In this document: one piece after another, positions 1 through 64,000 of the stretch
How positions within the stretch are numbered: the stretch's first letter is position 1
Layout of the letters: the number at the start of each line of letters is the position of its first letter
DNA from: Bryobacterales bacterium
Lineage (GTDB): Bacteria; Acidobacteriota; Terriglobia; Bryobacterales; Bryobacteraceae
Assembly: GCA_020854055.1 (NCBI GenBank)
Contig: JADZGD010000149.1
Coordinates: 1-64,000 of the forward strand
DNA length: 64,000 bases
Reading direction: 5' to 3'
Position numbers and translations under genes: made by a program
Notes under the pieces: model-generated
What the model saw: only the letters and a program-made list of their open reading frames with translations
Told to the model about the DNA's origin: nothing
Database searches by the model: none

Positions 1-371
1 AATTTGAGACCGGACACCACCCAGATCTGGCTCAGGGCAAAAGCAACCCGTTGACGCAACTGGTCACCGCCGGAGAGGGCGTTGGCAAAGAACTGCTGCT
101 GCATCGTAATCAGCGGCGCGCGGCCCTTGCTGTTTGGCGGAACCGCCGGAATGGGCGTCGGGGCCACGGACAATTGCTCATTGATATACGTGGCGAAGCC
201 CACGCTCTGAACATGAGCAATGGAAACGGCATCCGGACCCCAACTGGCCTGTTCCAGGAAACGGTGTGCCGCATGGTAGCTGACTTTGGGAATACCTACG
301 CTCTGTGCCGGCAGGAGCCCGGCGGAAATCAGGAACGCGGTGAACAGAAGCTGAGTCTTAGCCCGATCCAC
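1..371 (-). CDS. DUF1800 family protein, N-terminal part (runs off left edge)
   Basis: This is the first ~123 codons of a minus-strand gene whose end lies outside the window. It starts at a GTG (369-371) with AGGAG about nine bases upstream, and a stop codon just upstream in frame rules out a longer form. The N-terminus is a signal-peptide-like stretch (LLFTAFLISAGLLPAQS). It is followed by the hallmarks of DUF1800: an A-HRFL-QASWGPD block, then LRQRVAFALSQIWVVS near residues 106-121. DUF1800 proteins are exported, of unknown biochemical function, and usually lie beside a DUF1501 gene, which would be off the edge here. The family call is strong; the role is unknown. Confidence 0.8.
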   Translation of the reverse strand, partial: MDRAKTQLLFTAFLISAGLLPAQSVGIPKVSYHAAHRFLEQASWGPDAVSIAHVQSVGFATYINEQLSVAPTPIPAVPPNSKGRAPLITMQQQFFANALSGGDQLRQRVAFALSQIWVVSGLK

Positions 372-527
372 GTTGAGATGCTCCTTGGAGGCGCTACCCG
401 ATCGCCCAAACGCCTCTCATGATTCATTGAACACCCGGAGCGTACGCGAGTCGCGTGGTTTGTGGTGAATTCTTCTTCACTATGGCCGGCAAATGATGGG
501 CTATGATGGCAATCACACAAAACCGAT

Positions 528-2885
528 ATGCGTTTAGTACTGATTCTACTTCCGGTCTTCGCCTGGGCGAGCGCGGACTGGCCCTATTATGGTGGCGATG
601 CGGGGAGTTCCAAGTACTCGCGACTCGACCAGATCAACCGCCGCAACGTTGGAAGCCTACGTCCGCTGTGGACCTTCGACCTCGGAGATCAAAGCGACGG
701 CACTAAATCCCCCAGCCGGTCGGCTCTTGAAGTGACGCCGCTGGTAGTGGATGGGGTAATGTACGTTACTACCCCTTTCCACCGTCTCTTCGCGCTGGAC
801 GCCGAGACCGGCCGGCAGATTTGGGTCTATGACCCGAAGTTCCGGCCGGACCAGCGTGTGAACCTGTACATCAACCGTGGTATGGCCTTCTGGCGTAGCG
901 GCGGTGAGAAGCGCATCTTCTATGGTGACCAGGAGGGCCGTCTGTTTTCGGTGGATACCGCCACCGGAAAGGCCGATCCGCGATTTGGCAAGAACGGCGC
1001 CGTCGATCTGAAAATCGGTTTGATGGCGCCATATCCGGAAGGCCAACTGGGTTTGACTTCTCCGCCTGCAGTTTGTGGCGATGTGGTCATAACGGGCTCC
1101 TGGGTGAGTGATGGCGAACCGCGCGGCCCGAGCGGCGATCTCCGCGGTTTTGATGCGCGTACCGGGCGCCAGCTTTGGCGCTTCCACACCGTGCCCCATC
1201 GCGGCGAGTTCGGCTACGACACCTGGCAACCCGGCTCGGCTGAAGGCCGCGGTGGAACCAACGCCTGGTCGCTGATGAGCGTGGACCCGCAGCGCGGCAT
1301 GATCTTCGCGCCCCTGACTTCGCCCTCAGTCGATTTCTATGGCGGCGACCGCAAAGGTGACAATCTGTTCGGCGATAGCGTGGTGGCGCTCGACTGCCGC
1401 ACCGGAGCCCGCAAATGGCATTTCCAGACGGTGCATCACAACCTGTGGGATTACGATCTGCCTTCGGCGCCGGTGCTGGTAACGGTGCATCACAACGGCA
1501 AGGATATTCCCGCCGTTGCCCAGGCCACCAAGACCGGCTTTGTCTTTGTGCTGAACCGCGAGACCGGCAAGCCGCTGTTTCCCGTGGAGGAGCGGCCGGT
1601 GCCGAAAAGCACCATCCCGGGTGAACAGTCATCACCTACGCAGCCCTTCCCATTGAAGCCACCGCCGTTTGCCCGCCAGTCGATGACGCCGGCCGATTTG
1701 ACCACAGTGACGCCGGACTCCCGTACCGAATGTGGGGAGATGATTCGTGACACGATTCTCGATACGAAGATTTTCGACCCCATCGGCGAGCAGCAGCGGG
1801 TGATGTTTCCCGGCACCAACGGAGGTTCCAACTGGGGAGGCGGTTCGTTCGATCCCGCCACACACATGTTTTACGTGAATTCGATGGACGTAGCATCGCT
1901 GCTGAGACTGGTGAAGCGTCCGGCCGGCTCCACCGTCCCGTTCCGCAATCAGGGCTTCGGGCGGTTCTGGGATAAGAGCGGCTATCCCTGCCAGCAGCCG
2001 CCCTGGGGCTCATTGACGGCGTTCGACCTGGACCGGGGTGAGATCCGGTGGCGCAGTGTGCTGGGAGAATTCCCCGAGTTGACCAGGCAGGGGATTCCCA
2101 AGACGGGAGCGCCGAATTTAGGCGGGTCGCTGGTGACGGCCGGGGGTCTGCTGTTTATCGGCGCCACCAATGACAGCCGCTTCCGAGCCTTTGATAAATC
2201 CACCGGCGCGGAACTGTGGACCGTGGAACTCCCGGCCAGCGCTCACGCTACGCCAATGACCTACGAGGGACCGCTCTCCGGCCGCCAGTTGGTCGCCATC
2301 GCTTCCGGAGGTGGCAACAAGTACAACAAGACCTTCGCCTCGAAGCTGATCGTCTACGCGCTGCCGCGTTCGGGTGATCCAACCGCGCCGCGGGAGTGGA
2401 AGGCGGTGCCGCCAGTGGCGGTGGGAGCATATCTTGGGGTGGACGAGAAACTACCCCAGTCCGTTGCTCCGCAACCGGTTCCTTTCAGCCATCGGGTACA
2501 TGCCACCGCCGCCCGGCTGAGTTGCACGGATTGCCATATCGCGGCGCTCAGCGGAGACCGTGCCGGTATGCCTTCGACGACCCGTTGCATGGCCTGTCAC
2601 CGGGCCATCGCCGCGAGCAGCCCGTCCATTCAAACGTTAAAGCAATATGCCGCCGGCGGAACTCCGATTCCCTGGGTACCCATCTATAAGCTGCCGGACT
2701 TTGTGTTCTTCAGCCACCAGCGGCACGCCGCCGCCAAGGTAGGCTGCGGCCAGTGCCATGGCCCGGTGGCGCAACATGATGTGCTGGAGAAAGAGGTCTC
2801 CACCAGCATGAATACCTGCTACGGCTGTCATGTTAAGAGCAAGGCGTCGACCAGTTGCGACGCCTGCCACATGCTCGGCCAGTAG
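528..2885 (+). CDS. PQQ-dependent dehydrogenase with C-terminal pentahaem cytochrome c domain
   Basis: This is a 785-residue periplasmic quinoprotein. A signal peptide (MRLVLILLPVFAWASA) precedes DWPYYGGD, the usual start of the eight-bladed PQQ propeller of alcohol/glucose dehydrogenases. The propeller fills roughly residues 17-620. The last ~120 residues carry five c-type haem motifs (CxxCH at 666, 687, 740, 764 and 777) with extra histidines in FSHRVHA and FFSHQRHA contexts, as in small class III/c7-type cytochromes. Family members oxidise alcohols or sugars and pass electrons to cytochrome c; here the acceptor seems to be built in, and with five haems rather than the usual one. The substrate cannot be read from the sequence. 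The ribosome binding site is weak, and TATGAT at 502-507 may be a -10 element. It converges on the M13 peptidase gene with an 8-base gap. Confidence 0.88.
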   Translation: MRLVLILLPVFAWASADWPYYGGDAGSSKYSRLDQINRRNVGSLRPLWTFDLGDQSDGTKSPSRSALEVTPLVVDGVMYVTTPFHRLFALDAETGRQIWVYDPKFRPDQRVNLYINRGMAFWRSGGEKRIFYGDQEGRLFSVDTATGKADPRFGKNGAVDLKIGLMAPYPEGQLGLTSPPAVCGDVVITGSWVSDGEPRGPSGDLRGFDARTGRQLWRFHTVPHRGEFGYDTWQPGSAEGRGGTNAWSLMSVDPQRGMIFAPLTSPSVDFYGGDRKGDNLFGDSVVALDCRTGARKWHFQTVHHNLWDYDLPSAPVLVTVHHNGKDIPAVAQATKTGFVFVLNRETGKPLFPVEERPVPKSTIPGEQSSPTQPFPLKPPPFARQSMTPADLTTVTPDSRTECGEMIRDTILDTKIFDPIGEQQRVMFPGTNGGSNWGGGSFDPATHMFYVNSMDVASLLRLVKRPAGSTVPFRNQGFGRFWDKSGYPCQQPPWGSLTAFDLDRGEIRWRSVLGEFPELTRQGIPKTGAPNLGGSLVTAGGLLFIGATNDSRFRAFDKSTGAELWTVELPASAHATPMTYEGPLSGRQLVAIASGGGNKYNKTFASKLIVYALPRSGDPTAPREWKAVPPVAVGAYLGVDEKLPQSVAPQPVPFSHRVHATAARLSCTDCHIAALSGDRAGMPSTTRCMACHRAIAASSPSIQTLKQYAAGGTPIPWVPIYKLPDFVFFSHQRHAAAKVGCGQCHGPVAQHDVLEKEVSTSMNTCYGCHVKSKASTSCDACHMLGQ

Positions 2886-2893
2886 CCGCCGTT

Positions 2894-4891
2894 TCACCAG
2901 ACGCGGCAGGCCTTAGGGGAAACCATCGGCTGGCCTGCTTTGCAGCCGAATGCGTTCTGGAACTCCGGCATGTTCTGTACCACGCCGTTCACGCGGTACT
3001 TGGCCGGCGAGTGCGGATCGGTCGAAACCAGCAGGCGCATCATCTGGTCGCGCATATTGTTGCACCAGATCTGACCCCATGCCAGGAAGAAGCGCTGTAC
3101 CGGCGTGAAGCCGTCAATCGCCGTCGCCTTGGCGGTGCCCGGCATCGTCATCAGCGCCATCAGGGCGATGCGCACGCCGCCATTGTCAGCCGTATTTTCG
3201 CCTAGCGTCAGCTTGCCGTTCACTTTCACTCCGGGCAGCGGCTCGAAGTTAGAATACTCTTTCACCAGGCACTCCGTGCGCTTGCTGAACTCCGACGCAT
3301 CCTTGGGCGTCCACCAGTCGCGCAGGTTGCCGTGGGCGTCAAACTGGCGGCCTTCGTCATCGAAGCCGTGTGTCAGTTCGTGACCGATTACCGCGCCGAT
3401 GCCGCCGAAGTTCACCGCATCGTCCATCTTGTTGCTGTAAAAGGGCGGCTGAAGGATTCCGGCCGGGAAGTTGATGTTGTTCATCTGCGGATCGTAATAG
3501 GCGTTCACCGTGGGTGGCGTCATGAACCACTCGTTTGGATCCACCGGTTGGCCAATCTTGTTCAAATCGCGATGAAATTCGAAGGTGCTGGCCCGCTGCA
3601 TGTTCGCCAGCGCCTGGCCGCGCGTGATGGTCAGGCTGCTATAATCACGCCACTTATCCGGATAACCGATTTTATTGGTAATGGCCTTCAGCTTGAGCAG
3701 CGCCTGCTTCTTCGTCTGCGGCGTCATCCAGGTGAGTTGGTGGAGATCTTCGGCCATGGCCGCTTCCAGGTGCTCCACCATTTGAAGCGTCCGGCGTTTG
3801 CCCTCGACCCCAAACGTCCGTTCCACGTATTTCTTCCCGAGCGCATCGCCCAGGGCCGAGTTGGTGGAGGCGACACAGCGCTTCCAGCGCGGTTGCAGCT
3901 CCGTGATGCCGCGCAGCGTCTTGCCGTAGAAGCTAAAATCCTCATTCACGAAAGCCACCGGCAGCATGGGCGTAGACGAACGCAACAGGTGCCAGCGGAA
4001 ATAGGCCTTCCACTCATCGAGCGGCGCGGCGGCGAGTTGGGTGTTCATCGCGCGCAGGAATTCGGGTTCGGAAACGTTTAGCGACTGAATCGCCGGGGCG
4101 TGCGTGCCGGCCAGGTACTCGGTCCAGTCAAAGTCCGGAGCCAGAGCGCGCAGTTGGCCGGTGGTCATTTTGTGGTAGATCTTCTCCGGATCGCGGCGGG
4201 AGACCCGATCGAGCGCGCCTTTAGCCAGCGCCGTCTCCAGCCGCATTACAGCGGCGGCATCGGCCTGGGCTTTCGCTTCCGGCTCGCCCGCCAGCACGAA
4301 CACCCGCGCAACATGAGCGGTATACTCCTTACGCAACGTCTCGGACTTGGCGTCGGTGCGCAAGTAGTAATCCCGGTCCGGCAGGCCCATGCCAGCCTGG
4401 TCGGCTTGGGCGATCATCTGCTTGGCGTCTTTGAAGTCCTGCCCGGCTGAAAAGGCAAAGCCGGCGTTAACGCCGATCGAGTGCAGGTAGGCGAGCAGGG
4501 TTCCGATTCCGGACTTGCCGCGCAATCCGGCGATCCGCTTCAGTTCCGGTTGAAGCACGCCCAGTCCCTTCGCATCGATCTGCCCCTCATCCATGCAGGA
4601 GGCGTAGTAGTCGCCAATCTTCTGCTCGTTTGCGTCGCGGTGCACGGTGGGAGAGGAGTACTTTTCCAGAATCTCGCGAAGGATTGTCCGGTTGCGCTCT
4701 GCCAGTTCGTTGAAGCGGCCCCACGAACTCTGGTCCGGGGGGATGGGATTGTTCTTCAGCCAGGTGCCGCACGAAAAGCGGTAGAAATCGTCGCAGGGGT
4801 TCACCGAGCGGTCCAGGGCATCGATGGAGAATCCGGTCTGCCCGAAGGCCAGTCCGGTGAGGAGCAGTAGAGAGGAGATTAGCGGTCGCAT
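2894..4891 (-). CDS. M13 family zinc metallopeptidase (neprilysin/PepO-like)
   Basis: This secreted or periplasmic endopeptidase has 665 residues from the ATG at 4891. A GTG eight codons upstream (4915) is possible, but the ATG puts the signal peptide MRPLISSLLLLTGLAFG at the very N-terminus. M13 landmarks are all present: NPCDDFYRFSCGTW near the N-terminus, NAYYDPQMNNINFPAGILQPPF, the zinc site HELTH (about 504-508), the third ligand in GENTADNGG (E about 565) and the family C-terminus CRVW. Length matches the family. M13 enzymes cleave peptides of limited size; the natural substrate is unknown. The gene stands alone, 151 bases downstream of tex. Confidence 0.93.
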   Translation of the reverse strand: MRPLISSLLLLTGLAFGQTGFSIDALDRSVNPCDDFYRFSCGTWLKNNPIPPDQSSWGRFNELAERNRTILREILEKYSSPTVHRDANEQKIGDYYASCMDEGQIDAKGLGVLQPELKRIAGLRGKSGIGTLLAYLHSIGVNAGFAFSAGQDFKDAKQMIAQADQAGMGLPDRDYYLRTDAKSETLRKEYTAHVARVFVLAGEPEAKAQADAAAVMRLETALAKGALDRVSRRDPEKIYHKMTTGQLRALAPDFDWTEYLAGTHAPAIQSLNVSEPEFLRAMNTQLAAAPLDEWKAYFRWHLLRSSTPMLPVAFVNEDFSFYGKTLRGITELQPRWKRCVASTNSALGDALGKKYVERTFGVEGKRRTLQMVEHLEAAMAEDLHQLTWMTPQTKKQALLKLKAITNKIGYPDKWRDYSSLTITRGQALANMQRASTFEFHRDLNKIGQPVDPNEWFMTPPTVNAYYDPQMNNINFPAGILQPPFYSNKMDDAVNFGGIGAVIGHELTHGFDDEGRQFDAHGNLRDWWTPKDASEFSKRTECLVKEYSNFEPLPGVKVNGKLTLGENTADNGGVRIALMALMTMPGTAKATAIDGFTPVQRFFLAWGQIWCNNMRDQMMRLLVSTDPHSPAKYRVNGVVQNMPEFQNAFGCKAGQPMVSPKACRVW

Positions 4892-5042
4892 GTTGTTCTG
4901 CCGGGGCGCCCGCACAGGCGGCGGCCCCCCAGGGAGTTAGACGGCTCCGGCGGAGGAACGTTTTGCTTCCAAACCGTGAGCGGCCGTCCACAGCAATATC
5001 GTAAGCCATGCCACCGGGTTTGTGGCGCCCGCCGGACGGCGC

Positions 5043-7325
5043 TCAGCGTGTACGGAAGCGTGAATTGAGCCGCGACAGTTGGTCTTCAAGCGATGGCTTG
5101 GGCTTTGGCTGCGGCGCCGGTTTGCGGTTGGGATGGACTCCCTTGGGAGTGTCGAGCGGCTCCAATGCTTTCATCGAAAGGGCGATGCGCTTGGCCTTGG
5201 GGTCGGCCGAAAGCACCTGTACCTTGACGATCTGGCCGACCTTCACCGCCTCGCTCGGCTCCTTTATGTAACGGTGTGAGAGTTCACTGACGTGGACCAA
5301 CCCGTCCTGGTGGACTCCGATGTCCACGAATGCTCCGAACCGGGTTACGTTGGTCACGGTGCCTTCGAGCGCCATGCCCGGTTGGAGGTCGCTGATCGCG
5401 GTGACGTCCTCGCGGAAGCGCGGCACCACGAACTTTTCGCGCGGATCGCGGCCGGGTTTCTTTAGCTCCTCCACGATGTCGCGCAGCGTGTAAACGCCAA
5501 CCGACTCGCTTTGGAATGCTGCGGCGTCGATCTTTTCCATCAATTCCGGCCGGCTGATCAACTCGGGTATTGCCACATCGAGCGAGGCGGCGATCCGCTC
5601 CACCACCGCATAGGACTCCGGGTGTACCGCGGTCATATCGAGCGGATTGTCTCCGCCGCGGATGCGCAGAAATCCCGCCGCCTGCTCAAACGTCTTCGGA
5701 CCGAAGCCGGAGACATCGTTCAACTGTTTGCGCGAGTGGAAGCGCCCGTTCTGGTTGCGGAACTCGACAATCCGGAGCGCTGTGCGTTCATTAATTCCGG
5801 CTACATAGCGCAGAAGCGCCCAGGAGGCGGTGTTCAGGTCCACGCCCACGCGGTTCACGCACGATTCGACGGTATTCTCCAGGCTCTGCTTCAGGCGCTT
5901 TTGGTCCACATCATGCTGGTACTGGCCGACACCGATCGACTTGGGATCGATCTTCACCAGTTCAGCCAGCGGATCCTGCAACCGGCGCGCAATGGATATT
6001 GCGCCGCGCACCGTCAGGTCGAGATCCGGGAACTCCTGGCGGGCGATATCGGATGCCGAGTACACCGATGCGCCCGATTCATTCACCACCGTGCTGAACA
6101 CATCGGCCAGTTTGGCCTGGCGCAGGAACTCTTCAACGAGTTGCTTCGACTCTCGTGACGCCGTGCCGTTGCCAATGGCGATGGCGCGCACGTTGTGTTT
6201 GGAGATCAGGGTGGAGAGCGTTCGCACCGATCCGGCCAGATCGTTTTTCGGCTCGAACGGGTAAATCACCGCGTGCTCCAGGAACTTGCCCGTTTCATCC
6301 ACCACTGCCAGTTTGCAGCCGGTGCGAATACCGGGATCGATCGCCAGCACGCTGAGCATCCCGGCGGGTGGCTGCAGCAGCAGGTTTTCCAGGTTTTCGC
6401 CGAAAACCCGGATGGCCTCTTCGTCTGAGCGATCCTTTAACTCCAGCCTCACTTCAGTTTGCATGGAGGGGTTCAACAGGCGCTCGTAGGAATCCTCGAT
6501 GGCTTCGGCCAGGTGGGGCGCGGCATCGCTGGCGCCACGAATTACCTGTGACTTCAGGTAGTTGATAGCGCGTTGCGGATCGAGTTCGATTTCGAAGAAC
6601 AGGAAGCCTTCCTTGGCGCCGCGGCGGATGGCCAGCATACGATGCGAAGGGATCCTCGCGGCCGGTTCGCGAAAGCCGGCATACATCCTGTACTTGCCTT
6701 CAGGGTCTTCCACGCCGTCGATGGCGCGTGCCACCACGGTACCCTCTTCCAGCATCATCTGGCGGATGGCTTTGCGGAATCCGGCGTTCTCGCTGACCCA
6801 CTCGGCGATGATATGCCGTGCCCCTTCCAGCGCCTCCTCCGCCGAGTTCACGCCCTTTTCGGCGTCAACGAACGTCAACGCCAGTTCAGCCACCGGAACC
6901 GCGCCGGGCTGTTGATCCCACAGCCGCTGCGCTAGCGGTTCAAGGCCCTTCTCTCGAGCGATCGAGGCCTTGGTGCGCCGCTTCGGTTTGTAGGGCAGAT
7001 AAAGATCCTCCAACTCATGACGAGCGGACACGGCTTCGATCGCGGCACGCAGCTCGGGCGTCAGCTTCCCCTGCTCTTCAATGGATTTGAGGATCGTCTC
7101 CTTGCGATCTTCCAGTTCGCGATGATACTCCAGCTTCTCCTGAATGCCGCGGATCTGGACCTCGTCCAGGTTGCCGGTCACTTCCTTTCGATAGCGGGCG
7201 ATGAAGGGAACCGTCGAGCCTTCATTCAATAGTCCGATGGTGGCCACCAGGCTGTTGAGCGGTACGCTCAACTCCTGGGCAATCGAAAGCAGGATGGCGG
7301 TTGAGAGGTTACGGAGTTCTTGCAT
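5043..7325 (-). CDS. tex: Tex family RNA-binding S1-domain protein
   Basis: This cytoplasmic protein has 760 residues, the usual Tex length. Order of domains: helical Tex N-domain (PFIARYRKE near residue 40), a YqgF/RNase H-like domain opening with VLAIDPGIRTGCKLAVVD (about 325-345), helix-hairpin-helix repeats (LLRYVAGIN and DVSGFGPKTFEQAAGF, about 500-560) and a C-terminal S1 RNA-binding domain (about 652-722), then a basic proline-rich tail. Tex proteins bind nucleic acid and act around transcription or RNA turnover. The ATG at 7325 matches the family start, although the ribosome binding site is weak. It stands alone, with about 260 non-coding bases before the pilin gene. Confidence 0.95.
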   Translation of the reverse strand: MQELRNLSTAILLSIAQELSVPLNSLVATIGLLNEGSTVPFIARYRKEVTGNLDEVQIRGIQEKLEYHRELEDRKETILKSIEEQGKLTPELRAAIEAVSARHELEDLYLPYKPKRRTKASIAREKGLEPLAQRLWDQQPGAVPVAELALTFVDAEKGVNSAEEALEGARHIIAEWVSENAGFRKAIRQMMLEEGTVVARAIDGVEDPEGKYRMYAGFREPAARIPSHRMLAIRRGAKEGFLFFEIELDPQRAINYLKSQVIRGASDAAPHLAEAIEDSYERLLNPSMQTEVRLELKDRSDEEAIRVFGENLENLLLQPPAGMLSVLAIDPGIRTGCKLAVVDETGKFLEHAVIYPFEPKNDLAGSVRTLSTLISKHNVRAIAIGNGTASRESKQLVEEFLRQAKLADVFSTVVNESGASVYSASDIARQEFPDLDLTVRGAISIARRLQDPLAELVKIDPKSIGVGQYQHDVDQKRLKQSLENTVESCVNRVGVDLNTASWALLRYVAGINERTALRIVEFRNQNGRFHSRKQLNDVSGFGPKTFEQAAGFLRIRGGDNPLDMTAVHPESYAVVERIAASLDVAIPELISRPELMEKIDAAAFQSESVGVYTLRDIVEELKKPGRDPREKFVVPRFREDVTAISDLQPGMALEGTVTNVTRFGAFVDIGVHQDGLVHVSELSHRYIKEPSEAVKVGQIVKVQVLSADPKAKRIALSMKALEPLDTPKGVHPNRKPAPQPKPKPSLEDQLSRLNSRFRTR

Positions 7326-7588
7326 AGGTGACGCGCAATTTCATGATAGCCACCCCATCCGCTGTGGTGCAGTCATAAGGTGGATTGCCGATCGGGACTA
7401 GGTGGCACCCACCGGTTGAGTACGACGATCGGATAAATTCGACCAGCCCGGTGGCTATCTTTCAGATAACTTTCTCTGAGGTTTTTCAAAAAATGCATTA
7501 GGCGCTTGTGCTGATTCTCAGAGCGGCGGGCGCGGGTTACTCTTGGCTATACACGTTGAGTGTAGCAGAGAGAGAGGAGACAAAATAC

Positions 7589-7792
7589 ATGAAGAAACTC
7601 GTAAACATCGCCTGGAAACTTCGGATCTGGAAAGACACCCGCGGCCAGGACCTCATTGAATACGCCCTGATGGCCGGCTTTGTCGCCGTCGCTGCCGGTG
7701 CAATCATGCCCAACGTCGCCACCAGCATCAGCACGATCTTCAACAAGGTCAGCAGCGTGATGGCAGGCGCCGCCGCCGCCGGTGGTTCTTAA
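7589..7792 (+). CDS. Flp/Fap-type pilin
   Basis: This small pilin precursor has 67 residues. The start is the ATG at 7589, preceded by GAGAGGAG; a longer reading from 7508 adds only non-pilin sequence. The prepilin peptidase site is clear: a basic leader ending in RG, then QDLIEYALMAGFVAVAAGAI, with Glu at +5 and Tyr at +6 of the mature protein as in the Flp motif, followed by one hydrophobic helix. Flp pilins assemble into tight-adherence (Tad) pili, or occur singly as a secretion pseudopilus. No cpa/tad genes are in the window, so the assembly machinery must be elsewhere. A strong terminator follows, so this is a short, probably highly expressed single-gene transcript. Confidence 0.92.
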   Translation: MKKLVNIAWKLRIWKDTRGQDLIEYALMAGFVAVAAGAIMPNVATSISTIFNKVSSVMAGAAAAGGS

Positions 7793-7875
7793 TCCCGGTG
7801 GTTCTTGATCAATGTCCTGCGGGGATACCGGAACAATGACCGGTATCACTCCGTGTACAAACTAAAAGCTTGTAT

Positions 7876-7908
7876 GGGGCGCGGCGAAAGCCGCGCCCCC
7901 AGTTTTCT
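7876..7908 (+). terminator. Rho-independent terminator of the pilin gene
   Basis: The arms GGGGCGCGGC (7876-7885) and GCCGCGCCCC (7890-7899) pair perfectly over 10 bp around a GAAA tetraloop, followed by the T-rich CAGTTTTCT. It lies about 85 bases after the pilin stop codon. Confidence 0.88.
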
Positions 7909-8344
7909 GTACCCTGCCCCCGGCGCCGGATCTTCGCGTGCATCGTTGCGATATTCTCTCAGATTCCCACACAACTCTTCCGATTAAGGTAAGCGGAAAG
8001 CCACGCCAGACATTTATTTATAGCCTTCCTGCCCGTAAAATTTCTGCTCCTTATTGAAACAGTGCCCTTTATGCGGCCTTTGCGGGCGAGGATACAGCAA
8101 TTTTGCGCCTGCTCAATATGGACTGGTCCTGGTTTTCGGCCTATCGGCGCTGTCTCTCACTTGGGGTGTGCACCCTTAATCCGGGGCACGAAACCCTGAA
8201 AACGGCCAAGGATCCACAACTGCCGGGTTGGACGTGGTGCGGCTTTGATATCTAATTCATTTCGTTTCAACATGATGAGCCTGTGCCTGGCGATTCGAGG
8301 TCTGGTGGGATGCCCGCGTCATGTTGGTATAATGAAGTAACTTT
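7909..8344. other. 436-base intergenic region with no recognised gene
   Basis: No open frame with coding character, tRNA or known riboswitch pattern is seen between the pilin terminator and ispH. The first part contains an AT-rich stretch (about 8010-8030). Only a -10-like box at the right end stands out (separate entry). The length suggests regulatory DNA for the hopanoid operon, but I see no specific motif. Confidence 0.4.
8328..8333 (+). promoter_or_regulatory. Consensus -10 box upstream of ispH
   Basis: TATAAT lies 11 bases before the ispH ATG. No good -35 hexamer is visible at normal spacing. If used, the transcript would have almost no leader, in keeping with the absence of a clear ribosome binding site for ispH. 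Confidence 0.4.
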
Positions 8345-9328
8345 ATGGGCTTAGATGCTGATTCGGCCGCGCGACCATCCGGAAGGAAGCTGATCCTGCT
8401 GACGCCTCGCGGCTTCTGCGCCGGTGTTGTGAGAGCGATTGATGTAGTGAAGATCGCTTTGAACCTCTACGGCGCCCCGATCTATGTGCGCAAAGAAATT
8501 GTGCATAACCGGCATGTTGTGGAACAGTTGCGCCAGGCCGGCGCGATCTTTGTGGAAGAACTGGCCGAGGTGCCCGGAGGCGCCCGCGTGATTTTCAGCG
8601 CCCATGGTGTCTCTCCGGCAGTCCGCCGCGAAGCACGCCGGCGCAACTTGAATGTGATTGATGCCACTTGCCCGCTGGTGACCAAAGTGCACCTGGAAGC
8701 GGTGAAATTCGCCCGGAAAGGCTACACCATCGTACTGATTGGTCATAAGGACCACGATGAAGTAGCCGGTACGCTGGGAGAAGCGCCGGATTCAACGGTT
8801 CTGGTCTCCTCGGAAGAAGATGTCGACCGGTTGCAAGTTCCCCACCCGGACAAGGTCGTCTACTTGACCCAGACTACTCTCAGCCTGGATGAGACCAAAG
8901 GCATTGTCGCCCGTCTGCGCGCACGTTTTCCCGCAATTGAAGGTCCGCCCGCCCAGGATATCTGTTACGCCACGGAAAACCGCCAGGTGGCGGTGAAGGC
9001 CGTAGCGCCGATGTGCCAGTTGTTGCTGGTGGTGGGCTCCCAAAACAGTTCCAATTCGCGGCGGCTGGTGGAGGTGTGCTCCAAGCAGGGCGTGCCCGCC
9101 TATCTGGTTGATGATGCGGGTGAAGTCCGCCCGGAATGGCTGGAAAACGTGGAGACGCTGGCTGTTACCGCGGGCGCATCGGCGCCTGAGGTGTTAGTGG
9201 AACGTCTGATCGAGTCGTTGCGCCTGAAGGGTTTTGACCAACTGGAAGAGTTGACCCTAAAGGACGAAGACGTGCGCTTCTCGCTGCCCAAAGAGCTGCT
9301 TCAGATAACCACTGCTTCCAGCGTATGA
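8345..9328 (+). CDS. ispH: 4-hydroxy-3-methylbut-2-enyl diphosphate reductase
   Basis: IspH (LytB) is the last enzyme of the MEP isoprenoid pathway; it reduces HMBPP to IPP and DMAPP with a [4Fe-4S] cluster. The 327 residues hold the three conserved cluster cysteines at 25 (PRGFCAGV), 109 (DATCPLV) and 207 (CYATENRQ), plus AHGVSP, TQTTLS and SQNSSNSRRL. There is a short extra N-terminus of about 13 residues before the usual family start. It is the first gene of the hopanoid operon and overlaps shc by an ATGA, so the building blocks of squalene are made from the same transcript that consumes them. Confidence 0.96.
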   Translation: MGLDADSAARPSGRKLILLTPRGFCAGVVRAIDVVKIALNLYGAPIYVRKEIVHNRHVVEQLRQAGAIFVEELAEVPGGARVIFSAHGVSPAVRREARRRNLNVIDATCPLVTKVHLEAVKFARKGYTIVLIGHKDHDEVAGTLGEAPDSTVLVSSEEDVDRLQVPHPDKVVYLTQTTLSLDETKGIVARLRARFPAIEGPPAQDICYATENRQVAVKAVAPMCQLLLVVGSQNSSNSRRLVEVCSKQGVPAYLVDDAGEVRPEWLENVETLAVTAGASAPEVLVERLIESLRLKGFDQLEELTLKDEDVRFSLPKELLQITTASSV

Positions 9329-11274
9329 TCTCCGGCATGCGGATCTCGGACGGCGTTTTGGCTTCCGCCACTGAAGCACTTCGGAAAGCGCGGAATGCAT
9401 TGCTTGCCCTTCAGCACCCCGATGGATACTGGTGTGGAGATCTCACGGCGGACTCGACGCTCGAATCCGACTATATTCTTCTTCAGCTTTGGCTGTATCC
9501 CCCTGCGAACGGTGAATGGCACCCGCCATCGCGGCCGTCGATCGAAAAAGCAGCGCAGGCGATTCTGGCGCGTCAATTACCCGATGGCGGCTTCAATATC
9601 TACCCGCAAGGCCCTTCGGAACTAAATGCCACCATCAGGGCCTACTTTTCGCTCAAACTGGCGGGCATCGATGCCGCCTCGTCCTGTATGGAGCGCGCCC
9701 GGCGGAAAATTCTCGACCTGGGGGGGTTGCAGGCCGCCAACAGCTATACCAAGGTGGGCCTTGTTCTGTTCGGCCTTTATCCGAAGGAACATGTTCCGGC
9801 GATCCCGCCGGAGATCATGCTGCTGCCCGGTAACTTCATCTACCAGATGTCGTCCTGGACGCGCGCCATTGTGATTCCGCTCTCGGTTGTCAGCGCCGGC
9901 GCTGGTATCCGTCCTGCTCCGGCGGGCTTCAACCTGGATGAATTGAGGCTGCCGGACGTGCCTTTCGGCCTCCACCGTCCGGAGCCGTTATTCTCCTGGC
10001 GTACTGCCTTTTTGATCATCGACCGGCTGCTAAAAGTCTGGCAGTGCATCGAACCCGGATTCGTGCGCCGCCGCGCGCTCCGCCGGGCGGATGCGTGGAT
10101 TCTCGATCACGCCGCCAACAGCGACGGTTTGGGAGCCATTTACCCGGCCATGCTGTACACCATCATGGCTCTGGATGTTCTCGGCTACCCGCCCGGCGAC
10201 CCCGTTCGCCAGGAGGCCCTCGATCAGTTTAATCGGCTCATGGTGGATGACGGTGAACGCTTCTTCTTTCAGCCTTGCTTCTCGCCGGTCTGGGATACCG
10301 CTATCGCCGCCTTCGGGCTGAGCACCGCCGCAAACGGCCGCGCCGCCTTGACTCGCTCCGCCGACTGGCTGCTGTCCAAGGAAGTGCGGCGCAGGGGCGA
10401 CTGGTCGGTGAAGCGTCCCAACGTCGAACCCGGCGGCTGGTACTTCGAGTTCAACAACGAGCACTATCCGGATATCGACGATACCGCCATGGTGCTACTC
10501 GCGCTGCGCCACGCTTCGGCCTCGAATCCCGAGGCCAGGGAAGCGGCCATCCGGCGAGCCATCAACTGGCTGCTCGCCATGCAATCCAAGGACGGAGGCT
10601 GGGCGGCGTTCGATGTCGATAACGACTGGTCGCTGCTGAAGTCGGTTCCCTTCGCCGATCACAACGCCATGCTCGACCCGACCTGTCCCGACATCACCGG
10701 CAGGGTGCTCGAAGCCCTTTGCGCCTTCGGCATGGATCGTGCGCACCCGGCCGTTGAACGTGGGGTCCGATATCTGGTGAATGCTCAGGAGCCCGATGGC
10801 AGCTGGCACGGGCGATGGGGTGTCAACTACATCTACGGTGCCTTTCTAGCCCTGCGCGGCCTCCGCGCCGCCGGCGAGGATAACCGCGAAGTGCATGTCC
10901 TGCGCGGCGGCGAATGGCTTCGTTCAATTCAGAACGCCGATGGCGGATGGGGCGAGTCCTGCGAAAGCTACGATCAGGGCGCCTATGTGCCCGCTCCGAG
11001 TACCCCTTCGCAGACCGCCTGGGCCATCCTGGGCCTGATCGCCAGTGGCGACCCCGACTCGATCAGCGTGCGAACGGGCCTCGAATACCTGGTGCGTACC
11101 CAGCAGGCGGACGGCGTCTGGCAGGAAGAACTGGCCACCGGCACCGGTTTCCCGGGGGTCTTTTATCTGTCCTATCATCTGTACCGGAACGCATTTCCGT
11201 TGCTGGCCTTGAGTGAGTATATTGAGATGCGCTCGAAGGAATCTTCCGAAGATCCGCTGGCCGATGCCGAGTAA
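9325..11274 (+). CDS. shc: Squalene-hopene cyclase
   Basis: This membrane-associated cyclase converts squalene to hopene/hopanol. It has 649 residues, typical length. The catalytic DxDD motif is DIDD at 383-386 (PDIDDTAMVLLAL), and QW repeats occur throughout (for example QHPDGYWCG, QLPDGGFNIY, QSKDGGWAAFD, QEPDGSWHGRWG, QNADGGWGESCESY, QQADGVWQEE). The ATG at 9325 overlaps the ispH stop by four bases, implying translational coupling; a second ATG follows four codons later (9337). Also called hpnF in hopanoid nomenclature. Confidence 0.97.
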   Translation: MISGMRISDGVLASATEALRKARNALLALQHPDGYWCGDLTADSTLESDYILLQLWLYPPANGEWHPPSRPSIEKAAQAILARQLPDGGFNIYPQGPSELNATIRAYFSLKLAGIDAASSCMERARRKILDLGGLQAANSYTKVGLVLFGLYPKEHVPAIPPEIMLLPGNFIYQMSSWTRAIVIPLSVVSAGAGIRPAPAGFNLDELRLPDVPFGLHRPEPLFSWRTAFLIIDRLLKVWQCIEPGFVRRRALRRADAWILDHAANSDGLGAIYPAMLYTIMALDVLGYPPGDPVRQEALDQFNRLMVDDGERFFFQPCFSPVWDTAIAAFGLSTAANGRAALTRSADWLLSKEVRRRGDWSVKRPNVEPGGWYFEFNNEHYPDIDDTAMVLLALRHASASNPEAREAAIRRAINWLLAMQSKDGGWAAFDVDNDWSLLKSVPFADHNAMLDPTCPDITGRVLEALCAFGMDRAHPAVERGVRYLVNAQEPDGSWHGRWGVNYIYGAFLALRGLRAAGEDNREVHVLRGGEWLRSIQNADGGWGESCESYDQGAYVPAPSTPSQTAWAILGLIASGDPDSISVRTGLEYLVRTQQADGVWQEELATGTGFPGVFYLSYHLYRNAFPLLALSEYIEMRSKESSEDPLADAE

Positions 11275-11322
11275 CCGGACGGGCAGCAGCGCGACTCCGC
11301 CGTGTCGCCGGAGGGAAACCCG

Positions 11323-12303
11323 GTGAGCCGTCCAATACTTGTCACCGGCGCTTCGGGGTTTCTTGGCTGGCACGTCGCCCGGAGCCTTCTGGAAAACGGC
11401 TGGCCGGTTCGCGCGCTGGTGCGGCCAACCAGTTCGATCCGTGAACTGGAAGTCGAACGTGCCACCGGAGACCTGCGGGATCCCGATTCACTGCGCCGGG
11501 CCGTGAACGGCTGCAAGGTGGTCTTCCACGTGGCGGCTGATTACCGCCTCTGGGCTCGCAACCCGGACGAACTTTACCGGTCCAACGTCGATGGAACCCG
11601 CAACCTGCTCGAATGCGCCCGGCAGGCAGGTGTCGAACGAGTGGTGTACACCAGCACGGTTGGGTGTATCGGCGTTCCCGCTGGCGCGCCCGGCGATGAA
11701 AAACAACCGGTGACGCTGGAGCAGATGACCGGCGCTTACAAGCGCTCCAAGTTCCTGGCCGAAAGGGTAGCCATCGAAGCGGCCGCCTCCGGGCTTCCCG
11801 TGGTGATCGTGAATCCTACGGCGCCGATCGGGGATCATGACTTCAAGCCGACTCCGACGGGCAAAATTATCCTCGATTTTCTGGCCGGGAAAATGCCGGC
11901 CTTCATTGATACCGGACTCAATCTGGTGGACGTTCGCGACACCGCCGACGGTCACCTTCTGGCGCTGGAGCGGGGTAAAGCCGGGGAACGTTACATTCTT
12001 GGCTGCGAGAATCTCACCCTGGCCGAAATCCTGCGGCGTCTGGCAGCGATTGCCGGCAGACCGGCCCCAACCGCCCGCATTCCCTACGCGGTTGCCTATG
12101 GATTCGGCCTGCTCAGCACCGGTTGGGCATCCATCACCGGACGGGAACCTCGTGCTCCCATCGATGCCGTCCGCATGGCCCGGAAGAAGATGTTTGTCAC
12201 CCACCGGAAGGCGGAGACTGAGTTGGGTTTTCATCCCGGCCCGGTGGATCGCGCTTTGGAGCGGGCCGTCCAGTGGTTCCGGACGAATGGATACTGCGCA
12301 TGA
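11323..12303 (+). CDS. hpnA: Hopanoid-associated NAD(P)-dependent sugar epimerase/reductase HpnA
   Basis: This extended short-chain dehydrogenase has 326 residues. The start is GTG 11323, which has GGAGG eight bases upstream; the GTG at 11302 lacks a site. Rossmann motif VTGASGFLG spans 7-15, and the catalytic Tyr-x3-Lys is Y139/K143 (YKRSK). HpnA occurs in hopanoid clusters as a sugar epimerase-like protein whose exact reaction is not settled. It lies 48 bases after shc and overlaps hpnG by ATGA. Confidence 0.88.
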   Translation: MSRPILVTGASGFLGWHVARSLLENGWPVRALVRPTSSIRELEVERATGDLRDPDSLRRAVNGCKVVFHVAADYRLWARNPDELYRSNVDGTRNLLECARQAGVERVVYTSTVGCIGVPAGAPGDEKQPVTLEQMTGAYKRSKFLAERVAIEAAASGLPVVIVNPTAPIGDHDFKPTPTGKIILDFLAGKMPAFIDTGLNLVDVRDTADGHLLALERGKAGERYILGCENLTLAEILRRLAAIAGRPAPTARIPYAVAYGFGLLSTGWASITGREPRAPIDAVRMARKKMFVTHRKAETELGFHPGPVDRALERAVQWFRTNGYCA

Positions 12304-13001
12304 AGCGAGTCATAATGGTGGCGTCGGAAGGCCGTGAGTTCGCCGGATTACTGGCGCGGGCGCGGAACGTCCGAAAATTGGACTTATTAGTCCAATTTTC
12401 GTATCTGGTTGAGTTGGATGGGCAGCAGTGGGTGCTGGTAGCTGATGGACCGGGGCCGCGACTCGCTCGCAGGGCAGTGGAGACAGCGTCGATGAAGGGG
12501 GAACCGGCAGTGGTGGTCAGCATGGGATATTGCGGCGCGCTCGATCCGGAACTGCCTCTGTATGCAATTGTTTCCGCGTCGAATATCGAGGACGGTGGCC
12601 GGTGTTGGCCGTGTCTCACACCGCCGGTAGCCCGAAACGGGTTTGTATCCGGTACGATAGTGTCTTTGGACCGTGTAATCGGGACACCCTCGGCAAAGGT
12701 GTGCCTGCGGACGAATCGCCAGTCTGCCGTCGAGATGGAAGCGGCAGGGCTCGGCGAGTGGTCTGCCGCGCACGGTGTGCCGTTTTACTGTGTGCGAGTG
12801 GTGACCGATCGGGCTGATGAGGGTTTTTCCTTGGATTTCAACCGGCTGCGTGATAGGGAAGGCCGGTTCAGCCGCGTGAGGATTGCAGCGATGGCCGCGC
12901 GAAACCCGGTGAAGTACGTACCGGATCTGATTCGCCTGAACCGGCGATGCCGGGTAGCGGCCGGCTTGTTGGGGGATTTTCTTGCAGATTGCCGATTCTG
13001 A
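12300..13001 (+). CDS. hpnG: Hopanoid-associated nucleoside phosphorylase HpnG (adenosylhopane nucleosidase)
   Basis: This 233-residue phosphorylase-like protein starts at an ATG overlapping the hpnA stop. Features of the nucleoside phosphorylase fold are visible: VVSMGYCGALDP, SAVEMEAAGLGEW and CVRVVTDRADEGF. HpnG removes adenine from adenosylhopane to give ribosylhopane on the route to bacteriohopanetetrol. The partner that makes adenosylhopane (HpnH) is not in the window. The N-terminal third diverges from HpnG proteins I know, and an unusually AT-rich perfect hairpin lies within codons 25-34 (separate entry). Confidence 0.82.
   Translation: MKRVIMVASEGREFAGLLARARNVRKLDLLVQFSYLVELDGQQWVLVADGPGPRLARRAVETASMKGEPAVVVSMGYCGALDPELPLYAIVSASNIEDGGRCWPCLTPPVARNGFVSGTIVSLDRVIGTPSAKVCLRTNRQSAVEMEAAGLGEWSAAHGVPFYCVRVVTDRADEGFSLDFNRLRDREGRFSRVRIAAMAARNPVKYVPDLIRLNRRCRVAAGLLGDFLADCRF
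12373..12400. repeat. Perfect 12-bp inverted repeat inside hpnG
   Basis: The arms GAAAATTGGACT (12373-12384) and AGTCCAATTTTC (12389-12400) pair perfectly around the loop TATT. The element is far richer in A/T than the surrounding coding sequence and lies near the 5' end of hpnG, where an RNA hairpin could affect translation or be a binding site. It may also be the scar of a small insertion. Confidence 0.75.
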
Positions 13002-14076
13002 AATTTCGCCTCCCGGAATCATGCGGGCCGCGGTGTACCGCGGAGGCGGAAGTGTGGTTGTGGAGTCCGTGCCGGTTCCCGAGATCGGCCCCGGAGAGTT
13101 GCTGGTTCGGGTGGAGACCTGCGGCATCTGTCACACCGATCTGAAAAAAATCGAATACGACCTGTTGACGCCGCCTCGGATTTACGGTCACGAAACAGCC
13201 GGTGTGGTGGTGGCTAAGGGGAGCGGCGTCACCCGGTTCGAGATCGGCGACCGGGTGGTTGTTTTTCATCACATTCCCTGTTCGAACTGCTTCTATTGCG
13301 CGCGCAAGCTGTACGCGCAGTGTGCTCAATATAAACGGGTTGGGGTAACGGCGGGATTCGAACCCGCCGGCGGCGGCTTTGCCCAATACGTCCGGGTAAT
13401 GAACTGGATCGTACAACGGGGCGTAGAGAAGATTCCCAACGGCGTCAGTTTCGAGCAGGCGGCGCTTACCGAACCACTTCATACCGTACATAAAGCCGTT
13501 GTTCAGGCTGATCCGCAACCGGAGGAAACGGTGGTCGTCCTCGGGCAGGGGCCAATCGGGCTGATGTTTACCATGCTGGTGGCCCGGGCCGGTTGCCGCG
13601 TGCTCGCCACCGACACGATCGAGTTCCGCCGCAAGTTATCGGCTGAAGTGGGAGCCGATGCGGTGCTTAATCCGCTGGAGGACGACGTTGTGGCGAAATC
13701 GTTTGCCCTCAGCGGCGGACGCGGAGCCGACCTGGTTATCGTCGCCGCTTCGGCGCCCGGGATCGTAGAGCAGGGAATTCGCAGTTCGCGCCCGGGCAGC
13801 CGCATTCTCTTGTTTGCGCAGACTTCAGACCGTGAAACGGTCGAAGTCCCGGGAGCCGCCATCTGCAAGGAGGAGCGCACACTGTTCGGTTGTTACAGCG
13901 CGTCGGTGGATCTTCAGAAGGCGTCCGCGAACCTGGTCTTTAGCAGAGAGGTGCCGGTGGAAAAACTGGTGTCCCATCGTGTTCCTCTGGATGAGATCGG
14001 CCAGGGGATTCGCCTGGCGTTACGCCCCAATGGGCAATCATTGAAAATTGTTGTTCAGCCACAGAGGTGGTCATAG
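12982..14076 (+). CDS. Zinc-dependent alcohol dehydrogenase family protein (MDR), first of two
   Basis: This 364-residue member of the medium-chain dehydrogenase/reductase superfamily has catalytic zinc ligands C47 (TCGICHTD) and H70/E71 (GHETAG), structural zinc cysteines C100, C103, C106 and C114, and the cofactor loop GQGPIG. The start is set at TTG 12982, with GGGGGA five bases upstream, overlapping hpnG by 20 bases; ATG 13021 is the alternative, with no ribosome binding site. Substrate unknown. Its place between hpnG and hpnC in a coupled operon suggests an oxidation or reduction of a hopanoid side chain, for example of ribosylhopane, but this is inference. Confidence 0.85.
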   Translation: MQIADSEISPPGIMRAAVYRGGGSVVVESVPVPEIGPGELLVRVETCGICHTDLKKIEYDLLTPPRIYGHETAGVVVAKGSGVTRFEIGDRVVVFHHIPCSNCFYCARKLYAQCAQYKRVGVTAGFEPAGGGFAQYVRVMNWIVQRGVEKIPNGVSFEQAALTEPLHTVHKAVVQADPQPEETVVVLGQGPIGLMFTMLVARAGCRVLATDTIEFRRKLSAEVGADAVLNPLEDDVVAKSFALSGGRGADLVIVAASAPGIVEQGIRSSRPGSRILLFAQTSDRETVEVPGAAICKEERTLFGCYSASVDLQKASANLVFSREVPVEKLVSHRVPLDEIGQGIRLALRPNGQSLKIVVQPQRWS

Positions 14077-15116
14077 TGAATACGCAGATGATGGCTGCTG
14101 TTCTTTATGGTAAAGAACATCTTCAAGTAGAGCCGGTGGCTATTCCGGAAATTGGCGAGGGCGACGTTCTTGTTCGGGTTCGCGCGGCTTTGACATGCGG
14201 GACAGATGTGAAGGTGTTCCGCCGCGGCTATCACGCTCGAATGATTGTGCCTCCCGCCTTGTTCGGTCACGAGTTGGCCGGGGACGTGGTTCGGGTGGGA
14301 GCTCAGGTTGAACCGTTCAAAGAAGGCGACCGCGTGGTTGCCGCTAACTCCGCTCCGTGCCGTGAATGTTTCTACTGCCGGCGGGGCGCCGAAAACCTGT
14401 GTGAGGATCTGCTGTTCAACAACGGGGCCTACGCCGAGTTTATTCGTATCCCGTCGCGCATTGTGGAACGCAACCTCTACCATCTTCCCGATCATGTTCC
14501 CTATCAGGATGCGGCGCTGGCCGAACCTCTGGCCTGCGTGATGCGTGGTCTGGAGGAAACCGGTCTGCGGCCGGGCGATACCGTCGCCGTGCTCGGCCTG
14601 GGACCCATCGGCCTGATGTTCGTTCGTTTGGCCAAGGTTTTCGGCGCGAGTGTGGTTGCCGTTGGACGCCGGAAGACCCAGTTGGATCGCGCCGCTCTGA
14701 TGGGCGCCGAACACCTGGTGGAAGCGAGTCACGGCGTCGATGTGATACAGGAAGTCCGTAACCTTACCGGAAACCGCGGCGCCGACGTAGCGATTGAGGC
14801 CGTCGGCAAGCCCGAAACCTGGCAGGATGCGGTACGGATGGTGCGCCGCGGAGGAACCGTGAATTTCTTCGGCGGTTGTCCCAGCGAGAGCAGGGTAGCT
14901 CTGGACACCCAGCTGCTGCACTACTCGGAGATCACCTGTAAGGCGAGTTTTCATCACACTCCGCTGCACATGCGCAAGGCGCTCGATTCGATTTGCCGCG
15001 GAGACGTCACGGCGGCCGATTTCGTCAACCGCGAAGAGCCGCTGTCGAATCTGCTCGAGGTGATGCGGCACCTGATGAGCCACAACGGCCATCTGAAGAC
15101 CGCCATTATTCCCTGA
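14076..15116 (+). CDS. Zinc-dependent alcohol dehydrogenase family protein (MDR), second of two
   Basis: This 346-residue MDR enzyme is a divergent paralogue of its upstream neighbour. Start GTG 14076 shares bases with the previous stop (TAGTG) and has AGAGG about eight bases upstream. Catalytic zinc ligands are C41 (TCGTDVK) and H65/E66 (GHELAG); structural cysteines are C95, C98, C101 and C109; the cofactor loop is GLGPIG. The sequence resembles the threonine/sorbitol dehydrogenase branch. With its neighbour it probably acts on a hopanoid or isoprenoid alcohol or aldehyde (inference from the operon). Confidence 0.85.
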   Translation: MNTQMMAAVLYGKEHLQVEPVAIPEIGEGDVLVRVRAALTCGTDVKVFRRGYHARMIVPPALFGHELAGDVVRVGAQVEPFKEGDRVVAANSAPCRECFYCRRGAENLCEDLLFNNGAYAEFIRIPSRIVERNLYHLPDHVPYQDAALAEPLACVMRGLEETGLRPGDTVAVLGLGPIGLMFVRLAKVFGASVVAVGRRKTQLDRAALMGAEHLVEASHGVDVIQEVRNLTGNRGADVAIEAVGKPETWQDAVRMVRRGGTVNFFGGCPSESRVALDTQLLHYSEITCKASFHHTPLHMRKALDSICRGDVTAADFVNREEPLSNLLEVMRHLMSHNGHLKTAIIP

Positions 15117-15135
15117 AGCTGTTGAGCCTGATGCC

Positions 15136-16074
15136 TTGAGCCGAGAATTCCTCCTGCCGCGTGATTTCGTGCGTTCGCCAGTGGAGATGGAGCGCGTCTA
15201 CTCGCGCCCGGAGGCACTCCAATACACACGGTGGCTGGCCACCAGCCACTACGAAAATTTCCACGTGGTGAGTTTCCTGTTGCCCAAGCATCTGCACCAG
15301 GATTTCTACAACGTGTATTCATTCTGCCGCTGGGCCGACGACCTTGGCGACGAGATCGGCGATCGGGACGAGAGCCTTCGCCTGCTCGACTGGTGGCGCC
15401 GCGAGCTGCAGGCGATGGATCGGGGCGAGGCGGCTCACCCGGTGTTTGTGGCGCTGGCGGAAACCGTGAGCAGGCACGCGCTGCCGCTGTCCCTGTTTGC
15501 GGATCTGATCCATGCATTCGAGCAGGACCAAACGGTCTCCACCTACGCCACCTACACTGAACTCTACGACTACTGCCGCTACTCGGCGAATCCTGTCGGC
15601 CGGTTGGTGCTGATGTTGTGTGGCTACTCCGACCAACGCCGGTTTGAGTTGTCGGATGCCACATGCACGGCGCTTCAGTTGGCCAATTTCTGGCAGGATG
15701 TAACGGTTGATCTGGAGAAGGACCGCATTTACATTCCGCTGGAAGTGCTGAAACGCCATCATTGCACCGTAGAAGACTTGCGGGCGCGCCGCTTCAACCC
15801 GCAATTTCGCGAAGTGATGGTGGAGGTTTGCCAGGCGGCCCGCTCGCTCTTCGTGGAGGGCCTCCCGCTGGTGAACATGGTGGATCGCCGTCTGGCGCTC
15901 GACCTGGACCTGTTCAGCCGGGGCGGATTGAAGGTGCTCGACAAGATCGCCCGGCGGGATTATAACGTGCTGTCGGCGCGGCCCGCCATTTCGAAGACGG
16001 AACGCCTGGGATTGCTGCTGTCCAGCCTGGCCCGCACGGCATTTCGTTTGCGAACTCCGGCGAAGGTGGCGTAA
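15136..16074 (+). CDS. hpnC: Hydroxysqualene synthase HpnC
   Basis: HpnC belongs to the squalene/phytoene synthase family; it turns presqualene diphosphate into hydroxysqualene. The two aspartate-rich motifs that bind diphosphate through magnesium are RWADDLGDE (D68-D72) and QDVTVDLEKDR (D188-D192). Length is 312 residues from TTG 15136; GTG 15166, GTG 15181 or ATG 15187 are possible, and the family core starts near YTRWLATSHYENF. It follows MDR2 by 19 bases and overlaps hpnD by one base. Confidence 0.92.
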   Translation: MSREFLLPRDFVRSPVEMERVYSRPEALQYTRWLATSHYENFHVVSFLLPKHLHQDFYNVYSFCRWADDLGDEIGDRDESLRLLDWWRRELQAMDRGEAAHPVFVALAETVSRHALPLSLFADLIHAFEQDQTVSTYATYTELYDYCRYSANPVGRLVLMLCGYSDQRRFELSDATCTALQLANFWQDVTVDLEKDRIYIPLEVLKRHHCTVEDLRARRFNPQFREVMVEVCQAARSLFVEGLPLVNMVDRRLALDLDLFSRGGLKVLDKIARRDYNVLSARPAISKTERLGLLLSSLARTAFRLRTPAKVA

Positions 16075-16922
16075 TGGACTCCACACTCGCCGCCTCCTAC
16101 GCCTACTGCCGCCAGGTTGCCCGCCGGCGCGCGCGCAATTTCTATTACTCGTTCCTGCTGTTGCCCCGGGCCAAGCGCCAGGCCATGTGCGCTGTCTATG
16201 CGTTCATGCGCTATTGCGACGATTTGAGCGACGAACCCGATGCCGGCGGCGTTGCCGCCATGCGCCGGAAGATCGCGCGCTGGCGCGGCGAACTGGAAGA
16301 TGCGCTCGATGGCCGCTTTGGCCCCAACCCGGCCTGGCCCGCCGTCCATGACACGGTCCGGCGCTTCTCGATTCCCCACGCGTATTTCTACGAGATGATC
16401 GACGGCGTCAGTTCCGATCTGGAGCCGCGCGCCTTGGCCACGTTTGATGAACTCTACCGCTACTGCTACCAGGTAGCCTCGGTGGTGGGGCTCAGCATCG
16501 TTCACATCTTCGGTTTCGACAGCGGGAATGAAAAAGAGGTTCGGCGCTTGGCCGAGCGATGCGGCATTGCGTTTCAGTTGACCAATATCCTCCGTGATGT
16601 CAAGGAAGACCTCTCGCTCGGACGTGTTTATTTGCCCCGCGAGGACCTCGATCGTTTCGGTGTCGATCCCTCGGCGCTCCGTTTGAACCGGCAGTTTGTC
16701 GATTTGATGCGGTTTGAGGTCGAGCGCGCCAGGCAGTACTATCGGGAGTCGGCGCCGCTGGTCGAGTTGGTCGATTCGTCCGGCCGTGCATCGCTTCGCG
16801 CGCTGATCGGAATCTACAGCAATCTGCTCGATCGCATTGAACTTGCGGGCTACGACGTACTCAATGGCCGTATTCGCTTGAGTGCTGGAAAAAAACTCTG
16901 GATCGCTTTGCGTTCTCTTTGA
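16074..16922 (+). CDS. hpnD: Presqualene diphosphate synthase HpnD
   Basis: HpnD condenses two farnesyl diphosphates into presqualene diphosphate, the first committed step of the HpnCDE route to squalene. The 282 residues carry YCDDLSDE (D49-D53) and NILRDVKEDLSLGRVYLP (D175-D179). The ATG shares a base with the hpnC stop. It is the last gene of the operon. The third enzyme, the flavin-dependent HpnE that reduces hydroxysqualene to squalene, is not nearby. Confidence 0.94.
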   Translation: MDSTLAASYAYCRQVARRRARNFYYSFLLLPRAKRQAMCAVYAFMRYCDDLSDEPDAGGVAAMRRKIARWRGELEDALDGRFGPNPAWPAVHDTVRRFSIPHAYFYEMIDGVSSDLEPRALATFDELYRYCYQVASVVGLSIVHIFGFDSGNEKEVRRLAERCGIAFQLTNILRDVKEDLSLGRVYLPREDLDRFGVDPSALRLNRQFVDLMRFEVERARQYYRESAPLVELVDSSGRASLRALIGIYSNLLDRIELAGYDVLNGRIRLSAGKKLWIALRSL

Positions 16923-17112
16923 AGCAGGGCGCTCGGGCGTCGCAGTGCGCCGGCGTGTGATCTTCGGAGCGAGCTGGCCGATCGCCTCCCGGCAAAGCCG
17001 ACGCAGGGATGTCCACCGTTCGAGCCCAGGGTTGCGCGATCTGACAGCGATTCCACCGAACGATCCAACGCCTTGGACGATGGTGTAACGTTTACCAATG
17101 GAGGCTCTTGCT

Positions 17113-18393
17113 GTGAATCGACTTCGCATTGGCTGTCTGATGCTGGCGGTCTCTCTTCTCGCCCGGGCCGATTTTCGCGCCGGCGCCGCAAAAGTGGATG
17201 TAACCCCGAACGGTTCCAAGTGGCTGCTCGGATACGGTGCGCGCCAGTCAACCTCCGTGCTCGACCGCATCTACCACCGCATTCTGATGATGGATGATGG
17301 CAAGACGCAGTTCGTACTGGCCACATCCGATATCTGCCTGGCATCTCCGGCCGAGTACGACCGCGTGGCGGCGAAGGTGAAGAGCCGCTTCGGCCTGGAA
17401 CCGGCGCAATTCTGGTGGAGTTTCACGCACACCCATTCAGCGCCGGAGCTTGGGCCGGCCGGTCTTCCAGCGGTATTCCTGGGCGATCGTTACAAGCACG
17501 ATGTGGACACCGCCTACACCGAAGAGGTGGAACAGAAGTTGCTCAATGGAATAGCCGAGGCCCGCGCCGCGCTGCGGCCTGTGCGGATCGGTATCGGCCG
17601 AGCGGTCTCGTTTGCCAACATCAATCGCCGGGCGCGCGATCTTGACGGGCAGACGTCGCTTGGGATGAATCCCGATGGCCCGGTGGACCGCCGCGTGTCG
17701 GTGCTGCGTTTCGACGGCGCCGATGGAGCGCCAGTCGCCCTGGTAGCGAATTACCCGATTCACGGGACGGTGATGGGCTCTCAGAATCTTGCCATCAGCG
17801 GGGACGCGCCTGGGCTGGCGGCTGCTTATGCCGAACAGAAATTGGGAGCTACCACACTGTTCGTGAACGGAGCCGCGGGCGACGTCGCTCCCATTTACAG
17901 CGTCTATCCAAACGCCCGTGCCGGCCATCTCAGCCAGTTCCGAGTCCTGCTTGGCAACCGGATTGTGGAGGCTGCCTCGAGCGTGTCGCCGGTTGGCGAT
18001 AATCCGGATCTTCAGCCGTCCGCGATCACCGTCCAGACGCCCCGCAAAGACGGTATCGGCTGGCCCGACGAGCTAAGCGCCTATCTGAAACAGACCGGAA
18101 ACGGCCGCCCGCTGATCCAATTGCCGGTCCGGGCGCTGCGCATCGGCCGCGACACCGTGATCTGGAGCGCGCCGATCGAGTTGTTCTGCGAGGTGGCGAT
18201 GGGCATTCGTGAGCGTTCCCCGTTCGCCAACACTCTGTACTTCGGCTATACCAACGGCTGGCTCGGCTACATGCCGACGGAAAAGGAATGGCCCTACGGC
18301 GGCTATGAGCCTTCGGTGTCGCCCTACACGCCGCGCGCCGAACATGACCTCGCCGCCGCCGTGCTGGAACAGTTGAATCGCCTGCGCCCTTAG
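17113..18393 (+). CDS. Neutral/alkaline ceramidase-like exported hydrolase
   Basis: This 426-residue protein starts at GTG 17113, because GGAGG (17100-17104) lies eight bases upstream; the in-frame ATG at 17098 has no site and would place the site inside the coding sequence. A signal peptide (RIGCLMLAVSLLARA) precedes DFRAGAAKVDVTP, the typical start of the neutral ceramidase N-terminal domain. The likely metal-site segments are SFTHTHSAPE (H106, H108), NYPIHGTVMG and NGAAGDVAP. Known relatives hydrolyse ceramides, but short acidobacterial proteins lack the C-terminal immunoglobulin-like domain and their substrates are unknown. It converges on, and overlaps by four bases, the Ldh gene. Confidence 0.82.
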   Translation: MNRLRIGCLMLAVSLLARADFRAGAAKVDVTPNGSKWLLGYGARQSTSVLDRIYHRILMMDDGKTQFVLATSDICLASPAEYDRVAAKVKSRFGLEPAQFWWSFTHTHSAPELGPAGLPAVFLGDRYKHDVDTAYTEEVEQKLLNGIAEARAALRPVRIGIGRAVSFANINRRARDLDGQTSLGMNPDGPVDRRVSVLRFDGADGAPVALVANYPIHGTVMGSQNLAISGDAPGLAAAYAEQKLGATTLFVNGAAGDVAPIYSVYPNARAGHLSQFRVLLGNRIVEAASSVSPVGDNPDLQPSAITVQTPRKDGIGWPDELSAYLKQTGNGRPLIQLPVRALRIGRDTVIWSAPIELFCEVAMGIRERSPFANTLYFGYTNGWLGYMPTEKEWPYGGYEPSVSPYTPRAEHDLAAAVLEQLNRLRP

Positions 18394-19454
18394 CCGGCCT
18401 CGCTGATTTCGGGAACCGGTACCGCGTGTCGGGCGGCCATCGCCGCCATCCGCTCCCACAGAGGCTTGGAAAGCCGTATGCCGCCCGCGCGCCGCTCGGC
18501 GTCACAATGCCATTCGGGCTCGCCCGCCACCAGCACCTTGTCGTAACCGGCGGCAGGCGCGGCCGACTTCATTAGCGATACATACGCCTCCATGCGGCGC
18601 TGAAACTCGTCGAGCGGCGCAAACCGGCTGACGTCGATGGCCAGGAAGGACTGGCTTACGCGATTGGGCTGCTCTTTCTTCCTGACGTTGGCAATGTCGG
18701 GCCCAAAGACGCCTCCCGATAGCACCGCGCAGAGGATTTCCGCCATCATCGCCAGTCCGTAGCCCTTATATCCGCCAAGTGGCATCAGCGAACCGGCAAA
18801 AGCCGCTGCCGTGCTGGTAGTAGGCCGGCCCTCCTCGTCCATCGCCCAACCGGCTGGAATCTCGTTCTCCCCGGTGATCTCCGCCTTGTACAGCCGCCCC
18901 ATGGCCACCGTCGTCGTCGCCATGTCGAGCAGCCACACCTGGGGCGCGCCGGGGACCGACATGCAAATCGGATTAGTGCCGAACCGCTTCTGGCGCCCCT
19001 GCCACGGGAAGACACTGGCCGAGGCGTTACAGGTGACAATCGCCAGCAACCCCTGGCGCGAAATGCGCTGCCCCCAGAATGCCGCGGCGCCGAAGTGATT
19101 GGATTCGCGCGAGACTACCATCGCCATCCCGTGCTGCCGGGCAAGGCGAATCGCATGATCCGAACATTGTGCGGCGATCCACTGGCCGATTCCGTTCTCT
19201 CCGTCGTAGACCATGCACGGTCCCCTCTCGCTGGCCACATGGCCGTCGGCACGCGGATCGAGCGTGCCCAGTTGAAGCCGTTCCAGGTAGTAGGGCAGCA
19301 GTTGATAGCCGTGCGAATCGATGCCGCGAAGGTTCGATTCCAGCAGAGATTCGGCCACCAGGGCCGCCTTCTCGCGCGGCGCTCCGGCAGCCAGCAATAG
19401 CCGTTCGCCGAAGGCGCCGAGCGCACGGTAAGGGATGATGATTTCGTCCTGCAT
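18390..19454 (-). CDS. Malate/L-lactate (Ldh) family NAD(P)-dependent oxidoreductase
   Basis: This 354-residue protein belongs to the Ldh_2 family, which is unrelated to classical lactate dehydrogenases. Recognisable blocks are ESNLRGIDSHGYQLLPYYLERL (SHG around residue 47-49), ESNHFGAAAFWG (117-128), FGTNPICMSVPG and PLGGYKGYGLAMMAEIL. Members reduce 2-oxo acids such as 2,3-diketogulonate or oxidise malate and ureidoglycolate; the substrate is not readable. It is the last gene of a three-gene operon after the SDR and the binding lipoprotein (8-base gap), which points to sugar-acid use. Confidence 0.9.
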   Translation of the reverse strand: MQDEIIIPYRALGAFGERLLLAAGAPREKAALVAESLLESNLRGIDSHGYQLLPYYLERLQLGTLDPRADGHVASERGPCMVYDGENGIGQWIAAQCSDHAIRLARQHGMAMVVSRESNHFGAAAFWGQRISRQGLLAIVTCNASASVFPWQGRQKRFGTNPICMSVPGAPQVWLLDMATTTVAMGRLYKAEITGENEIPAGWAMDEEGRPTTSTAAAFAGSLMPLGGYKGYGLAMMAEILCAVLSGGVFGPDIANVRKKEQPNRVSQSFLAIDVSRFAPLDEFQRRMEAYVSLMKSAAPAAGYDKVLVAGEPEWHCDAERRAGGIRLSKPLWERMAAMAARHAVPVPEISEAG

Positions 19455-19462
19455 TCGAATAA

Positions 19463-20404
19463 TTATGGTTTCAGGGCCAACAGCTTGATAATGTCGGGCC
19501 GGGTCAGATCGTCTTTGCTGATCACCCGGGCGTCAAGGTCGATTCTTTTGGGCGGCGTCCCGCCGCGCAGTTTCTCCGATAGCGTTCGTACCGCTTCGTA
19601 GCCAATCCGGAATGGATCTTGAACCACGGTTGCGCTGATCAGGCCGCGGCGTAAGTCGGCGATCATGGTGTCACTGGAGTCGAAGGCGACAAACTTGACC
19701 TTCCCTCCCAGTCCCCGCGCCGCCAGCGCGAGAGAGACGCCGCTTGCGCTCGGCTCTGAAGAGGCGAAGAATCCGTCCAGGTCCGGGTGGGCCGTAAGGA
19801 TGTTCTCGGCCGATGCGACCGCCTTGGCCCGGTCCGCCAGGCCATACTGGCTGGCCACAATCCGTAATCCCGGGTGCTTCTCCCGCAGCGCGTCCGCAAA
19901 GCCACGTTCGCGGTCCATGGTGGAGAAACTTCCCGGCGCATGCAGCAGCACGCCGATCTTTCCCTTGCCGCCGAGCAGGCTGGCCATCCGTTCGGCGGCC
20001 ATTCGGCCAGCCTCGTAGTTGTTGGTGCTGACGAAGGTGAGGTAGTTCTGCGAGTCGACGCCGGAATCGAAGACCGTGATCGGAATCCGGGCCGCGGCGG
20101 CGCGGTCCAGCACCTGGGCCAGTGCTTTGCGCTCGCTGGCGGCCACCGCAATGGCATCCAACCGGCGGACGATCATCGAGTCGATAATCTGTATTTGCCG
20201 CGTAATATCGCTTTCCGACTGAGCGCCATTCCATTCGATATCGGCGCCCAGGTCGCTTCCGGCTCTGCGCGCGCCCGCTTCCACCGTTACCCAGAAGATG
20301 TTCGACGTTGATTTCGGCACCACGCCGATTACCCGTCTGCGCTCACGGTCGCAGCCGGCTGCAAGCAGCAGCACCAGCGTTGAGAGCGCTACCGCGCGGA
20401 TCAT
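19463..20404 (-). CDS. Sugar-binding lipoprotein (RbsB-like substrate-binding protein)
   Basis: This 313-residue periplasmic binding protein is of the type I ribose/galactose class. The start is ATG 20404, overlapping the SDR stop as ATGA; the open frame extends far upstream, but only as a shadow of the SDR gene. The lipobox LLLAAGC puts the lipidated cysteine at 18. Fold features include IGVVPKSTSNIFW, QIQIIDSMIVRRLDAIAVAA, FDSGVDSQNYLTFVSTNNYEAG and FVAFDSSDTMIADL. No ABC ATPase or permease gene is adjacent, which is unusual for this class. Confidence 0.88.
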   Translation of the reverse strand: MIRAVALSTLVLLLAAGCDRERRRVIGVVPKSTSNIFWVTVEAGARRAGSDLGADIEWNGAQSESDITRQIQIIDSMIVRRLDAIAVAASERKALAQVLDRAAAARIPITVFDSGVDSQNYLTFVSTNNYEAGRMAAERMASLLGGKGKIGVLLHAPGSFSTMDRERGFADALREKHPGLRIVASQYGLADRAKAVASAENILTAHPDLDGFFASSEPSASGVSLALAARGLGGKVKFVAFDSSDTMIADLRRGLISATVVQDPFRIGYEAVRTLSEKLRGGTPPKRIDLDARVISKDDLTRPDIIKLLALKP

Positions 20405-21156
20405 CGGGCGGTCCATCCCCCGTCGATCAGGATATCGGTGCCGGTGATGAAACTCGCGTGCTCCGAGCATAGGAACACTGCCAGCGAACCGATGTCGGGT
20501 ACGTTTCCCCAATGTCCTAGCGGGATCTGCGAGATAAAGAACTGATTGGCTTCTGGATTCTGGATCAACGGCGTGTTCATCTCCGTGGCGAAGGGGCCGG
20601 GACTGATTCCCACCACCGTAATCTGCTCCGAAGCCAGTTCCAGTGCCAGCGCCCGCGTGAAACCGAGCAGGCCCGCCTTCGTGGTGGAGTACAGTGCCCG
20701 GCGCGGCATCGAAATATGCGACATGATCGACGTCATGTTGATGATGCGGCCGTATCCGCGCCCTTTCATCTGGGGAACGAAGGATCGGCACATCAGAAAA
20801 ACGCCAGTGACGTTGGTGGCCAGCACCTGGTTCCACTCTTCCAGTGTGAAGTCGGTCACATCCTTGCGATTGTTGATCCCTGCATTGTTGATCAGGATAT
20901 CCACATGCTCGAAGCGCGCCAGAACGTTTTTCTCCAATGCGAGCACGGAACACTCGTCGGCCACATCGGCAACGAATGTCTCTGCCGGGTGACCATGGAG
21001 GCGGGCTGCCGTGGCGGTTTCTTCCAGTCTGGCCACATCACGCCCCGCCAGAGCCAACCCGGCGCCGGCCTCGGCCAACGCCAGAGCCATGGCTCGGCCC
21101 AGGCCGCGACTGGCGCCGGTAATTAGAGCGGTTCTTCCATCGAGCCGGATGTTCAT
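20401..21156 (-). CDS. SDR family oxidoreductase (gluconate 5-dehydrogenase-like)
   Basis: This 251-residue classical short-chain dehydrogenase shows the cofactor motif TGASRGLG (13-20), NNAG (90-93), and the catalytic Ser143, Tyr156 and Lys160 (MTSIMS; YSTTK). It ends in the usual IDGG plus a short tail. Closest overall to gluconate 5-dehydrogenase or 2-deoxygluconate dehydrogenase types, so a sugar alcohol or sugar acid is the probable substrate. First gene of the SDR, binding lipoprotein and Ldh operon. Confidence 0.9.
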   Translation of the reverse strand: MNIRLDGRTALITGASRGLGRAMALALAEAGAGLALAGRDVARLEETATAARLHGHPAETFVADVADECSVLALEKNVLARFEHVDILINNAGINNRKDVTDFTLEEWNQVLATNVTGVFLMCRSFVPQMKGRGYGRIINMTSIMSHISMPRRALYSTTKAGLLGFTRALALELASEQITVVGISPGPFATEMNTPLIQNPEANQFFISQIPLGHWGNVPDIGSLAVFLCSEHASFITGTDILIDGGWTAR

Positions 21157-21271
21157 GAAGTGGGTTCGCCTTTCGAGGTGATGCCGATGCTGAGCGTTAT
21201 TGTAGCGAATGCCGATGAATTCTTCGGCCCGGGCTAACGGGAACTACTGTGCTATGATCTGGGCAACCAGT

Positions 21272-22330
21272 ATGAAGAGACCTGCATACTTGCTGATTCT
21301 GGGGATCCTGCCGCTGTCGATCGCATTCGCTGACTTCAGCTATGAACAGACTACCCGATTCAGCGGCGGGGCGATGATGAGCGTGATGCGGATGGCGGGA
21401 GCGTTCTCGAAGGATTTGAGGGAACCCACCCGCTCGACGGTGATTGTCAAAGGCAGCCGGATGGCTCACATCGACGCGCGCAGAACGCAGTTGATCGATC
21501 TGGACACGGAAACAATCACCTCCATCGATAACGAGAAGAAGACCTACTCGGTGATGACGTTCGCCGAAATGCGCCAAATGATGGAGGAGATGGCTGCGCG
21601 GATGAAGGGCAAGAATAAAGAGGGCCAACAGGCGCAGTTCTCCATCGACGTGAAAGACACGGGCCGCGCACGGGAGATCGCCGGACTCAAGGCCAAGGAA
21701 CTTCAACTCACCATCAGGATGGAAACCGAAGATCCCAAGTCAGGGCAAAAAGGCGCCATGGATTTCCTCAGCGAGATGTGGATGGCGCCTGACATCCCCG
21801 GCTACCAGGAGGTGAAGGCGTTTCAAACGAAGATGGCGGAGAAATTAGCCTGGTCGCCCGGCCTGAGTTTTGTGAGCATGATGCAACCGGAGGCCGGCCG
21901 GGGAATGGCCGAGGCCGCGAAGCAGATGTCCAAGATGGACGGCGTTCCGGTGCTGACTGTTACGCGGGTCGGCGGCGGCGGACAGCCCGTGCCGGACCTG
22001 GATGCAGCCGCCGGGCAGGCCGCGCAACAGCAACAAGGTCAGAACGAAGCACCATCGGCGAGCGACGTACTCACGTCAACTATTACGGGCGGTTTGCCGG
22101 GTCTGGGACGGCTCGGTGGCTTTGGCCGCAAGAAGAAGCAACCCCAACAGCAGCCCGCACCGCAACAGCAACCGCAGCAACAGCCACAGCGCGCCGCGCC
22201 ACCAGATTCGATATTGGAACTCACCACCGAAACCTCGGGCTTTTCTTCGGCGCCGGCCGACGTCAGCCGGCTGGAAGTCCCCTCCGGGTACAAACAAGTA
22301 GAGTCGGACTTCGCCAAGCGGCATCACTAA
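21272..22330 (+). CDS. Exported protein of unknown function with Gln/Pro-rich C-terminal segment
   Basis: From ATG 21272 the protein has 352 residues and a signal peptide (MKRPAYLLILGILPLSIAFA). The first ~200 residues contain YEQTTRFSGGAMMSVMRMAG, a hydrophobic pattern and an IDLDTETITSIDNEKKTYSVMTFAEM stretch typical of DUF4412-like outer-surface or periplasmic proteins. After about residue 230 there is a low-complexity Q/P-rich linker (about residues 292-310) and a short conserved tail ending in VPSGYKQVESDFAK. TATGAT at 21253-21258 may be its -10 box. Function unknown; I would expect periplasmic location. Confidence 0.75.
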   Translation: MKRPAYLLILGILPLSIAFADFSYEQTTRFSGGAMMSVMRMAGAFSKDLREPTRSTVIVKGSRMAHIDARRTQLIDLDTETITSIDNEKKTYSVMTFAEMRQMMEEMAARMKGKNKEGQQAQFSIDVKDTGRAREIAGLKAKELQLTIRMETEDPKSGQKGAMDFLSEMWMAPDIPGYQEVKAFQTKMAEKLAWSPGLSFVSMMQPEAGRGMAEAAKQMSKMDGVPVLTVTRVGGGGQPVPDLDAAAGQAAQQQQGQNEAPSASDVLTSTITGGLPGLGRLGGFGRKKKQPQQQPAPQQQPQQQPQRAAPPDSILELTTETSGFSSAPADVSRLEVPSGYKQVESDFAKRHH

Positions 22331-22333
22331 AAC

Positions 22334-22364
22334 ACAACGGGCCGGAATCGCTCCGGCCCGTTGT
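22334..22364. terminator. Bidirectional terminator hairpin between rpsU and the exported-protein gene
   Basis: A perfect 13-bp stem (arm ACAACGGGCCGGA at 22334-22346 and its complement at 22352-22364) has a five-base loop. On the minus strand it is followed by GTTTTAG, so it best serves rpsU; it also lies right after the stop of the convergent plus-strand gene. Confidence 0.85.
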
Positions 22365-22395
22365 AGCACTCGTGTAATTTCTGACGCCTTTACGC

Positions 22396-22593
22396 CTACT
22401 CCACGTCGCTGCGGCGCTTCTTGCGGTTTCGCTTGCGGGCGAGGGCTTCCTTCGTCCGGCGCTTTTCACCGGGCTTCAGGTAGAAAGAGTGACGCTTGAT
22501 TTCCTTGATGATGTCTTCCTGCTGTACCTTGCGCTTAAATCGGCGCAATGCGCTTTCCAGAGTCTCACCATCCTGGACGGTAACTTCCGCCAA
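22396..22593 (-). CDS. rpsU: 30S ribosomal protein bS21
   Basis: This 65-residue basic protein matches S21 throughout (VQDGETLESALRRFKRKVQ, then a lysine/arginine-rich tail). The only possible start is TTG 22593, because a stop (TGA) lies two codons upstream in frame; AAGGGGGTG is placed about nine bases before it. S21 sits near the anti-Shine-Dalgarno region of 16S rRNA in the small subunit. A weak start codon combined with a very strong site is notable for a ribosomal protein. Single gene with its own terminator. Confidence 0.96.
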   Translation of the reverse strand: MAEVTVQDGETLESALRRFKRKVQQEDIIKEIKRHSFYLKPGEKRRTKEALARKRNRKKRRSDVE

Positions 22594-22779
22594 ATCTCAT
22601 CACCCCCTTGCTCGCATCGGGAATCTCGTCTGGCCGTTGGGCCATACGCAACCATTGTCGAACGGGCCGCGGGTTCGCGTCAAACCGGATGCCATGCCGC
22701 GTCTTCGGATGGTATGTCACACGAAACCTCGGGAAGCGTCTGCTATAAAGGAATGAGTTCGCGATCGTAACACTCTGAC

Positions 22780-24009
22780 ATGGAAAACGTACTCGCGATC
22801 CTGCTGGCGGGCGGAGCCGGCGAGAGGTTATTTCCGCTTACGCGCAACACTGCAAAGCCGGCGGTGCCGTTCGGTGGAGCGTACCGCATTATTGACTTTA
22901 CGCTGTCGAACTGTATCAACTCGAACCTCCGCCGAATTTTCATTCTCACCCAATACAAGGCCTTGGAACTCACCCGCCATATCCGGGCAGGCTGGAGCAT
23001 TTTTTCAAGCGAACTGGGCGAGTTCATCGAGGTGATCCCTCCCATGAAGCGGATTCATGAAGACTGGTACCTCGGCACTGCCGATGCCGTCTACCAGAAC
23101 ATGGAGAGCATCCGCAGCGAAAGCCCTCATCTCACCATCATCCTTTCGGGCGACCACATCTACAAAATGAATTACCTGGAGATGGTGAGCTGGCACCGGC
23201 GCTCGAAAGCGGATATAACGATCGCCACGATCCAGATGCCGACCGAGGAGGCGCCTCGTTTCGGTGTGGCCGAAATCCGGCCCGATGATTACCGGGTGGT
23301 GGGCTTTGAGGAGAAGCCCGATCACGGCCACCCGGTTCGCTCGGCCTTCAACCCGGACATGATCAGCGCATCGATGGGCGTTTACGTCTTTAACACCGAC
23401 ATACTGCTCCAAGCGCTCATCGAGGACGCGGCGGATCCCGAATCGGCGCATGACTTCGGCAAGGACGTTCTGCCGAATTGGCTCAACCGGGCGCGAGTGA
23501 TCGCCTACGATTTTCGTGATCTCAACGACAAAACGGCCCGCTACTGGCGCGATGTCGGTACGCTGGACGCCTACTACGAGGCCAATATGGACCTGGTCTC
23601 GGTCGTGCCGGAATTCAATCTCTACGACAAACGCTGGCCGATTCGAACCCGCCTGGTACAGCAACCCCCGGCGAAGTTCGTGTTCGCGCAGGAGGGACGC
23701 AGAATGGGTGTCGCCATGGACTCGATCGTCTCGTCGGGTTGCATTATCTCGGGTGGCAGGATTGTGCGCAGCGTGCTGTCGCCGGGCGTTCGGGTAAACA
23801 GCTACTGTGAGATCGAGAGCTCGATCCTGATGCCCAATTGTGAGATCGGGCGCTACACGCGAATTCGCCAGGCGATCATCGATTCCGGAGTGTCCATCCC
23901 GGAGTCGGTCAGCATTGGATACGATCCGGATGAAGACCGCAGGAACGGCTACACGTTGACCGCGGGTGGCATCGTGGTAGTCCCCGCCCAGGCCGAAGTC
24001 TTTGCCTGA
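22780..24009 (+). CDS. glgC: Glucose-1-phosphate adenylyltransferase (ADP-glucose pyrophosphorylase)
   Basis: GlgC makes ADP-glucose from glucose-1-phosphate and ATP for glycogen synthesis. The 409 residues show the nucleotidyltransferase signature ILLAGGAGERLFPLTRNTAKPAVPFGG, then WYLGTADAVYQN, SGDHIYKMNY, a sugar-binding FEEKP block, YWRDVGTLDAYYEANMDLV and a C-terminal left-handed beta-helix ending in GIVVVP. TATAAA at 22744-22749 may be its -10 box; no ribosome binding site is seen. No other glg genes are nearby. Confidence 0.97.
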   Translation: MENVLAILLAGGAGERLFPLTRNTAKPAVPFGGAYRIIDFTLSNCINSNLRRIFILTQYKALELTRHIRAGWSIFSSELGEFIEVIPPMKRIHEDWYLGTADAVYQNMESIRSESPHLTIILSGDHIYKMNYLEMVSWHRRSKADITIATIQMPTEEAPRFGVAEIRPDDYRVVGFEEKPDHGHPVRSAFNPDMISASMGVYVFNTDILLQALIEDAADPESAHDFGKDVLPNWLNRARVIAYDFRDLNDKTARYWRDVGTLDAYYEANMDLVSVVPEFNLYDKRWPIRTRLVQQPPAKFVFAQEGRRMGVAMDSIVSSGCIISGGRIVRSVLSPGVRVNSYCEIESSILMPNCEIGRYTRIRQAIIDSGVSIPESVSIGYDPDEDRRNGYTLTAGGIVVVPAQAEVFA

Positions 24010-24088
24010 GGACTCCCACCCGGTGACCGGCTGGACACGACGGCTGAATTCATTGCTATTCTGGGCTTAAGGCAGGCCTGCGTCTTCC

Positions 24089-24859
24089 ATGTCTTACCGC
24101 ACAAGCTACCGGTGGCCCTCGGCATCGAGTTTCTTTCCCGCCGGCGTAAAGTGGCTGTTAATCGTCAATATCGGCATCTTCCTGCTGAATTTTTTCGCGG
24201 CCTTGTTCCGGGCTGACGGTCTGTTTTTCTACCTCGGCCTGATGCCCGCTGCCGTGCTTCAGGGCTGGGGTGTTTACCAACTGTTCACCTACATGTTCCT
24301 GCACTCGGTGAACTCCTTCGGGCACATTCTGTTCAACATGCTGGCATTGTGGATGTTCGGAGCGGATCTGGAACGTACCTGGGGAACCCGCCGCTTCCTG
24401 CGCTTCTACTTCACTTGCGGCGTCGGCGCCGGGGTTTGCGTGGTTGTAGCCAATGCGCTCTTTGGCACCCTTGAATCCTGGACGATCGGTGCATCGGGCG
24501 CCATCTACGGCCTGTTGCTGGCCTTTGGGATGCTGTTTCCGAACTCCATGGTGCTAATGAGCTTTTTGTTTCCGATCAAAGCGAAATACTTCGTTGCGAT
24601 CATCGGAGCGATCACGTTTCTCAGCTCGCTGGCTGCGCCCGGTGGCAGCGTCAGCCATGTGGCCCACCTTGGAGGCATGCTGGTCGGCTACATCTACCTG
24701 AAGACCTATCGCCCTCGCCGGGGCTGGAGCCGGGGCAGTGTGGACCCCGCCGGATCAATCCGTAACTGGTTTCGCAACTGGAAGCAGGAGCGGGCGAAGC
24801 GCAAGTTTCAGGTCTATTTGCGGAAGCGCGACTCGGAACGCGACCGTTGGGTTCAATAG
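24089..24859 (+). CDS. Rhomboid family intramembrane serine protease
   Basis: This 256-residue inner-membrane protein has about six hydrophobic helices. The catalytic dyad is Ser136 in GASG and His193 in HVAHLGG; a HSVNSFGHILFNMLALWMFG segment (72-91) is the family's helix-2 pattern. The C-terminal tail after residue 205 is basic and cytoplasmic. Rhomboids cleave transmembrane substrates; the target is unknown. It is followed after 92 bases by a VWFA gene. Confidence 0.93.
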   Translation: MSYRTSYRWPSASSFFPAGVKWLLIVNIGIFLLNFFAALFRADGLFFYLGLMPAAVLQGWGVYQLFTYMFLHSVNSFGHILFNMLALWMFGADLERTWGTRRFLRFYFTCGVGAGVCVVVANALFGTLESWTIGASGAIYGLLLAFGMLFPNSMVLMSFLFPIKAKYFVAIIGAITFLSSLAAPGGSVSHVAHLGGMLVGYIYLKTYRPRRGWSRGSVDPAGSIRNWFRNWKQERAKRKFQVYLRKRDSERDRWVQ

Positions 24860-24951
24860 GCCGGGGACGTGGCCTGGTCCGGAGGCGAAACGACAGCCTC
24901 CACCGCCACGTCAACTGTCACGTCTGCTATAGTTTGCCTGGAGTGTAAGTA

Positions 24952-26094
24952 ATGAGATATTGGAAGCTTCTTTTGCTGCTGGCCGCCGCCGTGGCGGTGC
25001 CGGCCTGGATGCTATATGGCCAGGAAGGGCCGGTGAAGGAAGGGTCCGAGACGGTCGCCAGGCCGCGTAGCAAGCCAGGTTCCCCTGGCGCCGGGACACC
25101 TGCTCAAGATCAGGAGAAGATCCCGTCCAAGTATAAAAAGGACAAAAACGAACCCGGCCCCGGTTCGGCCAGTTTCAAGAGCGACGTGGCCACGGTGAGT
25201 GTGGACGTAGCGGTGCTCGACAACAAGGGTCACTTCATTCCTGGAATTCCAAGGGGCAATTTTCGCATCCTTGAAGATAATGTCCCGCAACAGGTTGCCA
25301 GTTACTCCACCACCGAAGCACCCATGACCGTGTGTATGGTAATCGAGTTCAGCAACCTCTTCCAGCAGTATTGGAGTGAGGCCTGGTATCAGACCCTGTC
25401 GGCTTCCTATGGGTTCCTGGAGACGCTGAAACCCGATGACTACGTGGCAGTGGTGGCCTACGATATGCGCCCGGAGATTCTGTCGGATTTCTCCACCGAT
25501 AAGCGCCAGGCCTATGAAGCGATGCAGCGGTTGCGCATCGCCGCTTATTCGGAGTCGAATCTCTATGACGCGGTCACCGATACCGCCAAGCGGATGGCGG
25601 ACATCGAAGGGCGCCGGGCCATCGTGTTAATCGCATCGGGCATCGACACATTCAGCAAACTGACCTTCGACCAGACCCGCAAGACGCTTCAGGAGGCGGG
25701 GGTGCCGATCTACGCCATCGGACTGATGCAGACCCTGCGCGATTGGTACGATGCCCGAGGCTACATGGGGCCTCTTCAGCGGCTGGACTTCCTGCAGGCG
25801 GACAATCAGATGCGGACTTTTGCCAGAGAAACTGGCGGGCAATCCTTCTTCCCACGCTTCTACGGTGAGTTCCCGAGCATCTTTCGCTCAATCCAGCAGT
25901 CGCTGCGCAATCAGTACTCGCTTACCTATCAGCCTACCAACCAGTCGCACGACGGCAAATTCCGCAAGATCAAGGTGGAACTGGTGGATCCGGCGACCGG
26001 CCAACCCCTCCGTATCGTTAACGAGAAAAAGAAGGTGATCAAGTATCAGATCATCGCCAAGTCCGGGTACACGGCGCCGCGTGAAGTTGAATAA
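24952..26094 (+). CDS. VWFA-related acidobacterial exported protein
   Basis: This 380-residue protein has a signal sequence (MRYWKLLLLLAAAVAVPAWM), a charged linker, an N-terminal beta domain with VSVDVAVLDNKGHFIPGI, FRILEDNVPQQVASY, and a von Willebrand A-like domain beginning MTVCMVIEFSNLF and including SNLYDAVTDTAKRM and IVLIASGIDTFSK. This architecture is the family of VWFA-related domains found mainly in Acidobacteria; function unknown. The usual DxSxS metal site is degenerate here (EFSNL). GGAG nine bases before the ATG supports the start; TATAGT at 24928-24933 may be a -10 box. A second member lies at 61947-62972. Confidence 0.88.
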   Translation: MRYWKLLLLLAAAVAVPAWMLYGQEGPVKEGSETVARPRSKPGSPGAGTPAQDQEKIPSKYKKDKNEPGPGSASFKSDVATVSVDVAVLDNKGHFIPGIPRGNFRILEDNVPQQVASYSTTEAPMTVCMVIEFSNLFQQYWSEAWYQTLSASYGFLETLKPDDYVAVVAYDMRPEILSDFSTDKRQAYEAMQRLRIAAYSESNLYDAVTDTAKRMADIEGRRAIVLIASGIDTFSKLTFDQTRKTLQEAGVPIYAIGLMQTLRDWYDARGYMGPLQRLDFLQADNQMRTFARETGGQSFFPRFYGEFPSIFRSIQQSLRNQYSLTYQPTNQSHDGKFRKIKVELVDPATGQPLRIVNEKKKVIKYQIIAKSGYTAPREVE

Positions 26095-26258
26095 CCAGCA
26101 TTCTGGCCCATTGGCTCGGCCTCATTGCGGCGGCAGGGTAATAGTACGCGGGGTCGGTATTACTATAACCGGGTATGGTTCTCGAAATTAGTACGTCGAA
26201 TCGGCGAAGCGAAAGTCAAGAGCGAAATGTTGCTCATTATGAAGCCGTTACAAAATCG

Positions 26259-26287
26259 TTGACAGGGTCGCCGGGTGTTTGTTACCT
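26259..26287 (+). promoter_or_regulatory. Putative sigma-70 promoter for the receiver-like gene
   Basis: A consensus -35 TTGACA (26259-26264) is followed at 17 bases by a weak -10 TTACCT (26282-26287), just before the ATG at 26300. The transcript leader would be very short. Confidence 0.45.
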
Positions 26288-26299
26288 TCGCCAAGTCTG

Positions 26300-26761
26300 A
26301 TGAACGCTGCGACACCGGCCAAACTCGCCATCTACGAAATCCTGTTGGTTGATCATAACCGCCTCGGACTCAGCGCCCGCCAGTCCGTGCTGGAGGAGGC
26401 CGGCTACCGCATCACCGCCACCGCGTCACCGGCTGAGGCGCTGGAAAAGTTCCGCGAGCAGGCTTTTGACCTGGTGATCACGGGTTACAAACTGCCGAAG
26501 ATGAACGGCATTGAACTGATCGGGCAGATTCGGTCGCATTGCGCAACCGTTCCCGTGATCATGATCTCCGGTTACGCCGATGCGCTGGGATTGGACTCGC
26601 GCTCCACAGGCGCCGATATTGTGATTCAAAAGGGCGCGAATGAGGTTTCGCACCTTGTTCGCGCCGTAGCCCGCTTGGCGAAACGCAAGGCGGCGAGAAA
26701 GCCGCCTGCTTCGCAGTCTGATGGCAGCAACCCTGCCCGTAGGGTCCGGCGCCGGGGTTGA
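26300..26761 (+). CDS. Degenerate receiver-domain protein lacking the phospho-acceptor aspartate
   Basis: This 153-residue stand-alone CheY-like domain has a basic C-terminal tail. The fold is clear (EILLVDHNRLGLSARQSVLEEAGY, AFDLVITGYKLPKMNGIELI, PVIMISGYAD, VIQKGA). However, the acceptor position is Gly62 where the family has Asp (ITDY became ITGY), and the acidic pair at the N-terminus is D18-H19. Ser90 and Lys111 remain. It therefore cannot be phosphorylated in the normal way and may signal by protein contacts or be inactive. The start is ATG 26300; TTG 26279 is possible. The stop overlaps a possible TTG start of the downstream GH3 gene. Confidence 0.85.
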   Translation: MNAATPAKLAIYEILLVDHNRLGLSARQSVLEEAGYRITATASPAEALEKFREQAFDLVITGYKLPKMNGIELIGQIRSHCATVPVIMISGYADALGLDSRSTGADIVIQKGANEVSHLVRAVARLAKRKAARKPPASQSDGSNPARRVRRRG

Positions 26762-26847
26762 ACGGCGGTACGGTTTTTCGCGGCAAGGCAGGACAGCGGC
26801 GGGCTGCGTTTGATATCCCAATCGTTTTGCGGACCTTCCCAACCCAA

Positions 26848-28623
26848 TTGAGACACCACCAGAAATTCCAGTTGCTACTGACCGTGCTGGTCACCATGAT
26901 CCTGCTGCCTCTCATGGGGCTTGCGGCGCGGCCGGTGCCCGAACGCAGCCTCGCCGCGCAGTGGCTCCAAAAGATGACGCTTCCGGAGAAGGTGGCTCAA
27001 CTCATTGTGGTGCCATGTTATGGCGATAACCCGTCAATACGATCAAAGCAGTTCCGCAACTATCGGAACTGGGTTCGGAGCCTGGGAGTGGGTGGGTTCA
27101 TCGTCGTGAATCGCGTCGTGCGCGGCAGCGTGCAATCCGCTGAGCCGTATGCCATGGCGGCCTTCCTCAATCGTATGCAGAAGTTGTCGAAGCTGCCCCT
27201 GCTCGTAGCTAGCGACTTCGAGCGGGGTGCTTCGATGCGTGTGGATAACACGGTAAAGTTCCCGCACGCGATGGCTTATGCCGCCGCCGGCGACCCCGGC
27301 GCCACCCGTTGGCTCGCCTCGTTTACCGCCGAAGAGGCCCGGGCGATGGGCGTTCACTGGATTCTGGTGCCGGATGCCGACGTGAACAACAACCCGGACA
27401 ATCCGATCATCAACATCCGCTCCTATGGCGAGAACCCTCAAATGGTCAGCCGTCACGTTCGGGCGTTCATCGAGGGAGCCCACCTCGATCCGAAATTTCG
27501 TGTGATGACCTCCGCCAAGCACTTTCCCGGACACGGTGATACGGCGATTGACAGCCACATCGGACTGCCGCGCCTGGATGTTACACGCGAGCGCCTGGAT
27601 CGGTTGGAACTGGTGCCCTTTCGTGAGGCAATCAGCGCCGGTACGGATTCCATCATGAGTGCGCATATCGCGCTGCCTGCGCTCGACCCCTCCGGAGTTC
27701 CGGCCACCATTTCCAAGCCCGTGCTCACCGGCCTGTTGCGCAAGGACATGGCATTCAAGGGCATCATCGTTACCGATGCCATGGACATGAAAGCGCTGGC
27801 GCAGCAGTTCGGCCCTGGGGAGGTATCGGTTAGAGCTGTCGAGGCGGGCGCTGATGTCTTGTTGATGCCCGCCAGCCCGGAGGAGGCCGTGCGTGCCATT
27901 CTCGCTGCCATCCGGAGTGGTCGTCTCACCCGCCACAGAATTGAGGAGAGTGCGATGCGGATTCTCGCCGCCAAAGTCCGCCTGGGGTTGGCGCGCCGGC
28001 GGACTGTGGATGTGGAGTCAATCAACGATGTCATCGATTCGCCGGAGGCTGAGGCTCAGGCACAATCGGTGGCCGACCGTGCCGTAACACTGGTGAAAAA
28101 CGAGTCTGCGGCGGTGCCGCTGGCATCGCCGGGCAACACCTGTTTCGTGGTGCTGGCCGAGAGCCGCTATTCGCGCCATGGGGTGGTGCTGCTCGACGAG
28201 GTTCGCAAGCGTGCGCCGGAGGCGTTGACGATCGCGCTTGAGGCCGGAGCGCCCGACGCCATCATTGACCAGACGATTCATAAGACCGCGGCGTGCGGCC
28301 AGGTGGTAGTAGCGGCGTTTTCTTCCGCTGCTGCCTACAAGGGAACCGTTGCGCTGGGCGGCGGCTTTCCTCGGCTGTTGGGGGAATTGACCAAAGGCCG
28401 TCCGCCGGTAACCCTGGTGGCTATGGGAAATCCGTATCTGCTGCGCGACTTTCCGAACGTAGCGGCCTACCTGGCAACCTTCAGCACTGTACCGCCCTCT
28501 GAGGTTGCCGCGGTGAAAGCACTGTTTGGCGAGATCCCTATCCAGGGCCGGATGCCCGTGTCGATACCGGGGTTGGTGGCGTATGGCGACGGTATCACCA
28601 TTGCCGCCGGCACGGTGCACTAA
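26848..28623 (+). CDS. Glycoside hydrolase family 3 protein (beta-N-acetylhexosaminidase-like)
   Basis: This exported GH3 enzyme carries a C-terminal GH3-C-like domain. The open frame begins at TTG 26758, but TTG 26848 gives a normal signal peptide (basic start, then LLLTVLVTMILLPLMGLAA), so I use that; the true start is uncertain. NagZ-type motifs are KHFPGHGDTAIDSHIGLP (KHFPGHG with the His/Asp dyad) and IIVTDAMDM, which contains the nucleophile Asp. Such enzymes release N-acetylglucosamine from peptidoglycan fragments or chitin-like substrates. The last ~200 residues form the second domain (VTLVKNESAAVPL, VVLAESRYS), seen in longer Bacteroidetes/Acidobacteria forms. Confidence 0.88.
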   Translation: MRHHQKFQLLLTVLVTMILLPLMGLAARPVPERSLAAQWLQKMTLPEKVAQLIVVPCYGDNPSIRSKQFRNYRNWVRSLGVGGFIVVNRVVRGSVQSAEPYAMAAFLNRMQKLSKLPLLVASDFERGASMRVDNTVKFPHAMAYAAAGDPGATRWLASFTAEEARAMGVHWILVPDADVNNNPDNPIINIRSYGENPQMVSRHVRAFIEGAHLDPKFRVMTSAKHFPGHGDTAIDSHIGLPRLDVTRERLDRLELVPFREAISAGTDSIMSAHIALPALDPSGVPATISKPVLTGLLRKDMAFKGIIVTDAMDMKALAQQFGPGEVSVRAVEAGADVLLMPASPEEAVRAILAAIRSGRLTRHRIEESAMRILAAKVRLGLARRRTVDVESINDVIDSPEAEAQAQSVADRAVTLVKNESAAVPLASPGNTCFVVLAESRYSRHGVVLLDEVRKRAPEALTIALEAGAPDAIIDQTIHKTAACGQVVVAAFSSAAAYKGTVALGGGFPRLLGELTKGRPPVTLVAMGNPYLLRDFPNVAAYLATFSTVPPSEVAAVKALFGEIPIQGRMPVSIPGLVAYGDGITIAAGTVH

Positions 28624-28665
28624 TCGCCATGGGCTCTGTGGGAGAATTTCTATTGGAGGGAGACC

Positions 28666-29364
28666 ATGCTCGAAATTACCTGGTTAGGCCATGCCACGTT
28701 CCAGTTCCGTCTCGAGAGCGGCGAAGTCTTCCTGATGGACCCGTGGACGGATGGAAATCCGTCATTTCCTAAGGGGCACACGTTCGATCGAGTCGATGCG
28801 ATCCTGGCCTCCCACGGGCACTTTGATCACATCCACGACGTGATTCCGCTGGCAAAGAAATTCTCTGCGCCGGTGGTGGGTATCTTCGAACTCTGCAAAT
28901 GGCTGGAATCGAAAGGCGTGCAAAATACCGCTGGTATGAATAAAGGCGGCACGCAGCAGGTGGGCCCCGTGGCAGTTACCATGACCCACGCGCTGCACAG
29001 TTGCGGCATCCTCGATGGCGATCGGATCGTCTATGGAGGAGAGGCCTGCGGTTATGTTCTGCGTTTCGCCGGCGGGCGTAGCCTCTACTTTGCCGGCGAT
29101 ACCAACGTGTTCTCCGATATGGCGCTGATCCACGAACTTTACCGGCCGGATCTCTCGTTTCTGCCGGTCGGCGATCACTTCACAATGGGTCCGCGCGAGG
29201 CGGCGCTGGCCGCCAAGCTCCTCAAGTCACCGCGGGTAGTACCGATGCACTTTGGCACATTTCCAGCGTTGACGGGCACTCCGAGTGCGCTGGCCGGGAT
29301 GCTCGGGCCGGACTCGCCAACCGATGTGTGGACACTCGAGATCGGTAAGCCGGTCGAATGGTAA
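28666..29364 (+). CDS. UPF0173-type metal-dependent hydrolase (MBL fold)
   Basis: This 232-residue metallo-beta-lactamase-fold protein has GGAGGGAG just upstream of the ATG. Metal ligands are visible in ASHGHFDHIHD (HxHxDH), the later histidines THALHSCG and FAGDTNVF (Asp), and PMHFGTFPALTG. UPF0173 proteins are UlaG-like; the physiological substrate is unknown. It overlaps the start of ogt by seven bases. Confidence 0.93.
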   Translation: MLEITWLGHATFQFRLESGEVFLMDPWTDGNPSFPKGHTFDRVDAILASHGHFDHIHDVIPLAKKFSAPVVGIFELCKWLESKGVQNTAGMNKGGTQQVGPVAVTMTHALHSCGILDGDRIVYGGEACGYVLRFAGGRSLYFAGDTNVFSDMALIHELYRPDLSFLPVGDHFTMGPREAALAAKLLKSPRVVPMHFGTFPALTGTPSALAGMLGPDSPTDVWTLEIGKPVEW

Positions 29365-29879
29365 TCTGGACCGAGATCGAACCGGCTCCCGGATGGCGGC
29401 TGCGCCTGGCCGCCTCTGACGAAAGCCTGCGCCTGGTGAATTTCGTTCGTGCTGGTAGCGCGGCTGAGACCGAACTGGCCCAACATTTCGGTACTGAAGT
29501 CTTGCGGCAGCAGGCCGATGCGGAGATTTTCCGCCAGGCCGCGAGCCAACTGGAGCGCTACTTTCGGGGCGACCTGCGTCAATTCGCGCTCCCCCTGGCG
29601 CTGCGCGGCACGCCGTTTCAACTGCGCGTCTGGGCTTTGTTGCAAACCATTCCATACGGTGAGACATGCAGTTATCGCGAACTGGCCGGGATGGCCGGTA
29701 TTCCGAAAGGCAGTCGCGCCGTGGGACTTGCCAATGGAGCGAATCCGGTTGCCATCATCGTACCCTGCCACCGTGTCATTGCGAGCAACGGAAAACTTCA
29801 GGGATACGCCGGCGGATTGGCTGCAAAGAAAATGTTGCTCGATATCGAGGCGGGCCGGTTCACGCTCGCGGGCCTTTGA
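29358..29879 (+). CDS. ogt: Methylated-DNA--protein-cysteine methyltransferase
   Basis: This suicide DNA repair protein removes O6-methyl groups from guanine. The 173 residues carry the acceptor site IVPCHRVI with Cys137, the DNA-binding helix GSRAVGLANGANP with the arginine finger, and the preceding SYRELAGMAGIP. Translationally coupled to the upstream hydrolase (ATGGTAA overlap). Its 3' end overlaps that of waaA-lpxK on the other strand by 20 bases. Confidence 0.95.
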   Translation: MVIWTEIEPAPGWRLRLAASDESLRLVNFVRAGSAAETELAQHFGTEVLRQQADAEIFRQAASQLERYFRGDLRQFALPLALRGTPFQLRVWALLQTIPYGETCSYRELAGMAGIPKGSRAVGLANGANPVAIIVPCHRVIASNGKLQGYAGGLAAKKMLLDIEAGRFTLAGL

Positions 29880-32130
29880 CCAGTGCCAGCAGTTCATCGG
29901 GCCGGTCGATTTCAATTCCGATTCGCAGCCAGAGGATTCGTGCCGGCGGAAGCACCTCCGGCAGGTTCATCGCGTCCTTCTCTGTGGTGAGCAGCGTCGC
30001 CCCTGTCAGAAGCGATAACTCCTTGGTGGTGTAACGATGGTGATCGCCGAAGGCATGACAAGCGCGTGGGCGGCAGCCAATCGTCTCCAGCGTTTGCCAG
30101 AATGAAGCTGGATTAGCCAGCCCGCAGAATGCCTCGGCGCCGGATAGCGCTGTGTCCAACGGCAACTCCTGCTCCGTGCGCGCATCCACCCAGGATTCCG
30201 CCTTGACACGACAGTAAAAGATTGGGGCATGGGGATTATGCATGCGCAGCGTGCGCTCAATGGCCTGCCTCGGCCGGCGGGCGGCACGCGTAATTACGAA
30301 TGCGCCGGCCCGCGCCAGCGCCGTGAGGGGTTCGCGCAATCGGCCGGCTGGAACGATGCGGCATCCGCCGAAAGGATCGAGCGCGTCGATCATTACAATG
30401 TCCAGATCGCGTGCAAGTTGGGTATGCTGCAGCGCGTCATCCAGCAGCAGAAGCTTCGGGCCGAAACGCTGTTCCATCCGCCGGCCCACCAGGTAGCGGT
30501 CTGCTCCGATGCCCAACGGCACATCCTTGTCGCGGAGAAAGATCTGCGGTTCGTCGCCGGTGAGTGAAACCGGCGCCGTGTCGCCGGGTGCAAACAGGCT
30601 GGCAGCGGTGCCCGTCTGCCGGCGGTAGCCGCGCGTAACAATCGCAGAGCCAGACACGTTCCGCGCAAGCCAGAGCACGAACGGGGTCTTTCCCGCTCCC
30701 CCCAAGGTGAGATTGCCGATGCTCACCACCCGTGTATCCAGGCGCCGCGGAGCAGGCCGCAATCGCGCGCCAACTCGCCATACCCACGTGAGTGGCGTCA
30801 GTAGCGGATATCCGGGGGCCGCCGGAATCGAGTCCTGCTCCAACCCGGCCACCGCCTCGGCGATTCGTACTGCCGTTCCACGTCTTGCCTCGGCCAGCTT
30901 GCGGGCGCGTTCGCCAATCTCCCGCGCGGTTGCAGGATCGTTGAGCAGGCTGGCTACCGTCTTGGCCAGCGCCGCAGGCTCCCGGACCTCCACCATCGCT
31001 CCACCGGCCAGAAACTCCGCTGCGATTTCCGGGAAGTTCTCCATGTGCGGTCCGCAGATCACCGCCTTCGAAAAGAACGCCGGCTCAAGAATGTTGTGCC
31101 CGCCCCGCTTTGGGAATGTGCCACCCATGTAAACCACGTCCGCGATTGTGAACAATCCGGAGAGTTCGCCCATGCTGTCAAGCAGCAATACCGCCGCCCG
31201 TTCCATTCCTGTCAGGCAGGAACGCCGGGCATGGGCGATTCCCGCGGCTTCGAGCTTCGAAGCTGCCACATCGAACCGCTCCGGACGCCGCGGAACCAGG
31301 ATCAGCAGCAGGTTTGCGAAGCGCTCTCTAAGTTCAGCGAATGCTCGAATCACGATATCGTCTTCGTCCGGATCGTCCGCCTCAGCCGGGGGCATGGTGC
31401 TGGCGGCTATCCAGATGGCCGAGGGCCGATTTCGCTCGACAAATTGGGCTACGACCGGTGGAATTGAGTGCTGTGGAGTGAAGTCATACTTCAGGTTGCC
31501 AGCTACTTCCACTTGCTCTGCTCCCAGTTCGCGGTAGCGGGCAGATGAGATCTCCGTTTGTGCGAAAACCTTGTCCGGCAGCGCGAGAACCGGTCGAAAG
31601 AACCATCTGAAGCGCCGGTAACGAGGCATGGCCCGATCCGAGATGCGGCCGTTCACCACCAGCAGGCGCGCTCCTGCACGGCGGCTCTCACGGTAGAGAT
31701 TAGGCCAGATCTCGGTCTCTATGATCACTACCACGGATGGGTGGAGAGCGCGCAGCGTCCGGCGCACAGCACAGCAATAATCCAGCGGCGCATAAAAGAT
31801 TGAATCGGCCAGGGCAGCCAACTTCAGGTTGGCCATCGCACGGCCGGCTACGGTGGAACAGGAAACATGCAGCTTTATGCCTGGTAACACGTTCCGAAGT
31901 TGTATCAGCAGGGGGATGGCGGAAAGGACCTCTCCCACCGATACGGCGTGTACCCAGATACCCCCCGGGATCGTCTGATGAACTGCGGCTGGTAGTATTC
32001 CCAGCCGTTCGGTGAAGTGATGGATGTAGCGGCGGTCCCGCAAACCGCGAGCAGCGAAATACAATAAGACGAAGGGGGCGGCGATCACCTGGATCGCCCG
32101 GTAGAGAAAGTAGATGACGTTACGTTCCAA
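29860..32130 (-). CDS. waaA-lpxK: Fused Kdo transferase (WaaA/KdtA) and tetraacyldisaccharide 4'-kinase (LpxK)
   Basis: One 756-residue chain joins two enzymes of Kdo2-lipid A synthesis at the inner face of the inner membrane. Residues ~1-425 are WaaA: an N-terminal membrane anchor (NVIYFLYRAIQVIAAPFVLLYFAARG), HAVSVGEV, ETEIWPNL, NGRISDR and GGTFPKRGGHNILEPAFF. Residues ~435-756 are LpxK: SIGNLTLGGAGKTPF (Walker A, 478-482), TRGYRR, GADRYLVGRRM, LLLDDALQHTQLARDLDIVMIDA and TTEKDAMNLPE. LpxK phosphorylates the 4' position; WaaA then adds Kdo. The start is TTG 32130; upstream codons are antisense to the next gene. The 5' end overlaps the divergent gene at 32114 by 17 bases. Confidence 0.92.
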   Translation of the reverse strand: MERNVIYFLYRAIQVIAAPFVLLYFAARGLRDRRYIHHFTERLGILPAAVHQTIPGGIWVHAVSVGEVLSAIPLLIQLRNVLPGIKLHVSCSTVAGRAMANLKLAALADSIFYAPLDYCCAVRRTLRALHPSVVVIIETEIWPNLYRESRRAGARLLVVNGRISDRAMPRYRRFRWFFRPVLALPDKVFAQTEISSARYRELGAEQVEVAGNLKYDFTPQHSIPPVVAQFVERNRPSAIWIAASTMPPAEADDPDEDDIVIRAFAELRERFANLLLILVPRRPERFDVAASKLEAAGIAHARRSCLTGMERAAVLLLDSMGELSGLFTIADVVYMGGTFPKRGGHNILEPAFFSKAVICGPHMENFPEIAAEFLAGGAMVEVREPAALAKTVASLLNDPATAREIGERARKLAEARRGTAVRIAEAVAGLEQDSIPAAPGYPLLTPLTWVWRVGARLRPAPRRLDTRVVSIGNLTLGGAGKTPFVLWLARNVSGSAIVTRGYRRQTGTAASLFAPGDTAPVSLTGDEPQIFLRDKDVPLGIGADRYLVGRRMEQRFGPKLLLLDDALQHTQLARDLDIVMIDALDPFGGCRIVPAGRLREPLTALARAGAFVITRAARRPRQAIERTLRMHNPHAPIFYCRVKAESWVDARTEQELPLDTALSGAEAFCGLANPASFWQTLETIGCRPRACHAFGDHHRYTTKELSLLTGATLLTTEKDAMNLPEVLPPARILWLRIGIEIDRPDELLALVKGPRA

Positions 32131-32740
32131 TTGCCTGGTTTTTCTGTCGGGCCTGGCGCTGCTGCAAGCCGGGCTCGCCGCCGACAACACCGGCGCCGAT
32201 GTCTTCAAGCCCGGTCCGGCTAACTCTTATCCTAACCATCAAACCAGCGAAAAGGTGACCATTGCGGCGGTGCCTTATGACACCGCGAATCTGGCCAGGC
32301 AGGCGTTCGGCAAGGCGGAGCCTCAAAAACACGGAGTGTTGCCAGTGCTGCTGGTCATCCGGAACGACTCTGATAAGGCGCTGCGGTTTGACAACCTGAT
32401 CGTGGAACTGATTGGACCGGACCGGCAGAAGATTGAGGCCACTCCCGCGGACGACATTCGCTACATCGGTGGGGGGAAGCGGCCCAAGGAACGTAAACTC
32501 CCGTATCCGATCCCGTCCGGCAAGCGAAAGAACCCTCTCGACGTGTGGGAGATCGTCGGCCGGGCGTTTTCGGCAAAAATGTTGCCCGCCGGCGACTCCG
32601 CCAATGGGTTCATCTATTTTCAGGGCGTACTGCGGCCGCAATCGACCATCTACCTTACTGGAATTCGTGAAGCGCAATCCGGCCGGGAGTTGTTGTACTT
32701 CGAGATTCCGATCGAGCCGGCCGGCTACAGTTCAAAGTAG
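32114..32740 (+). CDS. Exported protein of unknown function
   Basis: This 208-residue protein has a signal peptide (MTLRSNCLVFLSGLALLQAGLA). The mature part has one immunoglobulin-like stretch (GVLPVLLVIRNDSDKALRFDNLIVELIGPDRQKIEATPADDI) and IYFQGVLRPQSTIYLTGI near the end. I do not recognise the family; this style of exported beta protein is common in Acidobacteria. It is divergent from waaA-lpxK, with overlapping 5' ends, and its last 16 bases overlap the last gene of the phage-like cluster. Confidence 0.7.
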   Translation: MTLRSNCLVFLSGLALLQAGLAADNTGADVFKPGPANSYPNHQTSEKVTIAAVPYDTANLARQAFGKAEPQKHGVLPVLLVIRNDSDKALRFDNLIVELIGPDRQKIEATPADDIRYIGGGKRPKERKLPYPIPSGKRKNPLDVWEIVGRAFSAKMLPAGDSANGFIYFQGVLRPQSTIYLTGIREAQSGRELLYFEIPIEPAGYSSK

Positions 32741-35394
32741 CCGCTGCGGGAACGTCCTTTGGACTGGCTCAAGTCAGAACCAATGAGGCAGTACTGATCT
32801 AAGGCGAACAACACGGCGGATTCCACGCCGCTCTCTAGCGCGGTGGCGACTTCCTTGCTCCACGGAGTCGATGGGTCGGAAATCCCCACTAGATGACTGC
32901 GCTGTGTCCATGGAAATCCAACCTCGCTGCCAAACAGAATCGACGAGCGCGCCAGGTTTAGATCACGCTGAAGCGTAAATGTGAAACTCTCGGTCTTCAG
33001 GCAATCCAGGCTTGCGGCAGTCCAGAACTCGCCGGCGAAATTCACCGCTCGGTTGAAGGCCGTCGAATTGACATCCGTCGGATAGAGAACCTCGAAGCGG
33101 CAATCGGGATAGCGCTGCTTCACAAATTGCATTAGTTGGACGGTGAACTCGCCGGCCAGCCGCCGGTAAACACCGGTTTCGTCCTGATACTCTGCCGGGT
33201 CTACGCGCTCATTCGGTATCCTTCTCGCGGTCCGGCCAAACTCGGTGGAGAATACCTGGTCCGTGTAGGCGTCACAAAATGGCATGCCGGAGCCATCATC
33301 TGGAAAGTACCACCATTGCACCTCGCCAAACTGTAGGTAAGGACGCACGCCGGCCTCCACCATCAACGTGGCGCAATCCAGGTAGACTTGCCGCCAGAAA
33401 GCGATACTCGTTGGCGAAAAGTTTGTCTGGATCGCTGGCGTCTGTAACTGTACCGGGTTTCCGCTTGGATACCGCTGGGCAATGCCGGCTTCCGCGCTGG
33501 GGTCGCCGTGTTGTAACTCCATGCTAAATGCGCATGTGGCCCCAATGCCTAGGTTATCCAGTGCACGCAGGTACGCCCGGGTCCAATCTCGCGCCGCCCG
33601 GTTCATTCGAGGCTGTGCGGTTAGGTCCGTCCTCCATACGCCATCCACTCCGGCTTGAACCGTCTCTGGCGTGCCGGAGAATGCAGGCCCGCCTCCGCCC
33701 ACACTCACATCCACCTGATTGCCCGCGGCGCCCATCATTCTCGCTTGAATCGAGAGCGCCGCTTGGGAGGCGCTCGCCCAGACCGAAGTGTAGCCCTGGT
33801 TCAACCGCAACGACAATGCCGTGGCGATTGTCTCCGCGGTATCGCCAGGGTGTACCAGGTGCTCAATCCGGCCGCCAGCCAACTGCAGCACAACGGTCGA
33901 ATTTGGCTCGGGATTTCCGCTGAAACTGATTCTCTTCACCGCGTATCGAAAGCCGTTCGGAGCAATCTCATAAAACCACAGCGCCCCGACATAGTGATTA
34001 GCGCGGCCGGTGAATCCGAGAGACCGGAGCATTCCAGCCGTCCTCTCTGCGGGCAAGGCGATAGCGTGGTCGGTATCCCAGTCCGTCGCTAAAGTGCAGC
34101 GCGCCAGCTTCGCGCACTCTGTCAGCTCTTCGCTTGGCACGGCGGCTTCAAAATAGTCGAAGAACACGGTCTCCGTGCTGGCGCCATCATGGCGCAATGT
34201 CACGACATGAGTGCCAACGGAAAGCGGGCCAAGCGGAATGCGAACCAAGGTGTCTTCGCCGGCCAATCCAAGATCAATCCGCGTCTCCACCCCATCGACC
34301 GTGACCAGAAGTGGCCCGCCACTCTCCGCGCGGCGCGTGCCAAGAAAACCAATCGAAGACGTAGCGGTGGCAAATCGAATCTCCGCTGACTCGCCAGGGA
34401 TGGACGTAAATGCGAGCGAGCCGCCGGAAAAATTGCCATGGGCGATTTGCCAGCCGGAACTCAAGCTCACTTCCGCTGAGTCATTCTCAAGACGCCTTGA
34501 TTCAGGTCCGGCTAATTTGTAGCGGCGATTGCTGCCGGAAACCGTCCAGTTTGATACCTCGACTTCGAACTCGGTACGCTCAAACTCGGCTGGTTGCAGG
34601 TCTGCCGCATACGTCCACCGCATTTTGCGAACCCTATCCATCGGGAACGGAAACTCGCTGAACGGCAGCTCGATATGCCACCGTGCCGGCGAACTGCCGC
34701 CCTGCAGAGTTTGTATCGGGTGACTCCACTGTTCAGAGGCTGCTCCGGCCACATAGCTGTATACGCCGATTCGATTTCCGTTTGAGCCGGCGCTACTCTC
34801 TTTTGACTCTAGCCGAATCTTCGCGCCTTCCCACGTGGCGCTCAGATAACGTGAGGAGCTATTGATGCTCCTTCCAATCTGCTCGATGACGCTATCTATC
34901 GTATCGTCGTAGTAGTTCTGGTGTGTATAGTGCTCCCCGCAGAAAGCGAGTCCGGCATAATCGCCTTGAGTGATCGTTCCGCTCAATTCAAATTCGCACC
35001 AGGCATCTTGGTAACTACCTTCGCATGGCGTCGCATAGTCCCGCAGTAGGACCAGGTACGGGTCTGCGCCGCTCGCATCAGTCCAGACTCGCAGATAGGG
35101 CCACGGTTCTGCCGGGTACACGTCGGAGTCGATGGGAACACAATTGACCCTTCGCTCGTCATAGCTCAGAGTCAGGCCACTCAAATCGCCATCCGGCAGA
35201 TTCCGGAACCAAGGGTGTTCAAAGACATTATCGCGGTTCCACTCAACTACCGCCCAGTCAAATTGCTGCCGCCAACTACCTGACACCACAAAACCCGAGC
35301 TACTTGCACCGCTCATTGCGGCAATCGCAGACGGCCGTTCAAAGTAACACTGCAGATCCTGATCCGGGCGCAATTTTTCGAGATGCTCAGCCAT
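32725..35394 (-). CDS. Phage tail protein with sheath-like repeats and C-terminal TIM-barrel-like domain
   Basis: An 889-residue protein, last in the particle cluster. The N-terminus has ASSSGFVVSGSWRQQFDWAVVEWNRDNVFEHP. Two similar modules resemble a small domain of phage tail sheath-like proteins: DDTIDSVIEQIGRSINSSS...GSNGNRIGV, and GDTAETIATALSLRLNQ...GAAGNQVDV. Between them is a beta-rich region. The last ~350 residues look like a glycosidase-type TIM barrel (RDWTRAYLRALDNLGIGATCAFSMEL, YLQFGEVQWWYFPDDGSGMPF with a Glu in GE, RFEVLYPTDVN). It may be a host-contact or wall-binding tail fibre. GAGGGCGGA precedes the ATG. Its 3' end overlaps the convergent exported-protein gene by 16 bases. 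Confidence 0.75.
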   Translation of the reverse strand: MAEHLEKLRPDQDLQCYFERPSAIAAMSGASSSGFVVSGSWRQQFDWAVVEWNRDNVFEHPWFRNLPDGDLSGLTLSYDERRVNCVPIDSDVYPAEPWPYLRVWTDASGADPYLVLLRDYATPCEGSYQDAWCEFELSGTITQGDYAGLAFCGEHYTHQNYYDDTIDSVIEQIGRSINSSSRYLSATWEGAKIRLESKESSAGSNGNRIGVYSYVAGAASEQWSHPIQTLQGGSSPARWHIELPFSEFPFPMDRVRKMRWTYAADLQPAEFERTEFEVEVSNWTVSGSNRRYKLAGPESRRLENDSAEVSLSSGWQIAHGNFSGGSLAFTSIPGESAEIRFATATSSIGFLGTRRAESGGPLLVTVDGVETRIDLGLAGEDTLVRIPLGPLSVGTHVVTLRHDGASTETVFFDYFEAAVPSEELTECAKLARCTLATDWDTDHAIALPAERTAGMLRSLGFTGRANHYVGALWFYEIAPNGFRYAVKRISFSGNPEPNSTVVLQLAGGRIEHLVHPGDTAETIATALSLRLNQGYTSVWASASQAALSIQARMMGAAGNQVDVSVGGGGPAFSGTPETVQAGVDGVWRTDLTAQPRMNRAARDWTRAYLRALDNLGIGATCAFSMELQHGDPSAEAGIAQRYPSGNPVQLQTPAIQTNFSPTSIAFWRQVYLDCATLMVEAGVRPYLQFGEVQWWYFPDDGSGMPFCDAYTDQVFSTEFGRTARRIPNERVDPAEYQDETGVYRRLAGEFTVQLMQFVKQRYPDCRFEVLYPTDVNSTAFNRAVNFAGEFWTAASLDCLKTESFTFTLQRDLNLARSSILFGSEVGFPWTQRSHLVGISDPSTPWSKEVATALESGVESAVLFALDQYCLIGSDLSQSKGRSRSGYFEL

Positions 35395-35401
35395 TCCGCC
35401 C

Positions 35402-38400
35402 TCACACTCGAATCGTCACGGTCAAATCACGCCCCGGACTAGCTCCGGAAGACTGCGGCACGCTCGTGATATTCAATCCAAGAGTGCCCTTCGTTGGCAG
35501 TGGCGCCAACTGTTCCCCAGGCAGCGAAGCGGAGGTCGTAGCGCCGGCGGGAATCGTGACTGTGCAGTACAGGGCATCATTCAGGACGATTTGGACCACG
35601 ATGTCGCCAGTGCTGGATGGCGCCGTCACGGACGCAAAGACATCGCGCACGCTGGTAGCCTCCTGAATAATAAGCGGTGGTGTCGCGTTGTTCTCAATGG
35701 CCAACGGGCCGGCTACCTGCAGGCACAATTGCCCCCCTCCGTAGGTTCTTAGCCCTCCTCCGGCCTGGGTGAGGAAGGTTTTCCAACTCGTTGGACTGTT
35801 TCCCTGGTTGTTCGTGACGTAAAACGTTGCTGCCACCAACGTGGCTGACGAAAGGTCGATCGAAGTACTGTAACTGCTAGCTGATAGAGATCCGAAAAAG
35901 CCCTTGGGAAAACCAACGGTGACTATTTTGCGCTTAAGCTGAATAAGTGTCGCAGCTTCGTCGTGTGCCGCGCTTTCAGTGCCATATAAGCCCCGGGAAA
36001 CATGATACAGCCCGCTGAGCGCGTCGATCTCATCGATCCTCACAATTTCTCCGTCGATCTGTAGCAGGTCGTTGACCAGTACCGGCCGTGGCGCGGAGAC
36101 CGTGAGAATGCCATCGTCCGCGTTCACTGCGGCCGAGAGCCGCGCAGGGGTATTCGCATCCAAGTCGTCTCGAAAATGCAGTCCTAGTGTGCCAGCCTGA
36201 ATGGACCGGGTATTTGCCAGCGTATCGAAGTGAACATTGCTTAGTTCAACCAACCGGCGCCCAATCGGCGTGAGGTCAAACTGTGGTGCGCCAGCGACGT
36301 CGCGATCTTCATCGCCGGAGCCGCCGATCGTCCACTCAATGAGTGGAGAGAGTTCGTATGCGGACTCTCGATCCCCAAGATTCGCCGTCCGAAGAGAGAC
36401 TTCCAGGATCCGCCCAGGCTCATTCGGGATATCGAAAGCGGCGAAAGGTCCTGAACTCGAGGCTCCGTACCTCCAGCCGGATTCCGAGACAGTGAACCTG
36501 CTCTCCACCGTCGGTAAGACGGTCCAGGGCTGGCTGAGTTCTATCGTCTGTTCGGTGTTTGATATGATCTGCCGTTCTTGGCCCGCCCCAGGGCCGGCGG
36601 AGATCCGGAGGATCATCCCGCGAAGGGCGTCAGTGGTCGAGCTCAACTGACTGCAGGTGATACTTCTGGTGGTGGCGCTGGTTACCGCGCTCTCGGGGCG
36701 AGTGCGTGTTCGCCAGTAAATATTGGTGTGATCGTAGTTGTTATCGGGGGGCGGTGCGGTACCGGCTGGAAGGCCTGAGTCTTCAAAAGTAAGACTCAAT
36801 GGAACGTGTTCGGCCACGCGGGCCATAATCCATGGGTTTACACCGCGGTACACGTTGAAGGTGCTTGCGTCGCGGGGAAAACTGAGCCCCGTGAGAATAA
36901 TCCTGTTATTCTCGCTGGACATGGGTGTATGTGCTACTACGGTGAAGGAGAGAGCGGATTCCGCTCCTTCGGCCGTAACGCCGGTAACTGCGTAATAAAG
37001 CGCCGCGCCACTTGCCACCATCCCACCCTCGGTGTCGATTGTTGGCGAAAGCGCGATAAGGGGAATTCCCGCCATGGATGAGGAGGCGGTCGTCGGCGCA
37101 AGAAATTCGACGCTGAGGGTAAGTCGCACCGCCCCATTTGCGTCAATGGTGCTAACTTCGCGCAATTGAATCGCGTTAGTGAGTGGCTTGGGGAGGCCAG
37201 TGGTCGAACTGGGTTGGCGCCAGGATCTCGACGTGGCGGCAGTGTTGTCCTCATACCACGAATCATCGTGCAGTTGGGCGGTGATCGTCATTGTCCGGTA
37301 GTTGGTACCCGGAGACAGGTTGAGAACGCGGAACAACTGCCTGTCCAGCGCCTCTCTGGCGTAAGTTAGCGTGATCAGATCCCCAGGCATCAAGCCGATG
37401 CCCTTGACGCTGGTCTCAAAGGTCACGTAGCGGTTGCCCCGTACAGAACGGTTCAATTGCCGCCGTAGAAGCCTGAGTGCCTGGCTGAAATTCGGAATCC
37501 CCAAAGCCGTCACGCCAGTGTCGACCTCTTGGCGGGTCACAAGATAATCATCCGTATCCAGCAGAGAAAGGCTGTCCTGCTGGTATTCGTTGTGCTCATC
37601 CTGGAATTCGATACTGAGACGATTTGGGGTTTCGGCGGAACTGCGCGACCAGAAGCGAATCAGCGGCGCGCCGCTTGGCGAGCAGAGGATCCCGCCGTCG
37701 CCGTGCGTGCCGTCACCAAACTGATAGGCCGGCCACCCGTTAGCCAGTGCTTCCGTGCTGTTGCTTGTAGGCGCCTTGGTTGGCTGCTGCACCGCCAGAC
37801 TGGACTCAACACGAAGGCGGAGTAATCCATTCCCGCCGAAGCACAGGTACAGTCCTGAGCCCGCTCGGATGCCACGGACCACGTCTCCGGCGCTTCTGCG
37901 CTTGGTCAACGCGAGGTTGCACTGGTACCTGGGTGTGGTGGTCTCGTTCCCGAGGCTGTCGACTGCCAGAATCCGTTCATCACAGTACGCGGCGGTTGAC
38001 GCAAACGAAACAATATCGATCTCTTCTGTCGTCCAACCGGCGCGCCTTAAGACATCCAGGATAATCCAGGCCGGATTATTGGTAAACGTCTCGCCCAGAC
38101 TCGTTCCGGCGGTATCGAATCGCTCGAGCAGCTTGCCCTGTGCGAGAACCCGGATGTGCGGAACGGCCGTGCCGTCTGCAATCCGGCTGGGAACTGCGAT
38201 CGACAATACAGCCATGCTTCCGTAGGGGTCGCCCTCCGGAAAATTCGGATCAAATGCTCCGGTCCGGTCACCCTGGGTGGCCATGTTAAACCAACCGGTT
38301 GCCGTCATATCTCGCCCGGCGACGCCCTCCGGCACCTCGATGTCGTTGACCAGTAGCTTGAGCACACCCTGCATTCTGCCGGCTCCCAGCAACACCTCCA

Positions 38401-39262
38401 TCCGGGTGAGATTTCCATCGCTTCTGGCAAAAACAATCACCGGAGCCCACCACGCCGTTCCATAAACTAGTGGAACGAAATCCTCATATCGAGCCGCATT
38501 TTCTACTGGCGCTGAGGCGTGGCTTTCCCTCGCGCCGTAGCTACGCACGTCAATCGCTGAGGGGAGATACTCAATCCCGCCGAAGCGGCGTGCCGGATCG
38601 CCAAACATGCCTCGCGCTTCGCAGTCTGCCCGCGTATAGTTACACGTGGTGAATGGCGTGCCACTATCCAACCGTCCGCATCCGCCGGGAATGTCCGCGG
38701 AATATCCACACCGGTAAAACGGCGAATAGCTTCCGTGCTGACCCCCATCCGCTGCTTCGGCGCGCTGCTCGGCCGTCGTCGGAAAGATCCAGGGGCACCG
38801 CCGCTGAATACGCACATCGGGTAGCAAGAGCCGTTGTAGCGACATGCGATTCGAAAAGGTTAGGCGGAAGGTTTCCTCGGTAATTTCGTCGGGTGGATTG
38901 GCAACTCCCAGGAATACGACGCTCGTCTCGCTTGTCGGCACACCGGCCTCAAGGTCGAAGAACACGAACCGAACGGTGAGTCTGGCGCCTTTTAGGCCCC
39001 CTCCGGCCTCCAGTTCGGACAATCGCCCATCGGCATTGGCCAGAACTACCGATATTCGCCCGGTTCCGTCGATGCCGTCCACCGTTCCCGAGCGAAGTTC
39101 AAAATCACTGTGCCTGAGTATGCGCGGCTCATACTGTTGTCCCCCGGCGGTGACCGTATGTGTGCACCAGCGCTCGATCTGGCCGCTGGCTAGTGCGCAC
39201 TCGAACAACAGCAACGGGCAGTCCGTCTGTTCCTGATCTTTGAGTTCTGCGATGCTCTTCAT
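35402..39262 (-). CDS. Tail-tip protein: gpL/BR0599-like N-terminus fused to gpJ-like baseplate hub
   Basis: This is the largest gene of the cluster (1286 residues). Residues ~1-240 match the minor tail protein L/BR0599 type: a beta domain (LFECALASGQIERWCTHTVTAGG) followed by a cysteine cluster at 156, 185, 195, 207 and 214 and FGGIEYLP, the pattern that binds an iron-sulfur cluster in lambda gpL. From ~250 onward it reads as a tail-hub protein of the gpJ/GTA gp15 class (FVPLVYGTAWWAPVIVFAR, LLVNDIEVPEG, IILDVLRRAGWTTEEIDI, KGIGLMPGDLITLTYAREALDRQLFRVL), then fibronectin-like segments. The gene starts one base after its upstream neighbour's stop. Confidence 0.75.
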   Translation of the reverse strand: MKSIAELKDQEQTDCPLLLFECALASGQIERWCTHTVTAGGQQYEPRILRHSDFELRSGTVDGIDGTGRISVVLANADGRLSELEAGGGLKGARLTVRFVFFDLEAGVPTSETSVVFLGVANPPDEITEETFRLTFSNRMSLQRLLLPDVRIQRRCPWIFPTTAEQRAEAADGGQHGSYSPFYRCGYSADIPGGCGRLDSGTPFTTCNYTRADCEARGMFGDPARRFGGIEYLPSAIDVRSYGARESHASAPVENAARYEDFVPLVYGTAWWAPVIVFARSDGNLTRMEVLLGAGRMQGVLKLLVNDIEVPEGVAGRDMTATGWFNMATQGDRTGAFDPNFPEGDPYGSMAVLSIAVPSRIADGTAVPHIRVLAQGKLLERFDTAGTSLGETFTNNPAWIILDVLRRAGWTTEEIDIVSFASTAAYCDERILAVDSLGNETTTPRYQCNLALTKRRSAGDVVRGIRAGSGLYLCFGGNGLLRLRVESSLAVQQPTKAPTSNSTEALANGWPAYQFGDGTHGDGGILCSPSGAPLIRFWSRSSAETPNRLSIEFQDEHNEYQQDSLSLLDTDDYLVTRQEVDTGVTALGIPNFSQALRLLRRQLNRSVRGNRYVTFETSVKGIGLMPGDLITLTYAREALDRQLFRVLNLSPGTNYRTMTITAQLHDDSWYEDNTAATSRSWRQPSSTTGLPKPLTNAIQLREVSTIDANGAVRLTLSVEFLAPTTASSSMAGIPLIALSPTIDTEGGMVASGAALYYAVTGVTAEGAESALSFTVVAHTPMSSENNRIILTGLSFPRDASTFNVYRGVNPWIMARVAEHVPLSLTFEDSGLPAGTAPPPDNNYDHTNIYWRTRTRPESAVTSATTRSITCSQLSSTTDALRGMILRISAGPGAGQERQIISNTEQTIELSQPWTVLPTVESRFTVSESGWRYGASSSGPFAAFDIPNEPGRILEVSLRTANLGDRESAYELSPLIEWTIGGSGDEDRDVAGAPQFDLTPIGRRLVELSNVHFDTLANTRSIQAGTLGLHFRDDLDANTPARLSAAVNADDGILTVSAPRPVLVNDLLQIDGEIVRIDEIDALSGLYHVSRGLYGTESAAHDEAATLIQLKRKIVTVGFPKGFFGSLSASSYSTSIDLSSATLVAATFYVTNNQGNSPTSWKTFLTQAGGGLRTYGGGQLCLQVAGPLAIENNATPPLIIQEATSVRDVFASVTAPSSTGDIVVQIVLNDALYCTVTIPAGATTSASLPGEQLAPLPTKGTLGLNITSVPQSSGASPGRDLTVTIRV

Positions 39263-39263
39263 T

Positions 39264-40019
39264 TCACGCTTCTCTCGCCGTGATGTGGACTGTCATGGAA
39301 CTGCTGTCGGTGCCATCTTCCGAGACTTCCAGTTCCTCGGCGTCAAAGCGCGCCGCCCGATGGATCCCATTGATTGTGGTCGTTCGTTTGTAAGTGGAAC
39401 TGCCAGTCTGTGCTTCTACCTGCATCTCGACGATTTCAACGGCAGCGCCAGGAGGAATCTCCACGCCAAATGCAACGCCTTCCGCCGGGGCTTCACCGGC
39501 GCTGCTGAATGCCAATGACTCCCAATCTGTCCCCACGCCAAACTGCGTCCGGGACTCCACGCCATCACTCAACCGTAATGCCGAGAGTGGCATAGGGGAG
39601 TAGCCTCGAATCCGAAAGCTCATGCAGTAACGAAACCAGGCAGGCGCGGCCAGCACCTGAGTGATCCGCTCAGTGCTTGCTCCGCTATTCACCAGAGATG
39701 TGCCACTCGCTTCAAGTCCCGCTCCCTTAATCCACACCTGTTTTCCAAAATCGTCACTCCACAGGAACAGGTTCGCAGTCGGATCGATAAACACAAAGGG
39801 AATTGCGCCACCGCGGCATTCACTCCAAAGGGCGAGGACCTGGTCTCGCTCGGTTGTGTTTAGAGCGGCCAGGGATAACTGCCACTGTAGGCTGCTCGAA
39901 GTGACTCCGCGCGCCTTGAACTGGGTTCCATCCATGGACTCATTGACTACCGTCCGGACACTCCGCCGCTTGGTGATGGGAAATTGTGCCAGTTGGGGAA
40001 AGTAAGTCACCCTAGTCAC
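39264..40019 (-). CDS. Phage distal tail/minor tail protein
   Basis: A 251-residue beta-rich protein. It begins VTYFPQLAQFPITKRRSVRTVVNESMDG and contains QWQLSLAALNTTERDQVLALW and PFVFIDP, a pattern like that of minor tail proteins that attach near the tip. The start is a GTG at 40019 overlapping the previous stop by eight bases, with GGAG four bases upstream; GTG 40010 is an alternative. Its place between a short tail protein and the hub fits a distal tail role. Exact function not established. Confidence 0.65.
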   Translation of the reverse strand: MTRVTYFPQLAQFPITKRRSVRTVVNESMDGTQFKARGVTSSSLQWQLSLAALNTTERDQVLALWSECRGGAIPFVFIDPTANLFLWSDDFGKQVWIKGAGLEASGTSLVNSGASTERITQVLAAPAWFRYCMSFRIRGYSPMPLSALRLSDGVESRTQFGVGTDWESLAFSSAGEAPAEGVAFGVEIPPGAAVEIVEMQVEAQTGSSTYKRTTTINGIHRAARFDAEELEVSEDGTDSSSMTVHITAREA

Positions 40020-40368
40020 CGTTCTCCCGGATCGTAACTGAAGTTACGATTCGAGCCTCACCGCGCCACAAAAGCGTCAGCGTATCCTGTTCCAGGCTGC
40101 AGTTCGGATAAACCGCGCCGTCAGCCGGATCACGAAAGGAAAAGGTACCGAATCTTCCTCCGATCAGAACAAAGAAGTCATCGAGGCTCTTGGCTTCACT
40201 GTCGTCAAGCAGATCCAGACGCAATGTCCACCGGTGAAGCCCTCTCGCGCTGTCGGCAAACCGCTGTTCACTTCCATCGGCAAAACGAAGTACGTTGCTC
40301 CGGTGGCGGTTGCCTCTTAGCATCGGATACTGAGCGATTGCCCCGGTCTTGAGTGTCGGAAAGTCCAT
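40012..40368 (-). CDS. Phage minor tail protein (DUF2460/lambda M-like)
   Basis: A 118-residue protein with FADGSEQRFADSARGLHRWTLRLDLLDDSEAKSLDDFFVLIGGRFGTFSFRDP, a pattern shared by tail assembly proteins that lie after the tape measure gene. Ends IRENGD. Translational overlap with the next gene. Function by position and pattern only. Confidence 0.68.
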   Translation of the reverse strand: MDFPTLKTGAIAQYPMLRGNRHRSNVLRFADGSEQRFADSARGLHRWTLRLDLLDDSEAKSLDDFFVLIGGRFGTFSFRDPADGAVYPNCSLEQDTLTLLWRGEARIVTSVTIRENGD

Positions 40369-40379
40369 TGTCTTTCGCC

Positions 40380-40931
40380 TCAGCCGACCAGGTCGGTCAA
40401 TGGGTGGGAGTTCAGTAACGCCTTCTTTACGGCATCGGCGATATCGTCACTGCGGTCAAGAAATGACCGGCTGTCCATCGCCTGAACGTTGATCGTCACC
40501 ATCGGCGCCGCTGAATCGGAGTTGGAGTTCGGCGGTAGCATTCGAGGAATGCCGCGATCGTCATAGTCGATCGCTCCTACCTGTTCTCCCCCTTGGAACA
40601 GACCTGTGTTCGCCCGAATTGCGGGTGGCAGCGCAAACTTTGGCAGCGGCGTTACTGCGGCCGATTCCTCCCTGCCTCCGAATAGCGAAAGGAGGCCGGA
40701 AACGAGCGGAAGTCCACCTAGTACCGTCTTGAGGACCGGAGTGACGGCATCGTACGCATTGTCGCCCGCGCTCTGCTCAGGCCGGCTCGCAACAGTGTTA
40801 ACCGTTGCGGTGGAACGCCCAAGGCTTTCTCTAAGCGTTGACCCAAAGGCCGTGAGTTCGGCCGCTACCTCTTTAGTTGGCTGATACAAGGTGCTGAGAA
40901 GCTCACCGAGTTGTTCGTTGATCCCTGCCAC
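40380..40931 (-). CDS. Short tape-measure-like tail protein
   Basis: Only 183 residues, where a tape measure protein would be expected (after the frameshifted chaperone). The C-terminal third, MVTINVQAMDSRSFLDRSDDIADAVKKALLN, is the ending seen on many tape measure proteins, and a hydrophobic segment (VLKTVLGGLPLVSGLLSLFG) occurs in the middle. If it is the only tape measure, the tail would be very short, about as in the Rhodobacter gene transfer agent, whose tape measure protein is also around 200 residues. The start is GTG with GGAGG upstream, overlapping the frameshift extension by 29 bases. Confidence 0.68.
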   Translation of the reverse strand: MAGINEQLGELLSTLYQPTKEVAAELTAFGSTLRESLGRSTATVNTVASRPEQSAGDNAYDAVTPVLKTVLGGLPLVSGLLSLFGGREESAAVTPLPKFALPPAIRANTGLFQGGEQVGAIDYDDRGIPRMLPPNSNSDSAAPMVTINVQAMDSRSFLDRSDDIADAVKKALLNSHPLTDLVG

Positions 40932-41241
40932 GTCCTGCCTCCGCTAATGCTCTGTCGATTAACACAAACGCCTCGACCGTCTTCGCTGGTAGAGCCCGGT
41001 AATCGGCCGTGCCCAGCAGCCGCCAGGCAAAGTACTCCTCCAGCCACAGCCGGCTATCGGGCGATATAGAACTGCGCGGGCAAGTGGTAAGCTCGAGGCC
41101 GTTTACCGCCCACACTGGTCTCTCGCTGCGTTCTGCGCCGAGGAGCCCGCAATTCCTCGATTTCTCCCATCCGTTCGTCCGGCATTCGTCGCATCCCCAC
41201 CCGGCCTGGGCGTCACTGTAGAAATGGAGTGCGACAATGAG
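40903..41241 (-). CDS. -1 frameshift extension of the tail-assembly chaperone (112 codons)
   Basis: This frame stays open from the slippery site to a stop at 40903 and has no start codon with a ribosome binding site of its own; the GTG at 41115 is internal. Its product is protein-like throughout: HFYSDAQAGWGCDECRTNGW near the N-terminus, then a cysteine in RNCGLL and one in LTTCPRSSISPDSR, and a helical end (LWLEEYFAWRLLGTADYRALPAKT, AFVLIDRALAEA). The four cysteines (17, 20, 31, 54 of the extension) suggest a zinc site. Fused to the first 121 residues of the chaperone it gives a 233-residue protein, the analogue of lambda gpGT. Confidence 0.8.
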   Translation of the reverse strand, partial: LIVALHFYSDAQAGWGCDECRTNGWEKSRNCGLLGAERSERPVWAVNGLELTTCPRSSISPDSRLWLEEYFAWRLLGTADYRALPAKTVEAFVLIDRALAEAGRGRDQRTTR

Positions 41242-41603
41242 TTTTTTCGTTCCCTCTCAGAGAGTGTGCATTCGCGCTTTATGGCTGAGACGATCTCCGC
41301 GCACAGCGTCTCCGGTCCTGACAGGATCACAGCGTCTGGTGTGCAGTCCAGTCCGTCAATAGTGAGGCCCGAAATGGCAAGCAAGCCCCAGGCCAGATAC
41401 AACCGGTCGATTTCGCCGGCTAAAGCGGCGGCTGCCGCACGGCTTTCCATCGAGCGGCCCGCTTCGTGGAATTGAAGGGCTCCTAACAGGTCTGCAATGC
41501 GTCGCGTAAGCTCCAGTCGGCCGGCAAACGTAACGCGTCGGATCGAATAGCGGACTCCCGGGAAGACTTCGGAGTTGAACTCGAGCGAGGTGGCGAAGTC
41601 CAT
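41103..41603 (-). CDS. Tail-assembly chaperone, zero-frame product (gpG-like)
   Basis: A 166-residue protein starting at ATG 41603, right after the tail tube gene. The first ~121 residues look like a folded helical protein (VRYSIRRVTFAGRLELTRRIADLLGALQFHEAG, then LYLAWGLLAISGLTIDG). After the A AAA AAC heptamer the zero frame continues 45 residues of low-quality serine/arginine-rich sequence, while the -1 frame becomes protein-like. Position between tail tube and tape measure genes matches the G/GT chaperone pair of siphophages. Confidence 0.8.
   Translation of the reverse strand: MDFATSLEFNSEVFPGVRYSIRRVTFAGRLELTRRIADLLGALQFHEAGRSMESRAAAAALAGEIDRLYLAWGLLAISGLTIDGLDCTPDAVILSGPETLCAEIVSAIKRECTLSERERKNSLSHSISTVTPRPGGDATNAGRTDGRNRGIAGSSAQNAARDQCGR
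41241..41247 (-). promoter_or_regulatory. Programmed -1 ribosomal frameshift site (A AAA AAC)
   Basis: On the minus strand the heptamer A AAA AAC is in the correct phase: the first A is the third base of a CGA codon, followed by AAA and AAC. A slip of -1 enters the frame that stays open to 40903. GAGAGGGA lies a few bases upstream and could act as a stimulator. A six-base homopolymer is also a place for sequencing error, but the site occurs exactly where tail chaperones carry such signals. Confidence 0.8.
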
Positions 41604-41606
41604 AGC

Positions 41607-42779
41607 CTATCCGAAAGCGACAACCACTTCGTCGTCGTGCAAACCCTGTGCGCGGGAATTCGTAAAGCGCCACTGCAGGCGGGTCTCTCGATCATCAAAT
41701 GCCGGTACGTCCGGCACTGCACTCTTCAGATAAACGCCAAACAGTTGCCCTGGCGATTCACCCAGTTGCAAAAATACACTGATCGGCGACCTTTGTCGCG
41801 CCGCCTGGTAAAGCGCTCGACTCGCCTGCTCATCCTCTTGATAGAGATCAAAGGAGGCTACTACTTCGCGCTCGCCGGGTATCACTGCGCGCGGGCCTTG
41901 CGATCCAAACTCGCGATCTCTCAATTCCAGGTGATTGTTGAGCGTTATCTGCGCTGCCGTTACTGTGAAGAACTGCGAAGGGGAACTCCCGAACCACGCC
42001 TGACCGAGGTTTCCCGGCACTACGCTCGCTGCGCTCAGCGCGACTGGGGGTTCGTTCGGATAATTCGCCAGCCCGCCCTGAGCGCCCTGAAATGTCAGGC
42101 TATCGATCAATTCCCGCCCAGGCCCCTTGAAGTGAAACTCGTGGTGGCACCCGTTGATGCTGATTTGCATCGTGTCCACTGCCGCTCCGGTCAAAAGACG
42201 ATGGACTGCGCTCGAGGGACTCCAATAATCGAACAGACTCACGCTGCTGACGGCGCTTCCCGGCGTATAGGCCACCGTAGGTCCCAGTGGGAACCCTGGC
42301 CCGGCGGTCTTTGTGAGCGGCGCGTTGATTCCTACGGTCGTTGCGTCGATCAGCCCGCTAACGAACCGGATCTCTCCGCCAATTGTCAGCGCCTGGCCGA
42401 CGTTGAGTCCGTGCGGCGCCGCAAAGTGAATGGTTGACGGATCTGGCAGGCCGGCGATCACGGCGCCCGGAAATGGCAGCGCCGGTCCGCCGAGCGTTGC
42501 CCGAAATAGCGGGCCATACGGCGGCTCTTTTGATTGATCATCCCAACCGTAGAGGTAGGTGCGAAAATCGAAGCTGGTATGGCGCCTGAATCCGCTCGGC
42601 CGCCCGGCAAAGGTTCGCGTTCCCGACTTGGGTTGGGGGCATGGGCTGTCGATGGATTCGCTGATGCTCAGCTTCGATCCAAAAACGCGCGCGTCAGCGG
42701 TTAAGGCCGGCACGATTCCGTAACTGGATTCGGCCGCGACATAATATCGATTATTATTGGAGAGAATGTATCCTGGCAT
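41607..42779 (-). CDS. Phage tail tube protein
   Basis: A 390-residue protein from ATG 42779, which has AGGG about seven bases upstream; a GTG at 42794 is less likely. It begins PGYILSNNNRYYVAAESSYG and has a typical split tube fold: KLSISESIDSPCPQPKSGTRTF near the N-terminus and ISINGCHHEFHFKGPGRELIDSLTFQG in the middle, separated by an inserted proline/glycine-rich beta domain (about residues 105-195), then a second half ending in LQWRFTNSRAQG. The position before the chaperone supports the role. Confidence 0.75.
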   Translation of the reverse strand: MPGYILSNNNRYYVAAESSYGIVPALTADARVFGSKLSISESIDSPCPQPKSGTRTFAGRPSGFRRHTSFDFRTYLYGWDDQSKEPPYGPLFRATLGGPALPFPGAVIAGLPDPSTIHFAAPHGLNVGQALTIGGEIRFVSGLIDATTVGINAPLTKTAGPGFPLGPTVAYTPGSAVSSVSLFDYWSPSSAVHRLLTGAAVDTMQISINGCHHEFHFKGPGRELIDSLTFQGAQGGLANYPNEPPVALSAASVVPGNLGQAWFGSSPSQFFTVTAAQITLNNHLELRDREFGSQGPRAVIPGEREVVASFDLYQEDEQASRALYQAARQRSPISVFLQLGESPGQLFGVYLKSAVPDVPAFDDRETRLQWRFTNSRAQGLHDDEVVVAFG

Positions 42780-42786
42780 ATCAACC

Positions 42787-43281
42787 CTAAGCACTCACAT
42801 CGATCGGCATACTCACTTTTGCGCTTTGGACATAGTTCTTGCCGCCGGCTTTTGCGGGACCGTAGGTAACGTCATACTCCCCCGCGTAAGAGAGACCTAA
42901 CCCCCAACTGCCACGGCTGACGTCGAGCAGGCGCGTCAGCGCTTCGACGTAAAAGTGGAGTTGGTCGGTCAATCCCGGCAGCGTGTCACTTGTCACGCGG
43001 ACGTCTACCGCAACCTTCACCGTGCCGGAGAACGAGCGGAATTTCTCTCGTTGGGTATTGGAGATCTTTTCGCAGTAGACATTGACCGCCGGATAGCGAA
43101 AGCCCGTCAATTGTTCCAGCGCGTCGGTACCCGCATTCGCCTCGACGATCTGCCCGGCGTCGAGAGTGGGCATCACCACCCCGTCAACCATCGAAAGCGC
43201 GGCGATGCTTTGTGCCAGACCTTGCGGCGAACGCAGCAGTTCGGCAACTCGTCTTGTACTTGCACTTCCAGCTCGAGCCAT
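42787..43281 (-). CDS. Tail completion/terminator-like phage protein
   Basis: A 164-residue protein from ATG 43281, with AAAGG just upstream; a longer frame from 43341 would overlap the previous gene. It contains RSPQGLAQSIAALS, FRYPAVNVYCEKISNTQREKFRSFSGTVKVAVDVRVTSD and LTDQLHFYVEALTRLLD, the pattern of small proteins that close the head-tail junction. Role by position and pattern. Confidence 0.68.
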   Translation of the reverse strand: MARAGSASTRRVAELLRSPQGLAQSIAALSMVDGVVMPTLDAGQIVEANAGTDALEQLTGFRYPAVNVYCEKISNTQREKFRSFSGTVKVAVDVRVTSDTLPGLTDQLHFYVEALTRLLDVSRGSWGLGLSYAGEYDVTYGPAKAGGKNYVQSAKVSMPIDVSA

Positions 43282-43285
43282 ACTG

Positions 43286-44026
43286 TCAGCCTTTCCAGAT
43301 TCTGCGGTCGACGGTGATGTACTGATCTGGCTGTTGGCCATCGCCGGCGCCGGGGCCGTTGCGAATGCCTGTCGGGGGCAGTGTCCAGGTTGTGTCTATA
43401 GGAAGAGGAGTTGGCGTTTGCAGCGCCCCATTACTATCTGAAGTCCCGACATACACCGTCCATCCAGCGGTTGAGGCCGGCGGAACACCCGGCGCCACGG
43501 TTAGGGTGTGCCCGTCGGGTGCATCGATGACGGCGAACTCGCTAGCCGCCGACTCATCGCCCTTCGCGTTCACCCAGGCAGTCGTTACATAGTAGGTCGC
43601 TCCGGGCTGAGTTCCTGCAAGCAACCCGGCTTCGGGACGGTGCGGGCGCGGTACGGGCTCTTGGACTACGCCTACGCCTGCATCGTACAGCTCGCGCTCG
43701 GCGCTAAGGCTCTCGCTCGCATAGAGCCGCCACTTTGCCTCGTAACGGTCGTTTAGGCTACTGTGGTAACCATCGCGATAGGTCTCGGCAAGCGTGTGCA
43801 GCACCAGCCAATGGCGAAGTTCCGCCGTCACTACCACGTTGCTCGCATCCAGTCCGTCGCTACCATTGCGTTTGAGAAAGATCTCTAGTTTTGTGCCAAT
43901 GTGACGTCGCGCTAACGCGAATTTGGCCGTCAGGTCGATACCGAGCGACGATGCAACTGTCTGGATTGAGCTTTCATAGTGTGTAAGCTCAGCGAGCCAT
44001 AGAGGCGGCTGATCAGTGAGAAGCAT
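43286..44026 (-). CDS. Head-tail connector-like protein with a C-terminal fibronectin-like domain
   Basis: A 246-residue protein with GGAGGGAAC before the ATG. The first ~125 residues are helical (ELTHYESSIQTVASSLGIDL, HWLVLHTLAETYRDGYHSSLNDRYEAKWRLYA), as in gp6-type connectors. The rest is a beta domain (ATYYVTTAWVNAKGDESAASEFAVI, GWTVYVGTSDSNG) like fibronectin III or Ig folds displayed on phage particles. A connector carrying such a domain is unusual. Confidence 0.65.
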   Translation of the reverse strand: MLLTDQPPLWLAELTHYESSIQTVASSLGIDLTAKFALARRHIGTKLEIFLKRNGSDGLDASNVVVTAELRHWLVLHTLAETYRDGYHSSLNDRYEAKWRLYASESLSAERELYDAGVGVVQEPVPRPHRPEAGLLAGTQPGATYYVTTAWVNAKGDESAASEFAVIDAPDGHTLTVAPGVPPASTAGWTVYVGTSDSNGALQTPTPLPIDTTWTLPPTGIRNGPGAGDGQQPDQYITVDRRIWKG

Positions 44027-44038
44027 GTTCCCTCCAAA

Positions 44039-44365
44039 CTAGGACTTGAGCTTCTTCGTCTGCAGACGAAGGCCCTGCAGGTCGGATTCTGACAACAACG
44101 CAAACTGAACCCGTTGGCTGGCAGCATGCTCCTGAGCCCTTCGTGCCGCGTCTGCCTGCTCGGCGTAGAACCGGGCCGCTTCCTCTTCACTCGCCAGGCG
44201 TGCCCGGCCTTCGACAATCATTCTCGCCGCCGCCTCGCGGGTAACCTCGGTAAAAAGTCCCGCGCGCCCGCCATCGGGTGTCTCTGAACTGACGACAATC
44301 ACATAGGGTGTCGCGATCGCGTTTTTGGCATTGGCAATCTTCTGATAGAACGCTTTCAGATCCAT
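44039..44365 (-). CDS. Small phage protein of unknown function
   Basis: A 108-residue protein preceded by AGAGGAA. A short beta-like start (PYVIVVSSETPDGGRAGLFTEVT) is followed by a long charged helix (EEEAARFYAEQADAARRAQEHAASQRVQ) and a basic end. It lies between coat and connector genes, where decoration or head-completion proteins are usual. Not recognised further. Confidence 0.6.
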   Translation of the reverse strand: MDLKAFYQKIANAKNAIATPYVIVVSSETPDGGRAGLFTEVTREAAARMIVEGRARLASEEEAARFYAEQADAARRAQEHAASQRVQFALLSESDLQGLRLQTKKLKS

Positions 44366-44434
44366 CGTGTTCCTCTCTTTTGCGAAGACATTGGAGTGGC
44401 AGTTGAATCCCGGCCGGATCCCGGACTGCCGCGT

Positions 44435-44480
44435 CCCCGTCCGGGCCTGTCATCGGTTGAACGGCCGGGCCCGGACGGGG
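44435..44480 (-). other. Strong 13-bp hairpin after the coat protein gene
   Basis: Arms CCCCGTCCGGGCC (44435-44447) and its exact complement (44468-44480) with a 20-base loop lie 16 bases after the coat gene stop. No T-run follows on the minus strand, so it is not a classical terminator. It may protect the coat messenger or reduce read-through into downstream tail genes. Confidence 0.7.
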
Positions 44481-44495
44481 AGTGGGCAGCCATGA

Positions 44496-45407
44496 TTAGC
44501 TATTCACCTGGACGCCGAACGCATTGCGCAGTATTCCGGTACCGTACAGCACGTCCACCGTGAACTGCTGGGCCAGCGTGTTCGGTTGGTAAGTCATGAC
44601 GACGCGCATGCCGAAATTGCCAAACTCGGCATACTCGGCAATCGCGCCGGTTCCGGGTAGTGGCTGTGGCAGCCGGCGCATCACCAGCCCGATGGCGCTC
44701 TTGGCGAAGGCCAGGTTATGTACATTCACGGGAGACGAGCCGGTTTTTGAAATGAATTGAGAGCGAAAGACGAAGAAGTCCTTCAACTTGCCGACTGTGC
44801 CGTCCACCAGCGTGCGCAACCCGGCGTCACCGGCCGAGGAGTACTCGCTGAAGCGCGGAATTTGACGTAGGGTCGAATAGGACCCTGAGTCAACCACCAA
44901 ATACTTCTGCATGCTCGCCGGAACCCTCGCCTCGAACAGAGCCGTCTCCGCCGCTTCGAGTGTCGCCTCGCTCAACGACTGCCCGGCCGTGCCAACCGGG
45001 GTGTTTGCGGTGAACTGGGAGTACGACCCGAGCAGGTCACGCTCGATTCTTTCAGCCAATGCGATTACCGCCGGCTGCATGTACAGTTTGAGAAGGTCGG
45101 GTACCGCGATAACCTTGGTTACATCGGGAATCTGGAACGTCGCCTCGGCGTGTGTATTCAGCACGATCTGAGCGTTCCCAACGTTCGGATTCTGCGTCTG
45201 GACGGTCCCGCCTTCGGCAATGTTATTCGCCACTAACGTCGGCGGTATTGCCACGTTCACGGTGTCACCGGCGTTGGCCAGCGTTGGCTCAAAATCACGA
45301 TTGGCGAGGTTACCCATGACAAGGTTGCCCATCAGCGCTGGCAGCGCATCCGCCGCGACCAGCTTTACAATGGCATTCGCCAAATTGGAAGAAGTAATTG
45401 CAGGCAT
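44496..45407 (-). CDS. Major capsid protein (P22 coat-like)
   Basis: A 303-residue protein beginning PAITSSNLANAIVKLVAADALPALMGNLVMGNLANRDFE, then GDTVNVAIPPTLVANNIAEGGTVQ, QIPDVTKVIAVPDLLKLYMQPAVIALAERIERDLL and KYLVVDSGSYSTLRQIPRF, ending YGTGILRNAFGVQVN. This is the pattern of P22-family coat proteins of HK97 fold. No maturation protease gene is present, in line with scaffold-guided assembly. It lies right after the scaffold gene. Confidence 0.82.
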   Translation of the reverse strand: MPAITSSNLANAIVKLVAADALPALMGNLVMGNLANRDFEPTLANAGDTVNVAIPPTLVANNIAEGGTVQTQNPNVGNAQIVLNTHAEATFQIPDVTKVIAVPDLLKLYMQPAVIALAERIERDLLGSYSQFTANTPVGTAGQSLSEATLEAAETALFEARVPASMQKYLVVDSGSYSTLRQIPRFSEYSSAGDAGLRTLVDGTVGKLKDFFVFRSQFISKTGSSPVNVHNLAFAKSAIGLVMRRLPQPLPGTGAIAEYAEFGNFGMRVVMTYQPNTLAQQFTVDVLYGTGILRNAFGVQVNS

Positions 45408-45452
45408 GTTGTGTTCTTGCTCCTGTTCTCAAATCCGCGCTCGCGCCGGGCT

Positions 45453-46022
45453 CTAGCTGGCACGAAGCGCCTGTGAAGCCACGCGCGCGATCTCTTGCCG
45501 CACGCGATCCATTTCTTCGGCGCTCATTCCCGGGCGAATCTTGTCCAGATCCACCGTTGCGGGCGCCGTGGTGCTTCGGCTGTTCCCCTGAGTGCCGGAT
45601 CCTCCGGCGATTCTTGCCGGTAGTAACTCCGGATTCTCATTAACGAACTGATGTAGAAAATCCGGCAGCGCAAGCTCGTCTTTGCCTGCTCGCGCCATCA
45701 GCCGGCCATCATCGGTCCGGATGATCTCGTCGCGCACCGCCTTGAAGGCAAGATCGATCTTCTGGACACCCAGCCGCTGAAGTTCGCTTCGAATCTGTGA
45801 GTTCCGGTCCGCTTCTTCGGCCAGTTGTCTGTTTCTGCGGTTCTCATCTTCTAACTCATTCAGCCGCTGCTCGAGCGCCTCCCGGCGTCTGCGCTCCTCC
45901 ACGAGTTCAGCTTTGTAGGCGGGCTCCGTCCGCGCTTGTTCCGAACGGATGAATTCGCTGATCGCCTCCTGGATGATGGCCCGGATATTGACGGCGCCGG
46001 GCTCTGTTCTTGCTTCGTCCAT
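45453..46022 (-). CDS. Phage scaffolding protein
   Basis: A 189-residue acidic, highly charged protein with AGGAGCAT before the ATG. It has a central coiled coil (AELVEERRRREALEQRLNEL and onward, about residues 38-85) and a flexible tail rich in G/S/T with EEMDRVRQEIARVAS near the end. Coiled-coil proteins directly before the coat gene act as internal scaffolds for capsid assembly. Confidence 0.75.
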   Translation of the reverse strand: MDEARTEPGAVNIRAIIQEAISEFIRSEQARTEPAYKAELVEERRRREALEQRLNELEDENRRNRQLAEEADRNSQIRSELQRLGVQKIDLAFKAVRDEIIRTDDGRLMARAGKDELALPDFLHQFVNENPELLPARIAGGSGTQGNSRSTTAPATVDLDKIRPGMSAEEMDRVRQEIARVASQALRAS

Positions 46023-46048
46023 ATGCTCCTTCCTGAAGTCTTATGGTG

Positions 46049-47428
46049 TTATGAGATCCCGCTCTCGATTTCCGCGGAGATCTGGTCTTTGAGGTCCTGC
46101 CGGACATCACACAGATACTTCAACGCCAGCTTCTTGAAGATCTGCTTGCGCAATGTGGGTGAGTAGATGCCAAGATCGAGCAGCTGTGTGGCATCTGCTA
46201 TCTCGGCGCTGAAGTCCCCGATGTCAAATTCATCGAGTCCCGACAGATCGATCGTGAGATTATCCGAACGTGCTTCGGCAATCCACCGAAGCACTCTCTT
46301 CATCGAATCCTTCACCACATCGCCGTAGGCTCGTAGCACCTCTTGGGTTACGGCAAAGTCACGCTGCTTGCTTAATCCGGACTGTGACAGCGTCACTCCG
46401 TTTCCGGCCTGATTCAGCGCGTAACACACCCGGTAGATTTCGTTTTGCAGCCGCGTGAGGTTGTCTGCGGCGATCTGATAGACCTTGCCTTCGGGCTCGG
46501 TCCATCCGAACCGGTCTTCCGGGCCCAGTTGGATATAGTAGGATTCTCCCATTACCTGTTTGAAATCGCGTGCCGAGTAGACCACCGGCGTAGCAAACAA
46601 GCCCATCGTCAAAGCCCACGACAGGGCGTTCGACTTATTGAAATGCTCAAGTTGCAAGGAGCCGGCCCGGTTCATCAGCCAGAGGCCGTCTCCCGCTCGA
46701 AGCTCAGCCAGCGGTACGCGGCGCTGTCGCGCCAACCCGTGATATCCTTCGTCCACGACGGCCGGCGTAGCCTGTTTGCCATGCTCCTCCGTATGGCTGT
46801 AAATGCGGAACCGCTGCTTGTCGTAATACACCCATCGTGTTTGCTTGGTGCCGGGATCTCCTGTGATCGACGGCTGGCACGCTCTTTGACTCTTAAGAAC
46901 GACCCACTCGAAGCCTCCGTGTTCATCCAGGCTCCAGTTGATTAGCTGTTCCGGCGCATAACTGACCAGGTAGGCCCGCGACATGCCGAGTTGGTCTTCA
47001 ATTGCCCGGTTGGCGGCTCGCTCTGTTGCGCGGGGAAAGTCAATCAGTGCGTACGAGCGTCCGCAGACCAGTGCATCGATCAGCGCCGACCGGAAGAAGT
47101 CGGTGAAGGAGGTTCCGCGCAGGTCGCAGTCGTCCATGAACGTGGCGAAAAAGCTCCGGCTGTTCTCCTCCGCGCCATCAAGGTGCAGGATCGGTTCACG
47201 GCGGAATAGCGTCGCCGCATACCAATCGATGATTGAGCCGATATAGTTCTCGTAGTACACGTGGCTAAGCCGCTCAGAGTAAATTGCCAGGGGCTCGCGG
47301 TTGCGTTGGAGCAGGTAGCTGGCGGCGGCCGCCCTCATTTGCTCTCCGCCAACGTATAAGTCCCTGTACCGCTTCCACATTGCGGTGTTGCGGGCGTACT
47401 CTGGATGCTCACGATCGATATCAAACAC
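46049..47428 (-). CDS. Phage portal protein (DUF4055-like)
   Basis: A 459-residue portal. GTG 47428 is preceded by AAGGAG at nine bases. Portal features include the N-terminal helical part (ARNTAMWKRYRDLYVGGEQM), YYENYIGSIIDWYAATLFRR, YLVSYAPEQLINWSLD, LEHFNKSNALSWALTMGLFATPVVY and the crown/stem helices (VTQEVLRAYGDVVKDSMKRVLRWIAEAR). It forms the dodecameric DNA gate of the head. Between terminase and scaffold genes, as expected. Confidence 0.83.
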   Translation of the reverse strand: MFDIDREHPEYARNTAMWKRYRDLYVGGEQMRAAAASYLLQRNREPLAIYSERLSHVYYENYIGSIIDWYAATLFRREPILHLDGAEENSRSFFATFMDDCDLRGTSFTDFFRSALIDALVCGRSYALIDFPRATERAANRAIEDQLGMSRAYLVSYAPEQLINWSLDEHGGFEWVVLKSQRACQPSITGDPGTKQTRWVYYDKQRFRIYSHTEEHGKQATPAVVDEGYHGLARQRRVPLAELRAGDGLWLMNRAGSLQLEHFNKSNALSWALTMGLFATPVVYSARDFKQVMGESYYIQLGPEDRFGWTEPEGKVYQIAADNLTRLQNEIYRVCYALNQAGNGVTLSQSGLSKQRDFAVTQEVLRAYGDVVKDSMKRVLRWIAEARSDNLTIDLSGLDEFDIGDFSAEIADATQLLDLGIYSPTLRKQIFKKLALKYLCDVRQDLKDQISAEIESGIS

Positions 47429-47474
47429 GTATGTCCACTCCTTGTCTTCATCGGCCCCTTGTTTGGTGGCTCTG

Positions 47475-48797
47475 CTACAACAGCCGTTGTGCTTGTTCGC
47501 CGGCGCTCGGTTTTGGACCGAACTCCGCCCACAGCAGGTAACCGGCCGCGTCTGCCAGGTGAGTCAGCGATGGATCGCTCGCTTTGTCGACCTCACTCGA
47601 ATCGCCCCGATAGCGGACCTCTTCGAAATCCCGGATAAGTCCCCGGCAGCGTTCGGCTACGAACAGGCGCGACGTCCCATTTGCATCGCGCAGGAGCCGG
47701 TTAACCAGGCGCACGCGGTCCCGCACCGGCGGGTTCGAGCGCCCGACGCGGAAGCGGTACGCTCCCCGGCAGCGCTGGGTGAAGAACTCTCGAATCATCT
47801 GGTGGTCCGAGGTCCCGCTGGTCTGCATTCTTGCGCCCGTCGCGTCGGCGTACATCTCGATTCCGCCCGGATGATCCCCGTATGTTTCGTAGAAGCGTTC
47901 ACAAGCGTCCAGTGTTCCCACGCGTTGTAACGATTGCTCGTCCACTACGTATACGGTCTGATCGCGAATTTGCGCGACCACCGAGCTCATTGGATCGACG
48001 TTGAAGTCCAGCGACCATAAGAGTGGAAGATTGCCGATGATGTCCGTGGTCAGGACATTTACTTGCCGGTCGAAGGCGTCATACACCAGGTTCCCGGCGG
48101 CGCTCAGATATTCACCTCGAACTTCCTGCTCATAGAGCTTGGCGTCATAACTGTTCTTCAGGCGCTCGTAGAAGTCGGGTACCGCATTCAGTAGGTAGCG
48201 ATTTTCAAAAGGTGCCGCCAGAATCGTATCGTAGCCATTCACTCTGTTCCTGATGAAGCGCTTGTATACCCAGTCAAATCCTTTTGGCGTCCACACCGCG
48301 AATCCGCACAGGCGGCGCGCCTTCGGATCGCGCAACCTTCCCTCCAGCCTCAGCCACGCCTCCTCGCGCGCATAGGTGAGTTCATCGATGCCGAACCAGG
48401 CTAGGTTGGTCCCGCGGAGCCGTTCGAATTCGTCCACCGATCGCAGCACGATCCTCGATCCGGTATCCGTCAGTTCAACGACGCCTTCACTCTTTAGTGA
48501 CTCGAATGGAATGTCGTTGCTTCGGAGGATGTGGAACAAGGCGGCTTGGGTCGCATCCCGAAGCATCGGATAGGTTGGTGCTCCCAGCAACCCCATCCGC
48601 CCCGGATTCTGATAGCTCATGCGGATCACTTCATGACACAGCGCCTGGCTCTTTCCGGACCCGATCGGGCCTGAGAACCCCTTGAAACGTGCTGTGCTTG
48701 CGTGGAACCGGAACTGTGAGGGCAGCGGATGATACGCTATGTTTTGGGAGCAGACTCCGTCTCTGATCGTTCGTCCCCCTCGTCCGGTTCTACCCAT
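47475..48797 (-). CDS. Terminase large subunit
   Basis: This 440-residue DNA-packaging motor has an ATPase domain with Walker A GPIGSGKS (43-50), Walker B LAWFGIDE (D138, E139) and APTYPMLRDATQ, then a nuclease domain with LWSLDFNVDPMSSVV and a later acidic segment (GGIEMYADATGARMQ). The ATG at 48797 lies inside the end of the upstream small gene, with GAGG four bases away. The motor appears intact, so the encoded particle could still package DNA. Confidence 0.88.
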   Translation of the reverse strand: MGRTGRGGRTIRDGVCSQNIAYHPLPSQFRFHASTARFKGFSGPIGSGKSQALCHEVIRMSYQNPGRMGLLGAPTYPMLRDATQAALFHILRSNDIPFESLKSEGVVELTDTGSRIVLRSVDEFERLRGTNLAWFGIDELTYAREEAWLRLEGRLRDPKARRLCGFAVWTPKGFDWVYKRFIRNRVNGYDTILAAPFENRYLLNAVPDFYERLKNSYDAKLYEQEVRGEYLSAAGNLVYDAFDRQVNVLTTDIIGNLPLLWSLDFNVDPMSSVVAQIRDQTVYVVDEQSLQRVGTLDACERFYETYGDHPGGIEMYADATGARMQTSGTSDHQMIREFFTQRCRGAYRFRVGRSNPPVRDRVRLVNRLLRDANGTSRLFVAERCRGLIRDFEEVRYRGDSSEVDKASDPSLTHLADAAGYLLWAEFGPKPSAGEQAQRLL

Positions 48798-48979
48798 TGC
48801 ACCTCGACTTTCTGCGGGATCTCTTCGTTCTGTAGCTCGAGCCTGAACTGCACTAAGCGGATATAGTCCGAAATTGACACTCTCGTTTTGTCATCTTCCA
48901 ATTTCGCTTCAGCGCGCGAGATGAGTCGTTCAATCAGAGACTCGGTGTTCGAACGCCGTTTACTGTTGCGTGTACTCAC
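48737..48979 (-). CDS. Small charged protein at the head of the particle cluster (possible small terminase)
   Basis: An 80-residue protein from GTG 48979: basic N-terminus (STRNSKRRSN), a helix with LIERLISRAEAKLEDDKTRVSISDYIRLVQFRLELQ and an acidic tail. It overlaps the terminase start by 61 bases. Position suggests a small terminase or packaging partner, but no helix-turn-helix is evident; it may be only a regulator or unknown protein. Confidence 0.55.
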   Translation of the reverse strand: MSTRNSKRRSNTESLIERLISRAEAKLEDDKTRVSISDYIRLVQFRLELQNEEIPQKVEVQWVEPDEGDERSETESAPKT

Positions 48980-49284
48980 ACTCAGACCATCCGTTTCGAA
49001 GAGCGTGTGTAATTCGCTCTTTCTGTCTAAAAACTAACAGGCAAGCATCCGAATAAAATCGCCGGAAGGGGCTAACACACGGAAAACAAGAAGGATGCAA
49101 TTGCAGATTTTATGTGAAGGCGTTATCCCGCTATCGTTGCGCTTCGATCGCATCTGGCGCCAGGCCGGGTCGAGCGCGCGTATTACTCCAGTAGAGTCCC
49201 GCCGGGATTGGCTTTCTGAGGCTTGGCAGGGTCGCTGTTTCCCGGTTGCACCGAAGGCGAACATGGGAGGATAATTGAGCCCGG
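48980..49284. promoter_or_regulatory. Upstream region of the particle cluster with an inverted repeat
   Basis: This ~305-base divergent gap separates the particle cluster from the acyltransferase gene and should hold both promoters. The one clear element is an inverted repeat AAGAGCG (48999-49005) and CGCTCTT (49015-49021) with a nine-base spacer, 20-42 bases before the first gene of the cluster. It could be an operator or a small hairpin in the leader. No consensus sigma-70 promoter stands out. Confidence 0.45.
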
Positions 49285-50511
49285 ATGAGCAGCAAGGCCG
49301 AACCCATTGCGCTTGCCGCGCAAGTGGAATCTCCACTCCCCGCTAAGATCCGCGTCGTCTCTCTGGACGCGTTCCGCGGTACCGTAATGGTACTGATGCT
49401 GGCCGAGGCGCTGCGGATTCCCTCCCTCGCCCAGGCATTTCCCGGTAATGCTTTCTGGAGTTTCCTGGCCTTCCATTCCAGCCACGTCGAGTGGCAGTGG
49501 GGCTCGCTCCACGACCTGATCCAACCGGGTTTCTCTCTGCTCGTAGGGGCTTCGCTGCCCTTCTCCATCGCCAGCCGCAGGACCCGTGGCGACCGTTTAG
49601 CCAAGATGCTCGCGCATGCCGTCTGGCGCGCTTTGATCCTCATCTTTCTCGGTGTCTTTCTGCGTTCCCAGCACCGCGCCATCACTTACTTCACCTTTGA
49701 AGACACCCTCAGCCAGATCGGACTCGGTTACGTTTTTCTCTTTCTGTTGGGCTTTGTCCGGTTGCGCACGCAGGTTGTCGTCTTCCTGCTGCTGCTGATC
49801 GGATATTGGGGAGCGTTCGCGCTCTATCCGGCGCCCGGCCCCGGCTTCGATTACGCGGCAGTAGGCGTGCCCTCCACCTTCACCAGTAACCATACCGGTT
49901 TCCTTTCACACTGGAACAAGAACTCAAATCTCGCCTGGGCCTTCGATACCTGGTTTCTGAATCTGTTCCCGCGCGAGTCGCCATTCCGCTTTAATGGCGG
50001 CGGCTACTCCACCCTTAGCTTCATTCCAACGCTGGCCACCATGATGCTCGGCCTCTTCGCCGGCCAATGGCTGAAGAGCGCCCGCACGTCCGGCCAAAAA
50101 CTGAAAGGTCTGGTGGTTGCCGGCGCCGTGTTGACACTCGCCGGTGCGCTCTGCCAGTGGGCGGGTATCTGCCCCGTGGTGAAGCGCATCTGGACGCCGT
50201 CCTGGACGCTCTACAGCGGCGGATTAGTCTTGCTGCTCATCGCCGGCTTCCATTCGCTGATCGAATGGAAGGGCTGGAAGCGTTGGAGTTTCCCCCTGGT
50301 GGTGGTCGGCATGAACTCTATCGCCATCTACGTCATGGCGGGAACCATGGAGCGTTACTTCCTCGATGCGCTGACGCGGCATCTGGGTCGTGCGCCCTTC
50401 CTCGTTTTCGGCCCTGCCTTCGAAGCCACGTTGCGCGGCGGCGCAATGATGCTCATCTTCTGGCTGATTCTCTATTGGATGTACCGCAGGAAGATCTTCA
50501 TCCGGATCTGA
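49285..50511 (+). CDS. HGSNAT/DUF5009-type membrane acyltransferase
   Basis: A 408-residue integral membrane protein with about ten hydrophobic helices. The opening RVVSLDAFRGTVMVLMLAEA is the signature of the heparan-alpha-glucosaminide acetyltransferase-like family, followed by the conserved WGSLHDLIQPGFSLLVGASLPFS. Relatives move acetyl groups across the membrane to sugars; in bacteria many act on cell-surface glycans. The substrate here is unknown. It is divergent from the phage-like cluster and not part of it. Confidence 0.85.
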   Translation: MSSKAEPIALAAQVESPLPAKIRVVSLDAFRGTVMVLMLAEALRIPSLAQAFPGNAFWSFLAFHSSHVEWQWGSLHDLIQPGFSLLVGASLPFSIASRRTRGDRLAKMLAHAVWRALILIFLGVFLRSQHRAITYFTFEDTLSQIGLGYVFLFLLGFVRLRTQVVVFLLLLIGYWGAFALYPAPGPGFDYAAVGVPSTFTSNHTGFLSHWNKNSNLAWAFDTWFLNLFPRESPFRFNGGGYSTLSFIPTLATMMLGLFAGQWLKSARTSGQKLKGLVVAGAVLTLAGALCQWAGICPVVKRIWTPSWTLYSGGLVLLLIAGFHSLIEWKGWKRWSFPLVVVGMNSIAIYVMAGTMERYFLDALTRHLGRAPFLVFGPAFEATLRGGAMMLIFWLILYWMYRRKIFIRI

Positions 50512-50546
50512 GTGCCGTGACACTCCGCGCATCATGCGCGAGGATC

Positions 50547-52013
50547 TCACCCCAGCGAGCGGAAGGCGTAAACCCGCGCGTCCGATAGCGCAATCGCCAA
50601 CCGCACCCTCCTGCCGGCCAGATCGTTCATCGAACGCTGCTGTCCGAACCGCACCGGACGGAGTCGGTCACCGGTCGAGACCCAGCTTACATCTGCGCGG
50701 TCCGTGCCGCTGAATCCGGCGATCGGGTGGTTGGCTTCGTCGCGAAGCTCCACGCTGATCGATCCCCCTCCGCTCGACGGATGAGCCCGCCGGTAGCGGG
50801 TGTTCGTGCAGTTCAATGCCAGGTCTCCACCCGGCCATCTCATTGGGCGCGTCACCAGCAGACCTTCCTTAAAGTCTGCTTGAATTGCCGCGAAACGGTC
50901 GATTCCATGCGACGCTAGGCCGATAGCTCCATAACTGGGCGGCATATCCGATCCATGTGCCTCGCTTCGCCCGCCGAAGTAGAACCACAGTTGGCTGCCG
51001 CGGTTTACCGGCGCCGTGTTCGCCGCTGAATTCCATCTTCGGTTCCAGGGCAGCGACGGCCCCACAAAAGCGGAACGCTTCCCGGGCCGGTGCCAGTCCC
51101 GGCCGTCGTGACTCCACGTCAGTTGCAGTTCGATCACGTCCGGGTTGTCGTACCAGCGCTCCAGCAGGCCGAGGTACATATCTGAGTAGGGAAACCCCGA
51201 CATCCCGTAGAGCTCCGTGTTTGGGTCATCCAGAAGATCCGCGCGGAGAATTACCTCGGGCTCGCTCCAATGCAAAAAGTCGCTGCTCTCCACCCGCCAC
51301 ACCGTCCGGGCGCGGTGCAGCCGCATCATGTCGCGGTGCCGCAGGTAAGCCACAAACTTGCCCCGATGGTCGCGGCTTCCCATCACGTTCGTCCGGTCGC
51401 CCGAAACCATCACCGGTTCCAGATGATGCTCCCACACGATACCGTCACGGCTGAAACCAACGTATTCCCCGGCCGCCACGCCCTCGCCGTAGCTGTAGTA
51501 CATCATTTTGTACGGGGCCTTGGGGTCGGCCGAGTCATGGCACACCGTCGGCCCGTCATGACTCTGTCCGGGACGCGGGGCAAACACGATGTTGTTCGCC
51601 TTGCTTCCGTTGAACGCAAACAAACCCAGCTTTGGCCGCTCCCAGTGCAGCCCATCGCTCGAATAAGCCAGGCAGCAAAGCGACGGAGCCGGGCGATTAT
51701 AGGTCATGTAGTACATCCGCCAACCGGAGGCATCACGAAACACGGAGCCGAACATCACCAGTTGATGTCCTTCCCAGGGCATCTCCGGTCGCAGTACCGG
51801 CTCGGGAAAAATGTCCGCGCGTTCCCACACCCGCTCCAGGTGGTAGGATTCCTCAATCCACGTGTCATCCAGAAACAGTTGGCTCTTTCGCAGATCCTTG
51901 TTCTCCGCCGATGCGGCAAATGCGCGGTCCTGTGGTTCGGCCCGAAGTAAATTTACTCCTCCGGCCGTCATTGCGGCCCCGCTAATAAACGCTCTCCGCG
52001 TTGCTATCCGCAT
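50547..52013 (-). CDS. Tat-exported five-bladed propeller glycosidase-like protein
   Basis: A 488-residue protein from ATG 52013, with GGAGAG close upstream; a longer frame overlaps pheA. The twin-arginine leader is TRRAFISGAAMTAGGVNLL. The mature protein has repeated short blades of the GH32/43/68 or GH130 type (DASGWRMYYMTYNRP, CLAYSSDGLHWERPKLGL, DPKAPYKMMYYSYG, VESSDFLHWSEPEVIL, LTWSHDGRDWHRPG). Catalytic residues cannot be assigned. It follows pheA by 31 bases, so it may share that transcript. Confidence 0.72.
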   Translation of the reverse strand: MRIATRRAFISGAAMTAGGVNLLRAEPQDRAFAASAENKDLRKSQLFLDDTWIEESYHLERVWERADIFPEPVLRPEMPWEGHQLVMFGSVFRDASGWRMYYMTYNRPAPSLCCLAYSSDGLHWERPKLGLFAFNGSKANNIVFAPRPGQSHDGPTVCHDSADPKAPYKMMYYSYGEGVAAGEYVGFSRDGIVWEHHLEPVMVSGDRTNVMGSRDHRGKFVAYLRHRDMMRLHRARTVWRVESSDFLHWSEPEVILRADLLDDPNTELYGMSGFPYSDMYLGLLERWYDNPDVIELQLTWSHDGRDWHRPGKRSAFVGPSLPWNRRWNSAANTAPVNRGSQLWFYFGGRSEAHGSDMPPSYGAIGLASHGIDRFAAIQADFKEGLLVTRPMRWPGGDLALNCTNTRYRRAHPSSGGGSISVELRDEANHPIAGFSGTDRADVSWVSTGDRLRPVRFGQQRSMNDLAGRRVRLAIALSDARVYAFRSLG

Positions 52014-52044
52014 CGCTCTCCACCATAATGTCGCGGCGGCTGCC

Positions 52045-52896
52045 TCAACTGCCGCGAGGGTAACTGCCCAACACCCGCAGCAGGTCCGCCTGTTCACCCA
52101 AATGTCGCAACGCGTTCCTCACGCGCTCCTCCTCCGCATTACCCAACAGGTCCACGTAGAACAGGTACTCCCAGGGCTTGCCGCGCAGGGGGCGGGACTC
52201 GATTTTGGTCAGGTTCAGGTCGCGCAGGGCGAGCGCGCTCAGGCTGCGGAACAGCGCGCCCGGCACGTTTCGTGTGGAAAAAACCAGTGATGTTTTCCAA
52301 CCTTTCCGGCCTGCCTCCAGGCTGTGGCGTTTGAACCATTCCGGACGCCGCAGCAAAAAGAAACGGGTGTAGTTCTGCCGGTCGTCTTCAATGGAACGCT
52401 TCACGATATGGGCGCCATAGATCTCGGCTGCGCGCGCTGAAGCGATGGCGCCGGCATCGGTCAGCTTCTCCTCCACCAGCATCTTCACACTGCCCGCTGT
52501 ATCGTAGAATGTCTCCCTGGCCACCTGCGGATTCTGCTCGAAAAAACGCAGGCATTGATTGAGCGCTACCGGGTGGGAAAACACACGGTGCAGGTCGCGG
52601 AACTTCACCCCGCCCGGTACGATCAGATTGTGTACGATCCGCACACTCGTCTCGCCGGCAATCGGCAGGTCGAAGTTCAACAGGTGGTCGTAGTTTTCAT
52701 GTACCGACCCATGGAGCGTGTTTTCGATCGGCACCACCGCGCCGTCCACGCTGCCTGCGCGCAGGTTCTCAAATAACTCTTCAAAGCGGGTGCAAGGCAG
52801 CACGTCGACCGTCCCACCCGCAAACTGCCCGGCGGCGACCTCACTGAAGGCGCCCCGTTCACCCTGAAATGCGAAGATTTCTCTTTTTCGAGCCAT
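52045..52896 (-). CDS. pheA: Prephenate dehydratase
   Basis: PheA makes phenylpyruvate from prephenate in phenylalanine synthesis. The 283 residues start at ATG 52896 (AGGAG upstream; the longer frame is a shadow of ubiX). The catalytic domain begins FAFQGERGAFSEVAA and includes VVPIENTLHGSVHENYDHL and the Thr-Arg-Phe motif in NYTRFFLL. The C-terminal ACT domain (VFSTRNVPGALFRSLSALALRDLNLTKIESRP) carries the ESRP loop for feedback by phenylalanine. Four bases after the ubiX stop. Confidence 0.95.
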   Translation of the reverse strand: MARKREIFAFQGERGAFSEVAAGQFAGGTVDVLPCTRFEELFENLRAGSVDGAVVPIENTLHGSVHENYDHLLNFDLPIAGETSVRIVHNLIVPGGVKFRDLHRVFSHPVALNQCLRFFEQNPQVARETFYDTAGSVKMLVEEKLTDAGAIASARAAEIYGAHIVKRSIEDDRQNYTRFFLLRRPEWFKRHSLEAGRKGWKTSLVFSTRNVPGALFRSLSALALRDLNLTKIESRPLRGKPWEYLFYVDLLGNAEEERVRNALRHLGEQADLLRVLGSYPRGS

Positions 52897-52900
52897 TAAT

Positions 52901-53470
52901 TCACTCCTGTGCGGAGGGATCCCAACGCTTGGCCTGCTCCGGCGGCAAGCCGAGCAGGTCAAGCACCCGGTCCACGCTCTGATCCACCAGTTCATCAACT
53001 GTCCGCGGGTGATGGTAAAATCCCGGTACCGGAGGGCAGACGATCGCACCCATCTCCGCCAGAGCCACCATCGTGCGCAAGTGGCCCAGGTGCAGCGGCG
53101 TCTCGCGCACCATTAGAATCATCTTTCGATGTTCTTTGAGGATCACGTCCGCCGCTCGAATCATCAGGTTGGAACTGATCCCGCAGGCAATGGCCGACAT
53201 CGAGTGGATCGAGCAGGGCGCGATCACCATCGCATCGGTCAGAAACGAGCCACTGGCCAAACGGCAGCCGACATCTTCCACGGGATAACTGAAATGAGCC
53301 AATTGACGGACCTGCTGCGCTTTCATGCCGGTCTCGAGAAAGACAGTTCTTTCTGCTGCCCGCGAAAGAATCAGATGCGTCTCCGCTCCGCCGGTTTGCC
53401 GGAGCTTTGTGAGCAGCCGGATACCGTAGATCGAACCACTTGCTCCCGTAATTCCTACAACGACGCGCAC
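52901..53470 (-). CDS. ubiX: Flavin prenyltransferase UbiX
   Basis: UbiX makes prenylated FMN, the cofactor of UbiD-type decarboxylases. From GTG 53470 (AAAGGGAG five bases upstream) it has 189 residues, the normal length; upstream codons are not family-like. Motifs: VVVGITGASGSIYGIRLL, then VIAPCSIHSMSAIACGISSNLMIRAADVILKEHRKMILMVRETPLHLGHLRTM, and PPVPGFYHHP. First gene of the ubiX-pheA unit. No ubiD gene is nearby. Confidence 0.95.
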   Translation of the reverse strand: MRVVVGITGASGSIYGIRLLTKLRQTGGAETHLILSRAAERTVFLETGMKAQQVRQLAHFSYPVEDVGCRLASGSFLTDAMVIAPCSIHSMSAIACGISSNLMIRAADVILKEHRKMILMVRETPLHLGHLRTMVALAEMGAIVCPPVPGFYHHPRTVDELVDQSVDRVLDLLGLPPEQAKRWDPSAQE

Positions 53471-53639
53471 CTGTTCTCCCTTTGGAAAGATTTCTGTTCC
53501 GTTTTCAGAACAGATTCGGGCAGACAGCCCTTGCTCTTCAATTTTCTCACCGATATAATTCAATTTCCTGATTTCGATTGGTCTGCCACCGGAACTTGCC
53601 GCGGCCTGCCGTGCCGATCCGCCAGGAGAAAATCATAGC

Positions 53640-54422
53640 ATGGAGGACGCCGGCCAGAGGCTGAAACGCGTGCGGGAACGTTTGAACCTGCGCTATCGCG
53701 ACGTGGAGGAGGCCAGCCAGATCATCGCCGACCGGCGTGGAAACGACGAGTACGTCATCGCTCTCAGCCGGCTCGCCGATATCGAAAACAAAGGAACCGT
53801 CCCCAGTATTTTTCGGCTTTACACGCTGTGCGCTATCTACCGCCTGGATCTGCTGGAAGTGATCGACTGGTACGGCGTCGATGCCGGCAAACTCGCCGCC
53901 GATGCAATGGCCGTCCAGGTAAGCGCCACGCACCTGATTGATCTTTCTCCGCCCGAGGGCGCCGAGATCCGCTTTCCGATCTCTCTCGATCCCGGCGTCG
54001 ACCTGCGCAAGACGGCCTTTCTCAGCCGTCAGATTCAACGGTGGGGGAAATTGCCTCTGGCGCTGCTCGATGGCATGGACCTCAAGAATCACCGCTACGG
54101 ATTCATTGGAACCGAGGACTGGACAATGTACCCCCTGATTCAGCCCGGCTCGCTGGTGTTAATCGACGACACCAAGCGGAAACTCGTCACTTCGGGATGG
54201 ACCAACGAGTTCGAGCGTCCTATCTATTTCCTGGAGCACCGCAACGGATACCTGGCCGGCTGGTGCACACTGAGTGAGGACATGCTGATCGTTCACGCCC
54301 ATCCCGCCTCTTACTCCGACGTTACGATCTTCTCGTATCCTTCCGAGGTTGACATCATCGGGCAGATTACGGGTGTCGCCATGAGACTCGATCAGGGGCG
54401 CCGCCGCCGTGGCCGGTCTTGA
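53640..54422 (+). CDS. XRE-type transcriptional regulator with S24-like C-terminal domain
   Basis: A 260-residue DNA-binding protein. The HTH lies in residues ~5-75 (AGQRLKRVRERLNLRYRDVEEASQ, then FRLYTLCAIYRLDL). The C-terminal part (DWTMYPLIQPGSLVLIDDTKRK, RPIYFLEHRNGYLAGWCTL) has the fold of S24 proteases, as in LexA/CI, but the catalytic Ser-Met pair and Lys are not obvious, so it may be a sensing domain only. It starts 169 bases from, and divergent to, ubiX, and could regulate it (inference). Confidence 0.8.
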   Translation: MEDAGQRLKRVRERLNLRYRDVEEASQIIADRRGNDEYVIALSRLADIENKGTVPSIFRLYTLCAIYRLDLLEVIDWYGVDAGKLAADAMAVQVSATHLIDLSPPEGAEIRFPISLDPGVDLRKTAFLSRQIQRWGKLPLALLDGMDLKNHRYGFIGTEDWTMYPLIQPGSLVLIDDTKRKLVTSGWTNEFERPIYFLEHRNGYLAGWCTLSEDMLIVHAHPASYSDVTIFSYPSEVDIIGQITGVAMRLDQGRRRRGRS

Positions 54423-54426
54423 AGAC

Positions 54427-54885
54427 CTACTCTATATCCGGCCGCCGGACGCCATATTCCAGCCGGAGCAGTTCCAGTAACGCTTCAAAATCGGAGATAT
54501 AAAGCATCCGCTCGGGTTCGGACGCGCCCACCGGAATCAGATTGCGATACGGCGACAGGCTAAGCCATGCCTCCACCACCGAACGCCGGTCTTCCCCGAG
54601 TTCCAGCAGGTAGGTGTCCAGATCGGTCTTCTGCCTTTCGAGATCCTGGCTCAGCCACTCCGCAAACGCGTCGTCGTGACTGCACCGTAGAACCGAACTG
54701 GACTCGGCCCGTCCAAACACCTGCGCCAGGCCGTGGTGCAGATAGGAGCCCGTGTTGGAGTCCCGCAGCGAAGCCAGATAGACCAGCCTGCCGAAACGGG
54801 TCGGAATCTGGCTCAGTGTGTTGCGCCACAGGTCAGCCGCGGCGCCGCGGTTGAGCACTCCTTTGGGCTTGGCTGATCTCTTCAT
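54427..54885 (-). CDS. Conserved protein of unknown function
   Basis: A 152-residue cytoplasmic protein, basic at the N-terminus and acidic later. Segments RFGRLVYLASLRDSNTGSYLHHGL, DAFAEWLSQDLERQKTDLDTYL and WLSLSPYRNLIPVG look conserved. I do not recognise a named family. The gene faces the XRE regulator tail to tail, four bases apart. Confidence 0.7.
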   Translation of the reverse strand: MKRSAKPKGVLNRGAAADLWRNTLSQIPTRFGRLVYLASLRDSNTGSYLHHGLAQVFGRAESSSVLRCSHDDAFAEWLSQDLERQKTDLDTYLLELGEDRRSVVEAWLSLSPYRNLIPVGASEPERMLYISDFEALLELLRLEYGVRRPDIE

Positions 54886-54998
54886 AACACGTCGAGAGTC
54901 TCGTGCGACAACGAGATTATCAAGTTTCAGACGGAGCTACAAGCGGACTCGAACGCAGCCTGCCCGGGCTGCCCGGCCGGCAATTTCATCCGGATTTT

Positions 54999-55024
54999 AT
55001 CGCATACAGCGTATCGCATACAGC
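54999..55024. repeat. Tandem 14-bp direct repeat
   Basis: The unit ATCGCATACAGC is repeated exactly at 54999-55010 and 55013-55024 with a GT between. It lies in the ~270-base gap before the small exported peptide gene; the rest of that gap shows nothing I recognise. The repeat may be a regulatory site or just slippage. Confidence 0.6.
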
Positions 55025-55155
55025 GGGCTGGTTCGACATTTGTTCTGAAAATCGAAAAGTTTTCCCTGCAATCTCCATTTTCGCCGGCCGGCCTTTACGC
55101 TAGGCCATGGGTTGAACAAACCCGTGACTAGAAAAATTTTCAGGAGAGATTGGAA

Positions 55156-55269
55156 ATGTTGAAGAAAGCGTTGATCATTCTTATGCTGGCGCTGCCGCTG
55201 GTTGTGGTAGCAGGAGGGCATGACCCCGAACCGGAATGCTGGCCCTGCGGCGCAGTCGCGGTGCGATGA
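55156..55269 (+). CDS. Very small putative exported peptide (37 aa)
   Basis: A short frame with good support: AGGAGA about nine bases before the ATG, a basic start (MLKKA), a hydrophobic signal (LIILMLALPLVVVAGG) and a 17-residue mature part containing CWPC. No family known to me. The next hairpin (55286-55320) may terminate it. It could be a toxin-like or regulatory peptide, or simply non-functional. Confidence 0.45.
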   Translation: MLKKALIILMLALPLVVVAGGHDPEPECWPCGAVAVR

Positions 55270-55285
55270 TCATGATCGGAACTGC

Positions 55286-55320
55286 CATGCCCCGCGTCTT
55301 CAACGCCGGCACGGGGCATG
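55286..55320. terminator. Hairpin between the small peptide gene and the isomerase gene
   Basis: A 9-bp stem (CATGCCCCG at 55286-55294 and its complement at 55312-55320) with a 17-base loop lies between convergent genes. There is no T-run on either side, so it is at best a weak terminator. Confidence 0.4.
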
Positions 55321-55342
55321 CGCAAATCCGAACCGCCTGCGA

Positions 55343-56179
55343 TCACCGCAGCCGCTTCAACAGATCAACGGCCATCCGCACGTCCTGCCTCCATTGCTCG
55401 GGCGACTGTCCTTCCCGCTCGATATTCAACGTCCCGCGGTAACCGATCTCCTTCAGCGTGGCGATGAAATTCGCCATCCCCACCGATCCCGCGCCTAGCG
55501 GCCGCTCGGCGCCCAGCGCCCCGGGAACACCCATCGGCGGCCAATCACCATCCTTGCAATGTACGCTGACCAATTCGCCGGCCAGCATCCCTACTGCCTC
55601 GATGGGGTCTCCCGTCCCATAAAGAATCATGTTCGCCGGATCGAAGTTGATCTTCAGATTCGGCCGCTCCACGTCGCGCAGGAAGTTCAGGAGCACGCCC
55701 GCCGGTTCCTGTCCCGTTTCAAGAGCGAACGTCTGGTTGTGCCGGGCACAGTAGTCGCACACACGGCGCACCATGGCGCGCACCGCTACGTAATCGGCTG
55801 CATTCTTGTCTTCTGGGACAAAGCCGATGTGACACGCCACGCCGGGCACGCCCAGTTCAGCGGCAAAGCCGCTCACCTCGTAGGTCCTTTGCTCGCGCTC
55901 CTCCCGCGTCGCCGGGGGGATGAAACCGACCGTGCGCTGCACGGTGGGAATATCGGCGTAGTCTTCGCCGATGTAGGCACAGAAGGCCGTCACCAGCGTG
56001 AACTCTTCGCTCTGCAGCGCGCTCCGCCAGGCCGCGGCGGCGCCGGCCAGGGGCGTATCGCCGGCGATTCCCAGTTGACCCGAACGCACGCCGAAACTCT
56101 TTATTTCACGAACTGTCGCCAGCGGGTCGCGTCCCGCCCAGAACATTACGCCGATTTCCAAATCCGCTAGAGGTTGCAT
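55343..56179 (-). CDS. Sugar phosphate isomerase/epimerase family protein (xylose isomerase-like TIM barrel)
   Basis: A 278-residue AP-endonuclease/xylose isomerase-type TIM barrel. The start is ATG 56179, which overlaps the upstream oxidoreductase gene by 13 bases; earlier codons are a shadow. Metal-site segments are FALETGQEP (Glu), LKINFDPANMI (Asp), VSVHCKDG (His, Lys, Asp) and TLNIERE (Glu). Commonly paired with a Gfo/Idh/MocA oxidoreductase in inositol or rare sugar pathways, as here. Confidence 0.88.
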   Translation of the reverse strand: MQPLADLEIGVMFWAGRDPLATVREIKSFGVRSGQLGIAGDTPLAGAAAAWRSALQSEEFTLVTAFCAYIGEDYADIPTVQRTVGFIPPATREEREQRTYEVSGFAAELGVPGVACHIGFVPEDKNAADYVAVRAMVRRVCDYCARHNQTFALETGQEPAGVLLNFLRDVERPNLKINFDPANMILYGTGDPIEAVGMLAGELVSVHCKDGDWPPMGVPGALGAERPLGAGSVGMANFIATLKEIGYRGTLNIEREGQSPEQWRQDVRMAVDLLKRLR

Positions 56180-57183
56180 TCGATTCTTTCTCCGTTCCTG
56201 GTTCTGGCCTCTACCATCAGTTGAGTCAACTTCACCGCCGCCGCCGAATCCTCGGGCGAACATCGCTCGGGTTTCGAGCCGCTGCGCACGCAATCCAAAA
56301 AGTAGGCGACTTCCGCCTGGTAGCCGTCGGTTTCCGGCATCTCCAGCATCTTCACTTCTCCTTGCGCGTCATAGAGCGCCGGTGGTCTTCCGGCCGAGCT
56401 GAATTCCACCGTGCCGCCATCGGCGACGACGGTGTATTCCATCGAGAACGGATAGGCCTTCGGATGATGCCAGCCGCCGGTGACGGTCACCGATGCGATG
56501 TTGCGATAGTGCAGTTGAGCGGTAATGAAATCCACGCCGGCGGCTAGATTTTCGTAACCCCAGGCGCTGACGGCCACCGGCTTGCCGAACAAGTAAAGGC
56601 ACATGTCCACGTCGTGGATCAGCAGGTCGAATACTCCACCCCCGCTCCGGCTCGAATCGGCGCTCCAACCGGACCAGGCGGGCGCGGCGCAGCGGCGCCG
56701 CAGGATCGCGCTGCGCACCGCCCCCAGATGCTTTCCGCGGATCAAAGTGGCCAGCGGTACATAGGCCGGAAAGAACCGCAAGACCTGGGCGGTCATCACC
56801 AGCTTGCCTGTCTCCCGAGCCACAGCCAGCACCTGGTCGGCATCTTTTCCGTTGAGCGCCAGAGGCTTTTCGATCAGCACGTGTTTGCCCGCCCGCAGAG
56901 CGGCAATGGCCGCGGGCGCGTGCAGATCGGTCGGCAGGCAGATGTCCAGCACCTCCGCCACCGGGTCCAGCACTGCATCTTCCCACCGCAGGTAGCGATT
57001 CATTGCCGAGAAGTCGTATTTTTCGCCCGGTCCGCCGATATTGCCCTGCACGCCGCTCAAGTCTCCGCTGAGGCGCACCGGATCGTCGCTCGCCACGGCC
57101 ACCAGTTCCGCGTCGGGCACCTGCCGCAACGCTTTAATGTGAGTACTGCCCATGAATCCAAGTCCGAGGACACCGATTTTCAT
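56167..57183 (-). CDS. Gfo/Idh/MocA family NAD(P)-dependent oxidoreductase
   Basis: A 338-residue sugar dehydrogenase type. From ATG 57183: Rossmann motif VLGLGFMGSTHIKAL, then the EKP motif (HVLIEKPLALN) and a C-terminal beta-sheet domain (GGGVFDLLIHDVDMCLYLFG with the conserved DxxxH-like HD). Substrate is not readable; the next gene is a sugar isomerase, so both probably act on one sugar or cyclitol. TACAAT just upstream (57193-57198 on the minus strand) may be a -10 element. Confidence 0.92.
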   Translation of the reverse strand: MKIGVLGLGFMGSTHIKALRQVPDAELVAVASDDPVRLSGDLSGVQGNIGGPGEKYDFSAMNRYLRWEDAVLDPVAEVLDICLPTDLHAPAAIAALRAGKHVLIEKPLALNGKDADQVLAVARETGKLVMTAQVLRFFPAYVPLATLIRGKHLGAVRSAILRRRCAAPAWSGWSADSSRSGGGVFDLLIHDVDMCLYLFGKPVAVSAWGYENLAAGVDFITAQLHYRNIASVTVTGGWHHPKAYPFSMEYTVVADGGTVEFSSAGRPPALYDAQGEVKMLEMPETDGYQAEVAYFLDCVRSGSKPERCSPEDSAAAVKLTQLMVEARTRNGERIECNL

Positions 57184-57242
57184 AGCAGCATGATTGTAGC
57201 AGACGGGTCCGCTGCAACATTCTCGGCGCGCGGCGGTGGCGG

Positions 57243-57857
57243 CTACAAGCTCAGATCGACGACATCGAAGCGGAACCGCTCCGGCGGAAGCGAGGCGATG
57301 GGCCCCGGTGTCAGGGCGGTCCAGGTATGGTAGGCCGTAGCCGCCAGCGGCGATTTGAGGTAGAAAAGAAACTGGTCGGAAAAACAACCGATCGGCGGCG
57401 GCTGGCGGAATGTCAACCGGAAACCCACGGCGCGATCCAGGTCCACCCCGTCGTGCGGCACGGCCTTGTCGGCCAGCAGGCCAATGAAACTGGCCCGGCC
57501 GGCATGCGGCCAGACGTCGGCGCGCAGCAGGTTACGCAGTTCCAGCCGGGTGTCGAAGGTGATCTCGCACTGGCGAATCCACTCCACGATCGCGTCACCC
57601 CAACGCCAGTGTTCGAGTAGCCCAGCATACTGTTCCACCAGGTTGATGGCCAGGTCCATCCGGCGGCGCTCCAGGCTGGCGTAGTCTTCGAGCGGCAGGC
57701 CGGCGATCACGTTCTCGCTATCGACGATGCTCTCGGCCATCGCCACCACGTTTTCGAAGCTGCGCGCGCCGGGCCGGGTCCGCACCATCAACGGAGGAAG
57801 TACGTGCTGGCGGTCGCCCGGAATCTCCACGAACTTCCGGTCACCCAAAATCTCCAT
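57243..57857 (-). CDS. Conserved protein of unknown function
   Basis: A 204-residue protein, ATG at 57857 with AGAGGTCC upstream. Contains FVEIPGDRQHVLPPLMVRTRPGARSFENVVAMAESIVDSENVIAGLPLEDYASLERRRMDLAINLVEQY and later DLDRAVGFRLTFRQPPPIGCFSDQFLFYLKSPL. No signal peptide or membrane helix. Not recognised. It may be transcribed with the oxidoreductase gene 59 bases downstream. Confidence 0.65.
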   Translation of the reverse strand: MEILGDRKFVEIPGDRQHVLPPLMVRTRPGARSFENVVAMAESIVDSENVIAGLPLEDYASLERRRMDLAINLVEQYAGLLEHWRWGDAIVEWIRQCEITFDTRLELRNLLRADVWPHAGRASFIGLLADKAVPHDGVDLDRAVGFRLTFRQPPPIGCFSDQFLFYLKSPLAATAYHTWTALTPGPIASLPPERFRFDVVDLSL

Positions 57858-57943
57858 AACCGGACCTCTCTCAAGACAACGACGTGCCTTTGTGAAAACA
57901 CGTTACCTGCCGGGGCCGGTTGCTAAACTAGAGGAACAAAGCC

Positions 57944-58900
57944 TTGAACAATAGCGTTTTGCCGTCAGCTACCCAAGCCGCCTCCGATCTGGCGATCGAC
58001 GCCCGCCTTCTGACCAAAGTCTACTCGAGCCGCATTTCGCGGCGGCGCGTCCGGGCCGTCGATGGGATCAGCCTGCAGGTTGCGGCGGGAATCACCTTTG
58101 GCCTGCTGGGCCCCAATGGCGCTGGCAAGACAACCTTTGTGAAGATGCTGCTCTCGGCCGTCCGTCCCACCTCTGGTTCGGTCTGTCTGTTCGGGCGCGA
58201 TGCAAACGACGCCTCGGCACGCCGGCCGGTTGGCTATTTGCCGGAAAATCATCGCTTCCCAACTTATCTGACGGGCTCCGGGATGCTCGATTTCTATGGC
58301 GCGCTCTCGGGCATGGAGAGTTCCGCCAGACGGCGCCGGATCCCCGAATTGCTCGCTCTGACCGGACTCGACAACTGGGGAAGCGTCCGCATCGGGAAGT
58401 ACTCCAAAGGGATGCTGCAGCGCCTGGGACTGGCGCAGGCGCTGATGCACCAGCCCTCGCTGCTCATTCTCGACGAACCCACGGACGGCGTCGACCCCGT
58501 GGGCCGGCGCCAGATCCGCGAAATTCTCACCGAACTGGAGCGGCGGGGAGTGACGATTTTCATCAACTCCCACCAGTTGGCGGAGGTTGAACTATTCTGC
58601 CGCGAGGTGGCGATTCTCGAGAGGGGGAGGCTCGCGCTCAGCGGCGCGGTGAAGGATCTGACGGTGGGAAAGGGATTCAAACTGACGGCCGTCCGGGTAC
58701 CGGACCCGGTTCGCGCCCAGCTGAACGAGTCGGCAACCGCCGTCTGGTCGAGCGACGGCGTGGTGGGGTTCCAGTTTGCGGACCGGGCGGCGGTCAACCG
58801 GGCGATCGACCTGCTCCGCGCGGCCACCTGCGAGATTCAATCGCTCGAACCGGCGGCCAGCACGCTCGAGGACGTCTTTGTGAGAACGATCCATGGATAG
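57944..58900 (+). CDS. ABC transporter ATP-binding protein
   Basis: A 318-residue ATPase of an ABC-2 type exporter. The start is TTG 57944, supported by GAGGAA nine bases upstream. Walker A is GPNGAGKTT (56-64), the signature is YSKGMLQRLGLAQAL, and Walker B with the D-loop is LLILDEPTDGVDP, then NSHQLAEVE with the H-loop histidine. A C-terminal domain of ~90 residues follows. It overlaps the permease gene by eight bases. Confidence 0.93.
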   Translation: MNNSVLPSATQAASDLAIDARLLTKVYSSRISRRRVRAVDGISLQVAAGITFGLLGPNGAGKTTFVKMLLSAVRPTSGSVCLFGRDANDASARRPVGYLPENHRFPTYLTGSGMLDFYGALSGMESSARRRRIPELLALTGLDNWGSVRIGKYSKGMLQRLGLAQALMHQPSLLILDEPTDGVDPVGRRQIREILTELERRGVTIFINSHQLAEVELFCREVAILERGRLALSGAVKDLTVGKGFKLTAVRVPDPVRAQLNESATAVWSSDGVVGFQFADRAAVNRAIDLLRAATCEIQSLEPAASTLEDVFVRTIHG

Positions 58901-59732
58901 ACAGGAGCGCATCACTTTGTTGGCGCTGATCGCCGATACGTTCCGTGAAGCGCTGGCCCGCAAGATCTTCTGGGGACTATTCGGCCTCTCCACGCTGATC
59001 ATCCTGTTTTTCCTTTTCCTGATGAAGATCGACGTGGCTCAAGGGGCGCTCGCCACGCTCAGCCTGTTCGGGCAGACCAGCGGCCGGCAGGTGGATGCGG
59101 CACGGCTGGTGCGGCAGTTCCAGGCGGGCATCGCCACGTTCCTCTATACGTGGGGCATGTTCCTGTCCGCTTTCGCTTCGGCCGGCCTGGTGCCCAGTGT
59201 TCTCGAACCGGGCCGGATCGAACTGCTGATCTCCAAGCCAGTGGCGCGTTGGAAGATTCTGCTCGGACGCTATGCCGGCAACGTGCTGTTGATCGGTCTG
59301 AACGCGGCCTACCTGGTGCTGGGCGTATGGCTGATCTTAGGAGCAAAGACGGGCATCTGGATAACCGGCTTTCTGTGGACCATTGCCAGCACCACGTTCG
59401 TCTTCGCCGTTCTGCTTTCGGTGGTGCTGCTGATCGGGGTCCTGTTTGAGAGCGCGGCACTGGCCATCATGGTTACGGCCGGGTTGATGATTCTGAGCCC
59501 GTTGCTGGCCCAGACCCGCCTGATGGACCGGCTGCTCTCCTCCGGGTGGACGAGATGGCTGTGGACGGCATTCTATAACTGTCTGCCGAAGATATACGAT
59601 TTGGGACATATGACATTGGACGTCGTGCAGGGAAATCCGGCCTGGAACTGGTTTGCCGTGTGGAGTTCGGCGTTGTTTGCCATCCTGATGCTGGGACTGG
59701 GAATGGTTGTCTTTGCGAGGCGGGATTACTGA
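58893..59732 (+). CDS. ABC-2 type permease
   Basis: A 279-residue inner-membrane protein with about six helices (first IFWGLFGLSTLIILFFLFLM). It has the common ABC-2 pattern SFASAGLVPSVLEPGRIELLISKPVARWKILLGRY. It forms the channel with the upstream ATPase; the cargo is unknown. Its stop shares a base with the start of the next gene. Confidence 0.88.
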   Translation: MDRQERITLLALIADTFREALARKIFWGLFGLSTLIILFFLFLMKIDVAQGALATLSLFGQTSGRQVDAARLVRQFQAGIATFLYTWGMFLSAFASAGLVPSVLEPGRIELLISKPVARWKILLGRYAGNVLLIGLNAAYLVLGVWLILGAKTGIWITGFLWTIASTTFVFAVLLSVVLLIGVLFESAALAIMVTAGLMILSPLLAQTRLMDRLLSSGWTRWLWTAFYNCLPKIYDLGHMTLDVVQGNPAWNWFAVWSSALFAILMLGLGMVVFARRDY

Positions 59733-60688
59733 TGCGGTATCCGGCCTGTGTGATCAGCCTGCTGTTTCTACTGGCCGCCGGTTGCGGCGCCCGGCGGGAA
59801 ACTGCCTTGAAGGTGGATCCGGAATTGCTGGCAATGGTGCCCGCCGACACCGTCACCCTTCTGGGCGTGAAGGTGGACCAGGTGCGGAGCGCGCCCGTCT
59901 ACAGAAAATACGGGCCGCGCCTGGAGGGAAGCTGGGTGGGGACATTTCAGGCCCGTACCGGCCTTGACCCGCACCGGAACGTCCGCGAGGTTGTGGGCGC
60001 GATCAGGGACGAGCACTCGCTGCTGCTGGTACGGGGAAACTTCGGCCATCAACCCGGCTTTCAGTCCCCGATGCCACAACCGGATGCCCGGCGATTCGAC
60101 TACAAAGGCCACACGCTGATCGGCTCGGAAAAGGCCGCCATCACCATTCTGAATTCCAGTACCCTGGCCGCCGGGCACGCGCCGGCGCTGCGCCAGATGA
60201 TCGACCGCCGCGGGCGGACCGAAGGCCCCTCACAGGCCCTGCTCGCCGCGATCGGCAAGGTTCCGGGTGGCAGTCAGATCTGGATCGCATCCACTGCCGG
60301 ACCAGCCGCGGCGGCGGCCCGTGTTTCCGGGCAGGAACAGACTCCCCAACTGGCGGTCTACTTGGATTCGGTACGGTCCTACTACGGCGGGGTATCGCTG
60401 CGGGACGGACTGTCGGTAGAAGGCAGAGTGGAGTGTGCTACACCGGGTGACGCGGGCAATCTGGCGCGGATCGCCAAAACCCTGGTGGGGCTGGGGCGCC
60501 TGAATGTACCGGATCATCAACCGGAGTTGCTGCGATTCTTCGACGGCATCCGGGTGGACCAGGAACAATCGAGCGTGCTGATACGGATCCAGGCCGATGA
60601 GGCCGGCTTCGAGAAGGCCGTGGAGTTTCTGACCAGGGAGAGCGGCGGCGCGGGCGTTATGCCTTCGATCCCCGGCCTTCTGCGGTGA
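59732..60688 (+). CDS. Lipoprotein of unknown function linked to the ABC exporter
   Basis: A 318-residue protein from ATG 59732 (TGATG overlap with the permease). The lipobox LLFLLAAGC makes Cys18 the lipidation site. The mature part starts KVDPELLAMVPADTVTLLGVKVDQVRSAPVYRKYG, a pattern seen in exported acidobacterial proteins about the surface of a threshold-like beta domain. Function unknown; the context suggests a role with the exporter. Its end overlaps the ferredoxin gene on the other strand by 32 bases. Confidence 0.72.
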   Translation: MRYPACVISLLFLLAAGCGARRETALKVDPELLAMVPADTVTLLGVKVDQVRSAPVYRKYGPRLEGSWVGTFQARTGLDPHRNVREVVGAIRDEHSLLLVRGNFGHQPGFQSPMPQPDARRFDYKGHTLIGSEKAAITILNSSTLAAGHAPALRQMIDRRGRTEGPSQALLAAIGKVPGGSQIWIASTAGPAAAAARVSGQEQTPQLAVYLDSVRSYYGGVSLRDGLSVEGRVECATPGDAGNLARIAKTLVGLGRLNVPDHQPELLRFFDGIRVDQEQSSVLIRIQADEAGFEKAVEFLTRESGGAGVMPSIPGLLR

Positions 60689-61037
60689 GCGCGCCGGACT
60701 CGCCGGCGTAGTTGCGATTCCAATCCGGAATCGTCACCACCACGTCACCCAGCACGACGCTCTGGCAAGCCAGCCGGGAATGCAGCGTCAGCCCGGCGGC
60801 GAGATCCAGCCGATCCGCCTCCTCCTCTTCCATGGGGGAGAGCTGGTCGTCGCCCCGGCTGACAATGACGTGGCAGGCCGTGCAGGCGCAGTGGCCGCCG
60901 CAAGCATGGTCGAGGGGGATACCGAAGCCTATCGCCACATCGAGCAACGACCCCGGACGGCCGTGGCCGCTATGGGGCAGCGCGCCCGGTACGTACTCCA
61001 CGGTGACGCCGGCCGGCAGGAATGTGACTTGAGGCAT
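60657..61037 (-). CDS. 2Fe-2S ferredoxin
   Basis: A 126-residue ferredoxin of the adrenodoxin/Isc type: cluster ligands C46, C52, C55 and C91 in HACGGHCACTACHVIV and SRLACQSVV (spacing C-x5-C-x2-C). PLDHACGG is the usual loop. It is longer at the C-terminus than most. It may serve iron-sulfur assembly or a P450/dioxygenase; nothing nearby decides which. Confidence 0.92.
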   Translation of the reverse strand: MPQVTFLPAGVTVEYVPGALPHSGHGRPGSLLDVAIGFGIPLDHACGGHCACTACHVIVSRGDDQLSPMEEEEADRLDLAAGLTLHSRLACQSVVLGDVVVTIPDWNRNYAGESGALTAEGRGSKA

Positions 61038-61056
61038 GGGCGGACGCCGGTCGAGA

Positions 61057-61878
61057 CTACGGCAAATCCTCTTGTTCCATTCGGAGAACGCGCACGAACT
61101 CGGCGATCACGCGGAAAGCGCCCTCATCGAGTTCCCAGGCCTCGTAGTCCGGGTTGAGGGGCTCCAGCACGATCTTCTGATGCTGCCAGCCCTGCTCGTC
61201 CTGTACCTTGGTGCTGCGATAGCGCTTGATGGTGTAGCGACCGCCGTGTTCCGGCAGGCCGTAGTTTTCCACCAATAGCAAGCGGTTGTTGCGCGAACCG
61301 GTGACATTGGCCCGGAAGACGCACAGGCTGCCCGATGGGATGCGCGGCTCCATGGAATGGCCAACCACGTGGCCGACGAACAGATCGGCGGTGAGACGCA
61401 GGCCGGGCGGCGCTTCTTCCCACTCTTCGGGCTCTACTTCCATCTCCTCGCCGAAGCGTCCGGCGGCGGCACGGAACGAGTAGCGCGGCAGGTGGGTTTC
61501 AAAGGGCAGCACGGTGGGCGCAACGTGGCGCGCGTAGAGACGATCAAGCCGGGCTTCAAAACTCCCTACCGGCATCCCTTCGCGGGGGGTGACGCGAAGG
61601 GCGTTGGAGGCCTCCGATTCCAGCCATTCGAGAAGACGTCCGCCGCCCATTTCGGCGGCCTTGGCCTCGAGATCGGCTCCCAGCGCCTCCAACACTTCGG
61701 CATCTTCTTCGGGGGCGATATGTGCCCAGTCACGGCGAAAGCGCAGGTACAGGCGGTCGGTCTCTGGATCCAGCAGCAGCACTCCGGCATTGCGAACCGG
61801 TTCACCGGGAAGCGCAATCTGGACGTAGACGCATTCGGCGCGGCGGATTTCGACGGTGCCCGGGTGAGCGCTGGCCAT
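61057..61878 (-). CDS. S24 family peptidase with an N-terminal DUF3037-like domain
   Basis: A 273-residue protein. The C-terminal domain is a LexA/UmuD-type Ser-Lys peptidase: catalytic Ser175 in VGHSMEPRIPSGS and Lys218 in YTIKRYRS, spaced 43 residues as usual. The first ~100 residues are not a helix-turn-helix but a beta/alpha domain (VYVQIALPGEPVRNAGVLLLDPETDRLYLRFRRDW), similar to DUF3037. It therefore probably does not act as a typical DNA-binding repressor. It lies 19 bases upstream of the ferredoxin gene on the same strand. Confidence 0.78.
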   Translation of the reverse strand: MASAHPGTVEIRRAECVYVQIALPGEPVRNAGVLLLDPETDRLYLRFRRDWAHIAPEEDAEVLEALGADLEAKAAEMGGGRLLEWLESEASNALRVTPREGMPVGSFEARLDRLYARHVAPTVLPFETHLPRYSFRAAAGRFGEEMEVEPEEWEEAPPGLRLTADLFVGHVVGHSMEPRIPSGSLCVFRANVTGSRNNRLLLVENYGLPEHGGRYTIKRYRSTKVQDEQGWQHQKIVLEPLNPDYEAWELDEGAFRVIAEFVRVLRMEQEDLP

Positions 61879-61946
61879 CGTTAGGCTCTATCCGCTATCT
61901 CTTATCGGCGAGGGCGGCTGAACTCTTGATTATACGCGTCCTCCGG

Positions 61947-62972
61947 CTAAGGGGCGAAGGGGTAATAGCCGGTGCGCGCCCGCACCTGCACGTTGGCCAG
62001 GTTGACGCGCACTTGAATCTTACGGAACTGGCGTCCCGTGTCGGTGGCATCGGGGACGTAACGCAGGATGTACTGGGTGGTAACCTCTCCGGCGACATTG
62101 GCAATCGAGGTGTAGATGCCGTTGGCGATGGCCGCCGTGTAACCTCCCGTACCCACCTTAATGGCATAGTTGCCCTCGTCGGAAGGTGTCGAGAGATAGC
62201 CGGAGACGTCCTTGTACACGCCCTGCAAGGGGTACTCCACACGCCCTCCGGTCTCATTGCACAGCCGGGTGAGGTTGCGTTCCCCCTCGGCGGTAAAGCC
62301 GAACGAGACGGTACTGACGCCGTAGATGGTCACCAGGTTGCGCTGGGCCAGCTCGAGAACCTCATCGAGGGTATGCTTGCTGGCGTTGTCGTGGCCGTCG
62401 CCGACGATGACAATGACGCGGCGCGGCTCGATCGGCTCGCCCTTCACCAGTTCACGGCGGGTGCAGGCGGTATAGATGGCGTCGTAGAGCGCGGCTCCAC
62501 CGCCGGGCTTGGTCTTGCGGATCTTCTCCAGCAACTTCTCCGAGTCGGAGGTGGTGTTGGCCGCCAGTTCGGCCTCGGTGGCGTATGTAATCAGGTAGCC
62601 GCTGTATTTCGAGTCGCCCGGCAGCAGGTGGGTCACCAGGTCCTCGGCGGCTTCCTGGAAGGTCTTCCATTGCAGGCGGGCGGTGTTGCTCAGATCGAGC
62701 AGGAACCCGATCACCACCGGCTGATTCCGCTCCCGGGTGAAAAACTTGATGTGTTGCGGCCGTCCCTCGTCGAAAATCTCGAAATCCTTCTGGTCGAGAT
62801 TCGAGACGAAGCGGCCTTTCTCGTCGGTGACGGTTACCGGAACGATGACCTCATTCACCTGGACGTTGATCCGGGCCTGCGGATGGGTGGCATCCGGGTG
62901 CTGCGTCTCGTTTGGAGGCTGGGCGAAAGCCGCCAGGGAGAACAGGCTGGTTAAAACAATGCGACCCAACAT
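61947..62972 (-). CDS. VWFA-related acidobacterial exported protein (second copy)
   Basis: A 341-residue protein of the same family as that at 24952. The start is ATG 62972, giving the signal peptide MLGRIVLTSLFSLAAFA; a GTG at 63008 is upstream of the likely promoter. Beta domain: VNEVIVPVTVTDEKGRFVSNLDQKDFEIFDEGRPQ; VWA-like domain: VVIGFLLDLSNTAR, GGGAALYDAIYTAC, VIVIVGDGHDNASKHTLDEV. The metal site is closer to consensus (DLSNT) than in the first copy. The two are not adjacent. Confidence 0.9.
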   Translation of the reverse strand: MLGRIVLTSLFSLAAFAQPPNETQHPDATHPQARINVQVNEVIVPVTVTDEKGRFVSNLDQKDFEIFDEGRPQHIKFFTRERNQPVVIGFLLDLSNTARLQWKTFQEAAEDLVTHLLPGDSKYSGYLITYATEAELAANTTSDSEKLLEKIRKTKPGGGAALYDAIYTACTRRELVKGEPIEPRRVIVIVGDGHDNASKHTLDEVLELAQRNLVTIYGVSTVSFGFTAEGERNLTRLCNETGGRVEYPLQGVYKDVSGYLSTPSDEGNYAIKVGTGGYTAAIANGIYTSIANVAGEVTTQYILRYVPDATDTGRQFRKIQVRVNLANVQVRARTGYYPFAP

Positions 62973-62993
62973 ACGGTTTCGAATCCTGTTCCG

Positions 62994-62999
62994 ATTATA
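62994..62999 (-). promoter_or_regulatory. Consensus -10 box before the VWFA gene
   Basis: TATAAT on the minus strand, 21 bases before ATG 62972. No clear -35 at normal spacing. Confidence 0.45.
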
Positions 63000-63029
63000 C
63001 GCCAGCACCCCCGGCGGAACTCGCCGGGC

Positions 63030-64000
63030 TCAGCGCTGTACGCGGCCCGAGCCGCCACCCTTGATGAGCCCCTGGACCTCTTCGGCGCTGAAGCGATTGA
63101 AGTCGCCGTAGAGGGAGTGCTTGAGGCACGACGCAGCGGCGGCAAACTCCAGCGCCTCGAGATCGGAGGAGAGGTTCATCAGACCGTAGATCAGGCCGCC
63201 GGCGAAGCAGTCGCCGACACCCACGCGATCGACGATGTGGGTTACATCGTAGCGGCGGCTGACCAGGAACTGGTCGCGGTTGTTCAGACAGGCGGCCCAG
63301 CCGTTGTGCGAGGCGCTGAAGGATTCGCGCAGGGTGACGCCGATCTTCTTTAGTTGCGGATACTGATTGAGCACCGCATCGGTGAGGCGGCGGTACTCGT
63401 CGCGATCGAGTTTGCCGGATTCGATATCAATGTCCACCTTGAGGCCAAGGGTCATCTGGATGTCCTCCTCGTTGGCGATACCGACGTCCACGTGGCGGAA
63501 CAACGCGGTCATCACCTCCAGGGCGGTCTTGCCCCACTTCCAGAGGTTCTTGCGGTAATTGAGATCGCAGGATACGGTCAACCCGCGAGCGCGGGCGGCC
63601 TGGACGGCTTCGAGCGCCAGCGCAGCGGCGCCGGAACTGATCGCCGGAGTGATACCGGTGATGTGGAACCAGCCCGCTCCGGCCAGAGCCTGTTCCCAAT
63701 CGATGGCGCCGGGCGCCGAGAGCGCGATCGAGGAGTTTTCTCGGTCGTAGATGACCTTGGAAGGCCGCTGGTTGGCGCCGGGCTCCAGGTAATAGACGCC
63801 CATGCGGCCCTTGGCGCGAAGAATGGCGGAGGTATCGACGTTCAGCCGCCGCAACTCACCGGCACAGGCATCCGCGATGGGGTTGGCGGGCAGCACGGTG
63901 ACAAAGCGGGCCGGAGCGCCGAAACCGGCAACGGCCACGGCGACGTTAGCCTCACCACCGCCGAAGGTGGCGACAAACTGGGGAGTCTGGAGAAACCGCT
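63030..64000 (-). CDS. PfkB-family sugar kinase (2-keto-3-deoxygluconate kinase-like), runs off right edge
   Basis: The gene's start lies beyond the window, but 323 codons are visible, beginning [27 protein letters not shown]. PfkB motifs: substrate loop [12 protein letters not shown], then [11 protein letters not shown] and the C-terminal signature [17 protein letters not shown] with the catalytic Asp in GVGDCF. Members phosphorylate 2-keto-3-deoxygluconate in sugar acid breakdown; ribokinase or fructokinase is possible. It ends 57 bases before the VWFA gene start on the same strand. Confidence 0.88.

Follow-up and report, generated by a model that had tools for sequence, protein, structure and literature searches.

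A gene read in two overlapping frames lies on the minus strand of the stretch of 64,000 nucleotides of Bryobacterales DNA analysed here (contig JADZGD010000149.1), which is called the window below. Its upstream neighbour encodes a tail tube protein of 395 aa (41607..42794, minus strand; Phage_tube_2 PF18906, E 7e-9; phrog_290, E 2e-10), and its downstream neighbour encodes a short tape-measure-like protein of 183 aa (40380..40931, minus strand), identified by its position and a weak match to phrog_3779 (E 0.003), the counterparts of which in relatives are 158-231 aa long. It was in this position, between a tail tube gene and a tape-measure-like gene, that the original prediction, made from the letters of the DNA alone, placed a tail chaperone joined to a cysteine-rich extension by a programmed -1 frameshift. 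The zero-frame open reading frame (166 aa, 41603-41103, minus strand) runs past a slippery heptamer (A AAA AAC, 41247-41241, minus strand), which has the X XXY YYZ phase, to a stop at 41103. Its first 121 aa, including the heptamer, are here called the G part (41241..41603, minus strand), and homologues of this part were found in 30 related loci. Starting at the re-read C, the -1 frame is open for 112 aa, the T extension (40906..41241, minus strand), and ends with a stop codon at 40905-40903. A shift at the heptamer is thus predicted to produce a GT fusion of 233 aa, consisting of the 121-residue G part and the 112-residue T part. Re-reading of the frames bore out the phase of the heptamer as originally described, and the lengths given then for the open -1 frame and for the fusion, when recomputed, were the same. 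The window contains four copies of AAAAAAC on its two strands, and that at 41247-41241 is the single one flanked on each side by no fewer than 100 open codons, in phase upstream and in the -1 frame downstream. The zero-frame codon following it is TCA in place of the stop usual among homologues. The poor quality of the zero-frame sequence after the heptamer had been correctly noticed: the 46-codon tail is there because the stop was lost locally, a change private to the window.

The gene is part of a head-tail cluster of about 16 kb (32725..48979, minus strand), delineated by Pfam and PHROG matches. Read from 48979, the cluster begins with genes for a small terminase-like protein, TerL, portal, scaffold-like protein, capsid, a protein of 108 aa, head closure and a protein of 184 aa; these are followed by tail tube, G/GT, short tape measure, two DUF2460 genes, a Phage-tail_3 protein and a TIM-barrel protein, which ends at 32725. 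The adjacent DUF2460-type genes occupy 39264-40019 and 40012-40368, and the longer of them scores below the Pfam cut-off. Comparison shows the same gene order in 20 other genera, among which a TIM-barrel match is missing in four (regions G011, G024, G027 and G032), a small terminase match in several, a TerL match in one and a tape measure match in two. In region G044, about 3.5 kb is inserted between the tape-measure-like gene and the first DUF2460 gene. Across genomes the cluster is mostly 15.9-16.8 kb in size, with a G+C content close to that of its flanks. Searches with Pfam and PHROG found no integrase, replication or recognised lysis gene within it, and no phage integrase among the neighbour genes tested. 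Those neighbours that could be assigned to a family are host genes, such as prephenate dehydratase and a fused KDO transferase-LpxK; the latter joins KDO transferase (Glycos_transf_N) and LpxK in a single 782-aa reading frame at 29860-32208 of the window.

Is the split between the two frames a property of the gene or of this one sequence? T was detected in 35 of 61 related genomes, at one place per genome. In 31 loci G and T were aligned separately, and in all 31 the frame of T is -1 with respect to that of G, and T starts at the site. When the set was enlarged with 80 named genome contigs, 92 heptamer-bearing loci were obtained, of which 76 differ from one another within the 187 bases compared; the heptamer is the same, and the 0/-1 frames and the join are identical, in all 76 distinct stretches. 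Among IMG/VR contigs, the heptamer is kept in 39 of the 40 loci with both halves. The 40th is a contig that has G AGA AAC (L020/L095/L230, isolate K_DeepCast_250m_m1_110) and stands outside the 76-stretch set. In the homologous loci that have both halves, the 0/-1 arrangement holds, and A AAA AAC is present in all except this contig and one locus masked by N at the heptamer site; homologues that lack the heptamer, or have both parts in a single frame, had been named beforehand as the finding that would speak for a sequencing indel. More distant T homologues, from other families of the class and from second copies, mostly have one of two heptamers, A AAA AAC or A AAA AAT, and share this arrangement of frames.

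Taken alone, the window sequence would permit a sequencing or assembly indel, or decay of the gene, to have split one reading frame, but the comparison gives this no support: the same split occurs at the same base in independent assemblies of many genera, where the heptamer is fixed and is directly followed by a stop, and there is purifying selection in both frames. This candidate explanation is ruled out by the homologues, and we regard its probability as practically nil. That the frameshift is real and conserved is well supported by the aligned sequences.

Some individual loci may be mentioned here. The isolate K_DeepCast_250m_m1_110 is the sole close homologue to have lost the heptamer, and both its frames and its stop are still intact. 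Six divergent G/GT relatives (L291, L292 and L294-L297) keep the cysteine-containing T domain and have at the join either A AAA AAC or A AAA AAT; L291 and L292 come from other families of the class, L294 is a second copy, and L295-L297 belong to a single genus of the family. L293, likewise a second copy, lies at the end of a contig and is without a heptamer.

The codons around the join bear marks of selection. The Lys codon of the heptamer is AAA in 76/76 stretches, compared with 24% in nearby upstream codons of the same genes, and the Asn codon is AAC in 76/76, compared with a background of 73% in upstream codons of the same genes; the Arg preceding the heptamer Lys is encoded by CGA or AGA in 69/69, against a background of 16%. 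The zero-frame codon next to the heptamer is TGA, TAA or TAG in 67 of the 76 distinct stretches. Beyond codon bias, constraint on synonymous sites is strongest at the heptamer and in the arms of the two pseudoknot stems described below. In 12 close pairs, comparison of T in the -1 frame gives dN/dS values of 0.09-0.37 (median about 0.16), whereas values of 0.70-2.56 (about 1.4) result when this DNA is translated in the zero frame. The alignment of homologues thus finds the heptamer and the -1 frame both conserved and T under purifying selection in that frame, in support of the programmed -1 frameshift originally predicted.

The stop of G and the start of T nearly coincide, an arrangement that would also suit separate synthesis of T by re-initiation after the zero-frame stop. 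However, the first codons of T (CTN, mostly ATH, NTC, GCN) include no conserved ATG, GTG or TTG in the 76 stretches, re-initiation would not need the fixed heptamer codons, and nine stretches, including the window, have no stop at that place. We consider re-initiation highly improbable as the source of T.

On the 3′ side of the heptamer, a previously unreported H-type pseudoknot was found, consisting of an 11-bp stem 1 and a 7-bp stem 2, with compensatory changes in both. The 5′ arm of stem 1, GTCGCACTCCA (41225..41235, minus strand), begins 6 nt after the last heptamer base, and its 11 bases pair with bases 42-53 nt downstream, the 3′ arm TGGGGATGCGAC (41188..41199, minus strand), leaving a one-base bulge. 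In 69 sequences, 94.6% of the 759 cells of stem 1 are paired, compared with at most 50.2% when the partner is slid, and 22 cells are changed on both sides, compared with 6.2 in shuffles. For example, the third codon of T, which is GTC, CTC or ATC, is matched by GAC, GAG or GAT in the opposite arm. Stem 2 is formed by CCAGGCC within the loop of stem 1 (41203..41209, minus strand) and bases 69-75 downstream, for which the consensus is GGCCTGG and the window has GGATGGG (41166..41172, minus strand), a weakened arm. Here 84.5% of cells are paired, with 20 double-change cells compared with 7.7 in shuffles and compensated pairs such as CAAGCC/GGCTTG, CAGACC/GGTCTG and CAGTCC/GGACTG; several of the remaining sequences are able to pair one base out of register. 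The two stems together have 42 double-change cells and a covariation of 0.189, compared with at most 0.092 when slid. All these counts omit seven sequences with loop insertions, and they lean towards the structure because it was found and counted on the same sequences. In 36 gapless IMG/VR sequences not used for the discovery, which may partly overlap with the first set, 96% of the tested cells of stem 1 and 82% of those of stem 2 are paired. The duplex energy of stem 2 relative to shuffled loops agrees with its formation in 65 of 76 sequences and disagrees in the window. RNAalifold showed almost no structure on the gapless alignment, because it does not show pseudoknots and because the bulge in the stem shifts, whereas explicit pair counts did reveal the stems. 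The window copy has stem 1 intact and keeps 5 of the 7 pairs of stem 2 at the consensus register; because it has also lost the stop after the heptamer, it may slip differently from its relatives.

Since the site is a run of A, at which RNA polymerase is known to slip, a second product could also arise by transcriptional slippage. Six A are, however, short for efficient slippage by the polymerase, and the phase, the fixed C and a compensated pseudoknot 6 nt downstream are what tandem slippage by the ribosome needs and slippage by the polymerase does not. We therefore judge transcriptional slippage very unlikely and ribosomal frameshifting the preferred reading. The frameshift of the original prediction has stood, although that prediction overlooked the 3′ pseudoknot, the usual stop after the heptamer and the head-tail cluster common to most Bryobacterales genomes. 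With at least 76 diverged natural sequences exposing the heptamer, the stop, the spacer and both stems, the stimulation of frameshifting in bacteria becomes testable with compensatory mutants that are ready to use.

What kind of proteins do the two frames encode? Profile searches, also carried out member by member, assigned neither G nor T to a confident Pfam or PHROG family; there were isolated PHROG matches, two of them labelled tail assembly chaperone at E 0.09. Sequence searches of PDB chains gave nothing significant for either G or T, and tblastn of T against 50,697 phage records gave no match. AlphaFold models of both parts are confident (pLDDT 89.6 for T and 89.5 for G). The G model resembles the HK97 chaperone 2ob9, which ranks third with a Z of 6.4, a value below 8 that unrelated proteins can reach by chance, over 87 of 121 residues (rmsd 3.4, 10% identity) in one of the longest alignments in the list. 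The T model had no convincing match in Foldseek searches of PDB and BFVD with a second look by VIA, a result that does not establish a new fold. The cysteines of T noted originally as CxxC, C and C are all present, as C17, C20, C31 and C54, and are invariant in 61 sequences. They probably form a four-cysteine metal site, which may bind zinc; no known zinc fold was among the structural matches listed for T. Judged by these searches, T is a new sequence family, and the cassette adds to the known chaperones a family absent from Pfam and PHROGs.

Frameshifting in tail chaperones has long been known and is conserved across long-tailed phages (PMC5009743). The Bryobacterales gene resembles G/GT of lambda in its position between tail tube and tape measure, in a -1 shift near the end of G, in a heptamer of the X XXY YYZ type and in the fusion of T to G. 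It differs in being unrelated by sequence to the known families searched, in having a 3′ pseudoknot supported by covariation and, in most relatives, a stop right after the heptamer, and in the four invariant cysteines of its T. Because the frameshift is conserved, T is unmatched in the databases and the G model is like that of HK97, the gene appears to encode a chaperone of the lambda G/GT type that represents a new sequence family.

The process may be outlined as follows. Most ribosomes would terminate after translating G, which in most relatives means at the codon next to the heptamer. A minority would slip back by one base at A AAA AAC, presumably while paused by the H-type pseudoknot that starts 6 nt downstream, and continue into T to produce the GT fusion, so that the two products would be made in a set ratio. 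If the two parts act as those of lambda do, G would cover the tape measure protein, which is very short here, and T would bring in subunits of the tail tube. As an explanation of the whole, a programmed -1 ribosomal frameshift in a chaperone of the lambda G/GT kind, within a mainly vertically inherited cluster like that of a gene transfer agent (GTA), is very probably correct. The slip itself is of a known kind; less expected is its setting in a phage particle cluster apparently inherited by bacteria.

A homologue of the cluster capsid is present in 200 of 257 Bryobacterales genomes and in 73 of 84 genera, usually as one copy per genome. In a draw of 396 genomes from the phylum, there were only weak matches of 25-29% identity outside the order Bryobacterales, and most of the named matches belong to Bryobacterales or to Acidobacteria bins that are unplaced. 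In a tree built from eight proteins of the cluster, 6 of 17 splits also occur in that of rpoB, the maximum in 2000 permutations being 3, and the patristic distances of the two trees are correlated (r 0.69; Mantel 0/2000); some of the conflicts between them are supported. Most genera have different flanks, and some share flanking genes; the host genes flanking the cluster in the window are not shared among the other genera examined. The cluster appears to have been inherited mainly vertically, as it is largely congruent with rpoB though the agreement is partial.

It resembles RcGTA and the Caulobacter GTA in being a compact head-tail cluster of comparable size that is kept vertically, is mostly present once per genome and lacks genes for integrase and replication, and differs from them in belonging to the phylum Acidobacteriota. 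GTAs of the Rhodobacter type also have tail genes of the DUF2460 and Phage-tail_3 families along with a short tape measure, a further likeness. A GTA-like nature of the cluster is plausible, and we infer that particles may be produced and may carry a cargo. The fuller proposal, that this is a functional gene transfer agent of Bryobacterales in which the frameshift sets the ratio of two chaperones building a very short tail, is tentative, and we find it slightly easier to doubt than to accept.

Bryobacterales-specific "group (i)" proviruses, including that of KBS 96, were published in 2025 in Microbiome (PMC11924767). The IMG/VR record IMGVR_UViG_2522125054_000002, which is that of KBS 96 named in the paper, contains an exact 45-base capsid stretch of the KBS 96 locus (L108), and owing to this exact match the published provirus can be taken as the same element. 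The regions are described there as proviruses, and neither "frameshift" nor "gene transfer" occurs in the main text. The group is absent from the figure of prophage clusters in a 2018 survey of acidobacterial prophages. In the literature searched, mostly outside subscription journals, no description of a gene transfer agent in Acidobacteriota was found.

The frameshift could also operate, as described, in an ordinary prophage lineage, temperate or defective, that moves horizontally among Bryobacterales and is not a domesticated GTA. Publication of the elements as proviruses favours such a lineage, as do the partial agreement with the rpoB tree and the different flanks of most genera, and accessory genes could sit elsewhere in the genome. 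Against it stand a conserved cluster of nearly constant size, usually in one copy per genome across most of the genera, the lack of integrase, replication and recognised lysis genes inside it and of phage integrase among the tested neighbours, and its G+C near that of the flanks. In addition, at least 559 stretches in IMG/VR encode relatives of the cluster capsid, and the best 80 of these matches are on contigs of no more than 19.7 kb. A prophage lineage is a substantial possibility, which we nevertheless hold to be somewhat less than half probable. Under the preferred reading, that of a mainly vertically inherited GTA-like cluster, an order of abundant soil bacteria seems to have retained a particle of phage origin, which would be a candidate vehicle for the transfer of genes in soil, and many soil "virus" contigs in IMG/VR may be such chromosomal clusters. 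Two records labelled Arcobacter and Acidimicrobiia (L090 and L119) also contain clusters of the Bryobacterales type and are probably mislabelled metagenome bins.
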